Of a DNA stretch of 64,000 nucleotides, positions 1 through 64,000 are shown in pieces. The DNA comes from Galbibacter pacificus (GTDB taxonomy: Bacteria > Bacteroidota > Bacteroidia > Flavobacteriales > Flavobacteriaceae), in contig NZ_JAQSVC010000001.1 in assembly GCF_029603165.1 (NCBI RefSeq), positions 372,001-436,000 on the forward strand. Direction: 5' to 3'. The first letter of the stretch is position 1; the number at the start of each line of letters is the position of its first letter. A model generated the notes under the pieces. The model made no database searches and was not told the DNA's origin. It saw only the letters and a program-made list of their open reading frames with translations. The position numbers and the translations under genes are program-made.

Positions 1-1
1 T

Positions 2-1618
2 AAAAAAATAGCCATACAATACGGTGTTTCTTTCATAAGTGAACTTCAGGCGAAAGCAAATATGAAAAGGGAAATAGAAGGCAAAACCCTCGAAAAGATA
101 CAACTTTTAGGAAAGGAAATATGGAATGAGTCTCTTGGTAAAATTCAAGTGAAAGGTGGTGATATACAAGACGAGCATGTTTTTTATACTTCTCTTTATC
201 GATGTTTTGAACGCCCTGTTTGCATTTCTGAAGATGGACAATATTTTAGTGCATTTGATGGCAAGGTACATCAAGATAATGGGAGGGACTTTTATACTGA
301 TGATTGGATTTGGGATTCTTATAGGGCACATCACCCACTACGAGTTCTTATTGACCCAAAGAAAGAGCAGGATATCTTAAACTCCTTTATCCTTATGTCA
401 GAACAAATGGATAATTTTTGGTTGCCAACTTTTCCGGAAATTACTGGAGATAGTCGACGAATGAACTCCAATCATGGCGTGGCAGCTATAATTGATGGAT
501 ACAGGAAGGGACTGACAGATTTCGATTTGGAAGCTGCATATAAGGCAGCTAAGGGTGCCATTACTCAAAAAACACTAGCGCCGTGGTCAGGAAAGCCGGC
601 AGGTTGGTTAGATTCCTTTTATAAGGAACATGGATATATTCCTGCTTTATATCCAGATGAGGAGGAAACTGTGGAAGAGGTAAATCATTTTGAAAAGAGA
701 CAACCTGTGGCAGTTTCTTTGGGAACGGCCTATGATCAGTGGTGTTTGTCCCAAATAGCTAAAGAACTTCATAAACAAAATGATTATAAGGCTTTTCTTA
801 ATGCGTCCTACAATTATAGAAATTTATTTAATACCCAGACGCTCTTTTTTCACCCTAAAGATAAAGAGGGGAAATTTATCGAACCTTTTGATTATGTATT
901 TTCCGGGGGTCTGGGAGCAAGAAACTATTACGGAGAGAATAATGCATGGACATACAGATGGGATGTACAACATAATATCGCTGATTTGATTAACCTAATG
1001 GGTGGAAACGAATCCTTTATTTCCAATTTAGATGCTATGTTTTCAGAGCCTATGGGCAAAGGAAAATCTCAGTTTTATGCTCAGTTACCGGACCAAACAG
1101 GAAATGTGGGGCAATTTAGCATGGCCAATGAGCCTTCCTTACATATTCCTTATTTATACAATTATGCTGGAGCACCATGGAAAACACAAAAAAGAATACA
1201 TAAACTGATTCATACTTGGTTTAGAAATGATCTAATGGGAGTACCAGGAGACGAAGATGGGGGCGGTATGTCTTCATTTGTTGTCTTTTCTCAACTTGGA
1301 TTTTATCCGGTAACTCCGGGATTACCTATCTATAATATAGGAAGTCCATTTTTTGAGAAAAGTACCATTGAGTTAGAAAACGGTAAAAAATTTACCATCA
1401 TTGCCGAAAATTACTCTATGGAAAATAAATACATACAATCTGCAACCCTAAACGGAACCCCTTTAAATAAGGCATGGTTTACACATCAAGAATTGATGCA
1501 AGGAGGAACCCTTAAACTTCTAATGGGATCTAGGGCAAATAAAACTTGGGGAAGTAATCCGGCAATGGTTCCCCCATCCGCTGAACCATATATTAAAACT
1601 ACAAAAAATGAAAACTAA
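2..1618 (+). CDS. GH92 alpha-mannosidase, 5'-truncated by the window edge
   Basis: Calcium-dependent exo-alpha-mannosidase of family GH92, probably periplasmic or surface-exposed. The first in-frame ATG is at 62, but the frame stays open to base 2, and the upstream residues (VSFISELQAKAN followed by MKRE) match the GH92 core just before the helical catalytic domain. The true start and signal peptide therefore lie outside the window, with perhaps 200 or more residues missing. The visible part holds the family hallmarks: NEPS with the candidate catalytic acid Glu (codon 1130), GVPGDEDGGG with the candidate base Asp residues (codons 1250 and 1256), and SQLGFYPVTPG near the end. It overlaps the next gene by 11 bases, so the two are translationally coupled in an operon with GH3 and FucP. 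The linkage specificity (alpha-1,2, 1,3 or other) cannot be read from the sequence. Confidence 0.92.
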   Translation, partial: KKIAIQYGVSFISELQAKANMKREIEGKTLEKIQLLGKEIWNESLGKIQVKGGDIQDEHVFYTSLYRCFERPVCISEDGQYFSAFDGKVHQDNGRDFYTDDWIWDSYRAHHPLRVLIDPKKEQDILNSFILMSEQMDNFWLPTFPEITGDSRRMNSNHGVAAIIDGYRKGLTDFDLEAAYKAAKGAITQKTLAPWSGKPAGWLDSFYKEHGYIPALYPDEEETVEEVNHFEKRQPVAVSLGTAYDQWCLSQIAKELHKQNDYKAFLNASYNYRNLFNTQTLFFHPKDKEGKFIEPFDYVFSGGLGARNYYGENNAWTYRWDVQHNIADLINLMGGNESFISNLDAMFSEPMGKGKSQFYAQLPDQTGNVGQFSMANEPSLHIPYLYNYAGAPWKTQKRIHKLIHTWFRNDLMGVPGDEDGGGMSSFVVFSQLGFYPVTPGLPIYNIGSPFFEKSTIELENGKKFTIIAENYSMENKYIQSATLNGTPLNKAWFTHQELMQGGTLKLLMGSRANKTWGSNPAMVPPSAEPYIKTTKNEN

Positions 1619-4214
1619 ATTACTTATAAAAAGAATAAAGTTCATAAAATTGATTTCCTTTTTGGTTTTGATACTATTTTTTTTGAATGGATGTCAAAAG
1701 AAAAAATCTACTCGTATTTATAAAGATTTTACAAAAGATTTTTCCTTGAGGGTAAATAATCTATTAAGCTATATGACTCTTGAAGAGAAGGTAGGCATGT
1801 TGCGTTACGACAATCCGGGAGTCCCCCGTTTGGGAATCCCCCGATACAATTGGTGGAACGAATGTTTACATGGAGTGGCAAGAGCCGGAGAAGCGACAGT
1901 TTTCCCTCAGGCAATAGGCTTGGCTTCCAGTTTTGATGAGAGGCTCATGAAAGAAGTAGCAACGGTCATTTCTGATGAAGCTAGGGCAAAACATCAATAC
2001 TTTAAGAATCAAGGAGTAAGGGGGATATATAGTGGACTTACTTTTTGGTCACCCAATATAAATATCTTCAGGGATCCAAGATGGGGAAGGGGGCAAGAAA
2101 CATATGGAGAGGATCCATATTTAACTTCTAGAATGGGAGTAAACTTTATACAGGGATTGCAAGGAGATAATCCTAAATACTTGAAGCTAGTGGCAACCGC
2201 TAAACATTTTGCAGTTCATAATGGACCAGAAATTTCAAGGCATAGTGATGATTTTGATGTTTCAGACAAGGATTTGAATGAAACTTATTTGCCAGCTTTT
2301 GATGCGGCAGTCAATGAGGCTAATGTGCAATCTATTATGTGTGCATACAACGCATTTAGAGGTGTTCCTTGTTGTGCTAATAATCTATTGCTTGATAGTG
2401 TTTTACGTAAAAAATGGAAATTCAATGGATATGTGGTTTCTGATTGTGGAGCTATTTCTGATTTTTACAGGGAGGGTGCACATGAGTATGTATCTACAAA
2501 GGATGAAGCTGCATCAGTAGGAATTAAATCTGGAACTGACCTGAATTGTGGGGATGTATATCAGAATCTGGATGCTGCCATAAAAAAGGGGTTAGTTGAT
2601 ACAACTTTTATAAATAAATCAGTGAAGAAATTATTGACTACAATGTTCAAATTGGGAATGTTTGATCCTGATAGTATTGTTCCTTATACACAAATTTCCA
2701 TTGATGAAGTTGCCAATGAAAAGCATATTGATTTGTCAAGGAAAGCTGCTCAAGAATCTATTGTTTTATTAAAGAATAAAATGCAGGCGCTCCCTTTATC
2801 TAAAAAGATAAAATCAATAGCTGTGATTGGTCCAAATGCAAATTCATTGGATGCATTATATGGGAACTATCATGGAATTTCTAAAAATCCAATTACACCG
2901 GTAAAAGGCATTCAAGAAAAACTCGCTAAAGATGCAGCCATATATTATGCTCCAGGAACACCATATGTGGATGGAATGAATATTTATCAAGATATACCTG
3001 AACAAGTATTTTACGTAGACTCTACGCTTTCAAGACGTGGTCTTCAAGGCAAATATTATAAAAGTTTAGATTATACGGGAACCCCGGCTTTGGATAGGGT
3101 AGATAAAAAAATGGATTTTAATTGGATGGATAAAATGCCAATTGAACTTCCTTATAATAGTCGATTCTCTATTATATGGAAAGGGATTTTACTGCCTGAA
3201 TATACAGGGAAATATAAGTTTAAAACTAGAGGTGAAGTTTTTGTTGATGGGAAGAAGGTGGATGGAGAAATATCATTAAAATCTGGAGTGAAATACAATT
3301 TTGAGTTCAGAATACACGGTAACCAAATGTATGACGAAACAATTGTTCCAGCAATTAAATTATTATGGGCTAGAACAGATTATGATTATGCTCAGGAAGC
3401 TCTTGATGTAGCCAAAAAAGCAGAGGTTGTTATTTTTTGTGGAGGACTCTCACCAAGAATTGAAGGAGAAGAAATGGGAACCTTTAAACTTGAAGGATTT
3501 GAATATGGAGATAGAAGTTTATTAAAACTTCCAGATGTTCAAACAAATTTACTAAAGAGAATGAATGCACTAGGGAAAAAAATAATATATGTAAACATGA
3601 GCGGAAGTGCTGTGGCCTTTAACTGGGTTAATAAGTATGTTAATGGGATAATCCAAGTATTTTATCCGGGGGAACAGGGAGGCAATGCATTGGCTGATGT
3701 TTTATTTGGGGACTATAACCCCTCTGGACGTTTACCGATAACTTTTTATAAATCTGTAGATGACCTAGGGGATTTTAAGGATTATAGCATGAAAGGTAAA
3801 ACATACCGCTATTTTGAGGGCAGCCCATTATATCCTTTTGGGTATGGTTTGAGTTATTCGAAATTCAAATACAGCGATTTAGTTATTGAACAAGACACAT
3901 CAAAAGATGAAGTTACATTATCTGTAAAAGTTACCAATAATGGTCATATGGATGGGGAAGAAGTTGTACAGGTATATATGGGGAATAATAAAGTAATTGG
4001 GCAGCCTATAAGGAGTTTAAAAGCATTTAAGCGAGTATCAATACCAAAGAATCAATCAGTCAAAGTAGAATTTGTCCTTACCGGAAAATCTCTAAAGTAT
4101 ATTGATCAATATGGGATTTCAAAACCAATTTCAGGCGAAGTTGAATTGACAATAGGTGGAGGCTATGCTACTATTAATGAAAATTATATCAAGAAAAAAT
4201 TAGAAATAAAATAA
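1608..4214 (+). CDS. GH3 beta-glycosidase lipoprotein with PA14 insert
   Basis: Retaining exo-beta-glycosidase (beta-glucosidase/beta-xylosidase type). The 868-residue protein starts with a signal sequence ending in FLNGC (Cys29), so it is a lipoprotein exported to the periplasm or outer membrane. Order of parts: N-terminal GH3 barrel (about 45-370) with the KHFAVHNGP motif and candidate nucleophile Asp279 in VVSDCGAI; C-terminal GH3 sandwich beginning near 385; a PA14-like beta domain inserted at about 480-600 (RGLQGKYYKS onward, with a GKYKFKTRGEVFVDG core); and a fibronectin-III-like end (about 765-860). The arrangement with PA14 inside the second GH3 domain is known from beta-glucosidases and beta-xylosidases. 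It starts inside the GH92 gene and stops two bases before the transporter gene. Exact substrate is unknown. Confidence 0.92.
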   Translation: MKTKLLIKRIKFIKLISFLVLILFFLNGCQKKKSTRIYKDFTKDFSLRVNNLLSYMTLEEKVGMLRYDNPGVPRLGIPRYNWWNECLHGVARAGEATVFPQAIGLASSFDERLMKEVATVISDEARAKHQYFKNQGVRGIYSGLTFWSPNINIFRDPRWGRGQETYGEDPYLTSRMGVNFIQGLQGDNPKYLKLVATAKHFAVHNGPEISRHSDDFDVSDKDLNETYLPAFDAAVNEANVQSIMCAYNAFRGVPCCANNLLLDSVLRKKWKFNGYVVSDCGAISDFYREGAHEYVSTKDEAASVGIKSGTDLNCGDVYQNLDAAIKKGLVDTTFINKSVKKLLTTMFKLGMFDPDSIVPYTQISIDEVANEKHIDLSRKAAQESIVLLKNKMQALPLSKKIKSIAVIGPNANSLDALYGNYHGISKNPITPVKGIQEKLAKDAAIYYAPGTPYVDGMNIYQDIPEQVFYVDSTLSRRGLQGKYYKSLDYTGTPALDRVDKKMDFNWMDKMPIELPYNSRFSIIWKGILLPEYTGKYKFKTRGEVFVDGKKVDGEISLKSGVKYNFEFRIHGNQMYDETIVPAIKLLWARTDYDYAQEALDVAKKAEVVIFCGGLSPRIEGEEMGTFKLEGFEYGDRSLLKLPDVQTNLLKRMNALGKKIIYVNMSGSAVAFNWVNKYVNGIIQVFYPGEQGGNALADVLFGDYNPSGRLPITFYKSVDDLGDFKDYSMKGKTYRYFEGSPLYPFGYGLSYSKFKYSDLVIEQDTSKDEVTLSVKVTNNGHMDGEEVVQVYMGNNKVIGQPIRSLKAFKRVSIPKNQSVKVEFVLTGKSLKYIDQYGISKPISGEVELTIGGGYATINENYIKKKLEIK

Positions 4215-4216
4215 AA

Positions 4217-5533
4217 ATGAGAGACCAACTAAAAGAAAAAATTGTGCCAAGGAAAAACTTAGTTCCTTTTATTTTAATAACATCGCTTTTTGCATTATGG
4301 GGATTCGCAAACGCAGTTACCGATCCTATGGTTCAGGCTTTTAAAAAAGTTTTAGAACTTTCAAACTCTCAAGCAGCATGGGTACAAATGGCATTTTATG
4401 GAGGTTATTTCTGTATGGCATTACCAGCGGCACTCTTTGTGAGAAAGTATTCATATAAAACTGGGGTTTTAATCGGTTTAGGCCTATATGCCTTGGGAGC
4501 CTTATTGTTTTATCCAGCAGCAATATCAGGGCAATTTTGGTTTTTTTGTATAGGGTTATACATATTAACTTTTGGGTTAGCTTTTTTGGAAACAACAGCT
4601 AACCCATATATTCTTGCTATGGGAGATCCAAAAACTGCTACAAGGAGATTAAATCTGGCACAGGCCTTTAATCCTGTAGGATTGATATTAGGTTTATTAG
4701 TGGCACAACAGTTTGTATTGAAAAAACTACAGTCTGATGATATAGTTAATTTTGGTGCATTATCTCAGACTAAGATTGCTATGATCCGTGCCTCTGATTT
4801 GATGGTTATACGTAACCCTTATTTAATTCTAGGCCTAGTTGTTATTGGAGTTTTTGTGATGATTATAATAAGTAAGATGCCTCAGGCAAAAAGCGATGGT
4901 CAGATTATAGGTCTAGGCAATACATTTAAATCATTATTAAAAAATAAAGGCTACATATCAGGGGTCATTTCACAAGTATTATATGTGGGAGCCCAAATAA
5001 TGTGCTGGACCTATATATATCAATATGCTGAAGCAATTGCTATTCCGAGTGATATTGCAGCTAATTATCAATTTATGGCATTTATGGCATTCTTAATAGG
5101 AAGAGCTATAGGTACCTATTTATTGCGGTTCTTTAATCCAGGTAAATTGCTAATGTATTTTGCGGTATTAGCCTTTCTTTTTACGCTGGGGACCATCTTT
5201 ATTGAGGGAATTTTAGGGTTGTGTTGTTTGGTTGGAATTTCATTTTGTATGTCACTTATGTTTCCAACTATTTATGGAATAGCACTTGATGGCTTGAATG
5301 AAGAAGAGGCCAAAATAGGAGCAGCAGGATTAGTGATGGCTATTGTAGGAGGGGCTTTGATGCCAAAGTTACAAGGGATGATTATAGATTTAGGCGGGAC
5401 AGGAGTTAAAGATTTGAATTTATTTGGAGTTACAGAAGTAAATTTTTCTTTTATTCTGCCATTGGCTTGCTTTATTGGGATTACTTTATATGGTTATTTT
5501 ACATATAAAGAGAAAGAAAAACTATATAATTAG
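4217..5533 (+). CDS. FucP-type sugar:H+ symporter (MFS)
   Basis: Inner-membrane sugar/proton symporter of the FHS (FucP/GluP) branch of the major facilitator superfamily. The 438-residue protein has about 12 hydrophobic segments. Family signatures are FALWGFANAVTDPMVQAF in the first helix, the helix 4 region LAFLETTANPYILAMGDP, and RLNLAQAFNPVG just after it. These motifs are typical of L-fucose, glucose/galactose and related permeases, so the exact sugar cannot be named. It lies two bases after GH3 and ten bases before a decayed sugar kinase. The original unit was therefore GH92-GH3-permease-kinase, meaning import followed by phosphorylation of a released monosaccharide. Confidence 0.9.
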   Translation: MRDQLKEKIVPRKNLVPFILITSLFALWGFANAVTDPMVQAFKKVLELSNSQAAWVQMAFYGGYFCMALPAALFVRKYSYKTGVLIGLGLYALGALLFYPAAISGQFWFFCIGLYILTFGLAFLETTANPYILAMGDPKTATRRLNLAQAFNPVGLILGLLVAQQFVLKKLQSDDIVNFGALSQTKIAMIRASDLMVIRNPYLILGLVVIGVFVMIIISKMPQAKSDGQIIGLGNTFKSLLKNKGYISGVISQVLYVGAQIMCWTYIYQYAEAIAIPSDIAANYQFMAFMAFLIGRAIGTYLLRFFNPGKLLMYFAVLAFLFTLGTIFIEGILGLCCLVGISFCMSLMFPTIYGIALDGLNEEEAKIGAAGLVMAIVGGALMPKLQGMIIDLGGTGVKDLNLFGVTEVNFSFILPLACFIGITLYGYFTYKEKEKLYN

Positions 5534-5543
5534 GCTAAATATA

Positions 5544-5740
5544 ATGGATTATTATATAGGTTATGATATTGGCAGTACATCAATTAAAGGAGCTTTGATT
5601 GAGAATGAAAGTGGTAGGTCAATAAGTGTTTTACATATCCTAAAAATGAAATGAATATAGATTAAATGGGGTAGAATGTACTGAAAGGCAACATCAGGAA
5701 AATCGCAGAAGTGAATTTATAGTTGAAATTAAATAAGAAG
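5544..5740 (+). pseudogene. Remnant of an FGGY-family sugar kinase (xylulokinase-like N-terminus)
   Basis: An ATG at 5544 opens 36 codons to a TGA at 5652. The peptide begins MDYYIGYDIGSTSIKGAL, the phosphate-1 motif that opens FGGY carbohydrate kinases such as xylulokinase. The reading frame then breaks at about 5631: shifted by one frame the DNA reads YPKNEMNID, which is how the next conserved strand of such kinases continues, followed by further stops. About 450 residues of a normal kinase are absent. The fragment sits ten bases after the permease gene, exactly where the operon's kinase should be, and DNA of the recombinase-fragment segment follows. I infer deletion or truncation by that insertion. 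A short functional peptide is very unlikely. The right boundary is approximate. Confidence 0.75.
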
Positions 5741-5844
5741 AATTATCCATAACCTTATATATTTAGTTTAGTGAGATACTCTGATATTTTGTCGTACACA
5801 AATATTACTCCTGTTGATTATTTACATGTATAAATGAAAATAAA

Positions 5845-6366
5845 TTATATGATACCCTCTTCAATGACTTCAATTAAATGTTTTATATCTTCAATAAAAT
5901 GATTTGAAATTTGTATCTCTGGGGTCACCATCGAGGACAAATTGATATTTTTCGATTTGTCCTCTTTTTTGTTTATTTGTAGGTTGCTGTTAATCAATAG
6001 TATTATAGCTATTGCTTCATTAATTTTAGTGGTTCGAACTTTTCCAGATATTATCGTTAGCTTTTCAGGAAAAATGGAGGGAATTAACTTTCTTTTAACA
6101 AAAATATCTCCCTTTGAATACAGGATATCCAATTTTGAAATACAATTGTATCCTTTTTCCAATAAAGAATTAATATTAAAATTATCACTCTGAAAACCAG
6201 ACAGTTTAGATTCTGTCTTAATGATTTCTTCTCCGCACTCTGATTTTATAGCACGGAAGTCCTCAGCATCAATATTGCCGTTTAATAAGAGGTTTCTGGT
6301 CTTTTTTATTTTTTTATCTTGTTTGGTGACGCTTTTATTTATCCCTGTCTTTATAAATTATAAACC
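5845..6366 (-). pseudogene. C-terminal fragment of a Bacteroidota serine recombinase (copy 1)
   Basis: The minus strand is open from the end of the neighbouring oxidoreductase gene down to a stop at 5845. The peptide contains LLLNGNIDAEDFRAIKSE, SLLEKGYNCISKLDILYSKG, IPSIFPEKL, RTTKINEAIAII and a tail ending HFIEDIKHLIEVIEEGII. From family knowledge this is the pattern of the coiled-coil C-terminal region of large serine recombinases common in Bacteroidota. The catalytic N-terminal domain, zinc ribbon and most of the recombinase domain are missing, so it cannot be active. It overlaps the oxidoreductase stop codon by about 15 bases, which suggests a junction there. Related fragments occur at 8824-8949 and 11310-11622. 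Confidence 0.7.
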
Positions 6367-7211
6367 TCTCTTAATGCTTCTGCAAGTGCTTTAGGTTTTC
6401 TGCCGATTAGCTTTTCCAAATCTTTAGTTACAATTTCATACTGATGGTTTTTGATATCGGTTGAAAAACCCGCAATTATAGAAACCATAAATTCATTTAC
6501 ACCATTCTGTTTCAATTTCTGTGTGAATTCTTTCAGATTTGCATTGGTATAATTAACTTCTTTGCCAGAGATTTCCGAGAGAGCTTTCGCAACATCGGTA
6601 TAAGAATACAATTCGCTACCTGCAATTTCGTAGGTTTTATTTTCATGACCGTCTTGCAACAGCACATTAGCTGCAGCTTCCCCCATTTCCCTGCGCAGTG
6701 CATAAGGCAATTTTCCATTTCCGGCCGGAAGAAAAATGCCGGTTTCAAAGACATGTTCGCCTACGTGCATCGGGATTACGTCTGTATAAAGTGAGTTACG
6801 TAAAAAAGTGTAGGACAATCCACTTTTTTTAATATGACCTTCTGTTTGAAAATGGCTTTCCATCAATTTTTTTGTGGCAGACTTATTTACGTCCTTCAAT
6901 GAAACGCCTGTATATGCAATATGTTTAATGCCTGCCTTTTTGGCTTCATCCACTACTGCTTTTTGTTGTTCTGCCCTGTTATGGTCTATGGTAGAAATAA
7001 GCAATAATTTTTCAATTCCTTCAAAGGCTTTCTCGATCGAGGCAATATCGTCAAAATCGGCAATGCGTACTTGTATGCCCTTTGCTTTTAATGATTGGGC
7101 TTTTTCTTCACTTCTTGCCAAAGCGATAAAGCTGTCTACCGATATGTTTTTCTGTAAATGGCTTATTACTGCTGAACCTAAATGTCCTGTTGCTCCTGTT
7201 ACCAATATCAT
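6351..7211 (-). CDS. NAD(P)-binding NmrA/QorB-like oxidoreductase
   Basis: 286-residue cytoplasmic atypical SDR of the NmrA/HSCARG-QorB type, probably an NAD(P)H-dependent quinone or electrophile reductase. The N-terminus carries the Rossmann motif VTGATGHLGSAV (GxxGxxG), followed by DFDDIASIEKAFEGIEKLLLIS and the KAGIKHIAYTGVS strand. These are typical of QorB-like proteins, which lack the classical YxxxK catalytic pair. It is divergent from an HxlR-family regulator gene, the same arrangement as qorB/ytfH in E. coli, which supports a redox or quinone stress role. A TACTTTTG -7 box lies upstream at 7242-7249 and a palindrome at 7293-7312. Its stop codon falls inside a recombinase fragment. 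Confidence 0.85.
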   Translation of the reverse strand: MILVTGATGHLGSAVISHLQKNISVDSFIALARSEEKAQSLKAKGIQVRIADFDDIASIEKAFEGIEKLLLISTIDHNRAEQQKAVVDEAKKAGIKHIAYTGVSLKDVNKSATKKLMESHFQTEGHIKKSGLSYTFLRNSLYTDVIPMHVGEHVFETGIFLPAGNGKLPYALRREMGEAAANVLLQDGHENKTYEIAGSELYSYTDVAKALSEISGKEVNYTNANLKEFTQKLKQNGVNEFMVSIIAGFSTDIKNHQYEIVTKDLEKLIGRKPKALAEALREVYNL

Positions 7212-7241
7212 GATTTCTGTATTTTACGATTAATAATGGCA

Positions 7242-7249
7242 CAAAAGTA
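7242..7249 (-). promoter_or_regulatory. -7 box for the QorB-like gene
   Basis: Minus-strand TACTTTTG matches the Bacteroidota -7 consensus TAnnTTTG and lies about 30 bases before the ATG at 7211. No clear -33 TTTG is visible at the usual spacing, which would suit regulated initiation. Confidence 0.5.
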
Positions 7250-7292
7250 GGATATATAGTTACTATTATGCTAATTGTTACCTATTGGTAAG

Positions 7293-7312
7293 TAGTTACC
7301 TTAAAGTAACTA
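7293..7312. promoter_or_regulatory. Inverted repeat, candidate HxlR operator
   Basis: TAGTTAC, six-base spacer, GTAACTA: a perfect 7-base-arm palindrome between the divergent QorB-like and HxlR genes, directly upstream of the HxlR -7 box. Related half-sites (ATAGTTACTAT at about 7256 and GTTACC at about 7277) lie beside it. HxlR regulators bind such dyads as dimers and often repress themselves and the divergent gene. Confidence 0.55.
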
Positions 7313-7319
7313 TTTTGTT

Positions 7320-7327
7320 TATCTTTG
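7320..7327 (+). promoter_or_regulatory. -7 box for the HxlR gene
   Basis: TATCTTTG matches TAnnTTTG exactly, 20 bases before the ATG at 7348. It lies downstream of the possible TTG start at 7285 and so argues against that longer reading. Confidence 0.6.
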
Positions 7328-7347
7328 CAACCAATAAGATTAATAAA

Positions 7348-7701
7348 ATGATGGATAAAAAATCGCTGTCTGAAGATTGCCTCAGAAATCTTCGAGGAAT
7401 AAAAGACACTCAAGACTTATTGAGTGGCAAGTGGAAAACTTCTATTATTGGGGCGCTATACCATAACGGTAAGTTCAGGTTTATGGAATTAAAAAGGCAT
7501 ATAGATGGCATTGCCCCCAAAGTGTTGTCCAAAGAGTTAAAGGACTTGGAGATGAACCGCCTTATAACGCGTAAGGTAAGAGATACGATGCCTATAACTG
7601 TTGAATACGAATTGACCCCTCAAGGCAAAAGCTTGAATAAGGTTATAAATGCTATGGGAGAATGGGGGGTAAGATATAGGGAGTTAATGATGAAAAAATA
7701 A
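7348..7701 (+). CDS. HxlR-family transcriptional regulator
   Basis: Winged-helix DNA-binding protein of about 117 residues, dimeric and cytoplasmic. Features: a conserved N-terminal Cys (SEDCLRNL), the SGKWKTSIIGAL helix, FMELKRHIDGIAPKVLSKELKDLE as recognition helix region, and a wing with YELTPQGKSL. In YodB/HypR-type HxlR proteins the equivalent N-terminal Cys senses quinones, diamide or aldehydes. The frame is open back to a TTG at 7285, but the -7 box at 7320-7327 lies inside that extension, so I take the ATG pair at 7348/7351. It is divergent from a QorB-like reductase with a palindrome between them, so it probably represses both genes. Confidence 0.88.
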   Translation: MMDKKSLSEDCLRNLRGIKDTQDLLSGKWKTSIIGALYHNGKFRFMELKRHIDGIAPKVLSKELKDLEMNRLITRKVRDTMPITVEYELTPQGKSLNKVINAMGEWGVRYRELMMKK

Positions 7702-7721
7702 TTTTTTATGACACTTATTAT

Positions 7722-8240
7722 TTAGGGGCGCTTTAATTTTATTTCAAAGAAGCAAACGTCTGCTCCGTGATAATGGGAAGGCAAGCCTGAAGAGTCATTC
7801 AATTTCTTGATTCCTAAAAAATCAAAGCCACATTTTTTGTAATGATTTATTAATTTTTCATTATCACCACAAGTGTCCATTTTGATGAATCGTTTATGCT
7901 GGGTATCTGCTAATTCCTTTGCCCAGTCAACAATTATTTTCACGAAATTATTCCCCCTAAAATTGGGGTTTGTTGCTATTCTGTGAATATATATAGAAGA
8001 TTCTTCTCCTTCGTCTTCCCAAATTTGAGGATCACTGTAAGTTATCGCCCAGATACAAGCTATTTTGTTTTCAATTACCAATTTAAATTGGCGATCTTCC
8101 ATAACTTCATTGGATATTAATTTTTCATCAAATTCCGGCCATTGATTTTCTGGAAATTTTTCCTTTTGAAAATCAGTAGCCAATTTATAAAGTCTAAATA
8201 TTTCGGGAATATCGCGTTGTGTACTGTTCGTAATTTTCAT
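7722..8240 (-). CDS. GNAT family N-acetyltransferase
   Basis: 172-residue cytoplasmic acyl-CoA transferase of the GNAT fold. The acetyl-CoA binding motif A is visible as IHRIATNPNFRGNNFVK, with RGNNF in place of the usual R/QxxGxG/A loop, followed by a helix and KMDTCGDNEKLINHYKKCGF, the usual motif B ending in a YKKxGF turn. The acceptor substrate is unknown. It is converging tail-to-tail with the HxlR gene (20 bases apart) and lies 14 bases downstream of a second GNAT gene on the same strand, so the two are probably cotranscribed. Confidence 0.85.
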   Translation of the reverse strand: MKITNSTQRDIPEIFRLYKLATDFQKEKFPENQWPEFDEKLISNEVMEDRQFKLVIENKIACIWAITYSDPQIWEDEGEESSIYIHRIATNPNFRGNNFVKIIVDWAKELADTQHKRFIKMDTCGDNEKLINHYKKCGFDFLGIKKLNDSSGLPSHYHGADVCFFEIKLKRP

Positions 8241-8254
8241 ATTATTAAGCTACT

Positions 8255-8794
8255 TTAATTTTTTAATAACACACGGAACGATTTTACTGTTCTGTGATAT
8301 ATTCCATTATCACTCTTTTTTACAGAGGTTCCTATTTCCTTTCCAATTTTTCTATAAAAGTTAAATGATTTCGGGTGGCTACTGCTTACTAGGAGATACT
8401 CAAAATTTTTCTTTGCATAATATGGCAAAATAACCTCATTTAACCAATAAGAACCATAGCCATTTCCTTTATCGACAATATGAAAATACTTTAAAAGTAC
8501 TGTTTTATTTTCTGGAAGATTTGATAAGTCTTCCATTCGATCTAATTCACCTCCCACAATTAATAATACACCAATTATATTTTTGTTTTTTTCAATTGTA
8601 TGTGTTTCAAAACAAATGCCGGGCTGTTTTTTTAGATTTTCAATATAGCGTATAGAATGATAGAGTTCGTTATAATCATCCCAATCATTTTCTAATTTCC
8701 AATTGACATATTTTCCAATAGGAGTTAGAAAATTATGATGAAATTTTTTATGAAGACTAAAAATCACACCTTCTTTGTTGCTTGTTATTTCCAT
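8255..8794 (-). CDS. GNAT-like acetyltransferase
   Basis: 179-residue protein with a GNAT-like plan: a beta strand NIIGVLLIVGG, LLKYFHIVDKGNGYGSYWLNEVILPYYAKKN (a GNGYGSYW loop fitting the acetyl-CoA binding motif) and a C-terminal HPKSFNFYRKIGKEIG turn, the usual 'NFYRKxG' end of GNAT domains. There is no signal peptide. It is the upstream member of a GNAT pair. A recombinase fragment begins 30 bases upstream of its start, so it appears to be cargo of the accessory segment. Substrate unknown. Confidence 0.75.
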   Translation of the reverse strand: MEITSNKEGVIFSLHKKFHHNFLTPIGKYVNWKLENDWDDYNELYHSIRYIENLKKQPGICFETHTIEKNKNIIGVLLIVGGELDRMEDLSNLPENKTVLLKYFHIVDKGNGYGSYWLNEVILPYYAKKNFEYLLVSSSHPKSFNFYRKIGKEIGTSVKKSDNGIYHRTVKSFRVLLKN

Positions 8795-8823
8795 ATTACA
8801 AAAATATGAAAAGGGTAAATGCT

Positions 8824-8949
8824 TTAGGTGGTTATTCTATCTTGATTTAAAAAGGTGCCCTTCAGTTTTATACGATACTTTACATCAATAACTTCAATTA
8901 AACGCTTTAAATCTTTAATGAAATGATTTTGAACTTTACTATCTAACAA
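8824..8949 (-). pseudogene. C-terminal tail of a serine recombinase (fragment 2)
   Basis: Minus-strand reading gives SKVQNHFIKDLKRLIEVI, matching the last residues of the fragment at 5845-6366 (SNHFIEDIKHLIEVI); the DNA is also visibly similar. Only this tail is present. It may be the missing 3' end of the fragment at 11310-11622, with the SDR/AraC module lying between the two. Confidence 0.6.
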
Positions 8950-9133
8950 TAATAATTATATCATCAAGGAGCAATACCTGCCAGGACGAAAACTTTTCAC
9001 AAATGCTTGGTCTCATCTCAATCTGCTAAATGACAAATAGATAACCAGTAGTAATTATTGCCTTTATAAAAGGGGAACTCGTTGAACAGATGCTATATTT
9101 TGGAGAGTACTTAAATGGTTTTCTTCTTAGCAT
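8950..9133. other. Non-coding spacer of the accessory segment
   Basis: About 180 bases without a convincing gene. A short plus-strand open stretch from about 8965 (peptide containing LPGRKLFTNAWSHL) ends at a stop near 9040 and matches nothing I recognise. It could be debris of another gene. Confidence 0.4.
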
Positions 9134-10051
9134 TTAATTAAACAATGCCCTATACTGTAAAGGTGTTTGGTGGGTTTTCTTTTTAAACATACTACTAAAG
9201 GATTGGGGATGTTGAAAACCTAAATTATATGCTATCTCCTTAACGCTTAAATTGGTAGTTGATATTAAATCCTTGGCCTCATTTATTATGAAATTTTGAA
9301 TATAGGTCTGTGCATTTTGACCAAGGAGGTTCCGTAGCATATCACTGAGATAACTTGGGGACATATTTAATTCTTCTGATAGGTATTGAACTGTAGGAAG
9401 CCCTGAAATACTAGCTTTCGTATTTAGATAATCACGAAGTATTTCTTCTATTTTTATTAATAGATCATTGTTTTCAGCATTCCTTGTAAGAAATTGTCGG
9501 TTATGAAATCTTCGTGAATAATTTAGAAGAAGATCTATATGAGATATTACCAGATCTTGGCTATAGTTATCAATATTATTTTTTAATTCATTTTTGATTT
9601 GTTGGAGCAGCGTCATAATTATTTCATTTTCTTTCTCTGAAAGATGGAGCGCTTCGGCAATAGCATAGGAGAAAAAACCATAGGTGTTAATGACTTTTCC
9701 TAAGGCCGAATGACGAATGAAATCTGCTTTAAAAACTAACATAAAACCGGTTACCGGATTATTTGAGATATTGGTGACTGAAAAAATCTGTCCAGGCTTG
9801 GTAAAACTCATCATCCCATCATCAAAGTCATAATCGCGCTGTCCATACTTAAACTTTCCTGAAGAACCTATCTTGCAGGCAACGCAATAGAAGTCATAAA
9901 AAAAACTTTTCCAAATTTCCCTATCATCAAACTTTATATTTTCAAAGTCAATGACACTTACCAATGGATGGTCGGGCTTATTTAAATGAAATAAGCTATG
10001 GAGCTCGGGTATTGATTTTATTTTTACCGGACCGGACTTTTTAATAGACAT
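9134..10051 (-). CDS. AraC-family transcriptional regulator
   Basis: 305-residue DNA-binding regulator. The C-terminal ~100 residues form the two helix-turn-helix AraC domain: first HTH around LPTVQYLSEELNMSPSYLSDML, second around LSVKEIAYNLGFQHPQSFSSMFKKK, ending TPLQYRALFN. The N-terminal ~190 residues fit a cupin-like effector domain (FDDGMMSFTKPGQIFSV). The gene begins one base after the stop codon of an SDR oxidoreductase gene on the same strand, so the two form a tight operon and the regulator probably controls it. A tandem direct repeat in front of the SDR gene (10937-10972) is the likely binding site. This SDR/AraC pairing is common in Bacteroidota. Confidence 0.88.
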   Translation of the reverse strand: MSIKKSGPVKIKSIPELHSLFHLNKPDHPLVSVIDFENIKFDDREIWKSFFYDFYCVACKIGSSGKFKYGQRDYDFDDGMMSFTKPGQIFSVTNISNNPVTGFMLVFKADFIRHSALGKVINTYGFFSYAIAEALHLSEKENEIIMTLLQQIKNELKNNIDNYSQDLVISHIDLLLNYSRRFHNRQFLTRNAENNDLLIKIEEILRDYLNTKASISGLPTVQYLSEELNMSPSYLSDMLRNLLGQNAQTYIQNFIINEAKDLISTTNLSVKEIAYNLGFQHPQSFSSMFKKKTHQTPLQYRALFN

Positions 10052-10052
10052 T

Positions 10053-10886
10053 TTATTTAAAATCAGTTTGTAAAGATAACTGTTTCCATTTTTCTAATTC
10101 TTCCCGTTCCCTTTCACGACTTTCCTTTATTGCATTAAAACTATCAGACCCTAACGGAAGATGTATGGGTGGGGATGACATTTCGGAAATTTTCAGTAAA
10201 ACTTGAGCCAACTTTTTAGGGTCTCCTAATTGCATACCATCATAGCTTCGGAAAATTTCAACTTGTTTTTCCAAGTTATAACCCTCAATTGCATTTTTGG
10301 CAATTGATAGACTATCCTCACTCATAAAACTTGTACGAAAAGTACCAGGTGCCAGAATAGTAACATTGATACCAAAAGGTGCCAATTCCTGTGCAAGAGC
10401 TTCGGACATTCCTATTACCGCAAATTTAGAAGCGTTATAGCTGCCATTACCCGCATGCCCTATATATCCCATCATAGAAGAAGTATTTATAATATGGCCA
10501 CTTTTCTGATTTCGAAGATAAGGAAGTACATGACGTATGACGTTTGCCATTCCAAATAGATTTACATCCATTGTCTTACGGAATTCCGCATTACTTAATT
10601 CTTCGATATTTCCCAATAAGTTATATCCTGCGTTATTAACAACAACATCTATGCGTCCAAAATGATGACAACCAATGTTAATAGCTTCCTTAACATCCTG
10701 TTCATTTGTGACATCTAAATCAAGGGCTAACAAATCAATCAAATTTCCATCGAGCTTTTCTAACATATTTTTGGGATTTCTCGAAGTAGCGATTACTTTA
10801 TCTCCATTATTTAAAATAGCTTTTGTTATTTCGAGCCCCATCCCTTTAGATGCTCCGGTAATAAACCACACTTTTTTTGTAACCAT
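10053..10886 (-). CDS. Short-chain dehydrogenase/reductase
   Basis: Classical SDR oxidoreductase of about 277 residues, cytoplasmic, NADP(H)- or NAD(H)-dependent. Visible: cofactor motif TGASKGMG, a DLDVTNEQDV acidic segment, NNAGYN, catalytic Ser in INTSSMMGYIG and the active-site YNASK, then PGTFRT. The frame extends to a TTG at 10925, but that extension overlaps the -7 box at 10910-10917, so the ATG giving MVTKKVWFITGAS at 10886 is chosen. It is first gene of an operon with the AraC regulator. The substrate cannot be inferred. Confidence 0.87.
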   Translation of the reverse strand: MVTKKVWFITGASKGMGLEITKAILNNGDKVIATSRNPKNMLEKLDGNLIDLLALDLDVTNEQDVKEAINIGCHHFGRIDVVVNNAGYNLLGNIEELSNAEFRKTMDVNLFGMANVIRHVLPYLRNQKSGHIINTSSMMGYIGHAGNGSYNASKFAVIGMSEALAQELAPFGINVTILAPGTFRTSFMSEDSLSIAKNAIEGYNLEKQVEIFRSYDGMQLGDPKKLAQVLLKISEMSSPPIHLPLGSDSFNAIKESREREREELEKWKQLSLQTDFK

Positions 10887-10909
10887 AACTTTATTCTTTT
10901 TGTATGAAG

Positions 10910-10917
10910 CAAAATTA
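10910..10917 (-). promoter_or_regulatory. -7 box of the SDR/AraC operon
   Basis: Minus-strand TAATTTTG matches TAnnTTTG, 23 bases before the chosen ATG. No good -33 box is visible, which fits activation by the AraC protein. Confidence 0.5.
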
Positions 10918-10936
10918 CATAGCAATTATATTAACG

Positions 10937-10972
10937 AAGTATTCCAATTGAAGAAATAAGTATTTCAATTGA
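10937..10972. promoter_or_regulatory. Tandem direct repeat, candidate AraC operator
   Basis: AAGTATTCCAATTGA at 10937 is repeated as AAGTATTTCAATTGA at 10958: one mismatch in 15, offset exactly 21 bases (two helical turns). This is the geometry expected for an AraC-family site, and it sits immediately upstream of the SDR/AraC -7 box. Confidence 0.6.
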
Positions 10973-11309
10973 GTAGGAAGCAAATTGTGAATATTAGTAT
11001 GCCGGAGATAATAAAAAACTAAACCTTCCATGCAGATTAATGTTTTGTTCTATGTAAGATAACTTGGCTCAATTAATAATACCAATGCCTGCAATTTGAA
11101 AACATCTTAAAAAGGACAGTTTCTTGTGATTTATAGGGGCGATGGACAAAGGGTGTATCGAAAAGAAAGAGAATAATTAGCAAAGAAGCGACTTGTGTTT
11201 TTACTTTCCGAAGACCAAAGGGGGGGCGTAAAGGGGTCAAACAGGTTATTATGGGTCATGAATTTCCTGATTCAAAATAAAATTTTCATTTATTTTGAAA
11301 GGCTTCGTT
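10973..11309. other. Non-coding accessory DNA
   Basis: About 340 bases with stops in all frames and no recognisable gene. A short plus-strand peptide near 11205-11278 (ending KQVIMGHEFPDSK) could be gene debris but is too short to assign. Confidence 0.4.
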
Positions 11310-11622
11310 AGTTATTAATCAGTTGTATTATAGCTATTGCTTCATTGATTTTAGTGGTTCGAACTTTTCCAGATATTATCGTTAGTTTTTCAGGAAAAAT
11401 GGAAGAAATTAACTTTTTTTAGCGAAATATATCCCTTTAAATACAGGATATACAATTTTGAAATGCAATTACATGCTTTTTTCCAGTAAGGAATTAATAT
11501 TAAAATTGCCACCTTGAAAACCAGATATTTTAGGTTTTGTTTTGATGATTTCTTCTTCGCACTCTGATTTTATAGTACGGGGGAGTCCTATGCATCAAAA
11601 TTAGTATTTCCGTCAAGTCTTA
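11310..11622 (-). pseudogene. Degenerate middle part of a serine recombinase (fragment 3)
   Basis: This stretch is a diverged direct copy of about 5985-6285, easily seen in the DNA (shared runs such as CTATTGCTTCATT and GGTTCGAACTTTTCCAGATA). It encodes the same recombinase C-terminal region on the minus strand, but indels in homopolymers (near 11410 and 11480) and stops break the frame. It lacks the tail present in copy 1; a separate tail lies at 8824-8949. Clearly non-functional. The segment between here and the GH36 promoter shows no gene. Confidence 0.65.
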
Positions 11623-11667
11623 TATTTAAAAAAAAGAATAAAAGTTTTTTGAATTAATCAATTTATA

Positions 11668-11694
11668 GTATTATTGTGGAATAGAATAGAACAG
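11668..11694 (+). promoter_or_regulatory. Promoter/operator element shared with the SusC operon (copy A)
   Basis: GTATTATTGT followed after two bases by AATAGAATAGAACAG. The same two blocks, separated by five bases, recur at 16712-16745 before SusC. TATTATTG resembles a Bacteroidota -7 box, and the AATAG repeats after it may be an operator for the GntR regulator encoded at 14006. Confidence 0.5.
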
Positions 11695-11747
11695 TTTAAT
11701 TAATAGTTGAAATTTAAATAATAATATTTATTAATATCATAGTAAAA

Positions 11748-13958
11748 ATGTCAAGTACTTTATCCAATCTCAAGAAATGTTGCATTATGGCCATGGTAAC
11801 ATTTTTAATTCCATGCCTTTCTTATAGTCAGAAACTAGTTTCTGTTAATACCGAAACCAATGCATTGGTATTTACTGTTAATGAAAATAATGAATTAAAT
11901 ACATTGTATTTTGGGGATAAATTAAAAAATTCTTCAGAATATGAGCTCATTGCAAAGCATTATAAGCAAGGAACGGATTATTCTGAAATTTATAATTCTA
12001 TATATACCCCGGCAGGGTCTAAAAATCTTTTGGAACCAGCAATAAATATCACGCATACAGATGGAAATACTTCTTTAAGCTTGGAATATATAAATGCTGA
12101 AACCAATGAGGTTGAACCTAATGTGCACCTAACTAAAATTGTTTTACAAGACAAAGTCTATGATCTTGAAGTAGACCTTTTCTTCAAAGCTTATTATAAA
12201 GAAGATGTTATAGAAACATGGACAGAAATACATAATAATGAAAAGGGGGGAATAAGATTGCATAAATTTGCATCGGTAAATTTGTACCTTTATGGGGATA
12301 ATGATTTTTGGTTAACCCATTATAGTGGAGATTGGGCTCAGGAGATGAGACCAGAAGAAACAAGATTGTCTCACGGAATCAAAGTATTGGACTCTAAGTT
12401 AGGAACACGAGCCAATTTATTTCAACCGTCAGTGTTTATGGTGTCTATAGGAAAACCTGCTACAGATAATGAAGGTACGGTACTAATGGGTGGTTTGGAA
12501 TGGTCTGGGAACTTTCGCAATGAATTTGAGGTGGACCCATTGAATAACTTACGAATTCTTTCAGGTATTAATAATTATGCTTCTGATTTTGAATTAAAAA
12601 AAGGGGAAGCTTTTACTACGCCTAAATTTTGGTTCTCATTATCACGTACCGGAAAAGGAGATGCTAGCCGAAACATTCACAATTGGGCTCGAAACTACAA
12701 AGTATTGGACGGAAAAGGCACCCGTTTAACCCTACTTAATAATTGGGAAGCTACATATTTTGATTTCAATGAAAAGAAACTTAAAAAATTAATTGAAGAT
12801 GCTGATAAGTTGGGAGTAGACCTGTTTTTATTAGACGATGGATGGTTTGGGAACAATTATCCGAGAAATGCCGATAATGCTGGACTTGGTGATTGGGAGG
12901 TGAATCAAAAAAAGTTGCCCAACGGAATAGGGACATTGGTAAAGACAGCGGAGAAAAACAACGTCAAATTTGGTATTTGGATAGAGCCGGAAATGGTAAA
13001 TCCAGATAGTGACTTGTATCATGAACACCCCGAATGGGTAATTAAGCAACCCATGCGTGAGGAACATTACTTTAGGAACCAGCTGGTTTTGGATCTTTCC
13101 AACCCAGATGTGCAAGACTTTATATTTAATGTAGTTGATGGCCTCTTTACCGAAAATCCAAATTTGGCGTATATTAAATGGGACTGTAATTCGGTTATTT
13201 ATAATGCACATTCTGATTATCTTAAAGATGATGAGCAATCTGAATTGTATATAAAGTATGTTCAAGGTCTTTATAATGTACTGGAACGAATTAGAGAAAA
13301 ATACCCGAAAGTTCCAATGATGTTATGCTCGGGCGGTGGCGGAAGAGTTGATTATGGAGCAATGGAATATTTTACAGAGTTCTGGCCGAGCGACAATACA
13401 GATCCGCTTGAGAGAGTGTTTATGCAGTGGGAATATTCATATTTTTATCCATCTTCAGCCATTGCTGCCCATGTTACGGATTGGGGAAATCAATCTATTA
13501 AATTTAAGACAGATGTAGCAATGATGGGGAAAATGGGCTTTGATATTGTGGTTGATGAATTGCCCAAAGATGAGCTTGAATTTTGCCAGAGAGCGATAAA
13601 GAATTACAATGAGCTGGAAAATGTTATTTGGCAAGGGGATTTATACAAGTTAAAAAACCCATGGAAAAACGAACTGGCTTCTTTAATGTATGTGGGACAG
13701 GATAAAAAGAAAGCTATTGTATTTAATTATTTGGTGAATTATCGTTACGAGAAAGGAAGTCATTCTCCAATTAAGTTAAAAGGGTTAAATCCGGCCTCCA
13801 TATATGAAGTTGAGGAAATTAATGTTTTTCCTGGTCATGAACCAATTATAAATAAAGAGCATTATAGTGGAGATTTCTTAATGAAAATAGGGGTTAATCC
13901 AAAGGTAAGCTCGGGGCATCCAAGTGTGGTGCTTCGACTAAAAGAGGTTTCAAATTAG
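11748..13958 (+). CDS. GH36 alpha-galactosidase
   Basis: Retaining alpha-galactosidase releasing terminal alpha-D-galactose (raffinose-type or galactan side chains). The 736-residue protein begins with a signal peptide (cleavage likely after SYS in CLSYSQK), so it is periplasmic. Order: N-terminal beta-supersandwich (about 30-300), (beta/alpha)8 barrel (about 320-640) with LLDDGWFG, GIWIEPEMVNPDSDLY and the nucleophile Asp479 in YIKWDCN, candidate acid/base Asp549 in WPSDNTDPLER, and a C-terminal beta domain. The spacing of these two Asp residues matches characterised GH36 enzymes. It is the first gene of a plus-strand unit followed by a GntR regulator and an SSS transporter, and an upstream element matches one before SusC. 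Confidence 0.93.
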   Translation: MSSTLSNLKKCCIMAMVTFLIPCLSYSQKLVSVNTETNALVFTVNENNELNTLYFGDKLKNSSEYELIAKHYKQGTDYSEIYNSIYTPAGSKNLLEPAINITHTDGNTSLSLEYINAETNEVEPNVHLTKIVLQDKVYDLEVDLFFKAYYKEDVIETWTEIHNNEKGGIRLHKFASVNLYLYGDNDFWLTHYSGDWAQEMRPEETRLSHGIKVLDSKLGTRANLFQPSVFMVSIGKPATDNEGTVLMGGLEWSGNFRNEFEVDPLNNLRILSGINNYASDFELKKGEAFTTPKFWFSLSRTGKGDASRNIHNWARNYKVLDGKGTRLTLLNNWEATYFDFNEKKLKKLIEDADKLGVDLFLLDDGWFGNNYPRNADNAGLGDWEVNQKKLPNGIGTLVKTAEKNNVKFGIWIEPEMVNPDSDLYHEHPEWVIKQPMREEHYFRNQLVLDLSNPDVQDFIFNVVDGLFTENPNLAYIKWDCNSVIYNAHSDYLKDDEQSELYIKYVQGLYNVLERIREKYPKVPMMLCSGGGGRVDYGAMEYFTEFWPSDNTDPLERVFMQWEYSYFYPSSAIAAHVTDWGNQSIKFKTDVAMMGKMGFDIVVDELPKDELEFCQRAIKNYNELENVIWQGDLYKLKNPWKNELASLMYVGQDKKKAIVFNYLVNYRYEKGSHSPIKLKGLNPASIYEVEEINVFPGHEPIINKEHYSGDFLMKIGVNPKVSSGHPSVVLRLKEVSN

Positions 13959-14005
13959 GGTAAATCCAATAGAACATAATATATTTAGCATAAAATAAAA
14001 TATAA

Positions 14006-15022
14006 ATGGATCAAATTGTCCAGCAAATTAAGGAATTAGAATCTGTTAATTCACTTTCGAAACATGAGCAGATCGTTCAAGGAATTTTGAATGCAATCAA
14101 TGAAAAACATGTTTCAAAGGGAGATATGTTGCCTTCTGTTAATAAAATGATTCAGGAATTGGGTTTTGCAAGAGAAACCATTGTTAAGGCATATAAGGAA
14201 CTTGTTCATAGTGGGATTATCGAGTCCAAAAATAGATTGGGATATTTTGTGGCTACTGAGGATACACAGCAGGAGCTGAAAGTAGCTTTAGTTATTTTCG
14301 CTTTTGATATTTTTCAAGAAACATTTTATGAAAACTTTAGAAATGGTCTAGGCGATTCCATTCAATTAGATATTTTCTTTCATCATAATAATTTTGAAAC
14401 ATTTGATACAATTGTTAATAATATCAGAGGTAAATATGGAATGTATGTTATAGCGCCTATTCCTCATAAAAGCACCCCTGAATTGTTGAGACAGCTCCCG
14501 GTTAATCGGGTTCTGTTGGTGGATAGGTTTGTGAAAACAAAAGAAGATTATAGTTACGTGGTTCAGGAATTTAGAGAATCTTCTTATCAGGCATTTTGTA
14601 AACTGAAAGATAAAATCCAGAAGTTTGATCAAGTAGTTTTTTTCTTTAAATCAAATTCTGCCGAACCCAATGAGATATTGGAGTCGTTCAATCAATTTGT
14701 GAAAGATCACCATATAAACTCTGTTATTCGCGATAATTATAAGCCGGGATCTTTAGAAAAAGGAAAAGTATATTTTACCATACATAACCTGGAATTATGG
14801 GAAATGCTAAAAGATACCAAGGCCAAAGGTTTTGTTTTAGGTAAAGACGTGGGGTTTATTTCTCATAATGATGATATTGTAAAAGAAATCATCTTTGACG
14901 GCGTAACCACATTTTCTACTGACTTTTCCAAAATGGGAACACGGGCAGCAGAATTTGTTAAAAGTGGTGAGAAAATTAAAGTAGTTGTTCCAACAGTCCT
15001 TATTGAGAGAAACTCTTTGTAA
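14006..15022 (+). CDS. GntR-family regulator with periplasmic-binding-protein-like domain
   Basis: 338-residue cytoplasmic transcription factor. The N-terminal winged helix (about 15-85) shows the GntR pattern: GDMLPSVNKMIQELGFARETIVKAYKELVHSGIIESKNRLGYFV. The rest resembles the LacI/ribose-binding fold (FVKTKEDYSYVVQEF, FVLGKDVGFISHNDD, FSTDFSKMGTRAAEFV), as in AraR-type regulators, so it should bind a sugar effector. It sits between GH36 and the SSS transporter, three bases before the latter. Likely target: the repeated element at 11668-11694 and 16712-16745. The effector is probably a monosaccharide such as galactose or an oligosaccharide product, which is inference from neighbours. Confidence 0.87.
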   Translation: MDQIVQQIKELESVNSLSKHEQIVQGILNAINEKHVSKGDMLPSVNKMIQELGFARETIVKAYKELVHSGIIESKNRLGYFVATEDTQQELKVALVIFAFDIFQETFYENFRNGLGDSIQLDIFFHHNNFETFDTIVNNIRGKYGMYVIAPIPHKSTPELLRQLPVNRVLLVDRFVKTKEDYSYVVQEFRESSYQAFCKLKDKIQKFDQVVFFFKSNSAEPNEILESFNQFVKDHHINSVIRDNYKPGSLEKGKVYFTIHNLELWEMLKDTKAKGFVLGKDVGFISHNDDIVKEIIFDGVTTFSTDFSKMGTRAAEFVKSGEKIKVVVPTVLIERNSL

Positions 15023-15024
15023 AA

Positions 15025-16620
15025 ATGAATGTAGTTGTATTTGGGAGTTTTGTATTTTGTACATTATTGATAGCAATAATCTCTTATATAAAAACCAGGA
15101 AAGATATAACCCGCACAACAGCGGGTTTATTTTTTGCCAATAAAGAGAACAATTTTTGGATTGTGGGGGGTGCCTTGTTCCTAAGTAATATCAGTGCTAA
15201 TCAGCTTATTGGGGAAAACGAGTCCATTTATATTAACAATATGAGTGTAATGGCTTGGGGGGTAAGCTCCATTTTTGCCATGTTATTGGTGGCTAAATTT
15301 ATACTCCCCATCTATTTTAAGACCAACTCCATGACTATTCCTGATTATCTGGGCAAGCGATATGACGGTGCTACCAAAAGACTGGTTTCCATAATTTTTT
15401 TATGTAGCTACTTGGTAAACTTACTTCCGGCTGTTCTTTATGGAGGAGCGGTAGCTTTTACGGGAATGTTTGATTTTATGGAATTGCCAGGTATGGGGTA
15501 CTGGCAACAAATTTGGCTTATGGTATGGGTAATTGGTACAATAGGAAGTTTATATTCCATTTATGGAGGCCTTCGTGCAATAACGATATCCGATAGTGTT
15601 TTAAGCATAGGGCTATTGTTGATTGGCATAGCATTCCCATACTATGGCTTTAAGGTATTGGGGGGTGGAAATTTTTTTGACGGTTTAGGGATATTGCTAT
15701 CTCAACATAAGGAACATCTCAACTCAATTGGAACTTCAAGCGATGAAATTCCATTTGGGACCATTTTTACAGGAATGCTTATCATGAATGTTTATTATTG
15801 GGGAATGGAGCAATACATAGTTCAACAAGCTATGACAGCCAAAAACTTAAAAGAAAGTCAAAAAGGAATGGCCTTGGCTTGTTTAGGTAAATTGCTATGT
15901 CCATTCTTGATAAATATACCTGGTTTAATTGGGGTTCATTTGATAAGCCGTTTAGATAATACTGCTGAAATATTTCCTAAAGTAGTAGGGGAGACCTTGC
16001 CCGATATATTAATTGGATTAACGGCAACAGTTGTATTGGGGGCGGCAATTACTACATTCAATGCTGGGCTTAATAGCAGTAGCGCCTTATTCATATTAAA
16101 TATATACAAACCGCTACAAAGGAAAAGAGGAAAACGGACATCTGAACGTGACCTCACACGAAAAGGTAAACTTTTTCAAATAGTGGTCTCTTTGATAGCC
16201 ATGTTTACAGCACCTTTTATATTATTTGCAGACAGTGGATTTTATACCTATCTTCAGCAACTGTCCGGAATGTTTTGTGTTCCCATATTTACAATTGTAA
16301 TACTTGGTTTTGTTAGTAAAAAAGTCTCTCCTTTGGCGGCTAAGTCCGGGGCAATTCTTTTTATTATTTGTTATGTGGTTGCTAATTATGTAATGGAAAT
16401 ACGTTTGCATTATTTACATTTATTAGGGATACTGTTTTTGCTTACTTCAGCTTGGATGCTCCTCTTAGGAGCTCTTTTGCCAAAAAACGAAATAAAAATA
16501 ATGCCATTGCAGTATTCTGGTAATTTTCAGTCTTGGAAATATCTCAATTATAGTGCAATTCTTCTAATAGTTCTAATGATAGCAGTTTTTCTACTCTTTT
16601 CTCCATATGGTATTGCATAA
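15025..16620 (+). CDS. SSS-family sodium/sugar symporter
   Basis: 531-residue inner-membrane Na+:solute symporter (SLC5-like) with about 14 hydrophobic segments. Signatures: GGALFLSNISANQLIGENES early in the protein (the sodium-site helix region of sugar SSS members), TIPDYLGKRYDGATKR after helix 3, the GGLRAITISDSVLSIGLL segment and YYWGMEQYIVQQAMTAKNLKESQKG, all typical of vSGLT-like sugar carriers. It is placed with a GH36 alpha-galactosidase and a sugar-responsive GntR regulator, so galactose or a related sugar is the likely cargo. The gene ends 190 bases before SusC. Confidence 0.9.
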   Translation: MNVVVFGSFVFCTLLIAIISYIKTRKDITRTTAGLFFANKENNFWIVGGALFLSNISANQLIGENESIYINNMSVMAWGVSSIFAMLLVAKFILPIYFKTNSMTIPDYLGKRYDGATKRLVSIIFLCSYLVNLLPAVLYGGAVAFTGMFDFMELPGMGYWQQIWLMVWVIGTIGSLYSIYGGLRAITISDSVLSIGLLLIGIAFPYYGFKVLGGGNFFDGLGILLSQHKEHLNSIGTSSDEIPFGTIFTGMLIMNVYYWGMEQYIVQQAMTAKNLKESQKGMALACLGKLLCPFLINIPGLIGVHLISRLDNTAEIFPKVVGETLPDILIGLTATVVLGAAITTFNAGLNSSSALFILNIYKPLQRKRGKRTSERDLTRKGKLFQIVVSLIAMFTAPFILFADSGFYTYLQQLSGMFCVPIFTIVILGFVSKKVSPLAAKSGAILFIICYVVANYVMEIRLHYLHLLGILFLLTSAWMLLLGALLPKNEIKIMPLQYSGNFQSWKYLNYSAILLIVLMIAVFLLFSPYGIA

Positions 16621-16711
16621 GGTTTTAACAAAGGGTAATAACCGTTAATGATAGTTTACGTGTTTTTCATCTTTTTTTTTAGTGAATTCTTATAAAAAAG
16701 AAAAAATATTT

Positions 16712-16745
16712 GTATTATTGTTTCTGAATAGAATAGTATAGTACA
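16712..16745 (+). promoter_or_regulatory. Promoter/operator element before SusC (copy B)
   Basis: GTATTATTGT, five bases, AATAGAATAGTATAGTAC. Matches the element at 11668-11694 upstream of GH36. The second block is built of near-repeats AATAG-AATAG-TATAG. It sits about 70-100 bases before the SusC start, as the only long intergenic region in this part of the PUL. Confidence 0.5.
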
Positions 16746-16811
16746 ATAACTTTACTTAAAATTCAATTACAAGCAACTAACAATGTAAACTTTAAAAACT
16801 AATTTAAAAAG

Positions 16812-19800
16812 ATGGAAAAAAGAATTAGACTCTTATTGACTGTTTCACTTTTAATGTTTTCCGGTTTGGCAATGGCTCAAACGGTAAGTGGGGTGGTAAC
16901 CGATGAGGATCAAGTACCGCTTCCAGGAGTGAATGTTATCATTGCCGGGAAGAATACTGGAACTGCCACAGATTTTGATGGAAGGTATGAAGTAAATGGT
17001 GCAAATGCCGATGATGTATTGACTTTTAGCTATATCGGCTTTGAGACAAAAAAAGAACCTGTGCAAGGACGTCAGGAAATAAATGTTTCTTTAAAAATAG
17101 CTTCCGAGGCTCTGGATGAGGTGGTTATTGTAGGGGCTTCCGTTAAGAAAGGAGATTTAACTGGTGCTGTAGTGAATGTTGATGAAGAAGTCCTGGAAGA
17201 ACGACCAGTAACCAGTATTAATGAAGCTTTGCAAGGGAGGGCCTCAGGTGTTTTTATTCAAAACGATCCTTCTCCCGGAGGAAATGCCAGCATCCGTATA
17301 CGTGGAAATAACTCACTGCAATATGGGGGGAATCCAATTTTTGTTATAGACGGAATTGTAATGGATGGGGATTTTAACTTGACTAACTTAAACGATGTAG
17401 CTTCTATTAATGTACTAAAAGATGCAAGTGCAACTGCACTTTATGGGTCACGAGGAGCTAATGGAGTTGTAGTTGTAACGACCAAAAAAGGTAAAAGCGG
17501 TGAGGGGCAAATTAGTTATAAGACATGGATGGGTGTTCAGGAATTCACGAACGAAGATATTACTCTTAATGCAAATGATATTTTCGACTTACGAATCGAT
17601 GCATTGGTAAATTCACATGTTGCTGATGACTATTTTGCAGCAAATCCAAACGCTTCCAGAGATCAATTTATAAACGAAGAGTTATTGGGAGACAATTCGA
17701 ATTGGTTTGCCGATTATGAAAAAGAATCATACGCACAAGGTAAAAATTACAATTGGTTAGAAGAAGTTTCCAGATCCGCCATTCAACAAAATCACGCTTT
17801 GAGTTTCTCAGGAGGAGGCGAAAAAAATTCATATTACTTGAGCTTTGGATATATAGATCAGGATGGATTGATTAAAGGGTCTTCAAATAAAAGATATACA
17901 GGAAGGATCAATGCGGAACAACAAATAAAACCGTGGCTTAAAGTGGGGACCAATACTTCTTATACGAAATCAGTATATGACGAAGTTGACGGGTCGGTAT
18001 TTGAAGATGCAAGGGGGGCAAATCCCCTATTGCCCATAGAGCGTTACCGGGATACGCTGTTCCTTGCCTGGGGAAATAATTGGGATATCAATGCAGAAAA
18101 TCCTATTAATAGCTTAAAAATAGAGAAGGATAGAATACGAACCAAACTTGCTTCATCAAACTATGCAGAAGCTAAACCGATAGAAGGTTTAACAATTCGT
18201 ACAACTTTTGCTGTTGATAATGTGAAACAGGAATATTATGAGTATGTCCCTAGAGATATTCAACAGGCAAAAAGAGATTCATATCTAGGACGGGCAATTC
18301 ATAATTTAGATTACTCCAATTATTACCAATGGGATAATTCCATTACCTATGAGACCGATTTTGGAAAGCATGATTTAACGGCATTGTTTTCTACTAGTTT
18401 AAGTAAAGATGAATTTCATTATACCAATGTATTGGCACGTGACTTTCCAACAGATGACTTTAGTTATTACGATTTAGGAGGGGCTTTTGATAAGCCGAAC
18501 TTTAGTCTGGGTTCTGATAAAAGTGCGGCTACATTGCAATCTTACCTGGGAAGGTTAAATTATAATTATGACAACCGCTATTTTTTGACATTAACGGGAA
18601 GGTATGATGGCTCTTCTCGCTTTTATGATGGTCATAAGTGGGGTTTCTTTCCGTCAGTGGCAGCTTCTTGGAATATAACCAATGAGCAGTTTATGGAGAG
18701 TCAACATGTTTTTGATTTAATGAAACTAAGAGTGGGTTATGGTAGTGTTGGTAATCAAAATATACCTAATTATGCTTTCTATAGTTTATACAACCCTGTT
18801 TATTCTAATGAACAGGTATCGTTTGTGTCTTCTGGTTTACGTGGTACTCCAAATCTCACTTGGGAAAAACAAGATCAGTTTAACTTGGGGATAGATTTAT
18901 CTTTATTGAATAATAGACTTTCCATTACCGCTGAATATTTTGATATTGTAAACTCAAATCTTTTAATGAGGAGGACATTATCTACAATTACAGGGTATAG
19001 TGCAGCAATTGAAAATATTGGTGAAATGACCAACCGTGGAGTGGAGCTTACCATAAATGGGGTAATAATTGATAACGACAATTTTCATTGGGATGTCTCT
19101 GCAAATTTCTCAAAAGACAAGAATAAAATTACCAAACTATACCAGGATGTTGACGCTATTTATAACTTCGGAGGATTTACGGGCACTGATATACAACGAA
19201 CAGGAAACTTCTTCTTGGAGGAGTCTTTAAACTCTATATATATGTGGGAGTTTGATAGGATAATTCAGCCCGAAGACATGGATTATGTTAATGGTTTGGA
19301 GTTGCCCGGAAAAACATTGCAACCTGGAGATATTTTGCCTAAAGATCAGCAAGAAGAAGGAGAAGAAGGTTACGGAGTTATAGATGAGGATGATCGCGTA
19401 ATTGTAGGGAAACAAGATCCTAAATTTTATGGTGGTTTTTCTACTAGGTTTTCTTGGAAAAACCTATCATTAAATTCAGTATTTACATATTCGTATGGTG
19501 CTAAGAAAATAAGTGGTTATTACGAAGGATTAATGAGCGGAACCGGGTTTGGGCCAGCCCATACAGATATGCTCAATAGATGGACCCCTACCCATATGGA
19601 TACATCGATACCTCGTGCTACCTACGATAATGCGCAACGGTTTGGAGCTGGTGATACTTCATGGGGGCTGCAGGACGCGTCTTATTTAAGGTTGTCTACT
19701 ATTACTTTATCGTATGATTTACCTGGTGAATTTGCAAGCAAAATCGGGATGTCCAGTCTTAGATTGTATGTTTCTGGAAATAATGTGCTTACTTGGACCG

Positions 19801-19883
19801 ATTACAAAGGTTACGACCCAGAAAATGGCGATTGGTACCCTACCGCAAGAATGCTTGTAACGGGATTGGATGTTACGTTTTAA
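16812..19883 (+). CDS. SusC-like TonB-dependent outer-membrane transporter
   Basis: 1023-residue SusC/RagA-type receptor importing oligosaccharides across the outer membrane with energy from TonB. A signal peptide ends at AMAQ; a carboxypeptidase-regulatory-like beta domain follows (about 24-100, with PLPGVNVIIAGKNTGTATDFDG); then the plug (RIRGNNSL, VIDGIVMDG, VLKDASATALYGSRGANGVV) and a 22-strand barrel ending in VTGLDVTF with terminal Phe. The SusD partner gene follows after 31 bases. The operon continues through GH97, a GH27/36-like enzyme, a lipoprotein, GH95 and an esterase. Confidence 0.95.
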   Translation: MEKRIRLLLTVSLLMFSGLAMAQTVSGVVTDEDQVPLPGVNVIIAGKNTGTATDFDGRYEVNGANADDVLTFSYIGFETKKEPVQGRQEINVSLKIASEALDEVVIVGASVKKGDLTGAVVNVDEEVLEERPVTSINEALQGRASGVFIQNDPSPGGNASIRIRGNNSLQYGGNPIFVIDGIVMDGDFNLTNLNDVASINVLKDASATALYGSRGANGVVVVTTKKGKSGEGQISYKTWMGVQEFTNEDITLNANDIFDLRIDALVNSHVADDYFAANPNASRDQFINEELLGDNSNWFADYEKESYAQGKNYNWLEEVSRSAIQQNHALSFSGGGEKNSYYLSFGYIDQDGLIKGSSNKRYTGRINAEQQIKPWLKVGTNTSYTKSVYDEVDGSVFEDARGANPLLPIERYRDTLFLAWGNNWDINAENPINSLKIEKDRIRTKLASSNYAEAKPIEGLTIRTTFAVDNVKQEYYEYVPRDIQQAKRDSYLGRAIHNLDYSNYYQWDNSITYETDFGKHDLTALFSTSLSKDEFHYTNVLARDFPTDDFSYYDLGGAFDKPNFSLGSDKSAATLQSYLGRLNYNYDNRYFLTLTGRYDGSSRFYDGHKWGFFPSVAASWNITNEQFMESQHVFDLMKLRVGYGSVGNQNIPNYAFYSLYNPVYSNEQVSFVSSGLRGTPNLTWEKQDQFNLGIDLSLLNNRLSITAEYFDIVNSNLLMRRTLSTITGYSAAIENIGEMTNRGVELTINGVIIDNDNFHWDVSANFSKDKNKITKLYQDVDAIYNFGGFTGTDIQRTGNFFLEESLNSIYMWEFDRIIQPEDMDYVNGLELPGKTLQPGDILPKDQQEEGEEGYGVIDEDDRVIVGKQDPKFYGGFSTRFSWKNLSLNSVFTYSYGAKKISGYYEGLMSGTGFGPAHTDMLNRWTPTHMDTSIPRATYDNAQRFGAGDTSWGLQDASYLRLSTITLSYDLPGEFASKIGMSSLRLYVSGNNVLTWTDYKGYDPENGDWYPTARMLVTGLDVTF

Positions 19884-19914
19884 TTGTACTTAAGAATCTA
19901 TAAAATTCAACAAA

Positions 19915-21429
19915 ATGAAAACAATAATTAATATCAAATATAAATTTTGGGTTGTGTTTCTTTGTGTTGCCATGCTTGAATTGGTTTCATGTTCGGAATA
20001 TTTAGAGGAGGACCCATATACGAGTTTAACAGAAGAAGAGGTATATGGCAATGAGGAAAACTTAAAGTTATTGATTTCCGGATTGTATACCCAGTGGCGC
20101 AACACAAGACAAGATAGAAGTGCCTTGTACATGGTGTTGGGCTCGGATGAAGGCAAGCAAGGTGGGCAGCAGGTTCAAGAGAATAATACACAAGCCGCTC
20201 TTGACAAGTATAATGGGGCCATGAATCCATTTAATTCTACATTAGCGGGAGAATGGAATAAGCGTTGGCCTGTTATAAGTGCTGCGGCAAAGGCAGTCCA
20301 TTATTCACCATCTGATGAATTAAAAGCAGAGGCATCTTTTATAAGAGCATCAATTAATTTCGAATTGGCAATGCTGTGGGGGCCAATCCCCATTATAGAC
20401 CTGGAAGACATGAAGGAATCCAGACAGCCTCTTAGCGATGTTTTTCAATTTATCATAAATGATTTAGAATTTGCCTCAGAGCATTTACCTTTGACACAGG
20501 ATGATAAACGAATTCCAACCAAAGGTGCAGCACAAGCATTGCTCGGTAAAGTTTATATGTATGCGCCGGAAGAAACGGGATTGAGAGACTATCAAAAGGC
20601 GGTAGATTACTTTGATATGATGATTCCAAATTATGCTTTGATTCCTAATTATAAAGATTTATTCGATACACGATTGGATCAAAATACAAGTGAGGTAATC
20701 TATGCTTTCCAATTTAATAATATGTCGCCCGATAATAATATGATACAGCATCATGCGGGATCTAGAGCGGTAGCCGATATGGACTCGAACACGTATTTCG
20801 GAGGTTATGATTTGGCACTTCCTACCCAGTATTATTATGAAACTATTTGGGAAGGACAGGACGGAGATACCCGAAGAGAAGTGAGCATTCGATATGACTT
20901 TACATTGCCCGATGGAAGAGAACCGCAAATAACCTGGACAGGACAATCGGATGAATTGGAACCTCATATTAAAAAATTTGAGGATATACGAACCCAAGGT
21001 GAACAGAACTTTTGGTATTCTGGTGGCTTGGTTTATTATTTAAGGCTTGCAGATATTTTATTGTGTAAAGCAGAGTGTTTGAATGAATTAGGAAGAACGG
21101 GCGAGGCAATTAATTTAGTAAATAATACGGTCCGTGCCCGTGCTTATGGAGGAACACTCCCAGCCTCTCAAGCATGGCCATCTGGAACGTCTCAAGCGGA
21201 ATTTGGTTCAGCAATATTGGATGAGCGAATGAGAGAACTTGGATTTGAAGGATGGAGAAGAATGGACCTTATTAGAACCGGACACTTTGTCGAATATGTT
21301 AAAGAGCGAAATCCATGGGCTAAAGAATCTGGAACAATTCAGGATTTTCATAAATGGTATCCTATACCGGAATCTGAAATCAAGCAGAACGATAATATTA
21401 ATGAAGAAGATCAAAACCCGGGTTATTGA
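19915..21429 (+). CDS. SusD-like surface glycan-binding lipoprotein
   Basis: 504-residue SusD/RagB lipoprotein that lids the SusC channel and binds the incoming glycan. The signal sequence ends in LVSC (Cys26), followed by SEYLEEDPYT, the usual SusD start. TPR-like helices include SFIRASINFELAMLWGPIPII and LRLADILLCKAECLNELGRTGEAINLVN. The C-terminal signature is ILDERMRELGFEGWRRMDLIRTG, and the protein ends in WYPIPESEIKQN. It pairs with the preceding SusC gene. Confidence 0.94.
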   Translation: MKTIINIKYKFWVVFLCVAMLELVSCSEYLEEDPYTSLTEEEVYGNEENLKLLISGLYTQWRNTRQDRSALYMVLGSDEGKQGGQQVQENNTQAALDKYNGAMNPFNSTLAGEWNKRWPVISAAAKAVHYSPSDELKAEASFIRASINFELAMLWGPIPIIDLEDMKESRQPLSDVFQFIINDLEFASEHLPLTQDDKRIPTKGAAQALLGKVYMYAPEETGLRDYQKAVDYFDMMIPNYALIPNYKDLFDTRLDQNTSEVIYAFQFNNMSPDNNMIQHHAGSRAVADMDSNTYFGGYDLALPTQYYYETIWEGQDGDTRREVSIRYDFTLPDGREPQITWTGQSDELEPHIKKFEDIRTQGEQNFWYSGGLVYYLRLADILLCKAECLNELGRTGEAINLVNNTVRARAYGGTLPASQAWPSGTSQAEFGSAILDERMRELGFEGWRRMDLIRTGHFVEYVKERNPWAKESGTIQDFHKWYPIPESEIKQNDNINEEDQNPGY

Positions 21430-21487
21430 TAGCCCGTGGTTTTGGCCTATTTATAAAAGACATTTTTTTATTAAAATTTAAATAACC

Positions 21488-23440
21488 ATGCAAAAACTAT
21501 TCGTTAAAAACAGAGTGTTGCTTCACCTATACTGTTTTTTTCTATTGTTAACAAGTTGTACTGAAAATCAATCATCGGAACAGATAAAATTGGCTTCAAA
21601 AAACGGAGTTAATGAAATTGTATTGTCCTTAACAGACTTGGGGCAACTGACTTACCATGTGAAACGTAATGGAAAAATATTAATTAAACCTTCTCCAATG
21701 GGAGTTATTTCTAATGATTATGATTTTACAAATGGGCTGAAGATTGTTGATATTTCATCTGTTCAGGAAAGAACTGAAAAGTACCAACTAAAAGTTGGGC
21801 ACCAAAGCAAAATAAATCATATACTTCAAACCAAAAGTGTAGTAGTTAAAAATACCAAAGGAGGAACGATGGTTGTTGACTTGGTCTCTGGAGAAGAAGG
21901 TGTAGCCTTCAGGTATAGGTTTCCCGAAGCAGATCAAAAAAAGCATACTATAAAGAAGGAAATTACCGGTTTTCATATTGAAAAGAACGCACGGGGGTGG
22001 TTACAACCCTATAATAAGGCCGGAGATTATACACCCGGGTATGAGGATTTTTATTTAGAGGTATCCTCTGGAGATTCCATATCCGGAGCTCGAAATCCAT
22101 CTGTTGGATGGTGCATGCCTGCTCTTTTCAATGTAAATCAAAAGAAGAACTGGGTGTTAATTGCCGAATCGGCTACCGATGGGAGCTTTAGTGGTTGCCA
22201 CTTAAGGCCAATAGCTGAAGATGGAATATACAGCATTGCTTTTGCAAAGGCTGATGAAGCTTATACACTTCCTTTGGATAAAAATACAGAGGCATTGCCA
22301 ACGTCAAAATTGCCATGGACAATGCCATGGAGAGTTGTCATTACTGGAGAATCTGCGGGAGATATTTTGCTTTCCACATTGATAACCGATTTAGCACCGG
22401 CATCTAAAATTGAAGATACCTCTTGGATTGAAACGGGAAAAGCTTCCTGGTCATGGTGGTCTCATCCTGATGATCATTCACCAGAAATATATAACAGGTT
22501 TACGGATTTGGCAGCTAATATGAATTGGAAATATACTTTGTTCGATGCAGGCTGGGAAAAAGCTAATGATGAAGGAGCTATTATTGATAAAGCAATAGCA
22601 AAAGGAATTCAGCCCATGGTATGGGGGTATTCTGGTAGCTATTTTAATCCAAAGGAACGTAAGGAACGATTTAAACAATTGGCAGATATGGGCATTAAAG
22701 GTGTTAAGATAGATTTTTGGTGTTCTGATAGGCAGGAGGTTATGGGAGCATTACAATCTTTATTTAAGGATGCAGCAAATCAACATTTGTTGGTCAATTT
22801 GCACGGGACAACAGTTCCTAGAGGTTGGCACCGAACCTGGCCTAACTTCGTGACAGCCGAAGCTGTGCTAGGAACCGAAAGTTATTTCTATGAAGAGCGT
22901 TTTCCGGATATGGCTGCCGGGCAAAATACAATTTTACCTTTTACCAGAAATGTAGCTGGGCCAACAGATTATACACCGGTTGCACTTACAATGAGAAAGT
23001 ATAAACGCTTAAATACAGCAGTTCATGAATTGGCAACATCTATGATTTATACCTCGGGGGTTATTCATTTTGCAGATTCAAAAGAAATGCTAGAGTCTTT
23101 GCCTAACGATGTTCAAAATTTATTAAAGGAAATACCGGCTACTTGGGATCATACAGAGTGTATAATTGGGGAACCGGGTAAAGCAATAGTGTTGGCACGA
23201 AAAAGTGGAGAACGTTCATATATAGTCGGAATTAATGGAACCAATTCCGAACAACCTATTCAATTGGACCTTACCAAGTACAATAATAAATCCTCTAGTT
23301 ATAGGATAATAAAAGAGGGTAAAAACCCACTAATGGAATTTGAATCTAAAATTAATTCTGTTAATTCAAATTTCGTATATAACATAGCGCCAAAGGGCGG
23401 GTTTATTATCGAATTCATTGAGGATGAGGCTATGAAATAA
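21488..23440 (+). CDS. GH97 glycosidase (probably retaining alpha-galactosidase type)
   Basis: 650-residue lipoprotein (LLTSC, Cys24) of GH97, with the N-terminal beta-sandwich (about 30-280), the catalytic barrel (about 300-560) beginning ETGKASWSWWSHPDDHS, and a C-terminal beta domain. GH97 has inverting alpha-glucosidases (SusB) and retaining alpha-galactosidases. Here MGIKGVKIDFWCSDRQ places an Asp (residue 409) where retaining members have their nucleophile, followed by VNLHGTTVPRGWHRTWPNFVTAEAVLGTE with a candidate acid/base Glu458. From that Asp and the GH36 neighbour I favour alpha-galactosidase; this needs structural alignment. Calcium-binding Glu residues are expected but were not mapped. 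Confidence 0.88.
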   Translation: MQKLFVKNRVLLHLYCFFLLLTSCTENQSSEQIKLASKNGVNEIVLSLTDLGQLTYHVKRNGKILIKPSPMGVISNDYDFTNGLKIVDISSVQERTEKYQLKVGHQSKINHILQTKSVVVKNTKGGTMVVDLVSGEEGVAFRYRFPEADQKKHTIKKEITGFHIEKNARGWLQPYNKAGDYTPGYEDFYLEVSSGDSISGARNPSVGWCMPALFNVNQKKNWVLIAESATDGSFSGCHLRPIAEDGIYSIAFAKADEAYTLPLDKNTEALPTSKLPWTMPWRVVITGESAGDILLSTLITDLAPASKIEDTSWIETGKASWSWWSHPDDHSPEIYNRFTDLAANMNWKYTLFDAGWEKANDEGAIIDKAIAKGIQPMVWGYSGSYFNPKERKERFKQLADMGIKGVKIDFWCSDRQEVMGALQSLFKDAANQHLLVNLHGTTVPRGWHRTWPNFVTAEAVLGTESYFYEERFPDMAAGQNTILPFTRNVAGPTDYTPVALTMRKYKRLNTAVHELATSMIYTSGVIHFADSKEMLESLPNDVQNLLKEIPATWDHTECIIGEPGKAIVLARKSGERSYIVGINGTNSEQPIQLDLTKYNNKSSSYRIIKEGKNPLMEFESKINSVNSNFVYNIAPKGGFIIEFIEDEAMK

Positions 23441-23522
23441 CGAAGGAATATCATCTAATAAAGACTTAATGTCAATGGAGATAGATTTATATTCATTTAC
23501 CTAACCTAATAATAACCAACCA

Positions 23523-26500
23523 ATGAATAAAAAAATTACTTTTTTTAGCCTTGTGCTATTTATTATTACCAGTCATATAAGTGCCCAAACTTTTTATGAA
23601 GCAGAGAATGGCACTTTATTTGGCGTTGCCAGTATTCAGGATTGTGGAAATTGCTCGGGCGGTAAACAAGTAGGAGATCTGGGATATGATCGATATTTTA
23701 CTTATGATGTGAGCATTGCCGAAGAAGGAATTTACAGATTGAAGTTTAGCTATTCTTCAGCACAGGATCGTTCTATATTTATTTCGATAAATGGAGATTC
23801 TGTCCCAGCACAAGCCCTTTGTAATAATGGAGAGTGGAGTACAAAATCGGATAGGGAAGTGGACGTAAAACTGGTGTCCGGCGTTAACACAATAAAATTT
23901 TTCAATGACTATGGATGGGCGCCTAATATTGATGGGTTTTCACTTGAGCTTTTGTCCTATTCCGATACATATTATGAAGCCGAAACCGACTCAAATTTAT
24001 ATGGAGTTGCCAGTATTCAGGATTGTGGGAGTTGTTCAGGGGGTAAACAAGTGGGTGATTTGGGCTATGACCGGTATATGACCTATGATGTTACGGTTGC
24101 ACAAACGGGGTCTTATAATCTAAAACTAATTTTTAATTCTGGAGACCCACGATCTATTTTTATTTCGGCCAACGACGCTAATTCGCTAGAGCTTTCTTGT
24201 TTGTCTGGTGATTGGGGTTTGTACGCCAATCAAGACATAAGTATAAACTTAAACGAAGGGGTTAACACCTTAAAGTTTTATAATGATAATGATTGGGCTC
24301 CTAATATTGATGCGTTCTCGTTACGATTAATTCAGGAAGATGCTGGAGAATGTAATGATTGTAATCAATTTACCTATGGAAATGATGGCAAAATGGAATA
24401 CAATTTACAAACAGGGACATTTGATGTTTTTCAACAAGATCAATTAATAGTACAGGCTTCATATTCAGAAGTATCTAATGGCGATACGTTATTTTCATCT
24501 AAAGAGTATTCGCAACGAACAATAAATCAAAGTAGTTTTTCAGATGATTTAGGGAGCGGAATCAAAGTAACAGTTGATTTAACTGACAGTAATTTCCCCG
24601 AAATGCAACAAAATTTTTATTTCTATGATGAGCAACCTTTCTTTTTAATGGAAGTTGTAATTCAAGGACAAATTTTGGAAAGTAATTATATGGCACCTAT
24701 GGTCTCTTCGCATATTGCTCTGGAAGCACAAGGAGATAATCGTCTGTTGGATATTCCCTTTGATAATGATGCTTGGGTTCGTTACAATGCATTATCCTTA
24801 GGAGGTCAGGTCACGAATATCAGTTCTGAGGTAACTGCATTCTACGAAAATAATAGTAGAAACGGGATTGTAATCGGATCGGTAGAACATGCAGTCTGGA
24901 AGACTGGAATTGAAAGTAGTGGGGTGGGTAATGTATTGAATGATTTTCGTATTTGGGGAGGCTATACTTCGGCATCAGATACCCGCGATGAAAATCCACA
25001 TGGTAAAATCAAAGGCGATTCCATAAAATCCCCTAAAATTTTTGTCGGTTATTTTGAAGATTGGAGATTGGGGATGGAATCTTACGGAAATGCAGATAAG
25101 TTGACAGGAGGAAGATATATAAACGATTGGAATGAAGCAGTGCCTTTTGGCTGGAACAGTTGGGGAAGTATACAATCGGATATTACGCTTGATAAAGCAA
25201 AATCGGTAGTTGATTTTTTTGCTGATGAAATTCCAATGTTCAGAAATAATGAAACAGCCTATATAGATTTGGATTCTTACTGGGATAATCTTGTTGAAGG
25301 TGGCTTGGAGGGTGACTTTACAAAGCTATCTGAATTTGTGGATTATTGTAACCAGCATAATTTGAAACCAGGAATTTATTGGGCCCCTTTTGTAGATTGG
25401 GGAAAGTTTGACCGAAGAGTGGAAGGTAGCACCTATAACTATGCCGATACATGGATTCAAGTCGATGGAGGTTATCATGATGTAGATGGAGCAAGAGCAA
25501 TGGATCCTACACATCCAGCTACAAGGGATAGGATTGATTTGGTTATCGATAAATTCAAACAGGCAGGTTTTAAGATGATAAAAATTGATTTTATAGGCCA
25601 TGCAGCTGCAGAAGCAAATACTTATTATGATCCAGATATAACGACAGGGATGCAGGCCTTTAAATCTGGGATGCAGTATCTTACCGATAAGATTGGGGGA
25701 GAGATGTTGGTATATGCTGCAATTTCTCCTAACATGGCTTCTGGGCGCTATGTACATATGCGAAGAATAGCCTGTGATGCATATGCCGATATTAATGCTA
25801 CAGAATATACATTGAACAGTACTTCATATGGGTGGTGGCAATCACAAATTTATGATTATCTAGATGCAGACCATATCGTATTTGGGAATTCAAGTGAAGG
25901 AGAAAACAGAGCAAGACTTGCATCAGCTATTGTCACAGGGACCATTATAACCGGGGACGATTTTTCTTCTTCAGGAAATTGGGGAAACACTGCAAAGGAA
26001 TTATTGCAAAATGAAGCACTTTTAAAACTTGCGAAAAATGGAAAAGCATTTAGGCCGGTCGAAGGTAATACAGGAGATCGTGCTAACGAGGTTTTTGTAA
26101 ATCAAGTAGATGGGGTTAATTATGTGGCAGTATTTAATTATGGAGACCAAAAATCTTATAATATAGCTCTTGATAGACTAGGGTTTACTAATGAGGGGTA
26201 TTGTGTTAAAGAACTTTTCACGGGAGATATGTTTGCCTTAAATGGTAATTCATTACAAGTAAATTTGGGCGCAAAGGATGTAGTGTTCTATGAATTTAAT
26301 TCGGGGGAAAATTCCTGTATTTTCTCATTACCGGACAATTATCAGATTCAATCTACAGATGCAAGTTGTAATGGCAGTAAAGACGGAGAAATAAATATAG
26401 ATTTCAAGAACGCTGATTATACGTATACCATTGAGATTTCTGGGAAAGAACCAATAATTTTACCCCAACATACTACAAACTATAATGTAAACGAATTATC

Positions 26501-27038
26501 GGCCGGCTCGTATGAGCTTTGTTTTACCATTGATGAGGCGCAAGATTATAAGCAATGTTTTGAGATAACTATAAGCGAACCCGGAACTATAGATGCGGTT
26601 TCGTCTTATAATAAACGTACATCCACCGTTCATATAAGTTTGAAAGGGGCAGAGCGGTATTATGTGGATTTAAATGGAGATGAATTACTTTTTAATTCGG
26701 GGGAACATGATTTGAAATTGAGGGATGGGTTAAACGAATTAAGCGTAAGAAGTGACCTCAGTTGTCAAGGAATATATCATGAAAAAATATATGTATCACA
26801 AGAGTCCAAGGCTTATCCAAATCCTACTAAGGATTTTGTGCAAATTTCTCTTTCAGATGTTGATGGTGTTGTTCAAACTACAATTCATGATCTTCATGGG
26901 AATTTCATCTTGACCAAGAAGGATACTACTATTAATTCAAAAATAACTGTTGATTTAAGTAGTATTAAAGGAGGAGTTTATTTTGTGAATGTTTCTGGGA
27001 AAGAATACAATGAAACCTTTAAAGTACTTAAAAAGTGA
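23523..27038 (+). CDS. Secreted GH27/GH36-like alpha-galactosidase with two CBMs and T9SS tail
   Basis: 1171-residue multimodular secreted enzyme. Signal peptide to ISAQ (about 22); two consecutive, highly similar CBM6/CBM35-like jelly rolls (about 23-142 and 149-270, each with GVASIQDCGxCSGGKQVGDLGYDRY and a closing DxWAPNIDxFSL); a beta domain; then a clan GH-D type barrel from about 542 (FGWNSWGSIQSD, AYIDLDSYWD, LKPGIYWAPFVDW) with candidate nucleophile Asp689 in MIKIDFIGH and candidate acid/base Asp752 in RRIACDAYAD; a beta C-domain; a SprB-like repeat domain (SCNGSKDGEI, about 945-1030); and a type IX secretion sorting domain in the last 75 residues (AYPNPTKDFVQISL, ending FKVLKK). The product is probably surface-attached or released. 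The exact GH family needs a profile search. Confidence 0.82.
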   Translation: MNKKITFFSLVLFIITSHISAQTFYEAENGTLFGVASIQDCGNCSGGKQVGDLGYDRYFTYDVSIAEEGIYRLKFSYSSAQDRSIFISINGDSVPAQALCNNGEWSTKSDREVDVKLVSGVNTIKFFNDYGWAPNIDGFSLELLSYSDTYYEAETDSNLYGVASIQDCGSCSGGKQVGDLGYDRYMTYDVTVAQTGSYNLKLIFNSGDPRSIFISANDANSLELSCLSGDWGLYANQDISINLNEGVNTLKFYNDNDWAPNIDAFSLRLIQEDAGECNDCNQFTYGNDGKMEYNLQTGTFDVFQQDQLIVQASYSEVSNGDTLFSSKEYSQRTINQSSFSDDLGSGIKVTVDLTDSNFPEMQQNFYFYDEQPFFLMEVVIQGQILESNYMAPMVSSHIALEAQGDNRLLDIPFDNDAWVRYNALSLGGQVTNISSEVTAFYENNSRNGIVIGSVEHAVWKTGIESSGVGNVLNDFRIWGGYTSASDTRDENPHGKIKGDSIKSPKIFVGYFEDWRLGMESYGNADKLTGGRYINDWNEAVPFGWNSWGSIQSDITLDKAKSVVDFFADEIPMFRNNETAYIDLDSYWDNLVEGGLEGDFTKLSEFVDYCNQHNLKPGIYWAPFVDWGKFDRRVEGSTYNYADTWIQVDGGYHDVDGARAMDPTHPATRDRIDLVIDKFKQAGFKMIKIDFIGHAAAEANTYYDPDITTGMQAFKSGMQYLTDKIGGEMLVYAAISPNMASGRYVHMRRIACDAYADINATEYTLNSTSYGWWQSQIYDYLDADHIVFGNSSEGENRARLASAIVTGTIITGDDFSSSGNWGNTAKELLQNEALLKLAKNGKAFRPVEGNTGDRANEVFVNQVDGVNYVAVFNYGDQKSYNIALDRLGFTNEGYCVKELFTGDMFALNGNSLQVNLGAKDVVFYEFNSGENSCIFSLPDNYQIQSTDASCNGSKDGEINIDFKNADYTYTIEISGKEPIILPQHTTNYNVNELSAGSYELCFTIDEAQDYKQCFEITISEPGTIDAVSSYNKRTSTVHISLKGAERYYVDLNGDELLFNSGEHDLKLRDGLNELSVRSDLSCQGIYHEKIYVSQESKAYPNPTKDFVQISLSDVDGVVQTTIHDLHGNFILTKKDTTINSKITVDLSSIKGGVYFVNVSGKEYNETFKVLKK

Positions 27039-27081
27039 TGCTGTAATAATTTTGTGTCACGTTAAAAAGCTAAAATAAAAA

Positions 27082-27780
27082 ATGAAAGGAATTATTAGAA
27101 CCATACAACTTTTACTCGTTACAGGTATCTGGACTGGATGTAATAACGATGATACTCCAACTGTTGTTCCGGCTGATGTTCAACTTATTTCACCAACTAA
27201 AGATCAGGTATGTGAACCGGGAACAAACTCAGAAACTGAGAACAGCCGTTTAATCTTTGAATGGGAAAAAGCCGAAAATGCCCAGAGTTACGACTTGGTT
27301 GTCGATGATATTGAAACAGGAGAGAATTTCATCGTTTATAAGGAGATATATGATACTAAAAAGGAATTGGAGTTGGTGCATAACCGTGCATATTCCTGGC
27401 ATGTTATCTCAAAAAATATAAACAGTGACGTTCATGGTACCAGTCCGACCTGGAATTTTTATTTTGTTGGGGAACCAAAAAAAAATTATGCACCGTTTCC
27501 TTCCAAGCCGTTGTATCCTGATTATGGCAGTACCGTTCAATTAGAAGATGGGAAAGTAACACTGAGATGGGAAACTACAGATCCTGACAAGGATAAATTA
27601 ACCTATACATTGTTCTTGGATGAAATAGATGGATTGCAAGAGCCTACAGATGAATTTAAAAACATTGAAATTCCATCGTATACGGTTCAACTGGAAGGGG
27701 GGACCTATTATTGGAGAGTTAAAGCATCTGATGGTACCAACAGTAGCTATTCTCAAGTATATACATTTACTATTAATTAA
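27082..27780 (+). CDS. Lipoprotein with two FN3/Ig-like domains, possible glycan-binding protein
   Basis: 232-residue lipoprotein: signal sequence ending IWTGC (Cys20), then NNDDTP linker and two beta-sandwich repeats. The first covers about 30-128 (LISPTKDQVCEPGTN, LIFEWEKAENAQSYDLVV, YSWHVISKN), the second about 135-232 (KPLYPDYGSTVQLEDGKVTLRWETTDPDKDKLTYTLFLD, YYWRVKASDGTNSSYS). These are fibronectin-III-like patterns. It occupies the operon position often used by SusE/SusF-type surface glycan-binding proteins, which would be its most likely role. No catalytic motif is visible. Confidence 0.75.
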   Translation: MKGIIRTIQLLLVTGIWTGCNNDDTPTVVPADVQLISPTKDQVCEPGTNSETENSRLIFEWEKAENAQSYDLVVDDIETGENFIVYKEIYDTKKELELVHNRAYSWHVISKNINSDVHGTSPTWNFYFVGEPKKNYAPFPSKPLYPDYGSTVQLEDGKVTLRWETTDPDKDKLTYTLFLDEIDGLQEPTDEFKNIEIPSYTVQLEGGTYYWRVKASDGTNSSYSQVYTFTIN

Positions 27781-27799
27781 TATTCTGAATTAAAAAATA

Positions 27800-30163
27800 A
27801 TGACAAATACTCATAAGGGATCTTCTCTGTTGTTTTCTATTGGAGCTGCTTTTTTTTGTTTTTTCGGTTGTCAAGCTCAAAAGGACATAAATGCAATTTG
27901 GTATACCCACCCGGCTATGGTTTGGGAAGAAACACTTCCATTAGGAAATGGTAGATTGGGAATGACTCCCGATAGTGGAATACGAACGGATAAAATTGTT
28001 TTGAACGATATCACCTTATGGTCTGGGCAACCTCAAGACGCCAATAGAAAAGATGCGTACAAATATTTGCCACAAATAAGAGAACTATTAATTGATGGGA
28101 AAAATAAGGAGGCAGAAGCTATTATAAATAAACACTTTATAGCCAAAGGAAAAGGTTCTGGTAGTGGAAATGGTGCCGATGTACCATTTGGATGTTACCA
28201 AACATTGGGGAATTTATATTTGAATTTTGATTATGGGGAAAAAGCAATTATAGAAGAAGTTGATTATAAGAGAAAGTTGGACATTGATTCGGCAATTGCT
28301 TCTTGTGAATTTCGCATAAATGACATCAAATATACACGAGAATACTATACCAGTTTTGATGATGACATAGCTATAATAAAATTGTCTTCAAGTAAACCTG
28401 GTAGTATTTCCTTGGAAGTAGGGATGGATCGGCAGGAACGGTTTCAAACTTTTACAAAAGACGGAGCACTTATTATGGAAGGGCAGTTAAATAATGGTAC
28501 CGATGGTTATGGTATGCGCTATAAAGCAAAAATAGTTCCTTTGATAAATGGTGGCAGAATTCAAAGCACTTCTAACAGTCTGCAAATAGCAGATGCAGAT
28601 GAGGTGATTCTTCTTATTTCTATGGGAACAGATTATAAAAATAAGGATTATGAAAAGCTAATAGATCGGGAGTTGAAAAGTGGGCTGTCAAAATCAATTG
28701 CAGATCAAAGAAAGAAGCATATTGAAAACTATGCCAAACTTTTTAACAGGGTAAGCCTCAAATTAGGCCGTTCGGCAAATAATGAGGTACCTACAGATAA
28801 GCGCTTGCATGATTTTAAAGAATATAATGAGGGAGACGATGCCTTGGCGGCTTTATTTTTTCAATTTGGTCGATATTTAAGCATTTCTAGTACACGTCCC
28901 GGTATATTACCACCTAACCTTCAGGGGTTATGGGCTAAAAATGTGCAAACTCCATGGAATGGGGATTATCATTTGGATGTAAATATTCAAATGAATCATT
29001 GGGCGTTGGAAGTTGCTAATCTATCAGAATTAAACCTTCCACTTAAAGATCTGGTAAAGAGCATGGTTGTTCATGGAGAAAAAACAGCAAAAGCGTATTA
29101 TAATTCAGATGGATGGGTAGCTCATGTTATTACCAATGTTTGGGGGTATACGGCACCAGGAGAACAAGCGTCTTGGGGTATATCAAATGCTGGTTCAGGG
29201 TGGTTGTGTAATAATTTATGGCAGCATTATTTGTATACCAATGATGTGCAATATCTCAAGGAAATCTATCCTATTTTAAAGGGGGTGGCCCAGTTTTATC
29301 TGGATATGTTAATAAAAGACCCTAAAACGGGTTGGTGGGTAACGGCACCTTCAGTATCCCCGGAAAATTCATTTTATCTTCAAAATGGCGAACAGACTAA
29401 TATTTGTATGGGACCAACAATAGACAATCAAATTGTAAGAGAGCTTTTTCAAAATGTCGTTGATGCATCTACAAGCCTAGGTATAGATAAACAGTTCAGT
29501 ACTGTTTTAGAAAAAAAATTGGAGGTAATCCCACCCGTTGCTGTAATTGGGACTGATGGTAGGATTATGGAATGGTTGCGGTCATATAAAGAGGTAGACC
29601 CACAGCACAGGCATATTTCTCATCTCTATGCACTTTATCCAGGAAACCAGATTACCATAGGACATACACCTGATTTAGCAGAAGCAGCCAAAAAAACTTT
29701 AATAGCACGTGGCGATGATGGCCCTAGTTGGAGTATCGCCTATAAAATGTTGTTTTGGGCACGTCTTAAAGACGGAAATCATGCGTTTAAGCTTTTGTCA
29801 AACATATTAAGGCCAACTAAGGCAACCAATATTAATTATGGTGCCGGAGGAGGTGTTTATTATAACCTTCTTTCTGCAGGGCCTCCTTTTCAAATTGATG
29901 GTAATTTTGGAGCAACTGCAGGGATAGCAGAAATGTTGCTACAAAGTCATGCAGGAGTAATCGAATTATTGCCGGCATTACCAGATCAATGGTCGGAACA
30001 AGGATATTATAAAGGATTAAAGGCAGAAGGAGGGTATACCGTTGATGTAAAATGGGAGCAGGGAAAGGTGACAGGTTTTATGATTTATTCCAGTTCGAAA
30101 AAATCTATTAATGTAAAAGTAAATGGTGTTGTGCAAGTTGTTGAAACAATTAAAAAAGGATAA
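27800..30163 (+). CDS. GH95 alpha-L-fucosidase / alpha-L-galactosidase
   Basis: Inverting exo-enzyme of GH95, 787 residues. The signal sequence ends FFGC (Cys24), so it may be a lipoprotein. Family markers: IWYTHPAMVWEETLPLGNGRLGM at the mature N-terminus, LNDITLWSGQP, GCYQTLGNLYLNF, the catalytic (alpha/alpha)6 domain with STRPGILPPNLQGLWAKNV, WNGDYHLDVNIQMNHW (the Asn residues that position the catalytic water), WGYTAPGEQASWG and TAPSVSPENSF (candidate acid Glu), RHISHLYALYPG and IDGNFGATAGIAEMLLQSH near the end. GH95 contains alpha-1,2-L-fucosidases and alpha-L-galactosidases; the two cannot be told apart here. Four bases separate it from the next gene. Confidence 0.92.
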   Translation: MTNTHKGSSLLFSIGAAFFCFFGCQAQKDINAIWYTHPAMVWEETLPLGNGRLGMTPDSGIRTDKIVLNDITLWSGQPQDANRKDAYKYLPQIRELLIDGKNKEAEAIINKHFIAKGKGSGSGNGADVPFGCYQTLGNLYLNFDYGEKAIIEEVDYKRKLDIDSAIASCEFRINDIKYTREYYTSFDDDIAIIKLSSSKPGSISLEVGMDRQERFQTFTKDGALIMEGQLNNGTDGYGMRYKAKIVPLINGGRIQSTSNSLQIADADEVILLISMGTDYKNKDYEKLIDRELKSGLSKSIADQRKKHIENYAKLFNRVSLKLGRSANNEVPTDKRLHDFKEYNEGDDALAALFFQFGRYLSISSTRPGILPPNLQGLWAKNVQTPWNGDYHLDVNIQMNHWALEVANLSELNLPLKDLVKSMVVHGEKTAKAYYNSDGWVAHVITNVWGYTAPGEQASWGISNAGSGWLCNNLWQHYLYTNDVQYLKEIYPILKGVAQFYLDMLIKDPKTGWWVTAPSVSPENSFYLQNGEQTNICMGPTIDNQIVRELFQNVVDASTSLGIDKQFSTVLEKKLEVIPPVAVIGTDGRIMEWLRSYKEVDPQHRHISHLYALYPGNQITIGHTPDLAEAAKKTLIARGDDGPSWSIAYKMLFWARLKDGNHAFKLLSNILRPTKATNINYGAGGGVYYNLLSAGPPFQIDGNFGATAGIAEMLLQSHAGVIELLPALPDQWSEQGYYKGLKAEGGYTVDVKWEQGKVTGFMIYSSSKKSINVKVNGVVQVVETIKKG

Positions 30164-30167
30164 AAAA

Positions 30168-32162
30168 ATGAGAGTAGGACGTATTAAGCATTGTATGGTT
30201 TATTTCTTAAGAATTCAGCTTCTTTTAATATATTTATCAATTTTAGCGGGAAATGCACAGATAAAAGTGCCGGCTTATTTTTCTGACGATATGGTGTTGC
30301 AACAAAAAACGAATGTTCCTTTTTTTGGAACAGCTTCTCCTAATACACCTATTGAAATAAAAGTTTCTTGGGCCCCACAATCAATAAAAACCATTTCGGA
30401 CCCAGATGGTAATTGGGAAACCCCTGTGCCAACCCCTTCCTACGGAGGACCTTATCAAATATCAATTTTAGGTAATGGAGAGATTCTTATAAAGAATGTA
30501 TTGATAGGTGAAGTTTGGTTGTGTTCAGGGCAATCTAATATGGAAATGCCTTTAGGCGGATGGGGTAAAATTAATAATTATGAAGAGGAGATATTAAATG
30601 CCGATTATCCCAAGATTAGGTTGTTACAGGTTGAGCATAAGCAACATAGAGCTCCATCCGATGCAGATAATATCTCAGCTACTTGGCAGTTATGTAATCC
30701 TGAATCAATAGCCGGATTTTCGGCTACAGCTTATTTTTTTGCTAGAAAAATATGGGAAGAAACCAAAATTCCAATAGGTCTAATACACAGTTCATGGGGC
30801 GGTACGGTTATTGAAGCCTGGATGAGTAAACAATCCCTTAAAAATATCGATGCATTCAACATGGAATTACAAGCATTGACTTCAAAAAAGGCTCAGGATG
30901 CTCTTAATGTTATGAACACTTCAAAAATGGAGAATTGGGATAAGACTGTGGAGGTGTTGGATGGCAAGAAAAGCCATTGTTGGACAAAAGCTTCCTATAA
31001 TGATTCTGGATGGGAGACTATGGCATTGCCTGGATATTGGGAAGATATGGACAAAACATTGAGGGATTTTAATGGAACAATATGGTTTAGGAAATCTATA
31101 AAATTAACCGATGTAGAAGCAAGGAGTGATATAGAAATTGTTTTTACAGCAGATGATAATGATAAGCTATGGGTTAATGGCAAATTTATTGGCGCTAGTG
31201 AAGGATACGATAAGATTTCAAAATATAGGATTCCAAAGCAGTGTTTAAACGTTGGAGCAAATAGTATAGTGATACGGGTTTTTGATGGAGCCAATCAGGG
31301 AGGTATTTATGGAAATGAATTTTTTATAAGGACCTCAGAAAGGCATATACCATTAGCTGGTATATGGAAGTGTCAATTGGGAGTGTCATTACAGGATTTG
31401 CCAAAAAAACCAACTATATATCAACAGCAAAATAGACCAAGTGTATTATTTAATGCAATGATTCATCCTTTTGTAAAATTCCCAATAACCGGAGTTCTTT
31501 GGTATCAGGGAGAGAGTAATGTTGATAGAGCGCATCAGTATAGAACTTTATTTCCGTTAATGATACAGGATTGGAGGTCACATTATTCTAATAACAGTTT
31601 ATCATTTTACTTTGTTCAACTTGCTAATTTTAATGAGCCAATAGAGAAGCCCGTGAACTCTTCATGGGCAGAATTGAGAGATGCACAATTACAAACCTAT
31701 AAAGCGTTGTCTAATACTGGAATGATTGTAACTACGGATATTGGTAATCCTTTTGATATTCACCCTAAGAATAAACAAGAAGTAGGAAGACGATTGGCAT
31801 TAATTGCCCTAGATAAGAAATATGGTAAAAAAAATGTATTTACAGGCCCTATATATCAAGACTTTAAAGTTGTTAAAAATATCGTGGAAATAAGTTTTGA
31901 AAGCACAGGAACAGAGCATGGTTTGGTTGCGGCACATCATGAACCTCTCAAAGGCTTTAGTATTGCAGGGGAGAATAAGGTGTTTTATCAGGGAAAAGCT
32001 ATTATAAAAGGAAATAAAGTATTTGTTTCATCATCCAAGGTATTAAAACCAAAAGCAGTACGATATAATTGGTCTGATAATCCCCAAGGAAATTTATATA
32101 ACAGGGATGGATTGCCTGCATCACCGTTTAAAACAGACCAATGGGAAGATATTACAAAATGA
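30168..32162 (+). CDS. Sialate O-acetylesterase-like SGNH esterase with inserted GH2-type sugar-binding domain
   Basis: Carbohydrate acetylesterase of the sialate O-acetylesterase/DUF303 type. The open frame begins at 30123 with a non-ATG codon inside GH95; the ATG at 30168, giving a signal peptide ending GNAQ, is chosen. Signatures: YFSDDMVLQQ at the mature N-terminus, the nucleophile block CSGQSNMEMPL, GLIHSSWGGTVIEAWMS, and VLWYQGESNVDRAH. A galactose-binding-like jelly roll interrupts the esterase fold at about 260-405 (SYNDSGWETMALPGYW through KLWVNGKFIGAS). It likely removes acetyl groups from the PUL's glycan so that the galactosidases and GH95 can act. Last gene of the operon; a strong terminator follows after 47 bases. 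Confidence 0.88.
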   Translation: MRVGRIKHCMVYFLRIQLLLIYLSILAGNAQIKVPAYFSDDMVLQQKTNVPFFGTASPNTPIEIKVSWAPQSIKTISDPDGNWETPVPTPSYGGPYQISILGNGEILIKNVLIGEVWLCSGQSNMEMPLGGWGKINNYEEEILNADYPKIRLLQVEHKQHRAPSDADNISATWQLCNPESIAGFSATAYFFARKIWEETKIPIGLIHSSWGGTVIEAWMSKQSLKNIDAFNMELQALTSKKAQDALNVMNTSKMENWDKTVEVLDGKKSHCWTKASYNDSGWETMALPGYWEDMDKTLRDFNGTIWFRKSIKLTDVEARSDIEIVFTADDNDKLWVNGKFIGASEGYDKISKYRIPKQCLNVGANSIVIRVFDGANQGGIYGNEFFIRTSERHIPLAGIWKCQLGVSLQDLPKKPTIYQQQNRPSVLFNAMIHPFVKFPITGVLWYQGESNVDRAHQYRTLFPLMIQDWRSHYSNNSLSFYFVQLANFNEPIEKPVNSSWAELRDAQLQTYKALSNTGMIVTTDIGNPFDIHPKNKQEVGRRLALIALDKKYGKKNVFTGPIYQDFKVVKNIVEISFESTGTEHGLVAAHHEPLKGFSIAGENKVFYQGKAIIKGNKVFVSSSKVLKPKAVRYNWSDNPQGNLYNRDGLPASPFKTDQWEDITK

Positions 32163-32208
32163 AAGTTAAAGATGGATCTCAATTTTGGGACATTTTTTAG
32201 TTAGTTTG

Positions 32209-32240
32209 AAAAGAGCCGGGATTTGTTCCGGCTCTTTTTT
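32209..32240 (+). terminator. Rho-independent terminator of the alpha-galactoside PUL
   Basis: Perfect 11-base stem AAAAGAGCCGG / CCGGCTCTTTT around an eight-base loop, then more T. The A-tract on the other side means it could also work for minus-strand transcription arriving from the DUF5107 gene. Confidence 0.88.
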
Positions 32241-32261
32241 AATAATTGGTAGTATCACTAA

Positions 32262-32288
32262 GGACACTATCCCGAAAAGTGTGTAAAA
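32262..32288. repeat. Possible solitary end of an IS256-type element
   Basis: GGACACTATCCCGAAAAGTG and the following TGTAAAA resemble, from memory, the terminal inverted repeats of Bacteroidota IS256-family insertion sequences. No transposase and no partner repeat were seen in the window, so at most an orphan end is left. Confidence 0.3.
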
Positions 32289-32405
32289 GTTAAAATATCG
32301 AGGAGTTGCAACCCCTGACATGTATTCATCTTAATGGCTCTCCATGTTTCTTCTTTTTTTGATTTAACTGAGCTCAATTGTTAACCGATTCTTCTGAGAA
32401 TATAT

Positions 32406-35400
32406 TTATTCTTGAGTTATAGAATCGAATAAAAGATGTTTGTATTTAAATATATTTAGATGTATGGTCGCTCCCATATGATTAGGATTAATTGCAATAA
32501 TTTCATTTAAAAGGTTTTTCGCCTTTTCATATTGATTGAGACCTAAATAACCTAGAGCCATTAAATATGTACAATGAACATAGTTTCGTGTATCTAAATT
32601 ATCTTCCCAAATCATTAAGTCGGGTAATGATACAGCAAAATAATCAATAGTTATTATGTCATTGCGATGCTCATGTCCATAGTGTATCAATTTCTTAAAG
32701 CGCTCAATGGCTTTTTGTACCTCTCCTAATTTTAAATTTGCCAGGCCTTGATAGAAGATTTTGTCCGGTTGTTGATCATTATAATAAATGGCTTCCGTAG
32801 GTTCCTCTATACCGGTAGTTGCTTTTTTCCAATATACAAGCGCTTCCTCTGATTTATTTATACAATTAAGAACAATCCCTGTCCAAAAATAAATATCGTT
32901 TTCTTGTGCACCATATAGTTTGCCCTCTCCTAAATTATCGGGATAGAATTGCGCTTGTTCTAAATAATTTATTGCATTTTCGTGATGGTCTTTATGAATA
33001 GCATTTTTGGCCATTTCGACCAAGCAGGTCACATATTGACCTGTTACCTTACCTTCACCACCTTCCCAAGGGTGAAATTTTCGGTTTTTTATAAGTGTGA
33101 ATGCTTTTTCGTGTTTTCCTAGTAAATTATACAAGTTAATGCGTTCCAAGTACACATCGTCCCTTTGTATAACAAGCTCTAAGTTAGCTTCCAAAAATGA
33201 AAGTCGAAAGACAAGATCATAATTCAGCCGCTTGTATAATTGATCCAATTCCATTAAAATCCTAGCGTCTGTAGGATCTAATTTAAATGCTTTTTCCAAA
33301 CTCTTTAATGCTTGTTCGGCATCTTTTTTCTTGTTAAAATAGGCAAGCGATAGATTTCGATGTATTGTTGCAAATCCGGAATCAATGGCTATTGACTTTT
33401 CCCAACAGCTCATAGCGTCTTCATATTGTTTAGCAGCATACCAAAAATTTCCAAGGTAATAAGGGGCTTTGGCATCGTTAGGATTGTTTAGGATTGCTTG
33501 GGAAAGTGCTAATACAGCTTCAATTTGATTAGGAAAGCAATATTTTGGATCGGCTTTCGATCCCTTTTCATAATATAGAGAAGCTTTTTTTATTTCGTTG
33601 TTTTGTTCATACATCCAGCCAAGGTAATACCAGCCCATAGGGTATGTTTGATTTCCCTGATTAATACCGGCTTCCAAAAGACGGATACCTTCGTTATACA
33701 AACCTGAAGCTGCATAGTCTAAAGCATATTCAATATAATTATGGATATTTCTCCTTGTAAGTTTATGTAGCTCTTCAATAGTTTCTTTTGAATTATCCAA
33801 TAGATACTTTTCAAATAATACTCCAAAATTAAATGGATCTTTATTCAAGGCAGTTTCTATGTTTTCATATGCGTCAAGATTCTCACCTGTTAACCGTAAA
33901 AGAGCAATTTTTAAATGCAAAGCTTTATGGTCATTTGTATTCCGGGATATTGATTTATCGATATGTAATAAAGCATCCTGATAATTTCCAGAAACAGTAT
34001 CCAATTGCGCAATATGCAAATACCCTGGATTTTGCCATGTTGAGTTCCAAACCGATTTGTAAAAAGCATTATAGGCCTTTTGATGTTTTCCTTGGTACTT
34101 TAAAGCAAGGCCGAGATTAAAAAAAGGTTCCCCATCATATGGATTAGGGTTTCTTTCGGTAATAGTAACTATGGACTTTTGAAAGTATGCTTCAGCTTCC
34201 TTGAACTTTGCTCTTCGAAGTAGCCATAATCCCATTGCATTGTTACAACGAGTATCCTTTGGATCTCTTTGCAGTGCTTCTTTGTAATAAGGGACTGGGC
34301 TAAAAGTGGCGTGTCTGTATTGTTCTAAATGTTGGCCTGTGAGAAATAGCTGTTCATGGTGCTCAATTTCAGAGGGGAGCAATGCAGGTCTTGCTGCATC
34401 CGGGATACTTTTAAAATCAGCTTCTTCCCATTTCCATTCGACCAAAATATTGTTTTTATAATCTTGAACCACAATATGAATCCCTTCCATAGATTGGCCT
34501 GCCGGATAAGCAATAGACTTTTCATATGAATTTGATGGCGATGCCATGTAAGAATCGACTAAAATAGTTTCATTTGAATTTAGAACCCTTATGGAACAGT
34601 TTGGATAGATCCCCGTTGTATGTACCTTTATAATTAAAGAGCCTGCTTTTTGCTCTATATTGACCATGGCGTTTTTGGTTGCATTTTTTATTGCCCCTAA
34701 ATCCCGATAGGGCATAAAATACTGAACAAAATCTTTTTCCTCCTCTGGCATTAACCATGTAAAGTCCGGTTGATTATCTGTATATACCCCACACATTAAC
34801 TCTATGTAAGGGCCATCTTCATCGGTTAGATTTCGGTCCCATGCATGACCAAAATTGCCATTTCCCCAGGTCCATTGCTTTTTTCCGGGTGATATATGAT
34901 GATTAGCTACGTGAAGTAAGCCTGCCTTGGAATCATTTTCATAACCACCTACAAAATTATATTTGGAAGTTATTGCCATATAGGAAGTAGGAACCGGAAT
35001 GTTTTTATATCGGGATATATCAGTTCCTGGAGAATAATCTACCTTGTAATAAGTCCCTTTAGCAATGGGGAATGAGGAAACATCTCTTTTCCCATGATCG
35101 AATACGGCGTTTACATCAGGAGGAAAAACAGATTGGTATGCATCATTTACTTTTACTGCCGGATTCGCCCACCATAAAAAAGTTTGAGGCAAGGGCGTTT
35201 TATTATATATTTTGGCTTTAATTTCAATATATGATTTATCTGGATGCAATGTAAATCCAGCCATTCCTTTTGTCCGGAACATTCTCTCCAGTTCACTACA
35301 CCAAATAGTAGCACTACCATCTTTGTGCTCTTCCATCAGGTAATCAACTGGGTCAAATGTGGTAGGGCGATGGTGCTGCGGCCAATTAAATTCAATCCCT

Positions 35401-35738
35401 CCAGATATCCAAGGCCCCGTTAATCCAACTAATGCCGGTTTTATAACTTGATTGTAATATACGAAATGGCGTTCCTTTGTTTTATCGTAGGCCATTTGTA
35501 TTCTTCCTCCCAATTCAGGAAGTACCATAATTTTAATGAATTGATTTTCTAAGAATAAGGCAATATAGGTTTTGTTTATTTTTGTGTCATGAATTTTTTC
35601 AATTACAGGGTATGGATATACCGCTCCACTACTACCTTGATAGACCCTTTTTTCAATAAATACTGGGTTCTTTTCGGGAGTTCCTATATCATAGGTAGGT
35701 AAAGTAATGTTTTCTTTCCAAATACGTACTTTTTCCAT
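32406..35738 (-). CDS. DUF5107 domain protein with tetratricopeptide repeats
   Basis: 1110-residue protein without a signal peptide, so probably cytoplasmic. The N-terminal ~400 residues look like DUF5107, a beta-rich domain resembling aldose-epimerase/galactose-mutarotase sandwiches (IKIMVLPELGGRIQMAYDKTKERHFVYYN, WISGGIEFNWPQHHRPTTFDPVDY, TLHPDKSYIEIKAKIYNKTPLPQTFLWWANPA). From about 455 to the end there are a dozen or more TPR-like helix pairs (DTRCNNAMGLWLLRRAKFKEAEAYF, PFFNLGLALKYQGKHQKAY, PYYLGNFWYAAKQYEDAMSCWEKS). It is 18 bases downstream of a sugar-porter gene in the same operon, whose promoter carries an AraC-type operator. The biochemical role is not known to me; a carbohydrate-binding or processing role is suggested by the epimerase-like fold and neighbours. 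Confidence 0.8.
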   Translation of the reverse strand: MEKVRIWKENITLPTYDIGTPEKNPVFIEKRVYQGSSGAVYPYPVIEKIHDTKINKTYIALFLENQFIKIMVLPELGGRIQMAYDKTKERHFVYYNQVIKPALVGLTGPWISGGIEFNWPQHHRPTTFDPVDYLMEEHKDGSATIWCSELERMFRTKGMAGFTLHPDKSYIEIKAKIYNKTPLPQTFLWWANPAVKVNDAYQSVFPPDVNAVFDHGKRDVSSFPIAKGTYYKVDYSPGTDISRYKNIPVPTSYMAITSKYNFVGGYENDSKAGLLHVANHHISPGKKQWTWGNGNFGHAWDRNLTDEDGPYIELMCGVYTDNQPDFTWLMPEEEKDFVQYFMPYRDLGAIKNATKNAMVNIEQKAGSLIIKVHTTGIYPNCSIRVLNSNETILVDSYMASPSNSYEKSIAYPAGQSMEGIHIVVQDYKNNILVEWKWEEADFKSIPDAARPALLPSEIEHHEQLFLTGQHLEQYRHATFSPVPYYKEALQRDPKDTRCNNAMGLWLLRRAKFKEAEAYFQKSIVTITERNPNPYDGEPFFNLGLALKYQGKHQKAYNAFYKSVWNSTWQNPGYLHIAQLDTVSGNYQDALLHIDKSISRNTNDHKALHLKIALLRLTGENLDAYENIETALNKDPFNFGVLFEKYLLDNSKETIEELHKLTRRNIHNYIEYALDYAASGLYNEGIRLLEAGINQGNQTYPMGWYYLGWMYEQNNEIKKASLYYEKGSKADPKYCFPNQIEAVLALSQAILNNPNDAKAPYYLGNFWYAAKQYEDAMSCWEKSIAIDSGFATIHRNLSLAYFNKKKDAEQALKSLEKAFKLDPTDARILMELDQLYKRLNYDLVFRLSFLEANLELVIQRDDVYLERINLYNLLGKHEKAFTLIKNRKFHPWEGGEGKVTGQYVTCLVEMAKNAIHKDHHENAINYLEQAQFYPDNLGEGKLYGAQENDIYFWTGIVLNCINKSEEALVYWKKATTGIEEPTEAIYYNDQQPDKIFYQGLANLKLGEVQKAIERFKKLIHYGHEHRNDIITIDYFAVSLPDLMIWEDNLDTRNYVHCTYLMALGYLGLNQYEKAKNLLNEIIAINPNHMGATIHLNIFKYKHLLFDSITQE

Positions 35739-35756
35739 TTTGTTGAGTTTTTTATA

Positions 35757-37163
35757 TTATGATGATTTCGTAGGATTTTTAGGAAATAGAGACTTCTCGA
35801 TTTCCTCCAAGCTCTTATTTTTAGTTTCTGGAAGTCGGAAGTAAACAAACATAAAGCCCAAAACACATATGAATCCATAAACCCAAAAGGTGCCTGAGGC
35901 CCCTAAGTTTTTATTTAGAAGGGGAAATGTTTGTACCAATAAAGCAGATGCTATCCAGAGCGAAAAGGTTGAAATGGCCATTGCGGTACCTCGAAACCTA
36001 TTTGGGAAAATTTCGGAAATGATAACCCAGGTTACCGGTGCTATCGAAACAGCATATGCGGCAATAGCAAGTAATACCAATATGAGCATAGGCCATCCCG
36101 AAACCTGTAAAGCGTACATTGAACCTATTCCCAGATAGACAAGAGAAAGACTGCCAGCACCATATAACATTAATTTTTTTCGCCCGATTTTATCAATGCT
36201 AAGCATGGCAATTACAGTGAAAACCAAATTAATACTTCCTGTAATTACAATATTCATAAATAAGTCGTTCATGTTGTACCCCGCAGCAGTAAAAATTTCT
36301 TGTGCATAATTGAATATGATGTTAATTCCGCACCATTGTTGAAAAACGGCGAGGATAATACCTATGGATAAAATGGTTGAAGATCTTTTTGAAAAGATTT
36401 CTTTAAAGCTGACTTCTGGTTTATTACCATTTAATGTGTCTTCTACTTTTTCACTTTCTAAATCTGCATAAGTTCTTCCGCCAACTTTAGTCAGGATGCT
36501 TTTCGCCTTGTCACTTTTTCCTTTTTTTATTAAAAACCTGGGGCTCTCTGGTACAAAAAACATTAGTATAAAAAATAGGCAAGCGGGGATTAATTCGCTC
36601 CAAAACATCCATCGCCATCCAGTTTGGCCATTCCATGAGTGTGAAATTTGTATTTGCGAAAATTCCTCAGGGATAGATTCAGAAATCAGCATATTGGTTA
36701 TTTGTGCAGCTAGAATCCCGATAACAATGGTAAGTTGGTTTATAGAGACAAACATGCCCCGGGTTTTTGGTGGTGTAACTTCAGCAATAAACATAGGCGA
36801 AAGGGTAGAAGCCATACCAATTCCCACACCGCCAATAATACGGTAGATAATAAAGTAATTAAAATGTACAGCGGCTCCAGAGCCATAGGCAGAAATGGTG
36901 AAGAAAAGGGCCGACATTATTAGTAAGCGTTTTCTTCCAAATCGATCCGCTAGAAAACCGGCAAGTGCAGCACCAATAATGCAGCCAATAAGTGCACTGC
37001 TAATAGCCCAGCCTTGGAGGGAAGGGGTATTTGATATGTTAAAATATAATTCATAAAAGGGTTTAGCTCCGCCAATTACAACCCAATCGTAACCAAACAA
37101 GAGCCCTCCAAGGGCAGCCACAAGGCAGATGAAGAGCAAAAATGTATAATTGTAGTTTTTCAT
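35757..37163 (-). CDS. Sugar-porter family MFS transporter (XylE-like)
   Basis: 468-residue inner-membrane monosaccharide/H+ symporter with 12 predicted helices. Sugar-porter signatures: GGLLFGYDWVVIGGA in helix 1, LADRFGRKRLL, RIIGGVGIGMASTLSPMFIAEVTPPKTRG, PESPRFLIKKGKSDKAKSIL at the middle loop, QQWCGINIIFNYAQEIF in helix 7, DKIGRKKLMLYG and the C-terminal RLPETKNKSLEEIE (PETKG variant). It resembles D-xylose and glucose transporters; the sugar is not fixed. First gene of a minus-strand operon with DUF5107-TPR, preceded by a tandem operator at 37215-37242. Confidence 0.92.
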   Translation of the reverse strand: MKNYNYTFLLFICLVAALGGLLFGYDWVVIGGAKPFYELYFNISNTPSLQGWAISSALIGCIIGAALAGFLADRFGRKRLLIMSALFFTISAYGSGAAVHFNYFIIYRIIGGVGIGMASTLSPMFIAEVTPPKTRGMFVSINQLTIVIGILAAQITNMLISESIPEEFSQIQISHSWNGQTGWRWMFWSELIPACLFFILMFFVPESPRFLIKKGKSDKAKSILTKVGGRTYADLESEKVEDTLNGNKPEVSFKEIFSKRSSTILSIGIILAVFQQWCGINIIFNYAQEIFTAAGYNMNDLFMNIVITGSINLVFTVIAMLSIDKIGRKKLMLYGAGSLSLVYLGIGSMYALQVSGWPMLILVLLAIAAYAVSIAPVTWVIISEIFPNRFRGTAMAISTFSLWIASALLVQTFPLLNKNLGASGTFWVYGFICVLGFMFVYFRLPETKNKSLEEIEKSLFPKNPTKSS

Positions 37164-37214
37164 AACGCTTTAGATGCTTATGATGTAAAACTACTATATA
37201 CGAAATCGTTTTCT

Positions 37215-37242
37215 ATGGATATTATCTTTAATAAAATGGACT
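37215..37242 (-). promoter_or_regulatory. Tandem AraC-type operator before the MFS/DUF5107 operon
   Basis: On the minus strand AGTCCAT and ATATCCAT place TCCAT twice, 21 bases apart, with TTTATTAAAG between. The same layout occurs at 38209-38236 before galM. It lies 52 bases upstream of the MFS start. Confidence 0.6.
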
Positions 37243-37287
37243 ATTCTATTATTTATCACTTAAATAAAGAGACTAAATTATAATAAT

Positions 37288-38190
37288 TTAATGTTGGTAA
37301 TCTTTTCTGTATTTCAGGGGTGACATATTCATTGTTTTTTTAAACAATCTTGAGAAGTATAGTGGGTCGCTAAATCCCAGAGAAAAGCATATTTCTTTTA
37401 TGCTCAATGAGGAAAAACTCAAATATTGACAAGCTTTTTGAACCTTTAATTGATTAAAATAGTGTATGGGAGAATAACCGGTTTCTTTTTTAAAAAGCGA
37501 AAAATAGTGTGATGGGGAGTAGTTGTGCTGCTTGGCAATATCGCTTACTTTTAGGGGGCTTTCTATGTTTGCTTTCATGTACTCTATAGAAGCTTGGATT
37601 GTATTGTTTTCTGAGAAGCGTTTACCAACTCCAATAAAAAACTCCTCGTATAAAAATGAATTTAATAATTGCCATAAGCTTATGTTGGTATATTCTATAT
37701 TTTGAATACTAAATCCATCTTCCAATACATCAATGAGATTATCAAAAAGACTAATTCTTCTTTCTTCTAAAATGATAGAATTTGCTTTGTTTTTTCCGGA
37801 CTCTAAAAATTTTTGATACAGGAATCCGGCAGTATTACCTGTAAAATGCAACCAATAAATACTCCATGGATGTACAGTTGAAGCATAATATTTGTGAGGG
37901 ATGTCAGGGGGGATAATATAATAAGTGTTGGGGGACAAGGAAATTTTCTTTTTATTAATATGGACAAAACCCTGACCATCTCTGCAATAAATTAGAATGT
38001 ATTGTTTGCTGCCCTTTGCCCGTTGTAAAAAGTGATTGCTTGCGTTTGGAAAAAAACCAATATCCGTGAAATACAAGGTCTTAATTAGCGGATTTTTTTT
38101 AATATTGTTTGTAATTTTTTTGGGAAGGACAATCATTCTTTGACCTATAAAGCCATCGTGTATTTTTTCGTTTTTTGTCATGCCATTCAA
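37288..38190 (-). CDS. AraC-family regulator with cupin sensor domain
   Basis: 300-residue transcription factor. N-terminal cupin-like AraC-binding domain (about 35-180; YILIYCRDGQGFVHINKKKISL, YYIIPPDIPHKYYAS, HPWSIYWLHFTG), C-terminal double helix-turn-helix (about 200-300; LKVSDIAKQHNYSPSHYFSLFKKETG and SIKEICFSLGFSDPLYFSRLFKK, ending SPLKYRKDY). The architecture matches arabinose/rhamnose/xylose-type activators. It lies between the MFS/DUF5107 operon and the divergent galM, and matching tandem repeats stand before both, so it probably activates both units in response to a sugar. An internal ATG three codons in is an alternative start. Confidence 0.9.
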   Translation of the reverse strand: MNGMTKNEKIHDGFIGQRMIVLPKKITNNIKKNPLIKTLYFTDIGFFPNASNHFLQRAKGSKQYILIYCRDGQGFVHINKKKISLSPNTYYIIPPDIPHKYYASTVHPWSIYWLHFTGNTAGFLYQKFLESGKNKANSIILEERRISLFDNLIDVLEDGFSIQNIEYTNISLWQLLNSFLYEEFFIGVGKRFSENNTIQASIEYMKANIESPLKVSDIAKQHNYSPSHYFSLFKKETGYSPIHYFNQLKVQKACQYLSFSSLSIKEICFSLGFSDPLYFSRLFKKTMNMSPLKYRKDYQH

Positions 38191-38208
38191 CTGCTATAAG
38201 TGTAATTT

Positions 38209-38236
38209 AGTCCATGTTATTAAAAGCAAAGTCCAT
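38209..38236 (+). promoter_or_regulatory. Tandem AraC-type operator before galM
   Basis: AGTCCAT at 38209 and again at 38230, offset 21 bases, with TTATTAAA between, the same pattern as the site before the MFS operon. A -7 box follows 22 bases downstream. Confidence 0.65.
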
Positions 38237-38257
38237 TGTATATAGCAGGTATCCCGC

Positions 38258-38265
38258 TATTTTTG
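38258..38265 (+). promoter_or_regulatory. -7 box of galM
   Basis: TATTTTTG fits TAnnTTTG. It is placed just downstream of the tandem operator, as expected for an AraC-activated promoter. Confidence 0.5.
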
Positions 38266-38320
38266 ATTGTGTTTATCTAATGCCTAAAGATAGGTATATT
38301 GTTAATTATGATGTATATAA

Positions 38321-39346
38321 ATGAATAATAAATGGAATAAGAGTTATTTTGGGAAACATAACAACCAAACTGTCTATCTTTTTAAATATAAAGATAATAA
38401 TGGCTCCTATGTCGAAATTACAAATTACGGAGCCATAATAAAATCCATATATGTTCCTGATAATAAAGGGGGCTTGAAAAACGTTGTTTTGGGATTTTCA
38501 ACTTTACAAGGGTACCAGGATGATACTTGTTATATAGGCGCTACCATAGGTAGGTTTGCCAACCGAATAAAAAATGCATCTTTTACATATAATAATGAGG
38601 ATATAAATTTAGAGGCAAATGACGGGCTTCATCAAAATCATGGCGGTAAAGATGGATTTAACTCTAAAATCTTTGATTATGAAATTAAAGGTCAATTACT
38701 TGTTCTATCATTAAAGTCTGCTAGCGGAGAAAGTGGTTTTCCGGGGGATGTTCAATTTGAAGTGCATTATAAATGGGATACGCTATATAACTTGTCGATT
38801 TGTTATTTTGCCAGGGCAACAAAGGTTACCCCCTTGAATTTTACAAATCATTGTTATTTCAATTTGACCGGCAGTATGTCGAAAATTTGGGATCATTTCT
38901 TAAAAATAGATGCTACTGAAATGTTGGATACGGACTCAGAATTTATTCCCAATGGAAAAATTATTTCTTCAAATTACCCCGTAAATCACAAAAGTCTTGG
39001 AGAAAACCTACAAGCAATAGGCCGCGGAATGAATAGCTATTTCATTAGGTCGCAGAAGAGTCAAGATCAGAAAGACAAAATACCAATCTGTTCTTTGTAT
39101 GAGCCTCATGTTGGGATACGACTGGATGTTTACACATCATATCCTGGTGTACAGATATATACAGGAGATTTTTTAAATGGAAATTATAATAAGAACCAAT
39201 CATTTCAGCCTTTTCAGGGAATTTGTCTGGAGTGTCAGTTTTATCCTGATAGCCCTAATCATGAACATTTTTCAGATACCTTTCTAATTCCCGGTAAAAT
39301 ATATCGACAAGAAATTATATATTCTTTTGAGACTATTTCGGGGTAG
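38321..39346 (+). CDS. galM: Aldose 1-epimerase (galactose mutarotase)
   Basis: Interconverts alpha and beta anomers of aldohexoses or pentoses, preparing imported sugar for kinases or isomerases. 341 residues, no signal peptide, so cytoplasmic. Signatures: YVEITNYGAIIKSIYVPD, YIGATIGRFANRIKNASF, LEANDGLHQNHGGKDGFNS (conserved HGG), the active-site His in NFTNHCYFNLTG, and the catalytic Glu in FQGICLECQFYPDSPNH. Length is normal for the family. It is transcribed divergently from the AraC regulator and shares the operator pattern of the MFS/DUF5107 operon, so it likely serves the same sugar. Confidence 0.93.
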   Translation: MNNKWNKSYFGKHNNQTVYLFKYKDNNGSYVEITNYGAIIKSIYVPDNKGGLKNVVLGFSTLQGYQDDTCYIGATIGRFANRIKNASFTYNNEDINLEANDGLHQNHGGKDGFNSKIFDYEIKGQLLVLSLKSASGESGFPGDVQFEVHYKWDTLYNLSICYFARATKVTPLNFTNHCYFNLTGSMSKIWDHFLKIDATEMLDTDSEFIPNGKIISSNYPVNHKSLGENLQAIGRGMNSYFIRSQKSQDQKDKIPICSLYEPHVGIRLDVYTSYPGVQIYTGDFLNGNYNKNQSFQPFQGICLECQFYPDSPNHEHFSDTFLIPGKIYRQEIIYSFETISG

Positions 39347-39366
39347 ATAAAAAGCAAAAAAACACC

Positions 39367-39382
39367 AAAATAGCGCTATTTT
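39367..39382. repeat. 16-base perfect palindrome after galM
   Basis: AAAATAGCGCTATTTT, 20 bases after the galM stop. It could be the stem of a weak terminator or a protein-binding dyad. The rest of the 257-base gap to the next gene shows nothing definite. Confidence 0.35.
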
Positions 39383-39603
39383 ATTGATGCGACTATTTCC
39401 AATTTTAACTCTTGATAATCATGTATTGTCTATTTATGTAATGTAGTAGTGCCAGTTTCATTAAAGGAGTTGAGTATCCGATTAAAAACAATAATTCCAT
39501 ATACGTGAAGATGAGTCAATTACAAGCTATGGTATTACTGATGTTCGTTTTTGATCTTGATAAACGGGCTGATTCTTTAATGAACTATCTAATCGTATTT
39601 TGA

Positions 39604-40356
39604 TTAATTATCATAGAACCATACATTTCCATAAATATAATTTTTCATTAAAAAATCTTCAGAAAATCCAACGTTTTTATAGATGTTCTTACCCATGGAT
39701 GAAGCTTGCAGTGTTGCTAAATTTTTCTTACCATCAATGGCCTGGTTGAGGAGCTTTAAGATTACTTCTTCAGCAAGGCCTTGTTTTCTATATGTGGGAA
39801 TGATACCCATTCCATGAATTCCTATAACAGTACCTGTTTCGTATGTAATAGCTGTACCTATGGGTTCCGTGTCAAGATAGACCAAATAATAATTAATTTG
39901 TTTTTTTGTATGAAGAATGGTGGCTGCTGAAATAACATACCCAAAACTTTGCGGATATATGTTCTCCCAAATAGCTGCTTCTTTGTCCGTAACGATTTTT
40001 TTTAGCTGCACCCGTTTTTGATGTTCAAATTTCATCTTTAATTCAAGGGACATTCCTATTTGTTCGGATTTTACAAGAAACCCTCTTTTTTCAAAGAGCT
40101 CAAATGCATCACTCTTAAAATCATCCCAATAGCTAATGCTCAATACATGGTTGGAATGCTTTATTACTTGAGATATTTCTTCTATACTATCATAGTCGGC
40201 CAATCTGTTGAGCCAAATTCGGTTTGGCCACTGTGCGCCCCGTATAAGGCTGTGACTAAATCTTTTTTCTTCGGTATATTGTCCTGAAGCAGCCCCGGCT
40301 ATTTGCCATAGAGAAGTTAAATTGTGTATGTTTTCAGTTAAATTTTTCATTTTCAT
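39604..40356 (-). CDS. GNAT family N-acetyltransferase
   Basis: 250-residue two-part protein. The C-terminal half carries a GNAT domain with acetyl-CoA motif A VIGIHGMGIIPTYRKQGLAEEVILKLL (R-K-Q-G-L-A loop) and a closing LQASSMGKNIYKNVGFSED. The N-terminal ~120 residues are related to nothing I can name but contain a FELFEKRGF turn, so it may be a degenerate first GNAT repeat. Cytoplasmic, substrate unknown. It begins one base after the DMT transporter stop, on the same strand, and is the last gene of this minus-strand run. Confidence 0.8.
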   Translation of the reverse strand: MKMKNLTENIHNLTSLWQIAGAASGQYTEEKRFSHSLIRGAQWPNRIWLNRLADYDSIEEISQVIKHSNHVLSISYWDDFKSDAFELFEKRGFLVKSEQIGMSLELKMKFEHQKRVQLKKIVTDKEAAIWENIYPQSFGYVISAATILHTKKQINYYLVYLDTEPIGTAITYETGTVIGIHGMGIIPTYRKQGLAEEVILKLLNQAIDGKKNLATLQASSMGKNIYKNVGFSEDFLMKNYIYGNVWFYDN

Positions 40357-40357
40357 G

Positions 40358-40807
40358 CTATTTTGAAGTTATCAATAGTATTCCCAATATCATTGCTGCC
40401 ATTCCCGTTAATCTTTTTGTAGTGATGGGTTCAACTGGTAAATTTAGCCAGCCAAAATGCCCGGCAATAATTGAAAAAATAAGCTGGCCGCACAGTCCTA
40501 AAGCCATCATTTTGGCGATGCCAATTTTTGGTATGGCAAAATAGTATAGTGTAATTCCGGTAACGCTAAAAAGGCCTCCAACAAACCATAAGTAGCACGG
40601 CACTTGCTTTGCTGTATGTATGCTGATATTATCTTTAGAAAATAGTAAAACAAAAACAATGGCAAATATTGCCCCGCTGGAATAGGTTGAAATCGATGCC
40701 AAAATGGGCTTTTTAACTAGGGTTCCTAACTGTGCGCTATATGCAGATTGTACCGCCAAGCATATTCCACCAAAAAAGGCAATTATTGTTGTATAATATT
40801 GGTTCAT
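40358..40807 (-). CDS. DMT-superfamily membrane protein (DUF606/YdcZ type)
   Basis: 149-residue inner-membrane protein with five predicted helices, starting IIAFFGGICLAVQSAYSAQLG and containing LASISTYSSGAIFAIVFVLLF, WFVGGLFSVTGITLYYFAIPKIG, and ALGLCGQLIFSIIAGHFGWL. This is the half-size YdcZ/DUF606 branch of the drug/metabolite transporter superfamily, which normally acts as a dimer. The transported compound is unknown. It sits between the dienelactone hydrolase and GNAT genes. Confidence 0.82.
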   Translation of the reverse strand: MNQYYTTIIAFFGGICLAVQSAYSAQLGTLVKKPILASISTYSSGAIFAIVFVLLFSKDNISIHTAKQVPCYLWFVGGLFSVTGITLYYFAIPKIGIAKMMALGLCGQLIFSIIAGHFGWLNLPVEPITTKRLTGMAAMILGILLITSK

Positions 40808-40826
40808 AGCAGTTGCTTTATAAAAG

Positions 40827-41525
40827 TTATTTCAATATCTCAGCCAAAAATTGAAGTGCATGTTCCCATGCACGATTAGCCATGACTTTGTTGTAATCGG
40901 AAGATTTTGGATTGGTAAAAGTATGTTTGCTGTTCCCATATGTAATCAGTTGCCAATCGGCATTGCTTTCCTTCATTTCCAGGATTGAGTTCTCATAATC
41001 TTCTTTTGTAACTGTATGGTCATCTGCTGGGTGTTGTATTAAAACTTTGGCATCAAAAGCATCATTATTCCGTCTTGGGTCTTTGTAAAGCGAACCGTGG
41101 ATGCAGATAATTCCGACAACGGGAAGTTTTCCCCGGGCAGCCTCCAGGGCTCCGGTTCCTCCGAAACAATATCCCATGACTGCTATTTTGTGTGGATTGG
41201 CTCCGGCTTTGATTAATTCGGTTAGCGCTACTGAAATCCGTTTTTGATAATGCTCAAAATGTTGTTTGTACCATTTTGAAGTTTTTGAAGCTTCTTCACT
41301 GTCTTCAGGAATGTTTCCTTCCCCATAAATATCGGCTATAAAAGCCATATAGCCTTCGGCCTGCAAATTTAAGGCCGCATTTTTTGCTTCGTCATCAATA
41401 CCCAACCATGCTGGCAATATTAAGATTGCGGGAAGATCTTTTCCTTTATTGGAAGTGATGAATCCATTTAATTTATCATCTTGGCATTTGTAGGAGATTG
41501 GCAGTAATTGTTGTGCAGGTCTCAT
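40827..41525 (-). CDS. Dienelactone hydrolase family protein
   Basis: 232-residue alpha/beta hydrolase, cytoplasmic. The nucleophile elbow is VMGYCFGGTGALEAA with Cys as nucleophile, as in dienelactone hydrolase rather than Ser esterases; ILPAWLGIDDEAKNAALNLQAEGYMAFIADIYG is the usual N-terminal part, HPADDHTV carries the acid, and YGNSKHTFTNP the catalytic His. True substrate is uncertain, as most members of the family are not dienelactone-specific. It has its own -7 box upstream (41548-41555), near the Crp-like regulator gene. Confidence 0.87.
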   Translation of the reverse strand: MRPAQQLLPISYKCQDDKLNGFITSNKGKDLPAILILPAWLGIDDEAKNAALNLQAEGYMAFIADIYGEGNIPEDSEEASKTSKWYKQHFEHYQKRISVALTELIKAGANPHKIAVMGYCFGGTGALEAARGKLPVVGIICIHGSLYKDPRRNNDAFDAKVLIQHPADDHTVTKEDYENSILEMKESNADWQLITYGNSKHTFTNPKSSDYNKVMANRAWEHALQFLAEILK

Positions 41526-41547
41526 ATCTTTTCTGTTTTCTACAAAA

Positions 41548-41555
41548 CAAAAGTA
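41548..41555 (-). promoter_or_regulatory. -7 box of the dienelactone hydrolase gene
   Basis: Minus-strand TACTTTTG, 22 bases before the ATG; matches TAnnTTTG and is identical to the box before the QorB-like gene. Confidence 0.5.
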
Positions 41556-41597
41556 TGGGCTTTACATTGTTCGACTCTTTACATATGTTGAGTGGAC

Positions 41598-42197
41598 CTA
41601 TTTTTCTTTCAATTTTTTACGGATCCGGCTCAATTGCGTGGGTGTGATTCCAAGGTTTGAAGCAATGTGCTGTAATGGAATCCGTTTATCGATATCCGGA
41701 TATTTATTTAAAAGTTTTTCATATCGGGTGCTTGCATCTTGCATAACGATAGAAATTTCCCTTTGCTCTTTTTCAATAACCCAATTCTTTTCCAGGTAAG
41801 CAATGTAAAAATTTTTTAGTTCCTCGTTGGAATAAATCAACTTTTTATATTGTTGGTGGTTAAGGCATAACACGGAGGTGTCTTCAATGGCCTGTAATGT
41901 AAATTCGGACGGGGTATTTAATAGAGCTGAAACAGTAGAGCCCGCAAAATGATCTTCCATGAAGATATTTTTATTATAGGTGTTTCCGTGGGCATCGGTA
42001 AAATATGCAATTAGGGCGCCATTATGAATGTAGTATAATTTTTTGGATACCTGACCCATAGAAAGCAGCACTTCGTTTCTTTCTAATTTCTGAAATTCGG
42101 CTATGTTCGCAACTAGTTGAAATGCTTCATTTGAAATGGGGCAATAGCTCAATATAAACGTCTTCAATTTAGATAAAATTTTTTCTTCTTCAGGCAT
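41598..42197 (-). CDS. Crp/Fnr-family transcriptional regulator
   Basis: 199-residue regulator with a cyclic-nucleotide-binding-like beta barrel (about 20-130; LERNEVLLSMGQVSKKLYYIHNGALIAYF) and a C-terminal winged helix (about 145-195; RIPLQHIASNLGITPTQLSRIRKKL). The phosphate-binding cassette typical of true cAMP sensors is not recognisable and there are no clustered Cys for an iron-sulfur cluster, so the ligand is unknown. It is upstream of and co-oriented with the dienelactone hydrolase gene, which it may control. Confidence 0.88.
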   Translation of the reverse strand: MPEEEKILSKLKTFILSYCPISNEAFQLVANIAEFQKLERNEVLLSMGQVSKKLYYIHNGALIAYFTDAHGNTYNKNIFMEDHFAGSTVSALLNTPSEFTLQAIEDTSVLCLNHQQYKKLIYSNEELKNFYIAYLEKNWVIEKEQREISIVMQDASTRYEKLLNKYPDIDKRIPLQHIASNLGITPTQLSRIRKKLKEK

Positions 42198-42244
42198 ATG
42201 TTTACATTTATTTGTGCGGGGTTAATTTTTCTTCGTGTTGTATA

Positions 42245-42252
42245 CAAATTTA
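42245..42252 (-). promoter_or_regulatory. -7 box of the Crp-like gene
   Basis: Minus-strand TAAATTTG fits TAnnTTTG, 47 bases before the ATG. Confidence 0.4.
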
Positions 42253-42414
42253 TTCTTTATTTAGATGGGTTTTATGATATAACCCAACGTAAAACACAAA
42301 AAAATTACGATCTCCCTTTAAGTTAGTATTGTGGGATGATTAAAAAACCATAGCAGCAGCCGTTATATAAAATTTAATGAAACATGCTCCATTAATTTAT
42401 TTTAATAATTACAT

Positions 42415-42422
42415 TATGTTTG
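42415..42422 (+). promoter_or_regulatory. -7 box of the fructan hybrid sensor gene
   Basis: TATGTTTG fits TAnnTTTG. It overlaps the possible TTG start at 42420, so translation should begin at the ATG at 42450, 27 bases downstream. Confidence 0.55.
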
Positions 42423-42449
42423 GTTAACTTGGGCTATTATTGCATTATC

Positions 42450-45167
42450 ATGAGGACTTGTTACATACCTTACTTTTTATTAATAATATCAACATGTATT
42501 TCCTGTGGGCCCAAGGAGGCCAAGAACCACATTCAGGTTGGTTTTGCACAGGCCATGAGCTCGGATAACTGGAGAAAGGAGATGGAAAAGGGCATGCAGG
42601 TCCAATCTTCTTTATATCCTCATGTAAAACTGGAAATAAAAAACGCCAATAATAATGTAGAAAGTCAAATTCAGCAAATCCATGACTTTATTGATGAACG
42701 CGTGGACGTTCTTATTGTATCCCCTATTAAGTCCAAACCGGTAACCGCTGCTATTGAAAATGCCTTAAAGGCCGGGATCCCCACCATAATTATAGACCGT
42801 AAGATTGATGGCAATAACTATACGGCATATATTGGAGCAAATAATATGGATATAGGAAAAGATGCGGCTAAATATATTTTATCGGGAATAAAAGATTTTA
42901 CTTCGGTCGTTCAAATTACCGGAGATATAGCCTCATCGCCTGCAAGGGAACGCCAATTAGGGTTTGAATCTGTACTAAAGAAATCAGAAAAAGTGAAACT
43001 GGTGGCCACCATACACGGCGATTGGGAGAAACCATCGGTTACGGGGCCTTTGGACAAACTTCTCGATAGCATGACCCCTGGTTATATATTTGCCCATAAT
43101 GACCGTATGGCCATGGGAGTTTGGGAAGTACTTAAGCAACATGACCTTCAAAATAAAGTAAAAATTGTTGGAGTAGATGGGTTATATGGTCCAAATGGGG
43201 GGATACAATATGTAAAGGACAAAATATTATTGGCTACCATTTTATACCCCACGGGTGGGGCAGAAGCAATCGACCTTGCAGTGAAAATAGTTAATGGGGA
43301 GTTTGTACATAAAAACAATACGTTGAACACAGTGGTAATCGATTCGGTAAATGTGGATTTGATGCAAAACCAGTTTAATAAACTTGTGGAGCAACAAAAC
43401 GATATAGAAGGTCAACAACAAGTAATCAATGAGCAAGTAAAGGCCTACCAATCGCAAAACAGCATGATAAAATTAATGATTGGCTTGCTGGTTTTATTGT
43501 TGGCATTGGCACTATGGAGCATATATTCAGCTGTAAAAATTAGCCGCAGCAAGCGTAAATTGGAAATAATTAACGAAAAGATAAAAACGCAGCGTAACCA
43601 AATAAAAAAGTTTGCTCAACAGTTAAAAGAATCCAACGATAGCAAAATTAATTTTTTTACGGCTTTATCACATGAATTTAAAACCCCGCTCACACTTATT
43701 ACAAGTTCGGTAGAAACTATTTTTGAACAAAATAAGGCCCTTGTTGGGCAATCTTCTTTTGAAATGAATCTTATTATAAATAATTCCAAACGTTTAATAA
43801 GGCTTATTAATGAATTATTGGACTTTAGAAAGTTAGAAACAGATTCTTTTACTTTAAAGCCAAGAAAATCCGATATAAAAGAAATCATGGAACACGTACT
43901 TGGCGATTTTAAACTGGAAGCTGTTAAGCACTCCGTTCAATTGAAGGTAAAGTACCCCAAGAGCCCATGCTATCTTTGGGTGGACACCAATGCCCTTGAC
44001 AAGGTTTTCTTTAACGTGCTCTCCAATGCCATGAAGTTTACACCGGCTCATGGAAAAATAGAGGTCGAAATTTTTGAAGAAGAAGAAAAGGTGAAAATAT
44101 GCATAAGAGATACCGGAATTGGCATTCCCCAAGAAGACATACAGAATATCTTTAATCCATTTGTACAAGCAAGTAACAATGATAGGCCTAGCTCTGGCTT
44201 GGGCTTATATATTGCCAAACAATTTATAGAATTGCACAAAGGAACCATAGCAATCCATACACAAAAGGGAACAGAATTCATTATTGTTATCCCCAAGGGA
44301 AATAAACACCTTCAACATATAAAAATATATCCCGATAATATACAAATTACTGAAGAATTTGAGAATCACTTAAAACCTTCTGAACCTGAAAGTATATTGT
44401 TTGAGCCCGCATCTGTGCAGGATAATTTTTCTGATTTGCTTATTATTGAAGACAATACAGACCTGTGCCATTTACTGGTAAAACAATTAAAAAACGATTA
44501 CAATATCTATATCTCCATAGGAAACGATGCCATTGAAAAAGCACTTGATATAATTCCAGATATCGTTATTTGCGATTTAAACCTTCCGGAAACTTCCGGT
44601 TTCGAATTGGCCAAAAAACTGAAAGAAGACCTTAGAACTTCACATATCCCGGTTATCGTTTTAACGGCCATGGGCGATGAAGATTCATATATAAAAGCAA
44701 TGAATGCCGGAGCCGATTTTTATATCACCAAGCCTTTCCAGATGGATGCTCTTAAACAGGTATTAAAAACAATTTTATACAATAGGGAGCGTTTGCGGTA
44801 TTATTATGCAAATAAATTGGATAGTATTGCAAGTGTTGGTTTTGACAAAGACGAGCAGGACTTTGTAAAAAAAATAAATGCATATGTGCTCGAAAATTTA
44901 AACAATCCGGAATTTTCCGTCGAAGAACTGGCTAAGGAATTGCATATATCAAGGGTGCAACTTTACCGAAAGGTCAAGGCCATATTGGGGGTTTCTATCA
45001 GTGATTATATAAATGGCGTTCGTTTGGAAAAAGCCCAGGAATTATTACAGGATTCTTCACTCCATATTTCTGAAATTGCATACGGGGTAGGTTTTTCATC
45101 ACCCGGATATTTTTCCACTGCATTTAAAAATAAATACGGGATTACACCAAAACGCTATAGGAATTAA
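42450..45167 (+). CDS. Hybrid two-component sensor/regulator (BT1754-like, fructan PUL)
   Basis: 905-residue one-protein signalling system. Signal-anchor start (MRTCYIPYFLLIISTC); periplasmic ribose-binding-type sugar sensor about 25-315 (IQVGFAQAMSSDNWRKEM, VSPIKSKPVTAAIENALKAGIPTIIIDRK, GDIASSPARERQLGFESVL, FAHNDRMAMGVWEVL); one transmembrane helix about 339-362; histidine kinase with SHEFKTPLTLI (His408), VFFNVLSNAMKFTPAHG and IRDTGIGIPQEDI; receiver domain with phospho-acceptor Asp709 in VICDLNLPETSGFELA; and C-terminal AraC helix-turn-helix (about 800-905). This architecture and the GH32 operon next door match BT1754 of B. thetaiotaomicron, which senses fructose. It lies 244 bases upstream of the operon it should activate. 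Confidence 0.93.
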   Translation: MRTCYIPYFLLIISTCISCGPKEAKNHIQVGFAQAMSSDNWRKEMEKGMQVQSSLYPHVKLEIKNANNNVESQIQQIHDFIDERVDVLIVSPIKSKPVTAAIENALKAGIPTIIIDRKIDGNNYTAYIGANNMDIGKDAAKYILSGIKDFTSVVQITGDIASSPARERQLGFESVLKKSEKVKLVATIHGDWEKPSVTGPLDKLLDSMTPGYIFAHNDRMAMGVWEVLKQHDLQNKVKIVGVDGLYGPNGGIQYVKDKILLATILYPTGGAEAIDLAVKIVNGEFVHKNNTLNTVVIDSVNVDLMQNQFNKLVEQQNDIEGQQQVINEQVKAYQSQNSMIKLMIGLLVLLLALALWSIYSAVKISRSKRKLEIINEKIKTQRNQIKKFAQQLKESNDSKINFFTALSHEFKTPLTLITSSVETIFEQNKALVGQSSFEMNLIINNSKRLIRLINELLDFRKLETDSFTLKPRKSDIKEIMEHVLGDFKLEAVKHSVQLKVKYPKSPCYLWVDTNALDKVFFNVLSNAMKFTPAHGKIEVEIFEEEEKVKICIRDTGIGIPQEDIQNIFNPFVQASNNDRPSSGLGLYIAKQFIELHKGTIAIHTQKGTEFIIVIPKGNKHLQHIKIYPDNIQITEEFENHLKPSEPESILFEPASVQDNFSDLLIIEDNTDLCHLLVKQLKNDYNIYISIGNDAIEKALDIIPDIVICDLNLPETSGFELAKKLKEDLRTSHIPVIVLTAMGDEDSYIKAMNAGADFYITKPFQMDALKQVLKTILYNRERLRYYYANKLDSIASVGFDKDEQDFVKKINAYVLENLNNPEFSVEELAKELHISRVQLYRKVKAILGVSISDYINGVRLEKAQELLQDSSLHISEIAYGVGFSSPGYFSTAFKNKYGITPKRYRN

Positions 45168-45188
45168 AAACGATTTTTTTACTTCAAC

Positions 45189-45258
45189 GTTATCGATAAC
45201 CATTTTTATGTATCAATTTTTAAAGTAATGTTACATAATCAAAACTACAACGTTGTAG
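45189..45258. promoter_or_regulatory. Two perfect palindromes upstream of the fructan operon
   Basis: GTTATCGATAAC at 45189-45200 and CTACAACGTTGTAG at 45245-45258, in the only long gap between the sensor gene and its presumed operon. They may be binding sites for the sensor's AraC domain or another regulator. No consensus promoter box could be placed with confidence before 45412. Confidence 0.4.
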
Positions 45259-45411
45259 GGTTTAATTGGTTGTATGAAGTAACTTGCTGAAAATAAAATT
45301 GTTATATATGAATGTGTTATTGATTAACAATTTTAGAACTTTTTGAATTTTCCTTAAAATATAGGTCGGTTTTTTAATCATAGTTTAGTTTTCGAACATT
45401 TAAATTATGAT

Positions 45412-46752
45412 ATGAATAAATTGATACGCTGGTCAATTACTGCTGCACTGGCAGGATTTCTTTTTGGTTTTGATACCGTGGTTATTTCAGGTGCCGACAA
45501 ACAACTTCAGGAATTATGGAACACAACCGATGCTTTTCATGGATCGGTGGTAATGGCCATGGCTTTATGGGGAACAGTGGTGGGAGCCATATTCGGCGGC
45601 ATTCCAACCAACAAGTTCGGAAGAAAAAATACGTTATTCATAATAGGGATATTGTACTTGGTTTCTGCATTAGGTTCTGCTTTGGCAAACGGTCCCTTTA
45701 CTTTTGCGGCTTTTAGGTTTATAGGGGGCTTGGGGGTAGGCGCTTCTACAATTGCAGCACCTACTTATATATCAGAAATAGCACCTTCAAAAAGCCGTGG
45801 ACGTTTGGTGTCTTTATATCAGTTTAATATAGTGCTGGGAATATTGATGGCCTTTCTGTCCAATTACCTGTTAAGAGAAGCAGGAAATCAACCTTGGCGA
45901 TGGATGCTAGGAGTAGAAGCAATTCCTGCTTTTTTATATATGTTCTTTGTGGTTGCCATTCCAAAAAGTCCACGTTGGTTGATTTCTAAATCCAAAAAAA
46001 CTGAAGCTTCAAAAATATTGAAGACCATTGGCAGTGATTTGGATGTGGAACAATTGTGGACGGAAGTCAACTCAGCAAGTCAAAACAAATTTACTGGAGA
46101 ATCTATTTTCATAAAAAAGTATAGTTTCCCGTTAATGTTGGCCTTTTTTATTGCCTTTTTTAATCAAATGTCCGGGATCAATGCCTTCCTCTATTATGCC
46201 CCCCGCATATTTGAAATAGCCGGATTGGGACAAAGCGCTTCGTTACTGAGTAGTATTGGCGTAGGGGCCATCAACCTTATTTTCACTTTAATTGGGGTAT
46301 TCCTAATAGATAAAGCTGGAAGGAAACAATTAATGCTCGTCGGTTCTTTTGGGTATATCGTGTCTCTCTTATTGGTAGCCTCGGCTTTCTTTTTTAACTG
46401 GGGAGGCCTTTGGGTGCCCATATTCCTTTTTTTGTTTATAGCATCTCATGCTGTTGGGCAGGGTGCCGTTATTTGGGTATTTATTTCTGAGATTTTCCCC
46501 AATCATTTACGGGCCTCTGGTCAGGCATTCGGGTCTTCCGTGCATTGGGTGCTGGCGGCCATTGTTCCTTCGGTGGTGCCGGTATTGTTTACATCAATTG
46601 GTGCTGGTTATGTATTTCTGTTCTTTGCCTTTATGATGTTTTTGCAACTCCTGTTCGTACTTTTTTTGATGCCCGAAACCAAAGGGAAATCCTTGGAGGT
46701 CTTAGGGGAAGAACTATCCTTGAAGACGAAATTAAAATCTAACCGGATATGA
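45412..46752 (+). CDS. Sugar-porter MFS transporter, probably fructose
   Basis: 446-residue, 12-helix inner-membrane symporter of the sugar-porter family. Motifs: ALAGFLFGFDTVVISGA, IPTNKFGRKNTLF, RFIGGLGVGASTIAAPTYISEIAPSKSRG, AIPKSPRWLISKSKKTEASKIL, FNQMSGINAFLYYAPRIFE in helix 7, DKAGRKQLMLVG, and MPETKGKSLEVL near the end. First gene of an operon with SusC, SusD, GH32 and fructokinase, so fructose (or short fructo-oligosaccharide) is the likely cargo. The equivalent position in Bacteroides fructan PULs also holds a monosaccharide importer. Confidence 0.92.
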   Translation: MNKLIRWSITAALAGFLFGFDTVVISGADKQLQELWNTTDAFHGSVVMAMALWGTVVGAIFGGIPTNKFGRKNTLFIIGILYLVSALGSALANGPFTFAAFRFIGGLGVGASTIAAPTYISEIAPSKSRGRLVSLYQFNIVLGILMAFLSNYLLREAGNQPWRWMLGVEAIPAFLYMFFVVAIPKSPRWLISKSKKTEASKILKTIGSDLDVEQLWTEVNSASQNKFTGESIFIKKYSFPLMLAFFIAFFNQMSGINAFLYYAPRIFEIAGLGQSASLLSSIGVGAINLIFTLIGVFLIDKAGRKQLMLVGSFGYIVSLLLVASAFFFNWGGLWVPIFLFLFIASHAVGQGAVIWVFISEIFPNHLRASGQAFGSSVHWVLAAIVPSVVPVLFTSIGAGYVFLFFAFMMFLQLLFVLFLMPETKGKSLEVLGEELSLKTKLKSNRI

Positions 46753-46821
46753 AAAATAAAATGCTAACCAGTAATAATTATATATAAAAACAAGCAAACT
46801 AAAACTTTAAAACTCAAACTT

Positions 46822-49800
46822 ATGAAGCATTATACTTTATTGTTTTTTTGTTTGTTGTTCTCCTTTTCACTTTGGAGCCAGCAAACGGAAGTTAGCGGTA
46901 CTATTACCGCCGAAGAAGACCAGATGCCGTTACCCGGGGTAACGGTAATCGTAAAGGGCACTCAAAAGGGGACCGTAACAGATTTTGATGGTAATTATTC
47001 CCTTTCAGAAGTAAACCCAGATGCCATACTGGTGATAAGCTATATAGGCTTTTCCACGGTCGAGATTCCCGTAAATGGAAATACTACCATCAATGCCGCC
47101 ATGAAAATTGATGCACAACAACTGGACGAAGTAGTGCTTACGGGATATACAACGCAGAAAAAGGCAGACATTACAGGAGCGGTTTCTGTGGTTGATATAG
47201 CCGAGATGAATAAACAGCCGCAGGCAAACCCAATGCAGGCCATGCAAGGCAGGGTTGCAGGTGTAAAAATAACTTCGGATGGATCCCCGAGCGGAGGAGG
47301 TACCAAAGTACTAATTAGAGGGGTCGGTACCCTTAATAACACAGATCCTTTGTACATAATCGATGGAGTGCCTACCAAGTCTGGGATGCAGGAACTAAAT
47401 CCCAATGACATTGAATCTATTCAAGTATTGAAAGATGCCGCTTCGGCCAGTATTTATGGCTCGCGGGCATCAAACGGAGTTATTGTAATTACCACAAAAA
47501 CAGGTAAAAATGGAAAGATGCGCGTGAATTTTCAAAACTATACTTCTTTTTCTCAATATGCAAATAGACAGGAAGTGCTAGATGCAGATCAATACGGCCA
47601 AGTGCTGTGGCAGGCCATGATAAACGATGGTATAGACCCAAATACCAATAACTTAAGCTATCAATTTGATTGGAGCGAAAACGGTGGAACGCCAACGCTA
47701 AACAATATCATTATCCCTGAATATTTGGATGCCGAAAAGACCATAAAATCGGCCAATACAGACTGGTATGATGAAATATCAAGGCTGGGGATAGCACAAT
47801 CTTATAATTTATCGGTCTCCAATGGGTCTGAAAAAGGAAATTACCTCTTGTCCTTGGGGTATTACGATAACGAAGGTATAATTAAGGAATCTAGCTTCAA
47901 CCGAATATCGGCAAGGATGAATTCTTCATATAAACTTTTAAACGGCAGGGTTACCATTGGAGAAAACTTTACGATTAACAGAACAGACGAGATTGAAAGT
48001 CCAAGTGTATTAGACCCTGCTTTAAAAGCACTTCCTATTATACCCGTTAGAACTGCAGACGGTCAAGGTTGGGGTGGTCCGGTGGGAGGAATGAACGACC
48101 GCCAAAACCCTGTAAGGTTATTGGAATACAATAAGGATAACAACAAGGAGTTTCAACGTATTTTCGGGAATGTTTACATAGATGTGGAACCTATTAAAAA
48201 CCTTCATGTAAAGACAAATCTTGGGATCGATCAGGGAAGTTTTTATCAAAGGACGCTACAAAGGAGTTATGTGTCGGGGTATTTGAAAAACGACCAAAAT
48301 GCAGTGAACATCGATCAAAATACAACCAATAAAATAACATGGAGCAACACGGCCACATATAACTTTGCCCTCGACAAACATCAGTTTAATCTTTTAGCGG
48401 GTACGGAATTATATAGGGAAAAATATCAAAATACCTATTTAAGAAGACAGGATTTTTTATTGGAAACCCCAGAATACATGTATCCCGATGCCGGAACAGG
48501 AGAATCTTTTACTGGAGGGGGGGCTACCGGCTATAGCTTGGTTTCCTTTTTTGGAAAATTAGAATATGATTTTGATAGCCGGTATTTATTTTCGGCAACC
48601 ATTAGAAGGGATGGTTCTTCTCGATTTGGTGCGAACAACCGTTTTGGTACGTTCCCGGCATTTTCTGCCGGATGGCGCATAAGCAACGAAAGCTTTATGA
48701 AAAACGCAACCATGATATCCGATCTTAAACTACGGTTGGGATGGGGGCAAACAGGAAACCAAGAAATAGGGAACAACGCCATTTACTCACTGTACATAGC
48801 CGATTATGCCGGTGGCGATCCAACTTGGGGAACATCCTATGGTACTGCTTATGACTTTTCGGGCACCGGTAGCGGTTTGTTGCCATCCGGGTTTAGGTCT
48901 ATACAAATAGGGAACGATGACCTAAAATGGGAAACTACCACACAGACCAATATAGGGTTGGATTTTGGATTTTTTGAACAGCACTTAAGTGGCTCGTTGG
49001 ATTTTTATTATAAAGAAACCGAAGATATTTTGGTTTTACCACCTTATTTGGGGGCTATTGGAGAAGGCGGTAACCGTTGGGTAAATGGTGCGTCTATGGA
49101 AAATAAGGGAGTTGAATTGGCACTTATGTATCGTGGAGGTAATACTAGTGGCTTTACCTATGAAATTTCCGGAAATTTTGCATTGAACAGAAACAAGATA
49201 ACATACTTGCCCATAGAAGTTCAAAACAATTATGGAGGAAATGGTACAGATGATAATATTCTTGGAAGACCAATTAATTCCATGTATGGATATGTGACCG
49301 ACGGGCTTTTTAGAACGGATCAGGAACTTCAAAATTCTGCCGAGCAACAAGGGAAAGGTTTGGGAAGGATTCGGTACAAAGATTTAAATTCAGATGGTGT
49401 TATCGATGATCTAGACCGCGATTGGATAGGAAACCCGAACCCGAGCTTTACCTATGGACTTAATATGAGTTTTGGATATAAACAATTTGATCTTAATTTG
49501 TTTTTTGACGGGGTTGGCGATGTGGATGTTATCAACTCAAGAAAATACCAAACCGATTTTTGGAGCGTAGACGATGTAGGCTCCAATAAGGGAACAAGGC
49601 TGCTTAATGCCTGGTCACCAAGCAACCCGAATTCTGATATTCCTGCACTTACAACCATAGACAATAACGCAGAATCCCGGTTTTCGACATATTACATAGA
49701 GCCGGGCGATTATTTTAAACTTCGGAACCTACAAATTGGGTATACCATACCGCAAAATACCATTGAGCGTATTGGAATAAGCAAATTAAGGCTGTATACA

Positions 49801-49920
49801 GGTGGACAAAATCTTTTCACTGTACATAGCAAAGATTTTACCGGCGTGGATCCCGAGAATGCAGCCTTTGGATATCCTTTGCCATTAACAGTAACTTTTG
49901 GAATGGACCTTACTTTCTAA
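46822..49920 (+). CDS. SusC-like TonB-dependent transporter (fructan PUL)
   Basis: 1032-residue outer-membrane receptor. Signal peptide ending LWSQ; carboxypeptidase-regulatory-like domain about 24-105 (PLPGVTVIVKGTQKGTVTDFDG); plug with VLIRGVGTLNNTDPLYIIDGVP and VLKDAASASIYGSRASNGVIVI; 22-strand barrel ending VTFGMDLTF. Imports fructo-oligosaccharides from levan or inulin, inferred from the adjoining GH32, fructokinase and BT1754-like sensor. It starts 69 bases after the MFS gene and ends nine bases before SusD. Confidence 0.95.
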   Translation: MKHYTLLFFCLLFSFSLWSQQTEVSGTITAEEDQMPLPGVTVIVKGTQKGTVTDFDGNYSLSEVNPDAILVISYIGFSTVEIPVNGNTTINAAMKIDAQQLDEVVLTGYTTQKKADITGAVSVVDIAEMNKQPQANPMQAMQGRVAGVKITSDGSPSGGGTKVLIRGVGTLNNTDPLYIIDGVPTKSGMQELNPNDIESIQVLKDAASASIYGSRASNGVIVITTKTGKNGKMRVNFQNYTSFSQYANRQEVLDADQYGQVLWQAMINDGIDPNTNNLSYQFDWSENGGTPTLNNIIIPEYLDAEKTIKSANTDWYDEISRLGIAQSYNLSVSNGSEKGNYLLSLGYYDNEGIIKESSFNRISARMNSSYKLLNGRVTIGENFTINRTDEIESPSVLDPALKALPIIPVRTADGQGWGGPVGGMNDRQNPVRLLEYNKDNNKEFQRIFGNVYIDVEPIKNLHVKTNLGIDQGSFYQRTLQRSYVSGYLKNDQNAVNIDQNTTNKITWSNTATYNFALDKHQFNLLAGTELYREKYQNTYLRRQDFLLETPEYMYPDAGTGESFTGGGATGYSLVSFFGKLEYDFDSRYLFSATIRRDGSSRFGANNRFGTFPAFSAGWRISNESFMKNATMISDLKLRLGWGQTGNQEIGNNAIYSLYIADYAGGDPTWGTSYGTAYDFSGTGSGLLPSGFRSIQIGNDDLKWETTTQTNIGLDFGFFEQHLSGSLDFYYKETEDILVLPPYLGAIGEGGNRWVNGASMENKGVELALMYRGGNTSGFTYEISGNFALNRNKITYLPIEVQNNYGGNGTDDNILGRPINSMYGYVTDGLFRTDQELQNSAEQQGKGLGRIRYKDLNSDGVIDDLDRDWIGNPNPSFTYGLNMSFGYKQFDLNLFFDGVGDVDVINSRKYQTDFWSVDDVGSNKGTRLLNAWSPSNPNSDIPALTTIDNNAESRFSTYYIEPGDYFKLRNLQIGYTIPQNTIERIGISKLRLYTGGQNLFTVHSKDFTGVDPENAAFGYPLPLTVTFGMDLTF

Positions 49921-49929
49921 ACAATAAAA

Positions 49930-51636
49930 ATGAGAATGATGAAAACAATATATTATAGTATTTTAGGACTTTTGACCTTAGTTTTGGCTACTTCCTGCTC
50001 AGATTATTTGGAAAACACCCCTAACGCCGTCTTGGAAGAAAACGAATTGATAAACCCCGATAATATTGACGGATTTGTTACTGCTGCATATGCAGCCTTG
50101 GGCAACGACCATTACGATAGCCCCTTTAGCTTATGGCCTTATGGAAATGTTCGTTCTGATGATGCCTACAAAGGTGGGAGCGGGCCAAACGATATTCAGG
50201 TTTTTCATTTCTTTGAAGTGTCCAATAATATTCGGACCGATTTTGGAGAGCTGGACCGGTTTTGGTACAACTCTTATATAGCCATTTCCCGAGTTAATAA
50301 AGCTTTAAATGCTTTAGACCAGATTGATAAAAGTGATTATCCTTTAAAAGACGTCCGAATTGCAGAAATGCATTTTTTAAGAGGACATTTTTATTTTATG
50401 CTGAAGGAAATGTTTAAATATGTACCTTATATAACTGAAGATATCCCAATTGAAGAATATGGAAATATATCCAACCGTGAACTCTCTAATGATGGATTAT
50501 GGGAAGCCATAGCACAAGATTTTGAAAGCGCCGCAGAAAACCTTCCTGCAAACCAAGACCAGATTGGAAGGGTAAATAGTGCTGCAGCATATGCTTACTT
50601 AGCAAAGGTAAGATTGTACCAAGCTTACGAACAGGACGAGAATAACAATGTGGTAAAGATCAATCAGGAAAAATTGCAAGAAGTTATTCAAGCTACCGAT
50701 GAGGTTGTGGGAAAATATCAGTTGGAGGATGATTTTGGCTTTAATTTCCTTCCGGGGAGTTACCAAAACGGCTCCGAATCTGTATTTTCTATTCAGTTTT
50801 CAAACAACGACAACACACTTCACGGACGTTTGAATTATTCTGATGTACTATCCACTCCACAAGGTCTTGGATGTTGCGATTTTCAAAAACCGAGCCAGAA
50901 CCTGGTCAATGCGTTCAAAACTAATTCCGATGGGCTTCCCTTGCTTGATGATTTTAATGATTCAGACTTAGATTATAACAACCTAAATGCAACTACGGTA
51001 GACCCTAGATTATATCATACAGTGGCCATTCCTGGATTGCCATATAAATATAACAATTCTTATATTTATCAAGAAAGTTGGAACAGGAGCCCAAGCACGT
51101 ATGGGTTTTATGCCTCTTTAAAAGAGAACGTTTCCCCCGATTGCGATTGCTTTGTAAACATAGATCCGTTTTATGGCAATTCTAAAAATAGAATTGAAAT
51201 CCGTTATGCCGATGTTCTATTGATGCGGGCCGAAGCACTTATTGAATTGGGCAGGCACAAAGAGGCGCTGCCGCTGGTAAACCAGATTCGTCAAAGAGCA
51301 GGGCAAAGCACTACTTTGATTAACGGGTATGCCAACAATACCCAAGTGGCTTTATACGAAGATGGGGTAAACTGTAATTGGACACAAGATTTTGCCAGAA
51401 AAGCAATGCGGTTTGAAAGGAGATTGGAATTTGCCATGGAGGGCAACCGTTTCTTTGACCTTGTAAGATGGGGCGTAGCCGATGAGGTTCTTAATAAATA
51501 TTATGAAGGGGAAAAAGAAAAGAGGGTTTATTATGAAGAGGCGCATTTTGACCCTAATTTAGAAGAATATTGCCCAATCCCTTTGGCACAAATTAACTTT
51601 AGTAGAAACGTGTACAAACAAAATACAGGATATTAG
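49930..51636 (+). CDS. SusD-like lipoprotein (fructan PUL)
   Basis: 568-residue SusD/RagB surface lipoprotein. The signal sequence ends LATSC, followed by SDYLENTPNAVLEENELI. TPR-like segments include AEMHFLRGHFYFMLKEMFKYVPYI and IRYADVLLMRAEALIELGRHKEALPLVNQIRQRAG; the family C-terminal signature is AMRFERRLEFAMEGNRFFDLVRWG, ending CPIPLAQINFSRNVYKQNTGY. Start could also be at the Met codons 49936 or 49939. It binds fructan oligosaccharides for the SusC partner. Confidence 0.94.
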   Translation: MRMMKTIYYSILGLLTLVLATSCSDYLENTPNAVLEENELINPDNIDGFVTAAYAALGNDHYDSPFSLWPYGNVRSDDAYKGGSGPNDIQVFHFFEVSNNIRTDFGELDRFWYNSYIAISRVNKALNALDQIDKSDYPLKDVRIAEMHFLRGHFYFMLKEMFKYVPYITEDIPIEEYGNISNRELSNDGLWEAIAQDFESAAENLPANQDQIGRVNSAAAYAYLAKVRLYQAYEQDENNNVVKINQEKLQEVIQATDEVVGKYQLEDDFGFNFLPGSYQNGSESVFSIQFSNNDNTLHGRLNYSDVLSTPQGLGCCDFQKPSQNLVNAFKTNSDGLPLLDDFNDSDLDYNNLNATTVDPRLYHTVAIPGLPYKYNNSYIYQESWNRSPSTYGFYASLKENVSPDCDCFVNIDPFYGNSKNRIEIRYADVLLMRAEALIELGRHKEALPLVNQIRQRAGQSTTLINGYANNTQVALYEDGVNCNWTQDFARKAMRFERRLEFAMEGNRFFDLVRWGVADEVLNKYYEGEKEKRVYYEEAHFDPNLEEYCPIPLAQINFSRNVYKQNTGY

Positions 51637-51686
51637 ATTTATTAATGATGCATAATATTACAGAGAAAACAAAATTTTTTAAACAG

Positions 51687-53378
51687 ATGAAAAAGTTCTT
51701 TATATACATATTTATAGCTACCTTACCAATGCTTGTTATGGCTCAAGATGATCAAAATGGTCAGTCGCAACAGAGCCCCTTAAATATTCAGGCAAGTAAA
51801 AAATGGTTGTTGTTGCCCGTTAAAAATGGGGTAAAAAGAGAAAAAGTGGTATTGTACCATGGAAACGAACAACTTAGGTCCTTTGATATTGAATTGACGA
51901 ATGAAGCCCCCGATTGGTATGCATACCTCGATATTAGTGAGTGGAAGGGTAAATCATTAAAGCTTGATGTTAAAACAGGAGCAAATATGTCCAAAGCGCT
52001 TTCAATGATACAACAATCCGATAAGGAAAAGGATGCAAAAACATTGTATCACGAGAAAAAAAGAGCACAGTTTCATTTTTCACCCAAAAGAGGCTGGAAT
52101 AACGACCCCAATGGGCTGGTGTACTACAAAGGAGAGTATCACCTGTTCTTCCAGCATAACCCCTATGGCGTAGAATGGGGAAATATGCATTGGGGGCATG
52201 CGGTAAGCAAAGATTTGGTGCATTGGAAAGAAGTTGGGGAAGCATTATATCCTGATAGTTTTGGAACCATGTTCAGTGGAAGTGCCGTTGTAGATAAAAA
52301 CAATACAAGTACTTTGGGCAACGACTCTAGGGTTCCCATGGTTTTATTCTATACTGCTGAAGGATCTTGGATTCAGGGACTGGCATACAGTACAGATGGC
52401 CGGGAATTTAAAAAATTGAAAAACCCAGTAGTTTCAAAGTTTACGGACGGAAACAGGGACCCAAAGGTAATTTGGCACGAGCCTTCAAAAAAATGGGTAA
52501 TGGTGGTTTATGTAGAGCTTGAAGGAAAGCAGCATACCATGCACTTCTTAACATCGCCCAACTTAAAAGACTGGGAAACATCGAGTATTGTAAAAGGAGG
52601 AATAGACAATGACCGTTATTTATTTGAATGCCCAGAGTTTTATCAGTTGGAGGTAGAAGGAAACCCCGACATTAAGAAGTGGATTTTAACCGGAGCCAAT
52701 AGCGAATATGCCATTGGCACATTTGATGGTGAAGAATTTACTCCCGAACAGGAAAAACTCAACGGGCAGCATGGAAGGGATTTTTATGCAGCACAAACTT
52801 TCAATAACGAACCCAAAGGACGTAGAATAGAAATTGGCTGGTGGCGAACGCATACAGGAGGAGACGGCAATAACTTTAATCAATCCATGAGCATTCCCAT
52901 GGAAATAAAGCTACTCGAAACATCCGATGGATTGAGAATAGCCCGTCAGCCGGTCGAAGAGTTAAAAGAATTAAGAAAAAAGCACCATACATTTGAAGAT
53001 AGCGAGATAAATGACGGGAAAGCTTTTCAGTTTAAGAATATTAAAAGCGACCTTTTGGAAATTCACACCAAATTTACTTCTATAACTTCCAACCAGATTG
53101 AACTTTCAATTAAAGGGGTGAAAGCAATTTATAACGTAAAAACAGAAACGTTGAGTATCGATGGTGTTGATGCACATTTACCATTAACAAGCAATCAGTT
53201 GGACCTTACCATATACGTTGATAGAACCGGACTGGAAATTTTTGCACAAAACGGGGTATTCTTTATGCCTGTCAATATTAATATAGATGGCAATAATAAA
53301 GATATCAACCTAACGGTAAAAGGTGGCAGCATACATGCTACAAGTGAAGTATATGAATTGAAGAGTATCTGGAAATAA
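51687..53378 (+). CDS. GH32 fructanase (levanase/inulinase/invertase type)
   Basis: Retaining beta-fructosidase that hydrolyses fructans or sucrose-type linkages. The frame opens at 51645, but the ATG at 51687 gives a proper signal peptide ending LVMAQ, so the enzyme is exported. Residues about 25-115 form the N-terminal beta domain (DUF4980 type) often seen in Bacteroidota GH32. The five-blade propeller shows WNDPNGLVY with nucleophile Asp140, RDPKV with transition-state Asp258, and FECPEF with acid/base Glu314; the C-terminal beta-sandwich covers about 430-563 (TIYVDRTGLEIFAQNG). Exo or endo action and levan versus inulin preference cannot be decided. No lipobox is seen. Confidence 0.94.
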   Translation: MKKFFIYIFIATLPMLVMAQDDQNGQSQQSPLNIQASKKWLLLPVKNGVKREKVVLYHGNEQLRSFDIELTNEAPDWYAYLDISEWKGKSLKLDVKTGANMSKALSMIQQSDKEKDAKTLYHEKKRAQFHFSPKRGWNNDPNGLVYYKGEYHLFFQHNPYGVEWGNMHWGHAVSKDLVHWKEVGEALYPDSFGTMFSGSAVVDKNNTSTLGNDSRVPMVLFYTAEGSWIQGLAYSTDGREFKKLKNPVVSKFTDGNRDPKVIWHEPSKKWVMVVYVELEGKQHTMHFLTSPNLKDWETSSIVKGGIDNDRYLFECPEFYQLEVEGNPDIKKWILTGANSEYAIGTFDGEEFTPEQEKLNGQHGRDFYAAQTFNNEPKGRRIEIGWWRTHTGGDGNNFNQSMSIPMEIKLLETSDGLRIARQPVEELKELRKKHHTFEDSEINDGKAFQFKNIKSDLLEIHTKFTSITSNQIELSIKGVKAIYNVKTETLSIDGVDAHLPLTSNQLDLTIYVDRTGLEIFAQNGVFFMPVNINIDGNNKDINLTVKGGSIHATSEVYELKSIWK

Positions 53379-53420
53379 TTTTGAGAAAAGTACAAATGAT
53401 AAAAAGGATAGTTATTTCTA

Positions 53421-54323
53421 ATGAAAAATGATTTGAAAATTACCTGTTTCGGTGAGGTGCTATGGGATGTGTTTCCGGATGGCGAGAAAATTGGCGGGGC
53501 ACCGCTAAATGTAGCTTTGAGGCTTCAGAGTTTTGGCGTGCAAACTACCATGATAAGCAGTGTGGGCAAAGACATCCGCGGAAAAGAAATCATAACATAT
53601 TTAAATTCGGTAGGGATTAATACCAATTGCATTGCGGTTTCTGCTGAATTTCCTACGGGTGTTGTAAATGTAAATCTGGATGAGAACGGATCTGCAAGTT
53701 ATGAAATTAAATATCCTGTAGCATGGGATAAAATACCGTTGAGCTCATCCATGCTCCAATCCGTAACCCAAGCAGATGCTTTTATCTACGGTAGTTTGGT
53801 ATGTAGGGATTCGGAGAGCAGAAAATCCTTAATAAACCTGCTTTCAAAATCTAAATATAACATATTGGATGTAAACCTGAGACAAGGTTATTACAGTCAT
53901 GAGATTCTTATAGAATTAATGAAAAGCGCCGATTTTATAAAATTTAATGATGATGAGCTATTTGAAATTGGCGCAATGATGGGATCCCCATATAATTCAT
54001 TGGAACAAAACCTTGAATATATAAAATCCTGGGTTAAGGCAACTTCTTTTTGTGTAACAAAAGGAAGGCACGGAGCACTGTTGTTCCATAAAGAAAAGTA
54101 CTATTATAACAGTGGTTACAAAATAAACGTAAAAGATACCGTTGGGGCTGGCGATTCTTTTTTGGCATCGCTGCTTACCAAACTGTTGGAAGGTGAAAAC
54201 CCACAGCGTGCCTTGGATTTTGCCTGTGGTATTGGTGCATTGGTAGCCGCTGAAAGTGGCGCTAACCCAATATTGAAAGAAACCCGGATAAATAATTTTA
54301 TCAACGGGAAAGAGAACGGTTGA
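53421..54323 (+). CDS. PfkB-family fructokinase
   Basis: 300-residue cytoplasmic ribokinase-type sugar kinase that phosphorylates imported fructose. N-terminal CFGEVLWDVFPDGEKIGGAPLNVA is the fructokinase substrate-binding pattern, and the C-terminal DTVGAGDSFLASLL holds the catalytic Asp and anion hole. It is last in the fructan operon (MFS, SusC, SusD, GH32, kinase), so the pathway runs from outer-membrane import to fructose phosphate. The following gap to 54416 shows no clear terminator. Confidence 0.92.
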   Translation: MKNDLKITCFGEVLWDVFPDGEKIGGAPLNVALRLQSFGVQTTMISSVGKDIRGKEIITYLNSVGINTNCIAVSAEFPTGVVNVNLDENGSASYEIKYPVAWDKIPLSSSMLQSVTQADAFIYGSLVCRDSESRKSLINLLSKSKYNILDVNLRQGYYSHEILIELMKSADFIKFNDDELFEIGAMMGSPYNSLEQNLEYIKSWVKATSFCVTKGRHGALLFHKEKYYYNSGYKINVKDTVGAGDSFLASLLTKLLEGENPQRALDFACGIGALVAAESGANPILKETRINNFINGKENG

Positions 54324-54415
54324 AAAATCAATTTGTAGCGTTAGTTAGCATGAAAATGGTACGGATGCGGTTTTACCGTTATTTGTATCATTTTTTTGTA
54401 TGCTATATTTTTAAT

Positions 54416-54934
54416 CTACTTATTGATAATCCTGTAGGGCACAATGTTTATAGCCCTATTTTTAATTAAACAATAAAGGTCATCCTTTAGAAATTCCCAT
54501 TCAATTTCGGAGTATTCTTTTTTAGGGTTTTGGTAATGTAAATATCAATGGTAGGGGGTATAGCCTACATTGTTTTCCAAGCTTGTTTGGATGCCATTTT
54601 TAACTTCAACATCCTGTATGGCGTCTTTATAGTGTTTTTGGCATAAGATAACAATGTCCTGCCGGGTAACTACTCTTTCGTTTGAGATGAGGCTTTCCCG
54701 GTAGGCATATATCTTATCGGAATTTGTGAGTTCGTACCTTCCGCCAATTGTTGATGAAATAAATACCAGGGAATCTTTTTCAAAGGCAACGCCATTGTAT
54801 AAGCTTAATTTGGAAAACGCATTAATGTTGTTTGCCTCCTCTCTGTCCTTGGTCCAATATTTTACAAAAAGGGTTCCATAATGTTCCGGTTTTTTTGAGT
54901 TCAGTATTAAATATGGTGCGGCTGTCCTGCTCAT
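54416..54934 (-). pseudogene. Decayed fragment of an unassigned gene (possibly a baseplate-type protein)
   Basis: The minus strand has a 129-codon open piece (54545-54934) containing INAFSKLSLYNGVAFEKDSLVFISS and SNERVVTRQDIVILCQKHY. After its stop the protein appears to continue in other frames: shifted one frame it reads PTIDIYITKT, and shifted again KKEYSEIEWEFLKDDLYCLI and AINIVPYRIINK, ending at the TAG at 54416. Two frameshifts near 54550 and 54520 therefore disrupt it. The 'VTRxDI...GI...TIDIYI' order reminds me of C-terminal parts of TssF-like baseplate proteins of type VI or phage-like systems, but this is weak. The 5' end is also missing. No partner genes are nearby. Confidence 0.5.
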
Positions 54935-55050
54935 GGACAGGAGGTATAAAACAAATATCTTAGAAGCATGAAAAAACGATATTACAGTCCATTATGTATA
55001 AAAGTAGCATCCCAGGAGTCATAGAGATCTATAAATATTACAACTTCAAC

Positions 55051-55767
55051 TTAATGGTTCCTTTTAAAAAAATCCATTTCAAAATAAGTGCTAAAATGCT
55101 GGTGCATTAGCTCTTGAAATTCACTTACGGTGCCATTCTCCAAGCACTCAACCAATTGCATATGATCTACTTTTTTTGGCGGGATTTTATGCATTTCTGT
55201 TTGGGATTCTATTTCCAAGACATAATCAAAAACAATTTTTAAATATTTTTGAAAACCGTATAGCGTTTCATTTTTAGAAACTTTATATAAATAGGAGTGG
55301 AAGCTAATTTCGTAATCAATCTTGTTTTTAGAGCCATCATTCCCTTCATAAGAATGTATAATCTCCTTTAATTTAAAGATATCGTCAGGGGTAACGTTTC
55401 TAAATAATGCATTGGCCATCCCTATTTCAAGCATAATCCGTAGTTCAAATAATTCATGTAAGGTAGATTTATCCAAAACACTCGGGTCTAGAACACGTTC
55501 TAAGGCCGAAAAAAGATTGAACTTAATTAATTGTATCCCTTTTCTTTTATTTGAAGATATAAGTCCTAACATTCTAAACCTGCTCAAGGCTTCCCTAATT
55601 ACATTTCTGCTCACGTTCATGCTCTCGGCCAATTCCATCTCTGTGGGAAGGGCATCACCGGGTTTAAATCCATGGTCTTTAAAGTATATCCTCAAGTTTT
55701 TCTCTACCTGGTCTACCATACTTTCTTTTTGTACAGGCTTGATGGTTGGTTTGCTTTCTTCTTTCAT
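55051..55767 (-). CDS. GntR/FadR-family regulator (FCD domain), probable sialic-acid regulator
   Basis: 238-residue transcription factor. N-terminal winged helix about 15-80 (GDALPTEMELAESMNVSRNVIREALSRFRMLGLISS) and all-helical FCD ligand domain about 95-230 (LHELFELRIMLEIGMANALF, EISFHSYLYKVSKNETLYGF, HMQLVECLENGTVSEFQELMHQHFSTYF) with His residues that usually bind a metal and an acid ligand. It is divergent from a SusC gene of a sialic-acid PUL with two copies of a palindrome between them, so it is a functional analogue of NanR, probably a repressor relieved by a sialic-acid-derived ligand. The ligand is inferred from the neighbours. Confidence 0.9.
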   Translation of the reverse strand: MKEESKPTIKPVQKESMVDQVEKNLRIYFKDHGFKPGDALPTEMELAESMNVSRNVIREALSRFRMLGLISSNKRKGIQLIKFNLFSALERVLDPSVLDKSTLHELFELRIMLEIGMANALFRNVTPDDIFKLKEIIHSYEGNDGSKNKIDYEISFHSYLYKVSKNETLYGFQKYLKIVFDYVLEIESQTEMHKIPPKKVDHMQLVECLENGTVSEFQELMHQHFSTYFEMDFFKRNH

Positions 55768-55796
55768 ACTATTTTTTTAAAATCGGTATTGTCGTT

Positions 55797-55807
55797 TTGT
55801 AGGACAA
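55797..55807. promoter_or_regulatory. Operator site 1 for the FCD regulator
   Basis: TTGTAGGACAA, 30 bases before the regulator's own start. The reverse complement occurs at 55873-55883. FadR-type regulators bind such short palindromes. Confidence 0.65.
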
Positions 55808-55872
55808 ATGTAATAAAGTTTTTCAGTTAATTTTTGTGAATTAAAATAAAATACTATATTAGCACAATAATA

Positions 55873-55883
55873 TTGTCCTACAA
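55873..55883. promoter_or_regulatory. Operator site 2 for the FCD regulator
   Basis: TTGTCCTACAA, exact reverse complement of site 1 and 12 bases before the SusC start, downstream of a possible promoter (TTTTTG at about 55833, TATATTAG at about 55856). Binding here would block transcription or leader passage. Confidence 0.65.
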
Positions 55884-55895
55884 TATACAAAAATT

Positions 55896-58800
55896 ATGAA
55901 ATCAATAAACCAACTAACACAAAAAAAAAGGCAGACATGGTGTTTGCTAATACTTATGACCATTGCGTCTATTATGTATGGTCAAGATGGAAAAACTATT
56001 ACAGGTACTGTTTTTGATGAATCTGGAAATCAACCACTGCCTGGGGTCAATATTACACTCCAGGGAAAAAAGGTGGGCACGACTTCTGATTTTGATGGGA
56101 ATTACACGCTTCAAGTGCAACCTACTGATGTGCTTGTGTTTTCATACATAGGCTTCCAGGTCGAAAAAATTCCCGTTAAGCAGCAAGAGGTCATAAATGT
56201 CTCAATGCAATTAGATGCTCAACAACTGGATGATGTGGTTGTAATTGGGTATGGTAAGCAATCTAGAAATTTAATAAGCAGTTCGGTTTCAAAAGTTAAA
56301 ACTGAAGAAGTGGAAAATAACCCATCGGCAAATGCTATACAGGCTTTACAGGGTAAGGCGGCCGGCTTGAGCATTCAGGTAAATTCTGGGCAACCGGGCG
56401 CCGCCGGACAGGTGTATATACGTGGAGGTACACAGGTAAATGCCAATAGCTCGGCAAATAACCCATTATATATTATTGATGGGGTCTATAGAACTAGTTT
56501 GAATGGATTGAATGCTTCTGATATTGAAACGATTCAAGTGCTAAAAGATGCTGCTTCAACCGCTATATATGGTGCTAGGGCAGGTAATGGTATTATTCTC
56601 GTTACCACCAAATCTGGTAAAAGGAATACCAAAGGACAGGTAAGGGTAAGTTATAAATCGGGATTGGCACAACAACTTAATACATATCCCTGGACAAGTG
56701 CCGAAGATTATATAAGGGTTTCAAGAACTGCGGCAGAGCGGGGGATAAACTTGGAGAAACCTGGCGATAGGCTCGAGAATACAAATTTTGGTTATTCGGT
56801 CCAAACGCTTACACAGCGTGGACAATACGGGTTTAATCGTAACACATTAGCTTATTTAGATAATTTAATTGCTATTGAAGGTCAGGCCTATGTTAGTGAT
56901 TTACTTGAAAATCAAGGATATCAATTAATGGATGATCCCGTGAGTGATAATACCTTAATCTTCAAGGATAATAATTATGATGACCTCATTTTTGTTACGG
57001 CCGAGGTGCATGACATTAACTTAGGCTTTAGCGGGGGTAGTGAAACTGGTAATTATAATGTTAGCTTGGGCTATCTGGATCAACAGGGAACATTTCTTGG
57101 GACCGGCTTTAAAAGGTTTAGCGGCCTTAGCAACGGAAGTTTTGAAGTGAGCGATCATTTTTTGATTAATTCCGGCGTTAACTTTAGTTATCAAGAGAGT
57201 AACCAGATCCAAGACGCTCGCAACTCTATCAATAGATCCTCAAGGTTGCCCCACACACTAAGGCTTTTAAATGATGATGGCACCCCGGCACTTGGAGAGA
57301 GTAGAAGCTCGCCAAGGAATAGGTTGCATGAAATGTACTATCAGGACATAGAATCAAAACAATATTTAACAACGTTGAATTTAGGTGCCGAATGGAAGAT
57401 GTTCGAAGGATTTTCTTTCAAACCGTCAGTTTCATTCTTTAGGGATGAGTCTACGTTTAACTTTTTCGAGAGGGCTTCACCTGAAATCCCAGACCGGGCA
57501 TCGGTTCGGGAAGAATCTGGATTCAATCAGTTGCTCCTCAATGGATTGTTGAACTATAAAAAAAGTTTTGGCGAACATCATTTCGATGCTTTGTTCGGGG
57601 TTAATTATACCAAGGAACGAAGGGAATATATTAGGGGAGAAGGTTCTAATGCCCCTACAGATATAATATCTACCATAAATGCATCGGCAACAGATCAAGA
57701 ACGGGTTACCAGTAGTATTGTGGAAAACATACTGTTTAGCAATTTTGGTAGGATAAGTTATGACTATATGGGCAAATATTTGGTTTCTGCAAGTTACAGG
57801 AATGATGGGGCCTCTCAATTTGCCGAGGAAAACAAATTTGCATTTTTTCCCGCATTCTCTCTGGGATGGAACGTCCATCAAGAGCCTTTTTGGAAAGTTG
57901 ACTTTATAAGTAAGCTCAAAGTTAGGGGGAGTTGGGGGCAAGCAGGTTCCCTTGCCGGATTGACCATAGAAGATACACAGGGCCAATACGGCACACGTTC
58001 TTATAATTTTCAGGGAGGTGCCTTGCTTTCCCAGCTGGCCAACACGCAATTAAAATGGGAGACAACCACAACAATAGATATAGGCCTGGATATAGGAGCA
58101 TTTGATAATAGGCTGAATTTTTTGGTAGATTATTATAAAAAAACTACCGAAGACCGTTTAATAGACCGCTTATTGCCTCAACAGACCGGTTTTAGCTCCA
58201 TTAGGGATAATTTAGGAAGTATTCAAAACGAAGGAATTGAGATTGAAGTTGGTGTGGATATCCTGAAGTCGGATAATTTTACATGGCATACCGATTTTAA
58301 CTATGCATACAACAAAACTAAAGTCGTTGAACTACCCGATAATGAAAGAGCCAAGAACAGGATTCAAGGGGGTGTAATCTACGATCCCGAAACTGGGGGT
58401 GAAATGGAAGTTGGTGGATTGGCAGAAGGCGAAAGACCATACGGTATTTGGGCATGGGATTTAATTGGGGTATACGCCACAGACGAAGAGGCAGCTAATG
58501 CCCCGGAAGATATGTATGTTTCAGGCTCTAAGTTTGGGGACCCTAAAAATGGTGGTGATGCTATATGGCGCGATGTTAACGGGGATGATAAAATAGATGA
58601 AAAGGATTTGGTTTTTGTAGGATATCAAACTCCAAACATGTTGGGGGGAATGGTTAATACGTTTAATTATAAAGGCTTACAGTTGAGAGTAGCCATGGAT
58701 TACGCTTTTGGCCATGTCATAGCCAACGAATGGCGCGCAAGGGCCAATGGGAATGCCAGAAATAACGTAATGACAACTACCGATGTTTTGGGAGATGATT

Positions 58801-59189
58801 TTTGGCACAACCAAGGAGATATTGCTAAATACCCAAGGTACGACAATGCTTCTGATTATGATAACGGCTACAGGAACCATGTTAGGGGGTTGGGGGGAAC
58901 TTCAAACAGTAATATAGGAAGCCGAAATGGCGGTGTAGACAATACGCTTTACTTCCATAAAGGCGACTTTGTTGCTTTTAGGGAGGTTAGCTTATCCTAT
59001 GCTTTTCCTCTGCAAGATTCCAAGCTCAAGGATTTAGGCCTGTCCGATTTCAACTTAAGTCTAAGTGGTTACAATCTTGGTTATATCACTGCCTATGACG
59101 GGTTAACACCAGAAATATACGACGGTGTGGATGAAGGGATTTATCCAAGACCTTTTCAAATAATTTTAGGATTAACAGTTTCCTTTTAA
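55896..59189 (+). CDS. SusC-like TonB-dependent transporter (sialic-acid PUL)
   Basis: 1097-residue outer-membrane receptor. Signal peptide ending IMYGQ; carboxypeptidase-regulatory-like domain about 35-115 (PLPGVNITLQGKKVGTTSDFDG); plug with VYIRGGTQVNANSSANNPLYIIDGVY and VLKDAASTAIYGARAGNGIILV; 22-strand barrel ending IILGLTVSF. Its upstream region carries the two FCD-regulator palindromes. With the SusD, NanA and NanM-type neighbours it should import sialic acid or sialoglycans. The stop codon overlaps the ATG at 59189. Confidence 0.95.
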   Translation: MKSINQLTQKKRQTWCLLILMTIASIMYGQDGKTITGTVFDESGNQPLPGVNITLQGKKVGTTSDFDGNYTLQVQPTDVLVFSYIGFQVEKIPVKQQEVINVSMQLDAQQLDDVVVIGYGKQSRNLISSSVSKVKTEEVENNPSANAIQALQGKAAGLSIQVNSGQPGAAGQVYIRGGTQVNANSSANNPLYIIDGVYRTSLNGLNASDIETIQVLKDAASTAIYGARAGNGIILVTTKSGKRNTKGQVRVSYKSGLAQQLNTYPWTSAEDYIRVSRTAAERGINLEKPGDRLENTNFGYSVQTLTQRGQYGFNRNTLAYLDNLIAIEGQAYVSDLLENQGYQLMDDPVSDNTLIFKDNNYDDLIFVTAEVHDINLGFSGGSETGNYNVSLGYLDQQGTFLGTGFKRFSGLSNGSFEVSDHFLINSGVNFSYQESNQIQDARNSINRSSRLPHTLRLLNDDGTPALGESRSSPRNRLHEMYYQDIESKQYLTTLNLGAEWKMFEGFSFKPSVSFFRDESTFNFFERASPEIPDRASVREESGFNQLLLNGLLNYKKSFGEHHFDALFGVNYTKERREYIRGEGSNAPTDIISTINASATDQERVTSSIVENILFSNFGRISYDYMGKYLVSASYRNDGASQFAEENKFAFFPAFSLGWNVHQEPFWKVDFISKLKVRGSWGQAGSLAGLTIEDTQGQYGTRSYNFQGGALLSQLANTQLKWETTTTIDIGLDIGAFDNRLNFLVDYYKKTTEDRLIDRLLPQQTGFSSIRDNLGSIQNEGIEIEVGVDILKSDNFTWHTDFNYAYNKTKVVELPDNERAKNRIQGGVIYDPETGGEMEVGGLAEGERPYGIWAWDLIGVYATDEEAANAPEDMYVSGSKFGDPKNGGDAIWRDVNGDDKIDEKDLVFVGYQTPNMLGGMVNTFNYKGLQLRVAMDYAFGHVIANEWRARANGNARNNVMTTTDVLGDDFWHNQGDIAKYPRYDNASDYDNGYRNHVRGLGGTSNSNIGSRNGGVDNTLYFHKGDFVAFREVSLSYAFPLQDSKLKDLGLSDFNLSLSGYNLGYITAYDGLTPEIYDGVDEGIYPRPFQIILGLTVSF

Positions 59190-59206
59190 TGTTAAAAAAA
59201 AGACAC

Positions 59207-60658
59207 ATGAAAACTATATATGGTATTTTAATTAGTTGCTTTCTTCTTGTAAGCTTACAATCTTGTATAGAAAGTGCCGTAGAAGCCGAAGTCCCTTCTA
59301 GTATAACGGGGGGGAATTTTCCAAAAACGCAAGGAGATTTAAGGGCGTTGCTCACAGGGCTTTACGATGGTGAAAGAGATGAGTATAACAGAACCCTGTA
59401 TGGAGAAGATAGAGGGGATTCTTTTGAAGTGGGGCTCATAGGTTCGGTATCAGATTCCTGGGGACAGAATTTAAATGGTGGAAATGGCCCTAATTGGCGT
59501 GTTAATTATAATTTAATCAATAACGTTAACATTATTATTGCGGCTTCAGAGAATATTGAATTCAATAGTGAAGCCGATAAGGGTCAAATTTTGGGCGAAG
59601 CCTACTTTTTAAGGGCCTTTATATACTTTCAGATGGCTAAAATATGGGGCGATGTTCCATTGATTGCTTATCCCGTGGATCAAAATACTGAAATAGTGGG
59701 AAGAAGCCCTGTTGCTGAAGTTTTTGCCCTTGTTTTTGCCGACATTGAAATGGCATTAAATTATTTCCCCAACCCAGGTTTTGTTTCTAAATATAGCGCA
59801 AGTATGCCTGCAGCCTATGCTTTAAAAGCCGATGCCAGTCTATGGAGGGGTAAAGTTTTAGGTGGTGGCGAGTCCGATTTTACAGCAGCTATAACGGCTA
59901 TAAATAATATACAAGGGGTAGAACTTCTAGATGACTTTGGGGCTATTTTTGATACCAAGGCAAACAACGAAGTCATATTCAGTATTTTTATGGATTATAA
60001 TGAACAGGCTGGAATGTACGCTAGTACAGTTACTTCAAGAGATGTGAATGTAGACCCTGTTTTAAATCCTGATGTGCCTACTTCTACAAGTTTCAATGCA
60101 AGGCATAACTACAGGCCCAGTGAGATTATTATAAATTTATTTACAAACGATAATGATCAAAGAGCAACAAGGACTTTTATCCCAATCCTTACTCAGGATG
60201 GTAATGATGCAGATACAGAACCGGATGTGCTTTCAATTAGTCAAAATAAATTTAAAGGAACCGATTTTAATAACGATACCTTTTATGATAATGATATTAT
60301 AGTATACAGATGGGCAGATATGTTGCTTTTACGGGCTGAGGCAAAGGCAGCCTTGAACCAAACAACAGGAGCTATTGCCGATTTGAATATTGTAAGGAAC
60401 CGAGCCAACATTGGGGAATATAATGGCCCAACCGATAAGGTGTCCGTAGAAAAAGAAATCCTGGACGAACGTGGAAGGGAGCTGTTTTTAGAATTGAAAC
60501 GGTATTGGGATTTGGTTCGCTTTGATGCGGGAGGAACAATTAATATATACAATCAAGTTCCTAACCTTAATGGAAAGAACATACCGGTTCTATGGCCGGT
60601 AAATGAAAATGTAATGGCCGAGAATGAACTCATAGAACAAACAGAAGGATATAATTAG
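59207..60658 (+). CDS. SusD-like lipoprotein (sialic-acid PUL)
   Basis: About 483-residue SusD/RagB lipoprotein. The frame also offers an ATG at 59189 overlapping the SusC stop; the ATG at 59207 gives a clean lipoprotein signal ending VSLQSC. TPR-like helices include GEAYFLRAFIYFQMAKIWGDVPLIAYPV and YRWADMLLLRAEAKAALNQTTGAIADLNIVRNRANIG; the family C-terminal signature is EILDERGRELFLELKRYWDLVRF, ending PVNENVMAENELIEQTEGYN. Partner of the preceding SusC for capture of sialylated ligands, inferred from the operon. Confidence 0.93.
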   Translation: MKTIYGILISCFLLVSLQSCIESAVEAEVPSSITGGNFPKTQGDLRALLTGLYDGERDEYNRTLYGEDRGDSFEVGLIGSVSDSWGQNLNGGNGPNWRVNYNLINNVNIIIAASENIEFNSEADKGQILGEAYFLRAFIYFQMAKIWGDVPLIAYPVDQNTEIVGRSPVAEVFALVFADIEMALNYFPNPGFVSKYSASMPAAYALKADASLWRGKVLGGGESDFTAAITAINNIQGVELLDDFGAIFDTKANNEVIFSIFMDYNEQAGMYASTVTSRDVNVDPVLNPDVPTSTSFNARHNYRPSEIIINLFTNDNDQRATRTFIPILTQDGNDADTEPDVLSISQNKFKGTDFNNDTFYDNDIIVYRWADMLLLRAEAKAALNQTTGAIADLNIVRNRANIGEYNGPTDKVSVEKEILDERGRELFLELKRYWDLVRFDAGGTINIYNQVPNLNGKNIPVLWPVNENVMAENELIEQTEGYN

Positions 60659-60674
60659 AGTAGCCTAGTTAGCA

Positions 60675-60712
60675 GATTTTAGGGCGGGGATTTATTTCCT
60701 TGCCTTAAAATC
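60675..60712. other. Intergenic hairpin between SusD and NanA-like genes
   Basis: GATTTTAGGGC and GCCTTAAAATC can pair with one mismatch around a 16-base loop, 16 bases after the SusD stop. No T-tract follows, so it is not a standard terminator; it could stabilise or partly attenuate the upstream mRNA. Confidence 0.4.
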
Positions 60713-60811
60713 AATAACAATAACTATCAAAGGCAAAAGCGACCTTATTTTAATAGGTCCTCTATTGTATAGATAACCAGTGATTAACTTCACATTGATA
60801 CTATTATAAAA

Positions 60812-61726
60812 ATGAAATTAAACTTTAAAGGGTTGATAGCCGCGGGGTTTAGCCCGTTCAATTTAAATGGTGATATTAACCTTAAACAAATACCTGTGCT
60901 GGTTGATAAATTAATAAATAATGGCATAAACGGGTTTTATTTAATGGGAAGCACCGGAGAAGGGCTCTCCATAAAAGTAGATAAACGAAACAAAATAGTT
61001 GAAGCATATGCCGAGGCAATAAACAAAAGAGTGCCAATAATTGTAAATGTAAGTCATTCCAGTTATGAGGTAAGTGCCGACCTCACACGGCATGCAATTC
61101 AAATTGGGGCCGATGCCGTTTCTGCAACGCCTCCAGCTTATTACAGTATTGAGAATCTCGGACAACTAACCTATGCTGTGGAGAAAATTGCAGACTGTCA
61201 AGATAGAATACCTTTTATTTACTATCATATTCCAGGTAAAACAGGCCTAAATTTTAAGATGCACCTGTTCCTTGAACAATTGGAAAAGCGGATACCTCAA
61301 CTTGGAGGTATAAAATATACCGCTCCTGCATTAGATGATTTCATGATTTGCAAGGAAAATTTCGGAGATAGGTTTAAAATGTTTTTTGGTGTCGATGAAT
61401 TGTTTTTACCTGCCTTGTCAATGGGTGCCGATACTTTTATAGGAAGCACTTACAACTTTATGTCTCCCTATTATCAAACAATATTGAAAAATTATGGTAC
61501 CGAAAATCATCAACTGGCAGTGGATGCGTACCTTAAAGTAGTTGAGCTTATAGATGTCTTTTTACAGTTTGATGGCCTTGCGGCACAAAAATCTATTATG
61601 CAAATGATCGGGCATAATTTTGGGCCTCCAAAGGCTCCTATATTGCCGTTAACAACAAATCAATTTAATGTCCTGGAAAAGAATTTGGAATCTCTTGATT
61701 ATTTTAAACTCATAAAAGAACATTAA
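60812..61726 (+). CDS. nanA: N-acetylneuraminate lyase
   Basis: Cleaves N-acetylneuraminate to N-acetylmannosamine and pyruvate in the cytoplasm. 304 residues, DapA/NanA superfamily class I aldolase. Features: LIAAGFSPFNLNGDINLKQIPVLVDKLINNGINGFYLMGSTGEG (GSTGEG carboxylate loop), Tyr137 in IPFIYYHIPGKTGLNF, and the Schiff-base Lys168 in LGGIKYTAPALDDF; these positions agree with the Tyr and Lys of known lyases. The GSTGEG loop and the following mutarotase gene favour sialate lyase over dihydrodipicolinate synthase. It lies 14 bases before the mutarotase-symporter fusion. Confidence 0.88.
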   Translation: MKLNFKGLIAAGFSPFNLNGDINLKQIPVLVDKLINNGINGFYLMGSTGEGLSIKVDKRNKIVEAYAEAINKRVPIIVNVSHSSYEVSADLTRHAIQIGADAVSATPPAYYSIENLGQLTYAVEKIADCQDRIPFIYYHIPGKTGLNFKMHLFLEQLEKRIPQLGGIKYTAPALDDFMICKENFGDRFKMFFGVDELFLPALSMGADTFIGSTYNFMSPYYQTILKNYGTENHQLAVDAYLKVVELIDVFLQFDGLAAQKSIMQMIGHNFGPPKAPILPLTTNQFNVLEKNLESLDYFKLIKEH

Positions 61727-61739
61727 AAAGCTTTTTTAA

Positions 61740-64000
61740 ATGATGATGATTTTTCAAAAGTATAAGTTGCAATATGTTTTACCAGTACTGTTAATGGTAT
61801 TGTATATTTTTCCTGCAAGGTCTCAAAAACTTGATTCCATAACGGGGTTGCAGCATCAATTTTTACCCAATTTGCCTTCAACCACAGTTTCCGTGCCTTC
61901 TTTAGGGTATGCGGGAATGTTTGGTGGCCCGGTGCAAAATGGCATATTGGCAATGGGGGGCGCTAATTTTCCAGAGGGAAAACCTTGGGAGGGAGGAAAA
62001 AAAGTCTGGAGCAGCTCTATTTATCTTTTAAGGGATAATAAATGGGAATTGCTAGACGAAAAGTTGCCTTCCCCAATAGGCTATGGCGCTTCTATTGCTA
62101 TTGATGAAGGTGTTTTATGTATAGGAGGTAACAATCAAAAAGGTGGCTCTTCTAAGGTTTTTTTAGTGAAACTAAATCAAAATGATGAAATATCCATCAT
62201 AAATTTTCCCCCCTTACCACGGCCTTTGTCCAATCTTACGGCAGTTAGGGTCGAAAACAGCATATATGTTGCCGGTGGAGACAATAAAGGGCAGAGTTAT
62301 GGCGGTTTTTATCAACTAAATTTAAATGCCCATAAAAAATGGAAGGTTTTAAAAAGCATGCCCGGACCTGCAAGGAGTTTTCATAGTATGGCCGTTCAGG
62401 AAACTTCTTTTTCAAAAAAAATATTTGTGTTTGGCGGCAGATCATTGCAAAAGGGAGCTGGTACAGAACTACTCAACACATATACATCTTACAATTTAAA
62501 AACACAAAAATGGGACAGCATTTTACCTATAACGGTACATGGTGAAAGTAAAACAATAATGGCGGCTTCGGCTCAGCCCATAGGTTCCATGGGGATTCTT
62601 CTTTTTGGGGGGGATGACGGGAAGCTGTTTTCTGAGTTAGAAGCTTTGGAAACAAAAATTAGCAATACCGATAATGATGTTATAAAACAAGGGCTAATAA
62701 AGAAAAAGAGCGGTATTCTAGATACACACCCGGGCTTTAGCCCAGAAATATTATCATTCAATACCATTACAAAAAGTTGGATGGTTTACGATTCCATTGC
62801 AAGCTTTCCAGTAACTTCTTTGTCTTTTAAAAGTGGTAGGGATTTTTATTTTGTTTCTGGTGAAATCCGCCCTGGAATCAGAACTCCCAAAATAATGCGG
62901 TTGTCAATGGGAAGACATCCGAAATCTTTTGGAGCACTTAATTATGGCATACTTATAGCTTACCTTCTCATTTCCCTGTTTATTGGATTATATTTCTCCC
63001 GAAAACAAAAATCTACCAATGATTATTTTAAGGGAGGTGGCCGGGTACCTTGGTGGGCCTCTGGTTTAAGTGTGTTTGGGACTTTATTGAGTGCATTGAC
63101 ATTTATGGCAATACCTGCAAAATCATTTTTAACGGATTGGTCTTATTTTTTTCTTAATATGGCAGCTATTCTTATTGTTCCGGTTATTGCAATATATTTT
63201 ATCCCCTATTTTAACAAGTTAAAAATTAATACGGCTTATGAGTTTCTGGAAGTCAGGTTTAATTATACAGCCCGGGTCTTGGGCAGTATTTCATTTATAC
63301 TTTTTCAATTGGGGCGCATAGGTATAATTTTGCTTCTTCCTTCTTTGGCTATTTCTATAGTAACGGGTATTCCAGTAGAAGCCAGTATTTTAATTATGGG
63401 GTTTTTATGTATGGCGTATACCACGTTTGGAGGGATTGAAGCTGTTATATGGACAGACGTCCTACAGGTTATTGTTTTAATGGGAGGAAGTATTTTGGTT
63501 ATTTTCTGGATACTTTTCCATTCAGAAACCTCTTTGTTAGATGCAATCGATATGGCCTCTGCCGATCATAAATTCAATATTATAGACTGGGACTTTAACT
63601 TTACATCTTCTACCATATGGGTAGTGCTTCTCGGTGGGTTGGCATCTTCTTTGATCACGCAAGGAACAGACCAAACAATTGTGCAGCGTTATCTTACCAG
63701 CAGCAGTGTAAAAAATGCAAGAAAAACACTATATACCAATGCAGTACTTACCCTGCCTGCAACGGTTATATTTTTTGGAATCGGCACTTTGCTGTTTATT
63801 TTTTATAGTAAAATGCCTGAAAAGCTTTCTCCAGATATACAAATTAACGATTCTATATTTCCATGGTACATAGTCAATGAGCTTCCCATAGGGGTGTCGG
63901 GACTTTTAATAGCCGGAGTGTTTTCTGCGGCCATGTCGAGCATTAGCAGTAGTTTGAATTCGGTTTCCACTGCTTTTTGCAATGATTTTTACCAAAAATA
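61740..64000 (+). CDS. NanM-like kelch mutarotase fused to SSS sialic-acid symporter, 3'-truncated by the window
   Basis: An uninterrupted frame from the ATG at 61740 to the window end (753 complete codons) with no stop. N-terminus: signal sequence ending FPARSQK. About 25-390 is a kelch beta-propeller with blades such as GYAGMFGGPVQNGILAMGG, IYVAGGDNKGQSYGGFYQLNL, KKIFVFGGRS and ILLFGGDD, of the cyclically permuted mutarotase type related to NanM, which speeds interconversion of sialic-acid anomers. From about 400 an SSS symporter follows: YGILIAYLLISLFIGLYFSR, STNDYFKGGGRVPWWASGLSVFG, TAYEFLEVRFNYTARVLG, YTTFGGIEAVIWTDVLQVIV, SLITQGTDQTIVQRYLTSSS, and AGVFSAAMSSISSSLNS at the edge. The propeller should be periplasmic and the symporter in the inner membrane. 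Confidence 0.9.
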   Translation, partial: MMMIFQKYKLQYVLPVLLMVLYIFPARSQKLDSITGLQHQFLPNLPSTTVSVPSLGYAGMFGGPVQNGILAMGGANFPEGKPWEGGKKVWSSSIYLLRDNKWELLDEKLPSPIGYGASIAIDEGVLCIGGNNQKGGSSKVFLVKLNQNDEISIINFPPLPRPLSNLTAVRVENSIYVAGGDNKGQSYGGFYQLNLNAHKKWKVLKSMPGPARSFHSMAVQETSFSKKIFVFGGRSLQKGAGTELLNTYTSYNLKTQKWDSILPITVHGESKTIMAASAQPIGSMGILLFGGDDGKLFSELEALETKISNTDNDVIKQGLIKKKSGILDTHPGFSPEILSFNTITKSWMVYDSIASFPVTSLSFKSGRDFYFVSGEIRPGIRTPKIMRLSMGRHPKSFGALNYGILIAYLLISLFIGLYFSRKQKSTNDYFKGGGRVPWWASGLSVFGTLLSALTFMAIPAKSFLTDWSYFFLNMAAILIVPVIAIYFIPYFNKLKINTAYEFLEVRFNYTARVLGSISFILFQLGRIGIILLLPSLAISIVTGIPVEASILIMGFLCMAYTTFGGIEAVIWTDVLQVIVLMGGSILVIFWILFHSETSLLDAIDMASADHKFNIIDWDFNFTSSTIWVVLLGGLASSLITQGTDQTIVQRYLTSSSVKNARKTLYTNAVLTLPATVIFFGIGTLLFIFYSKMPEKLSPDIQINDSIFPWYIVNELPIGVSGLLIAGVFSAAMSSISSSLNSVSTAFCNDFYQK

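Follow-up and report, generated by a model that had tools for sequence, protein, structure and literature searches.

Introduction

According to the accessible part of the report on streptococcal ICEs, a single serine integrase targets rumA, short direct repeats are present, and the attachment site lies in the 3' end of the integrase gene, so that the C-terminal end is exchanged on integration (PMC4701971). The position of the attachment site and the repeats are shared with the locus described here, whereas the streptococcal elements target one protein gene and the present clade many different tRNA and tmRNA genes. Serine recombinases that integrate into tRNA genes are described as rare in the available text of PMC3218068, which includes phiRSM1 in tRNA-Ser and eight Mycobacterium AICEs in tRNA-Leu. 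These elements are likened to ours by target (a serine recombinase entering tRNA genes), not by kinship, and they use one tRNA each while the clade here uses several tRNAs and tmRNA. In the A118-type serine integrase the distance from the zinc-domain motif to the crossover is stated to be 5 bp shorter in attB than in attP (PMC3783163, accessible part), a geometry that matches the 5-bp difference found here (21 versus 16 nt); unlike the A118-type case, the inferred motif is the tRNA T-arm. Archaeal 'suicidal' integrases, as far as the accessible text of PMC8371274 describes them, also carry the attachment site within the integrase gene, but they are tyrosine enzymes split by integration, whereas here only a short C-terminal stretch would be exchanged.

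An integron cassette array (tyrosine IntI, attC sites) is comparable in layout alone, the enzyme here being a serine recombinase. The CTnDOT integrase is a tyrosine recombinase. CTnDOT-type elements of Bacteroidota differ from the present locus in that respect and in their TraG/TraJ/TraM-type transfer genes, which were not found around the window; two relatives of the present elements (G297 and G317C12) likewise carry such genes beside the recombinase. The Riemerella 10K island was considered as a related system and set aside, its integrase being called a tyrosine integrase in the accessible part of PMC6764341.

Recombinase remnants in the window

The window is the whole stretch of 64,000 nt of Galbibacter pacificus DNA that was analysed. 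It contains recombinase fragments, on the minus strand throughout, which we consider quite likely to be the decayed junctions of integrated elements stacked by a large serine recombinase behind one tRNA-Arg(TCG) gene. The features are as follows.

1..5533, plus strand: right-hand end of probable element 1, glycan-use genes (GH92-like, GH3, fucP-type transporter); boundaries inferred from two cores
5544..5654, plus strand: 5' remnant of a sugar kinase gene, 37 codons, from translation
5845..5920, minus strand: tail, putative attP'-type half-site end of element 1 (far-end scan: G000, 48029); similar tail in copy B and in G399
5921..5936, plus strand: core, tRNA-Arg 3' end GGGGTCACCA plus TCGAGG; one match in the window
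5933..5964, plus strand: terminator-like hairpin GAGGACAAAT / ATTTGTCCTC, then a T-run, from sequence
5965..6357, minus strand: copy A, remnant of the C-terminal region of a large serine recombinase, truncated by the NmrA/QorB-like gene
6351..7211, minus strand: NmrA-family protein ('QorB'), probable element 2 cargo (PF05368, E 5e-28)
7351..7701, plus strand: HxlR-type regulator, probable element 2 cargo (PF01638, E 1.7e-24)
7722..8240, minus strand: GNAT acetyltransferase, probable element 2 cargo (PF00583, E 4.8e-08)
8255..8794, minus strand: 179-aa ORF, no family above cut-off
8868..8937, minus strand: copy B tail, putative decayed far end of element 2; intact core absent before the tail
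about 8938..11314, minus strand: SDR (10053-10892) / AraC (9134-10051) module between the copy B parts (PF00106, PF12833; position from blastn)
11315..11602, minus strand: copy B body, frameshifted recombinase C-terminal remnant, 87% identical to copy A, stops in all frames

The preliminary description had listed three recombinase C-terminal fragments. The repeats are real, lie on the minus strand and are visible in the DNA itself. Pairwise DNA comparison gave 90% identity between 5990-6108 and 11315-11433, 86% between 6154-6256 and 11478-11580, and 83% between 5861-5912 and 8885-8936. A blastn search of window positions 1-20000 with copy A returned 11315-11602 (E 1e-87) and 8868-8936 (E 6e-12, 80% identity to the copy A tail); weaker similarity around the copy B body extends from about 11283 to 11622. 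The second and third stretches match complementary parts of copy A, and the simplest reading is therefore one copy interrupted by the SDR/AraC module. Most simply, then, these alignments suggest two copies rather than three: A at 5845-6357, and B at 8868-8937 plus 11315-11602. When the copy B pieces are joined, 356 of 459 aligned positions are identical to copy A; the core of copy A and its surroundings, about 77 bp, have no counterpart in copy B recognisable by blastn or alignment.

Copy A is open over 170 codons (5845-6357). Its first part, 5845-5964, is read in frame with the recombinase and consists of tail, tRNA 3' end and hairpin, which make up an attachment junction. The tail carries a T-arm-like TCAAATC (5901-5907) at a distance of 21 nt from the core's GT, and the hairpin stretch folds at -14.9 kcal/mol, a value without shuffle control. 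Conservation of the tail as translated sequence was considered and dropped: differences over 20 codons are flat by codon position (5/3/6 between A and B, 8/4/7 between A and G399), and the residues in common track the T-arm-like motif in the DNA.

The 16-nt core occurs exactly at just one other place in the genome, C11:329964-329979; this place, 48 kb upstream, lies in a tRNA-Arg(TCG) gene that is intact. Directly behind this gene a fourth fragment (C11:329964-330118) is 97% identical over 155 bp, with the hairpin first and then a recombinase remnant. In copy A this core and hairpin are flanked by a recombinase remnant and, on the opposite side, by the half-site tail. The tRNA 3' end is thus repeated at both ends, as in tRNA genomic islands, and at these two positions only (C11:329964 and window 5921). 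From the order and orientation of the cores and remnants, the intervening 48 kb, which hold mostly glycan-use genes, are probably an integrated island with a decayed recombinase (element 1), whose left start lies outside the window at the tRNA-Arg core. The anchor is thus a distant tRNA gene, which the preliminary description had missed, and some of the polysaccharide locus probably belongs to the cargo as well.

GH3 in element 1 was identified by Pfam, fucP by NCBIfam (TIGR00885, E 1.5e-154) and GH92 by eye. The kinase remnant, which we take to be FGGY-type, has one match in relatives, in L227 (61% over 23 residues). A search of C11:302001-496000 with nine transfer-region proteins of G297 (E 1e-5) found no conjugation genes in element 1. 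G+C content is 35.3% in element 1 versus 39.1% in the left flank; this modest drop was counted against the island reading.

Relatives and target genes

Recombinase ORFs in 30 of 397 family genomes, including the genome studied here, match copy A in their C-terminal part. A profile search with the fragment alone, as had been suggested, matched no recombinase family in Pfam, NCBIfam or PHROGs, and neither the Resolvase nor the Recombinase domain was found in it; its assignment to the large serine recombinases is therefore by homology and needed full-length relatives. All 22 full-length homologs examined are large serine recombinases with both domains, which bears out the recombinase identity proposed earlier. 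The proposed loss of the catalytic domains also holds: PF00239 matches in this genome only at two C14 loci, and an intact catalytic domain is absent at the window locus.

Among the full-length homologs, 20 of 22 overlap a tRNA or tmRNA gene by 36-140 nt in antisense orientation, a tRNA or tmRNA gene is present at 25 of 29 family loci, and none of five control recombinases outside the clade shows such an overlap. Members of the clade sit at genes for Arg, Met, Leu, Lys, Asn, Pro and Glu tRNAs and for tmRNA. Phage and plasmid matches amounted to 5 and 3 records, with identity no higher than 24-29%.

In these relatives the distance between the T-arm motif and the core is 16 nt in the tRNA and 21 nt in the element ends; attP accordingly has the motif 5 bp farther out than attB, as in serine integrases, with the exceptions of G316, L249 and L252, in which the 5-nt shift is absent. 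In a spacing test 17 matches fell at 21 nt; apart from 16 nt (the tRNAs), other distances gave at most 6 matches, and the reverse strand at most 5. The related islands suggest that their recombinase finds tRNA genes by a short sequence common to tRNAs. Being 5 bp farther out than the tRNA T-arm, the T-arm-like motif of the tail would fit an attP half-site that the zinc domain recognises.

Far ends were recognised in only 8 of 17 scanned sequences, and a third element (element 3) has no known far end. Exact repeats of at least 11 nt gave short chance-like matches only, save a 34-nt recombinase-side repeat in G268; the 16-nt core search gave one exact far repeat, in G316, and tail regexes nothing useful beyond the G268 remnant and L033/L218. 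In the G071b island an intact recombinase and a recognisable far end enclose SusC, SusD, GH3 and SSS genes.

In all six other genomes of the genus the tRNA-Arg(TCG) gene follows a yqeY-like gene and the genes beyond differ in each. The comparison proposed earlier showed no clean empty site among the six; segment 62-5533 has no syntenic copy in them. G399 and G400, of the same genus, have remnants at the same tRNA (core and motif are both missing from the G399 tail). The tkt/tgt genes adjoin the tRNA in G398 and lie 328 kb off in the genome studied here. These differing flanks and the lack of a clean empty site count against the stacking model.

Integration model and alternatives

The recombinase would cross over just inside the tRNA 3' end, so that the near end would become recombinase-hairpin-core-tRNA and the far end core-tail. 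Newer elements would enter at the tRNA and displace older ones outward, and an attP-like site would arise anew at each seam. In this scheme the interval from the tRNA core to copy A would be element 1 (about 48 kb), and that from copy A to tail B element 2 (about 3 kb); the SDR/AraC module would sit at the decayed core of junction B, and the recombinases would have decayed afterwards.

An unlikely alternative is that the glycan locus (fucP, kinase and GH36 onward) was ancestrally contiguous, that a family element with its own tRNA-like core inserted beside the kinase, through a secondary site or homologous recombination, and that the tRNA-side fragment stems from another insertion. The kinase 5' remnant directly left of copy A and the sugar genes on both sides fit this history, but the kinase 3' part was not seen by eye on the right side, GH36 stood beside fucP in none of the best 80 of 341 fucP loci, and one integration explains the order recombinase-core-tRNA ... 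core-tail with ends 97% identical.

The preliminary description saw three separate recombinase genes, each hit by cargo modules, and three stretches of similarity do exist. We regard this as highly improbable given that two of the stretches are complementary and that tail and core are parts of an attachment site, so that the modules lie between junctions. Serial insertion, as proposed there, is retained; insertion inside recombinase genes is not, with the SDR/AraC module, which splits copy B beside its core, as a possible exception. More improbable still is that ordinary segmental duplication or transposition, with no site-specific integration, spread parts of a single recombinase gene. The copies are indeed similar and all on one contig, yet what the pieces have in common starts at the tRNA end and core, and many tRNA genes of other genomes show this layout as well.

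To a wider reading we give an even chance. A Bacteroidota clade would read the conserved tRNA T-arm as a zinc-domain half-site, and almost any tRNA or tmRNA gene would thereby be open to colonisation. Cargo including whole polysaccharide utilization loci, together with cargo-free units of about 100 bp, would be stacked into serine-driven-integron-like arrays. The attP would lie within the recombinase's own 3' coding end, and integration would therefore swap its C-terminal residues for those encoded by the target tRNA. Among the papers listed in searches of the open-licence literature, none was recognised as dealing with T-arm recognition by serine recombinases or with polysaccharide loci in such islands. 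The motif rule of 16 nt (tRNA) and 21 nt (element) helps to locate island ends despite their short repeats, recombinase targets may be set by the T-arm plus a few acceptor-stem bases, and the movement of polysaccharide utilization loci between Bacteroidota becomes testable.

Cargo of the probable element 2

The NmrA/HxlR/GNAT module of about 3 kb is probably a second, stacked element. The HxlR, SDR and AraC identities given earlier agree with the Pfam profile matches. Two GNATs had been named; for the second, the ORF at 8255-8794, NCBIfam gave nothing up to E 0.1 and Pfam a single match below threshold (E 0.099). The first, at 7722-8240, scores as a GNAT and shares 38% identity with a GNAT on the G297 element.

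Recombinase remnants and a probable 48-kb element at tRNA-Arg(TCG)

In the preliminary description, three fragments of one serine-recombinase C-terminus were proposed at 5845-6366, 8824-8949 and 11310-11622 (fragments 1 to 3). The DNA similarity among the three stretches is real (blastn E 1e-87 and 6e-12), but the count does not hold. Fragments 2 and 3 correspond to complementary parts of copy A (5845-6357) and, when joined, are identical to it at 356 of 459 aligned positions; the alignment thus most simply suggests two recombinase copies in the window, the second (copy B) interrupted by the SDR/AraC module. About 77 bp around the copy A core are unrecognisable in the joined fragments, and the core is gone at junction B, the seam holding copy B. 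Fragment 1 has 170 codons without a stop. Profile search with the family libraries gave it no name. Its recombinase identity was borne out by genome search: 30 of 397 family genomes, its own among them, contain recombinase ORFs whose C-terminal part it matches (E 1e-5 or better). Where intact, most of these ORFs are 500-600 aa long. PF00239 is found in this genome at two loci of contig C14 only.

A fourth fragment is located at 329964-330118 of the window's contig, C11, on which the window covers 372001-436000. It is directly preceded by tRNA-Arg(TCG), and ftsZ- and yqeY-like genes come before the tRNA (genes assigned by eye). The 16-mer GGGGTCACCATCGAGG (tRNA 3' end plus 6 nt, the core) occurs exactly at two places in the genome, tRNA-Arg(TCG) and window 5921-5936; every remaining match has 3 mismatches. 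The copy A core is followed by a hairpin and recombinase end as at tRNA-Arg(TCG) (97% over 155 bp) and preceded by the tail, a non-tRNA sequence. Recombinase, hairpin, core and tRNA at one end with core and tail at the other are the trace that one integrated element should leave (element 1, about 48 kb). Domains were found in nine of ten proteins that we chose from the 48 kb (one had none), mostly of SusC, SusD, GH43, GH92, GH3, GH2 and GH95 type. The G+C content is 35.3% in element 1 vs 39.1% in the left flank. Nine transfer-region proteins of a relative (G297) have no match in C11:302001-496000. Window 62-5533 has no syntenic copy among six other genomes of the genus; its separate genes match there at 66-73%. 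A clean empty site was looked for in relatives and not found. Elsewhere in this genome the copy A tail matches copy B only, and no far end for a third element came to light. The roughly 150 kb from tRNA-Arg(TCG) to tRNA-Arg(ACG) (C11:329898-482028) carry many glycan-use genes and several SusC/SusD pairs (partly by eye). A truncated sugar-kinase 5' remnant (5544-5654) lies immediately after fucP.

tRNA and tmRNA targets of the recombinase clade

A tRNA or tmRNA gene is present in 25 of 29 family loci (L005-L033). These and L201, L204, L206 and L209 yielded by script 22 full-length ORFs over 450 aa, short or broken ORFs and L016 and L025 (missed in the BLAST step) being left out. Resolvase and Recombinase domains are present in every one of the 22, and a zinc ribbon in 13. 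Twenty extend 36-140 nt, on the opposite strand, into a tRNA or tmRNA gene, four of these twenty crossing the whole gene; of the two exceptions, L012 just touches the gene (1 nt) and in L033 there is none. In a phylum sample the L005 recombinase was matched in 41 of 395 genomes (E 1e-30 or better). Among 30 fetched loci, 23 show tRNA overlap (by 1 nt in L271) and seven do not (L275, L279, L281, L283, L285-L287); L268 and L277 have an in-frame TGA, and L262 and L271 duplicate family-sample recombinases. Five control serine recombinases without a match to fragment 1 (L238 and L246 from the own genome, L239, L240, L244) have no tRNA in the locus, and neither does fragment L245. The remaining three controls (L241-L243) proved to be clade members and overlap a tRNA. 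Ten relatives are located on viral contigs. At G639:C8:117903-122788 two clade recombinases point the same way with 2 kb between them and may represent intact elements in tandem.

Both C-terminal exchange on integration, a feature of the rumA ICE serine integrase (PMC4701971), and tRNA targeting by serine recombinases, termed rare (PMC3218068), are already in print.

Half-site spacing

The motif TC[GA]AA[CT] starts 16 nt from the core GT in the target tRNA and 21 nt from it in the tails. Over distances of 8 to 59 nt in 17 sequences there were 19 matches at 16 nt, 17 at 21 nt and six or fewer elsewhere; reverse-strand matches reached at most 5 at any distance. Eighteen sequences were built and G316 was excluded due to its differing core; G268 was scanned with the tmRNA core even though its tRNA is Met. 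By position, the tRNAs themselves account for 16 of the 19. For 14 of the 17 matches at 21 nt, the DNA just upstream folds at -8.5 kcal/mol or below (folds without shuffle control); for three it does not. The 14 are spread over eight sequences including copy A; the other nine had no folded 21-nt match within the fetched length. Since the rule was first seen in G071a, G071b, G045, G268, G268C7 and copy A, which are not independent, the cleanly independent cases are G317C1 and L275; G071c was seen before the rule but unused in forming it. The 5-nt shift is absent in G316, L249 and L252. For the A118-type integrase, a zinc-domain motif shifted 5 bp between attP and attB has been described (PMC3783163). 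We infer that the tRNA T-arm is the zinc-domain motif of this clade. Codon positions give no support to a translated, functional tail.

Tandem units and cargo in relatives

A block of 151 bp (95% identical) is common to two elements, G071a and G071b, and lies about 29.2 and 27.9 kb, respectively, from their tRNAs. It contains two tail units about 110 bp apart; units in G268 and G268C7 are 90-100 bp apart. At the far ends of G071a and G071b (L203, L206, L225, L227) and G268C7 (L204) are tandem units of about 90-110 bp with only tail, hairpin and core, resembling cargo-less elements. Within the genus, the same tRNA is accompanied in G399 by a remnant of a recombinase (56% over 64 residues, E 4e-17); 6.9 kb further along is a tail-like stretch (72% DNA, E 3e-7) that lacks both the core and the motif. 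In G400 a hairpin resembling the one described above stands at the tRNA, and what remains of a recombinase end follows after 1.7 kb (76% over 74 nt, E 2e-10). In 20 kb from each of the other four genus genomes, nothing was better than E 5e-4 (DNA) or 0.4 (protein).

Cargo varies between the relatives' elements. G297 carries transfer genes with TraG, TraJ and TraM domains, G317C12 also transfer genes, G317C1 a relaxase, and G268C7 one sulfatase by domain and two more by eye. Element 1 is best modelled on G071b, in which an intact 554-aa recombinase in tRNA-Leu(TAA) is followed by SDR, HxlR, SusC, SusD, GH3 and SSS genes, and the far end lies at 28.0 kb. In L206 an ORF of about 300 aa (2199-3167, minus strand) without a Pfam match is located immediately upstream of the recombinase. 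Similar-looking ORFs precede the recombinase in L202 and L204, and it recurs in several elements (by eye); it is a candidate regulator or directionality factor. In the island of a relative (L202, G268:C1, about 12438-15964 as oriented), reverse-transcriptase pieces and repeat-like variable ends were noted by eye and resemble a diversity-generating retroelement.
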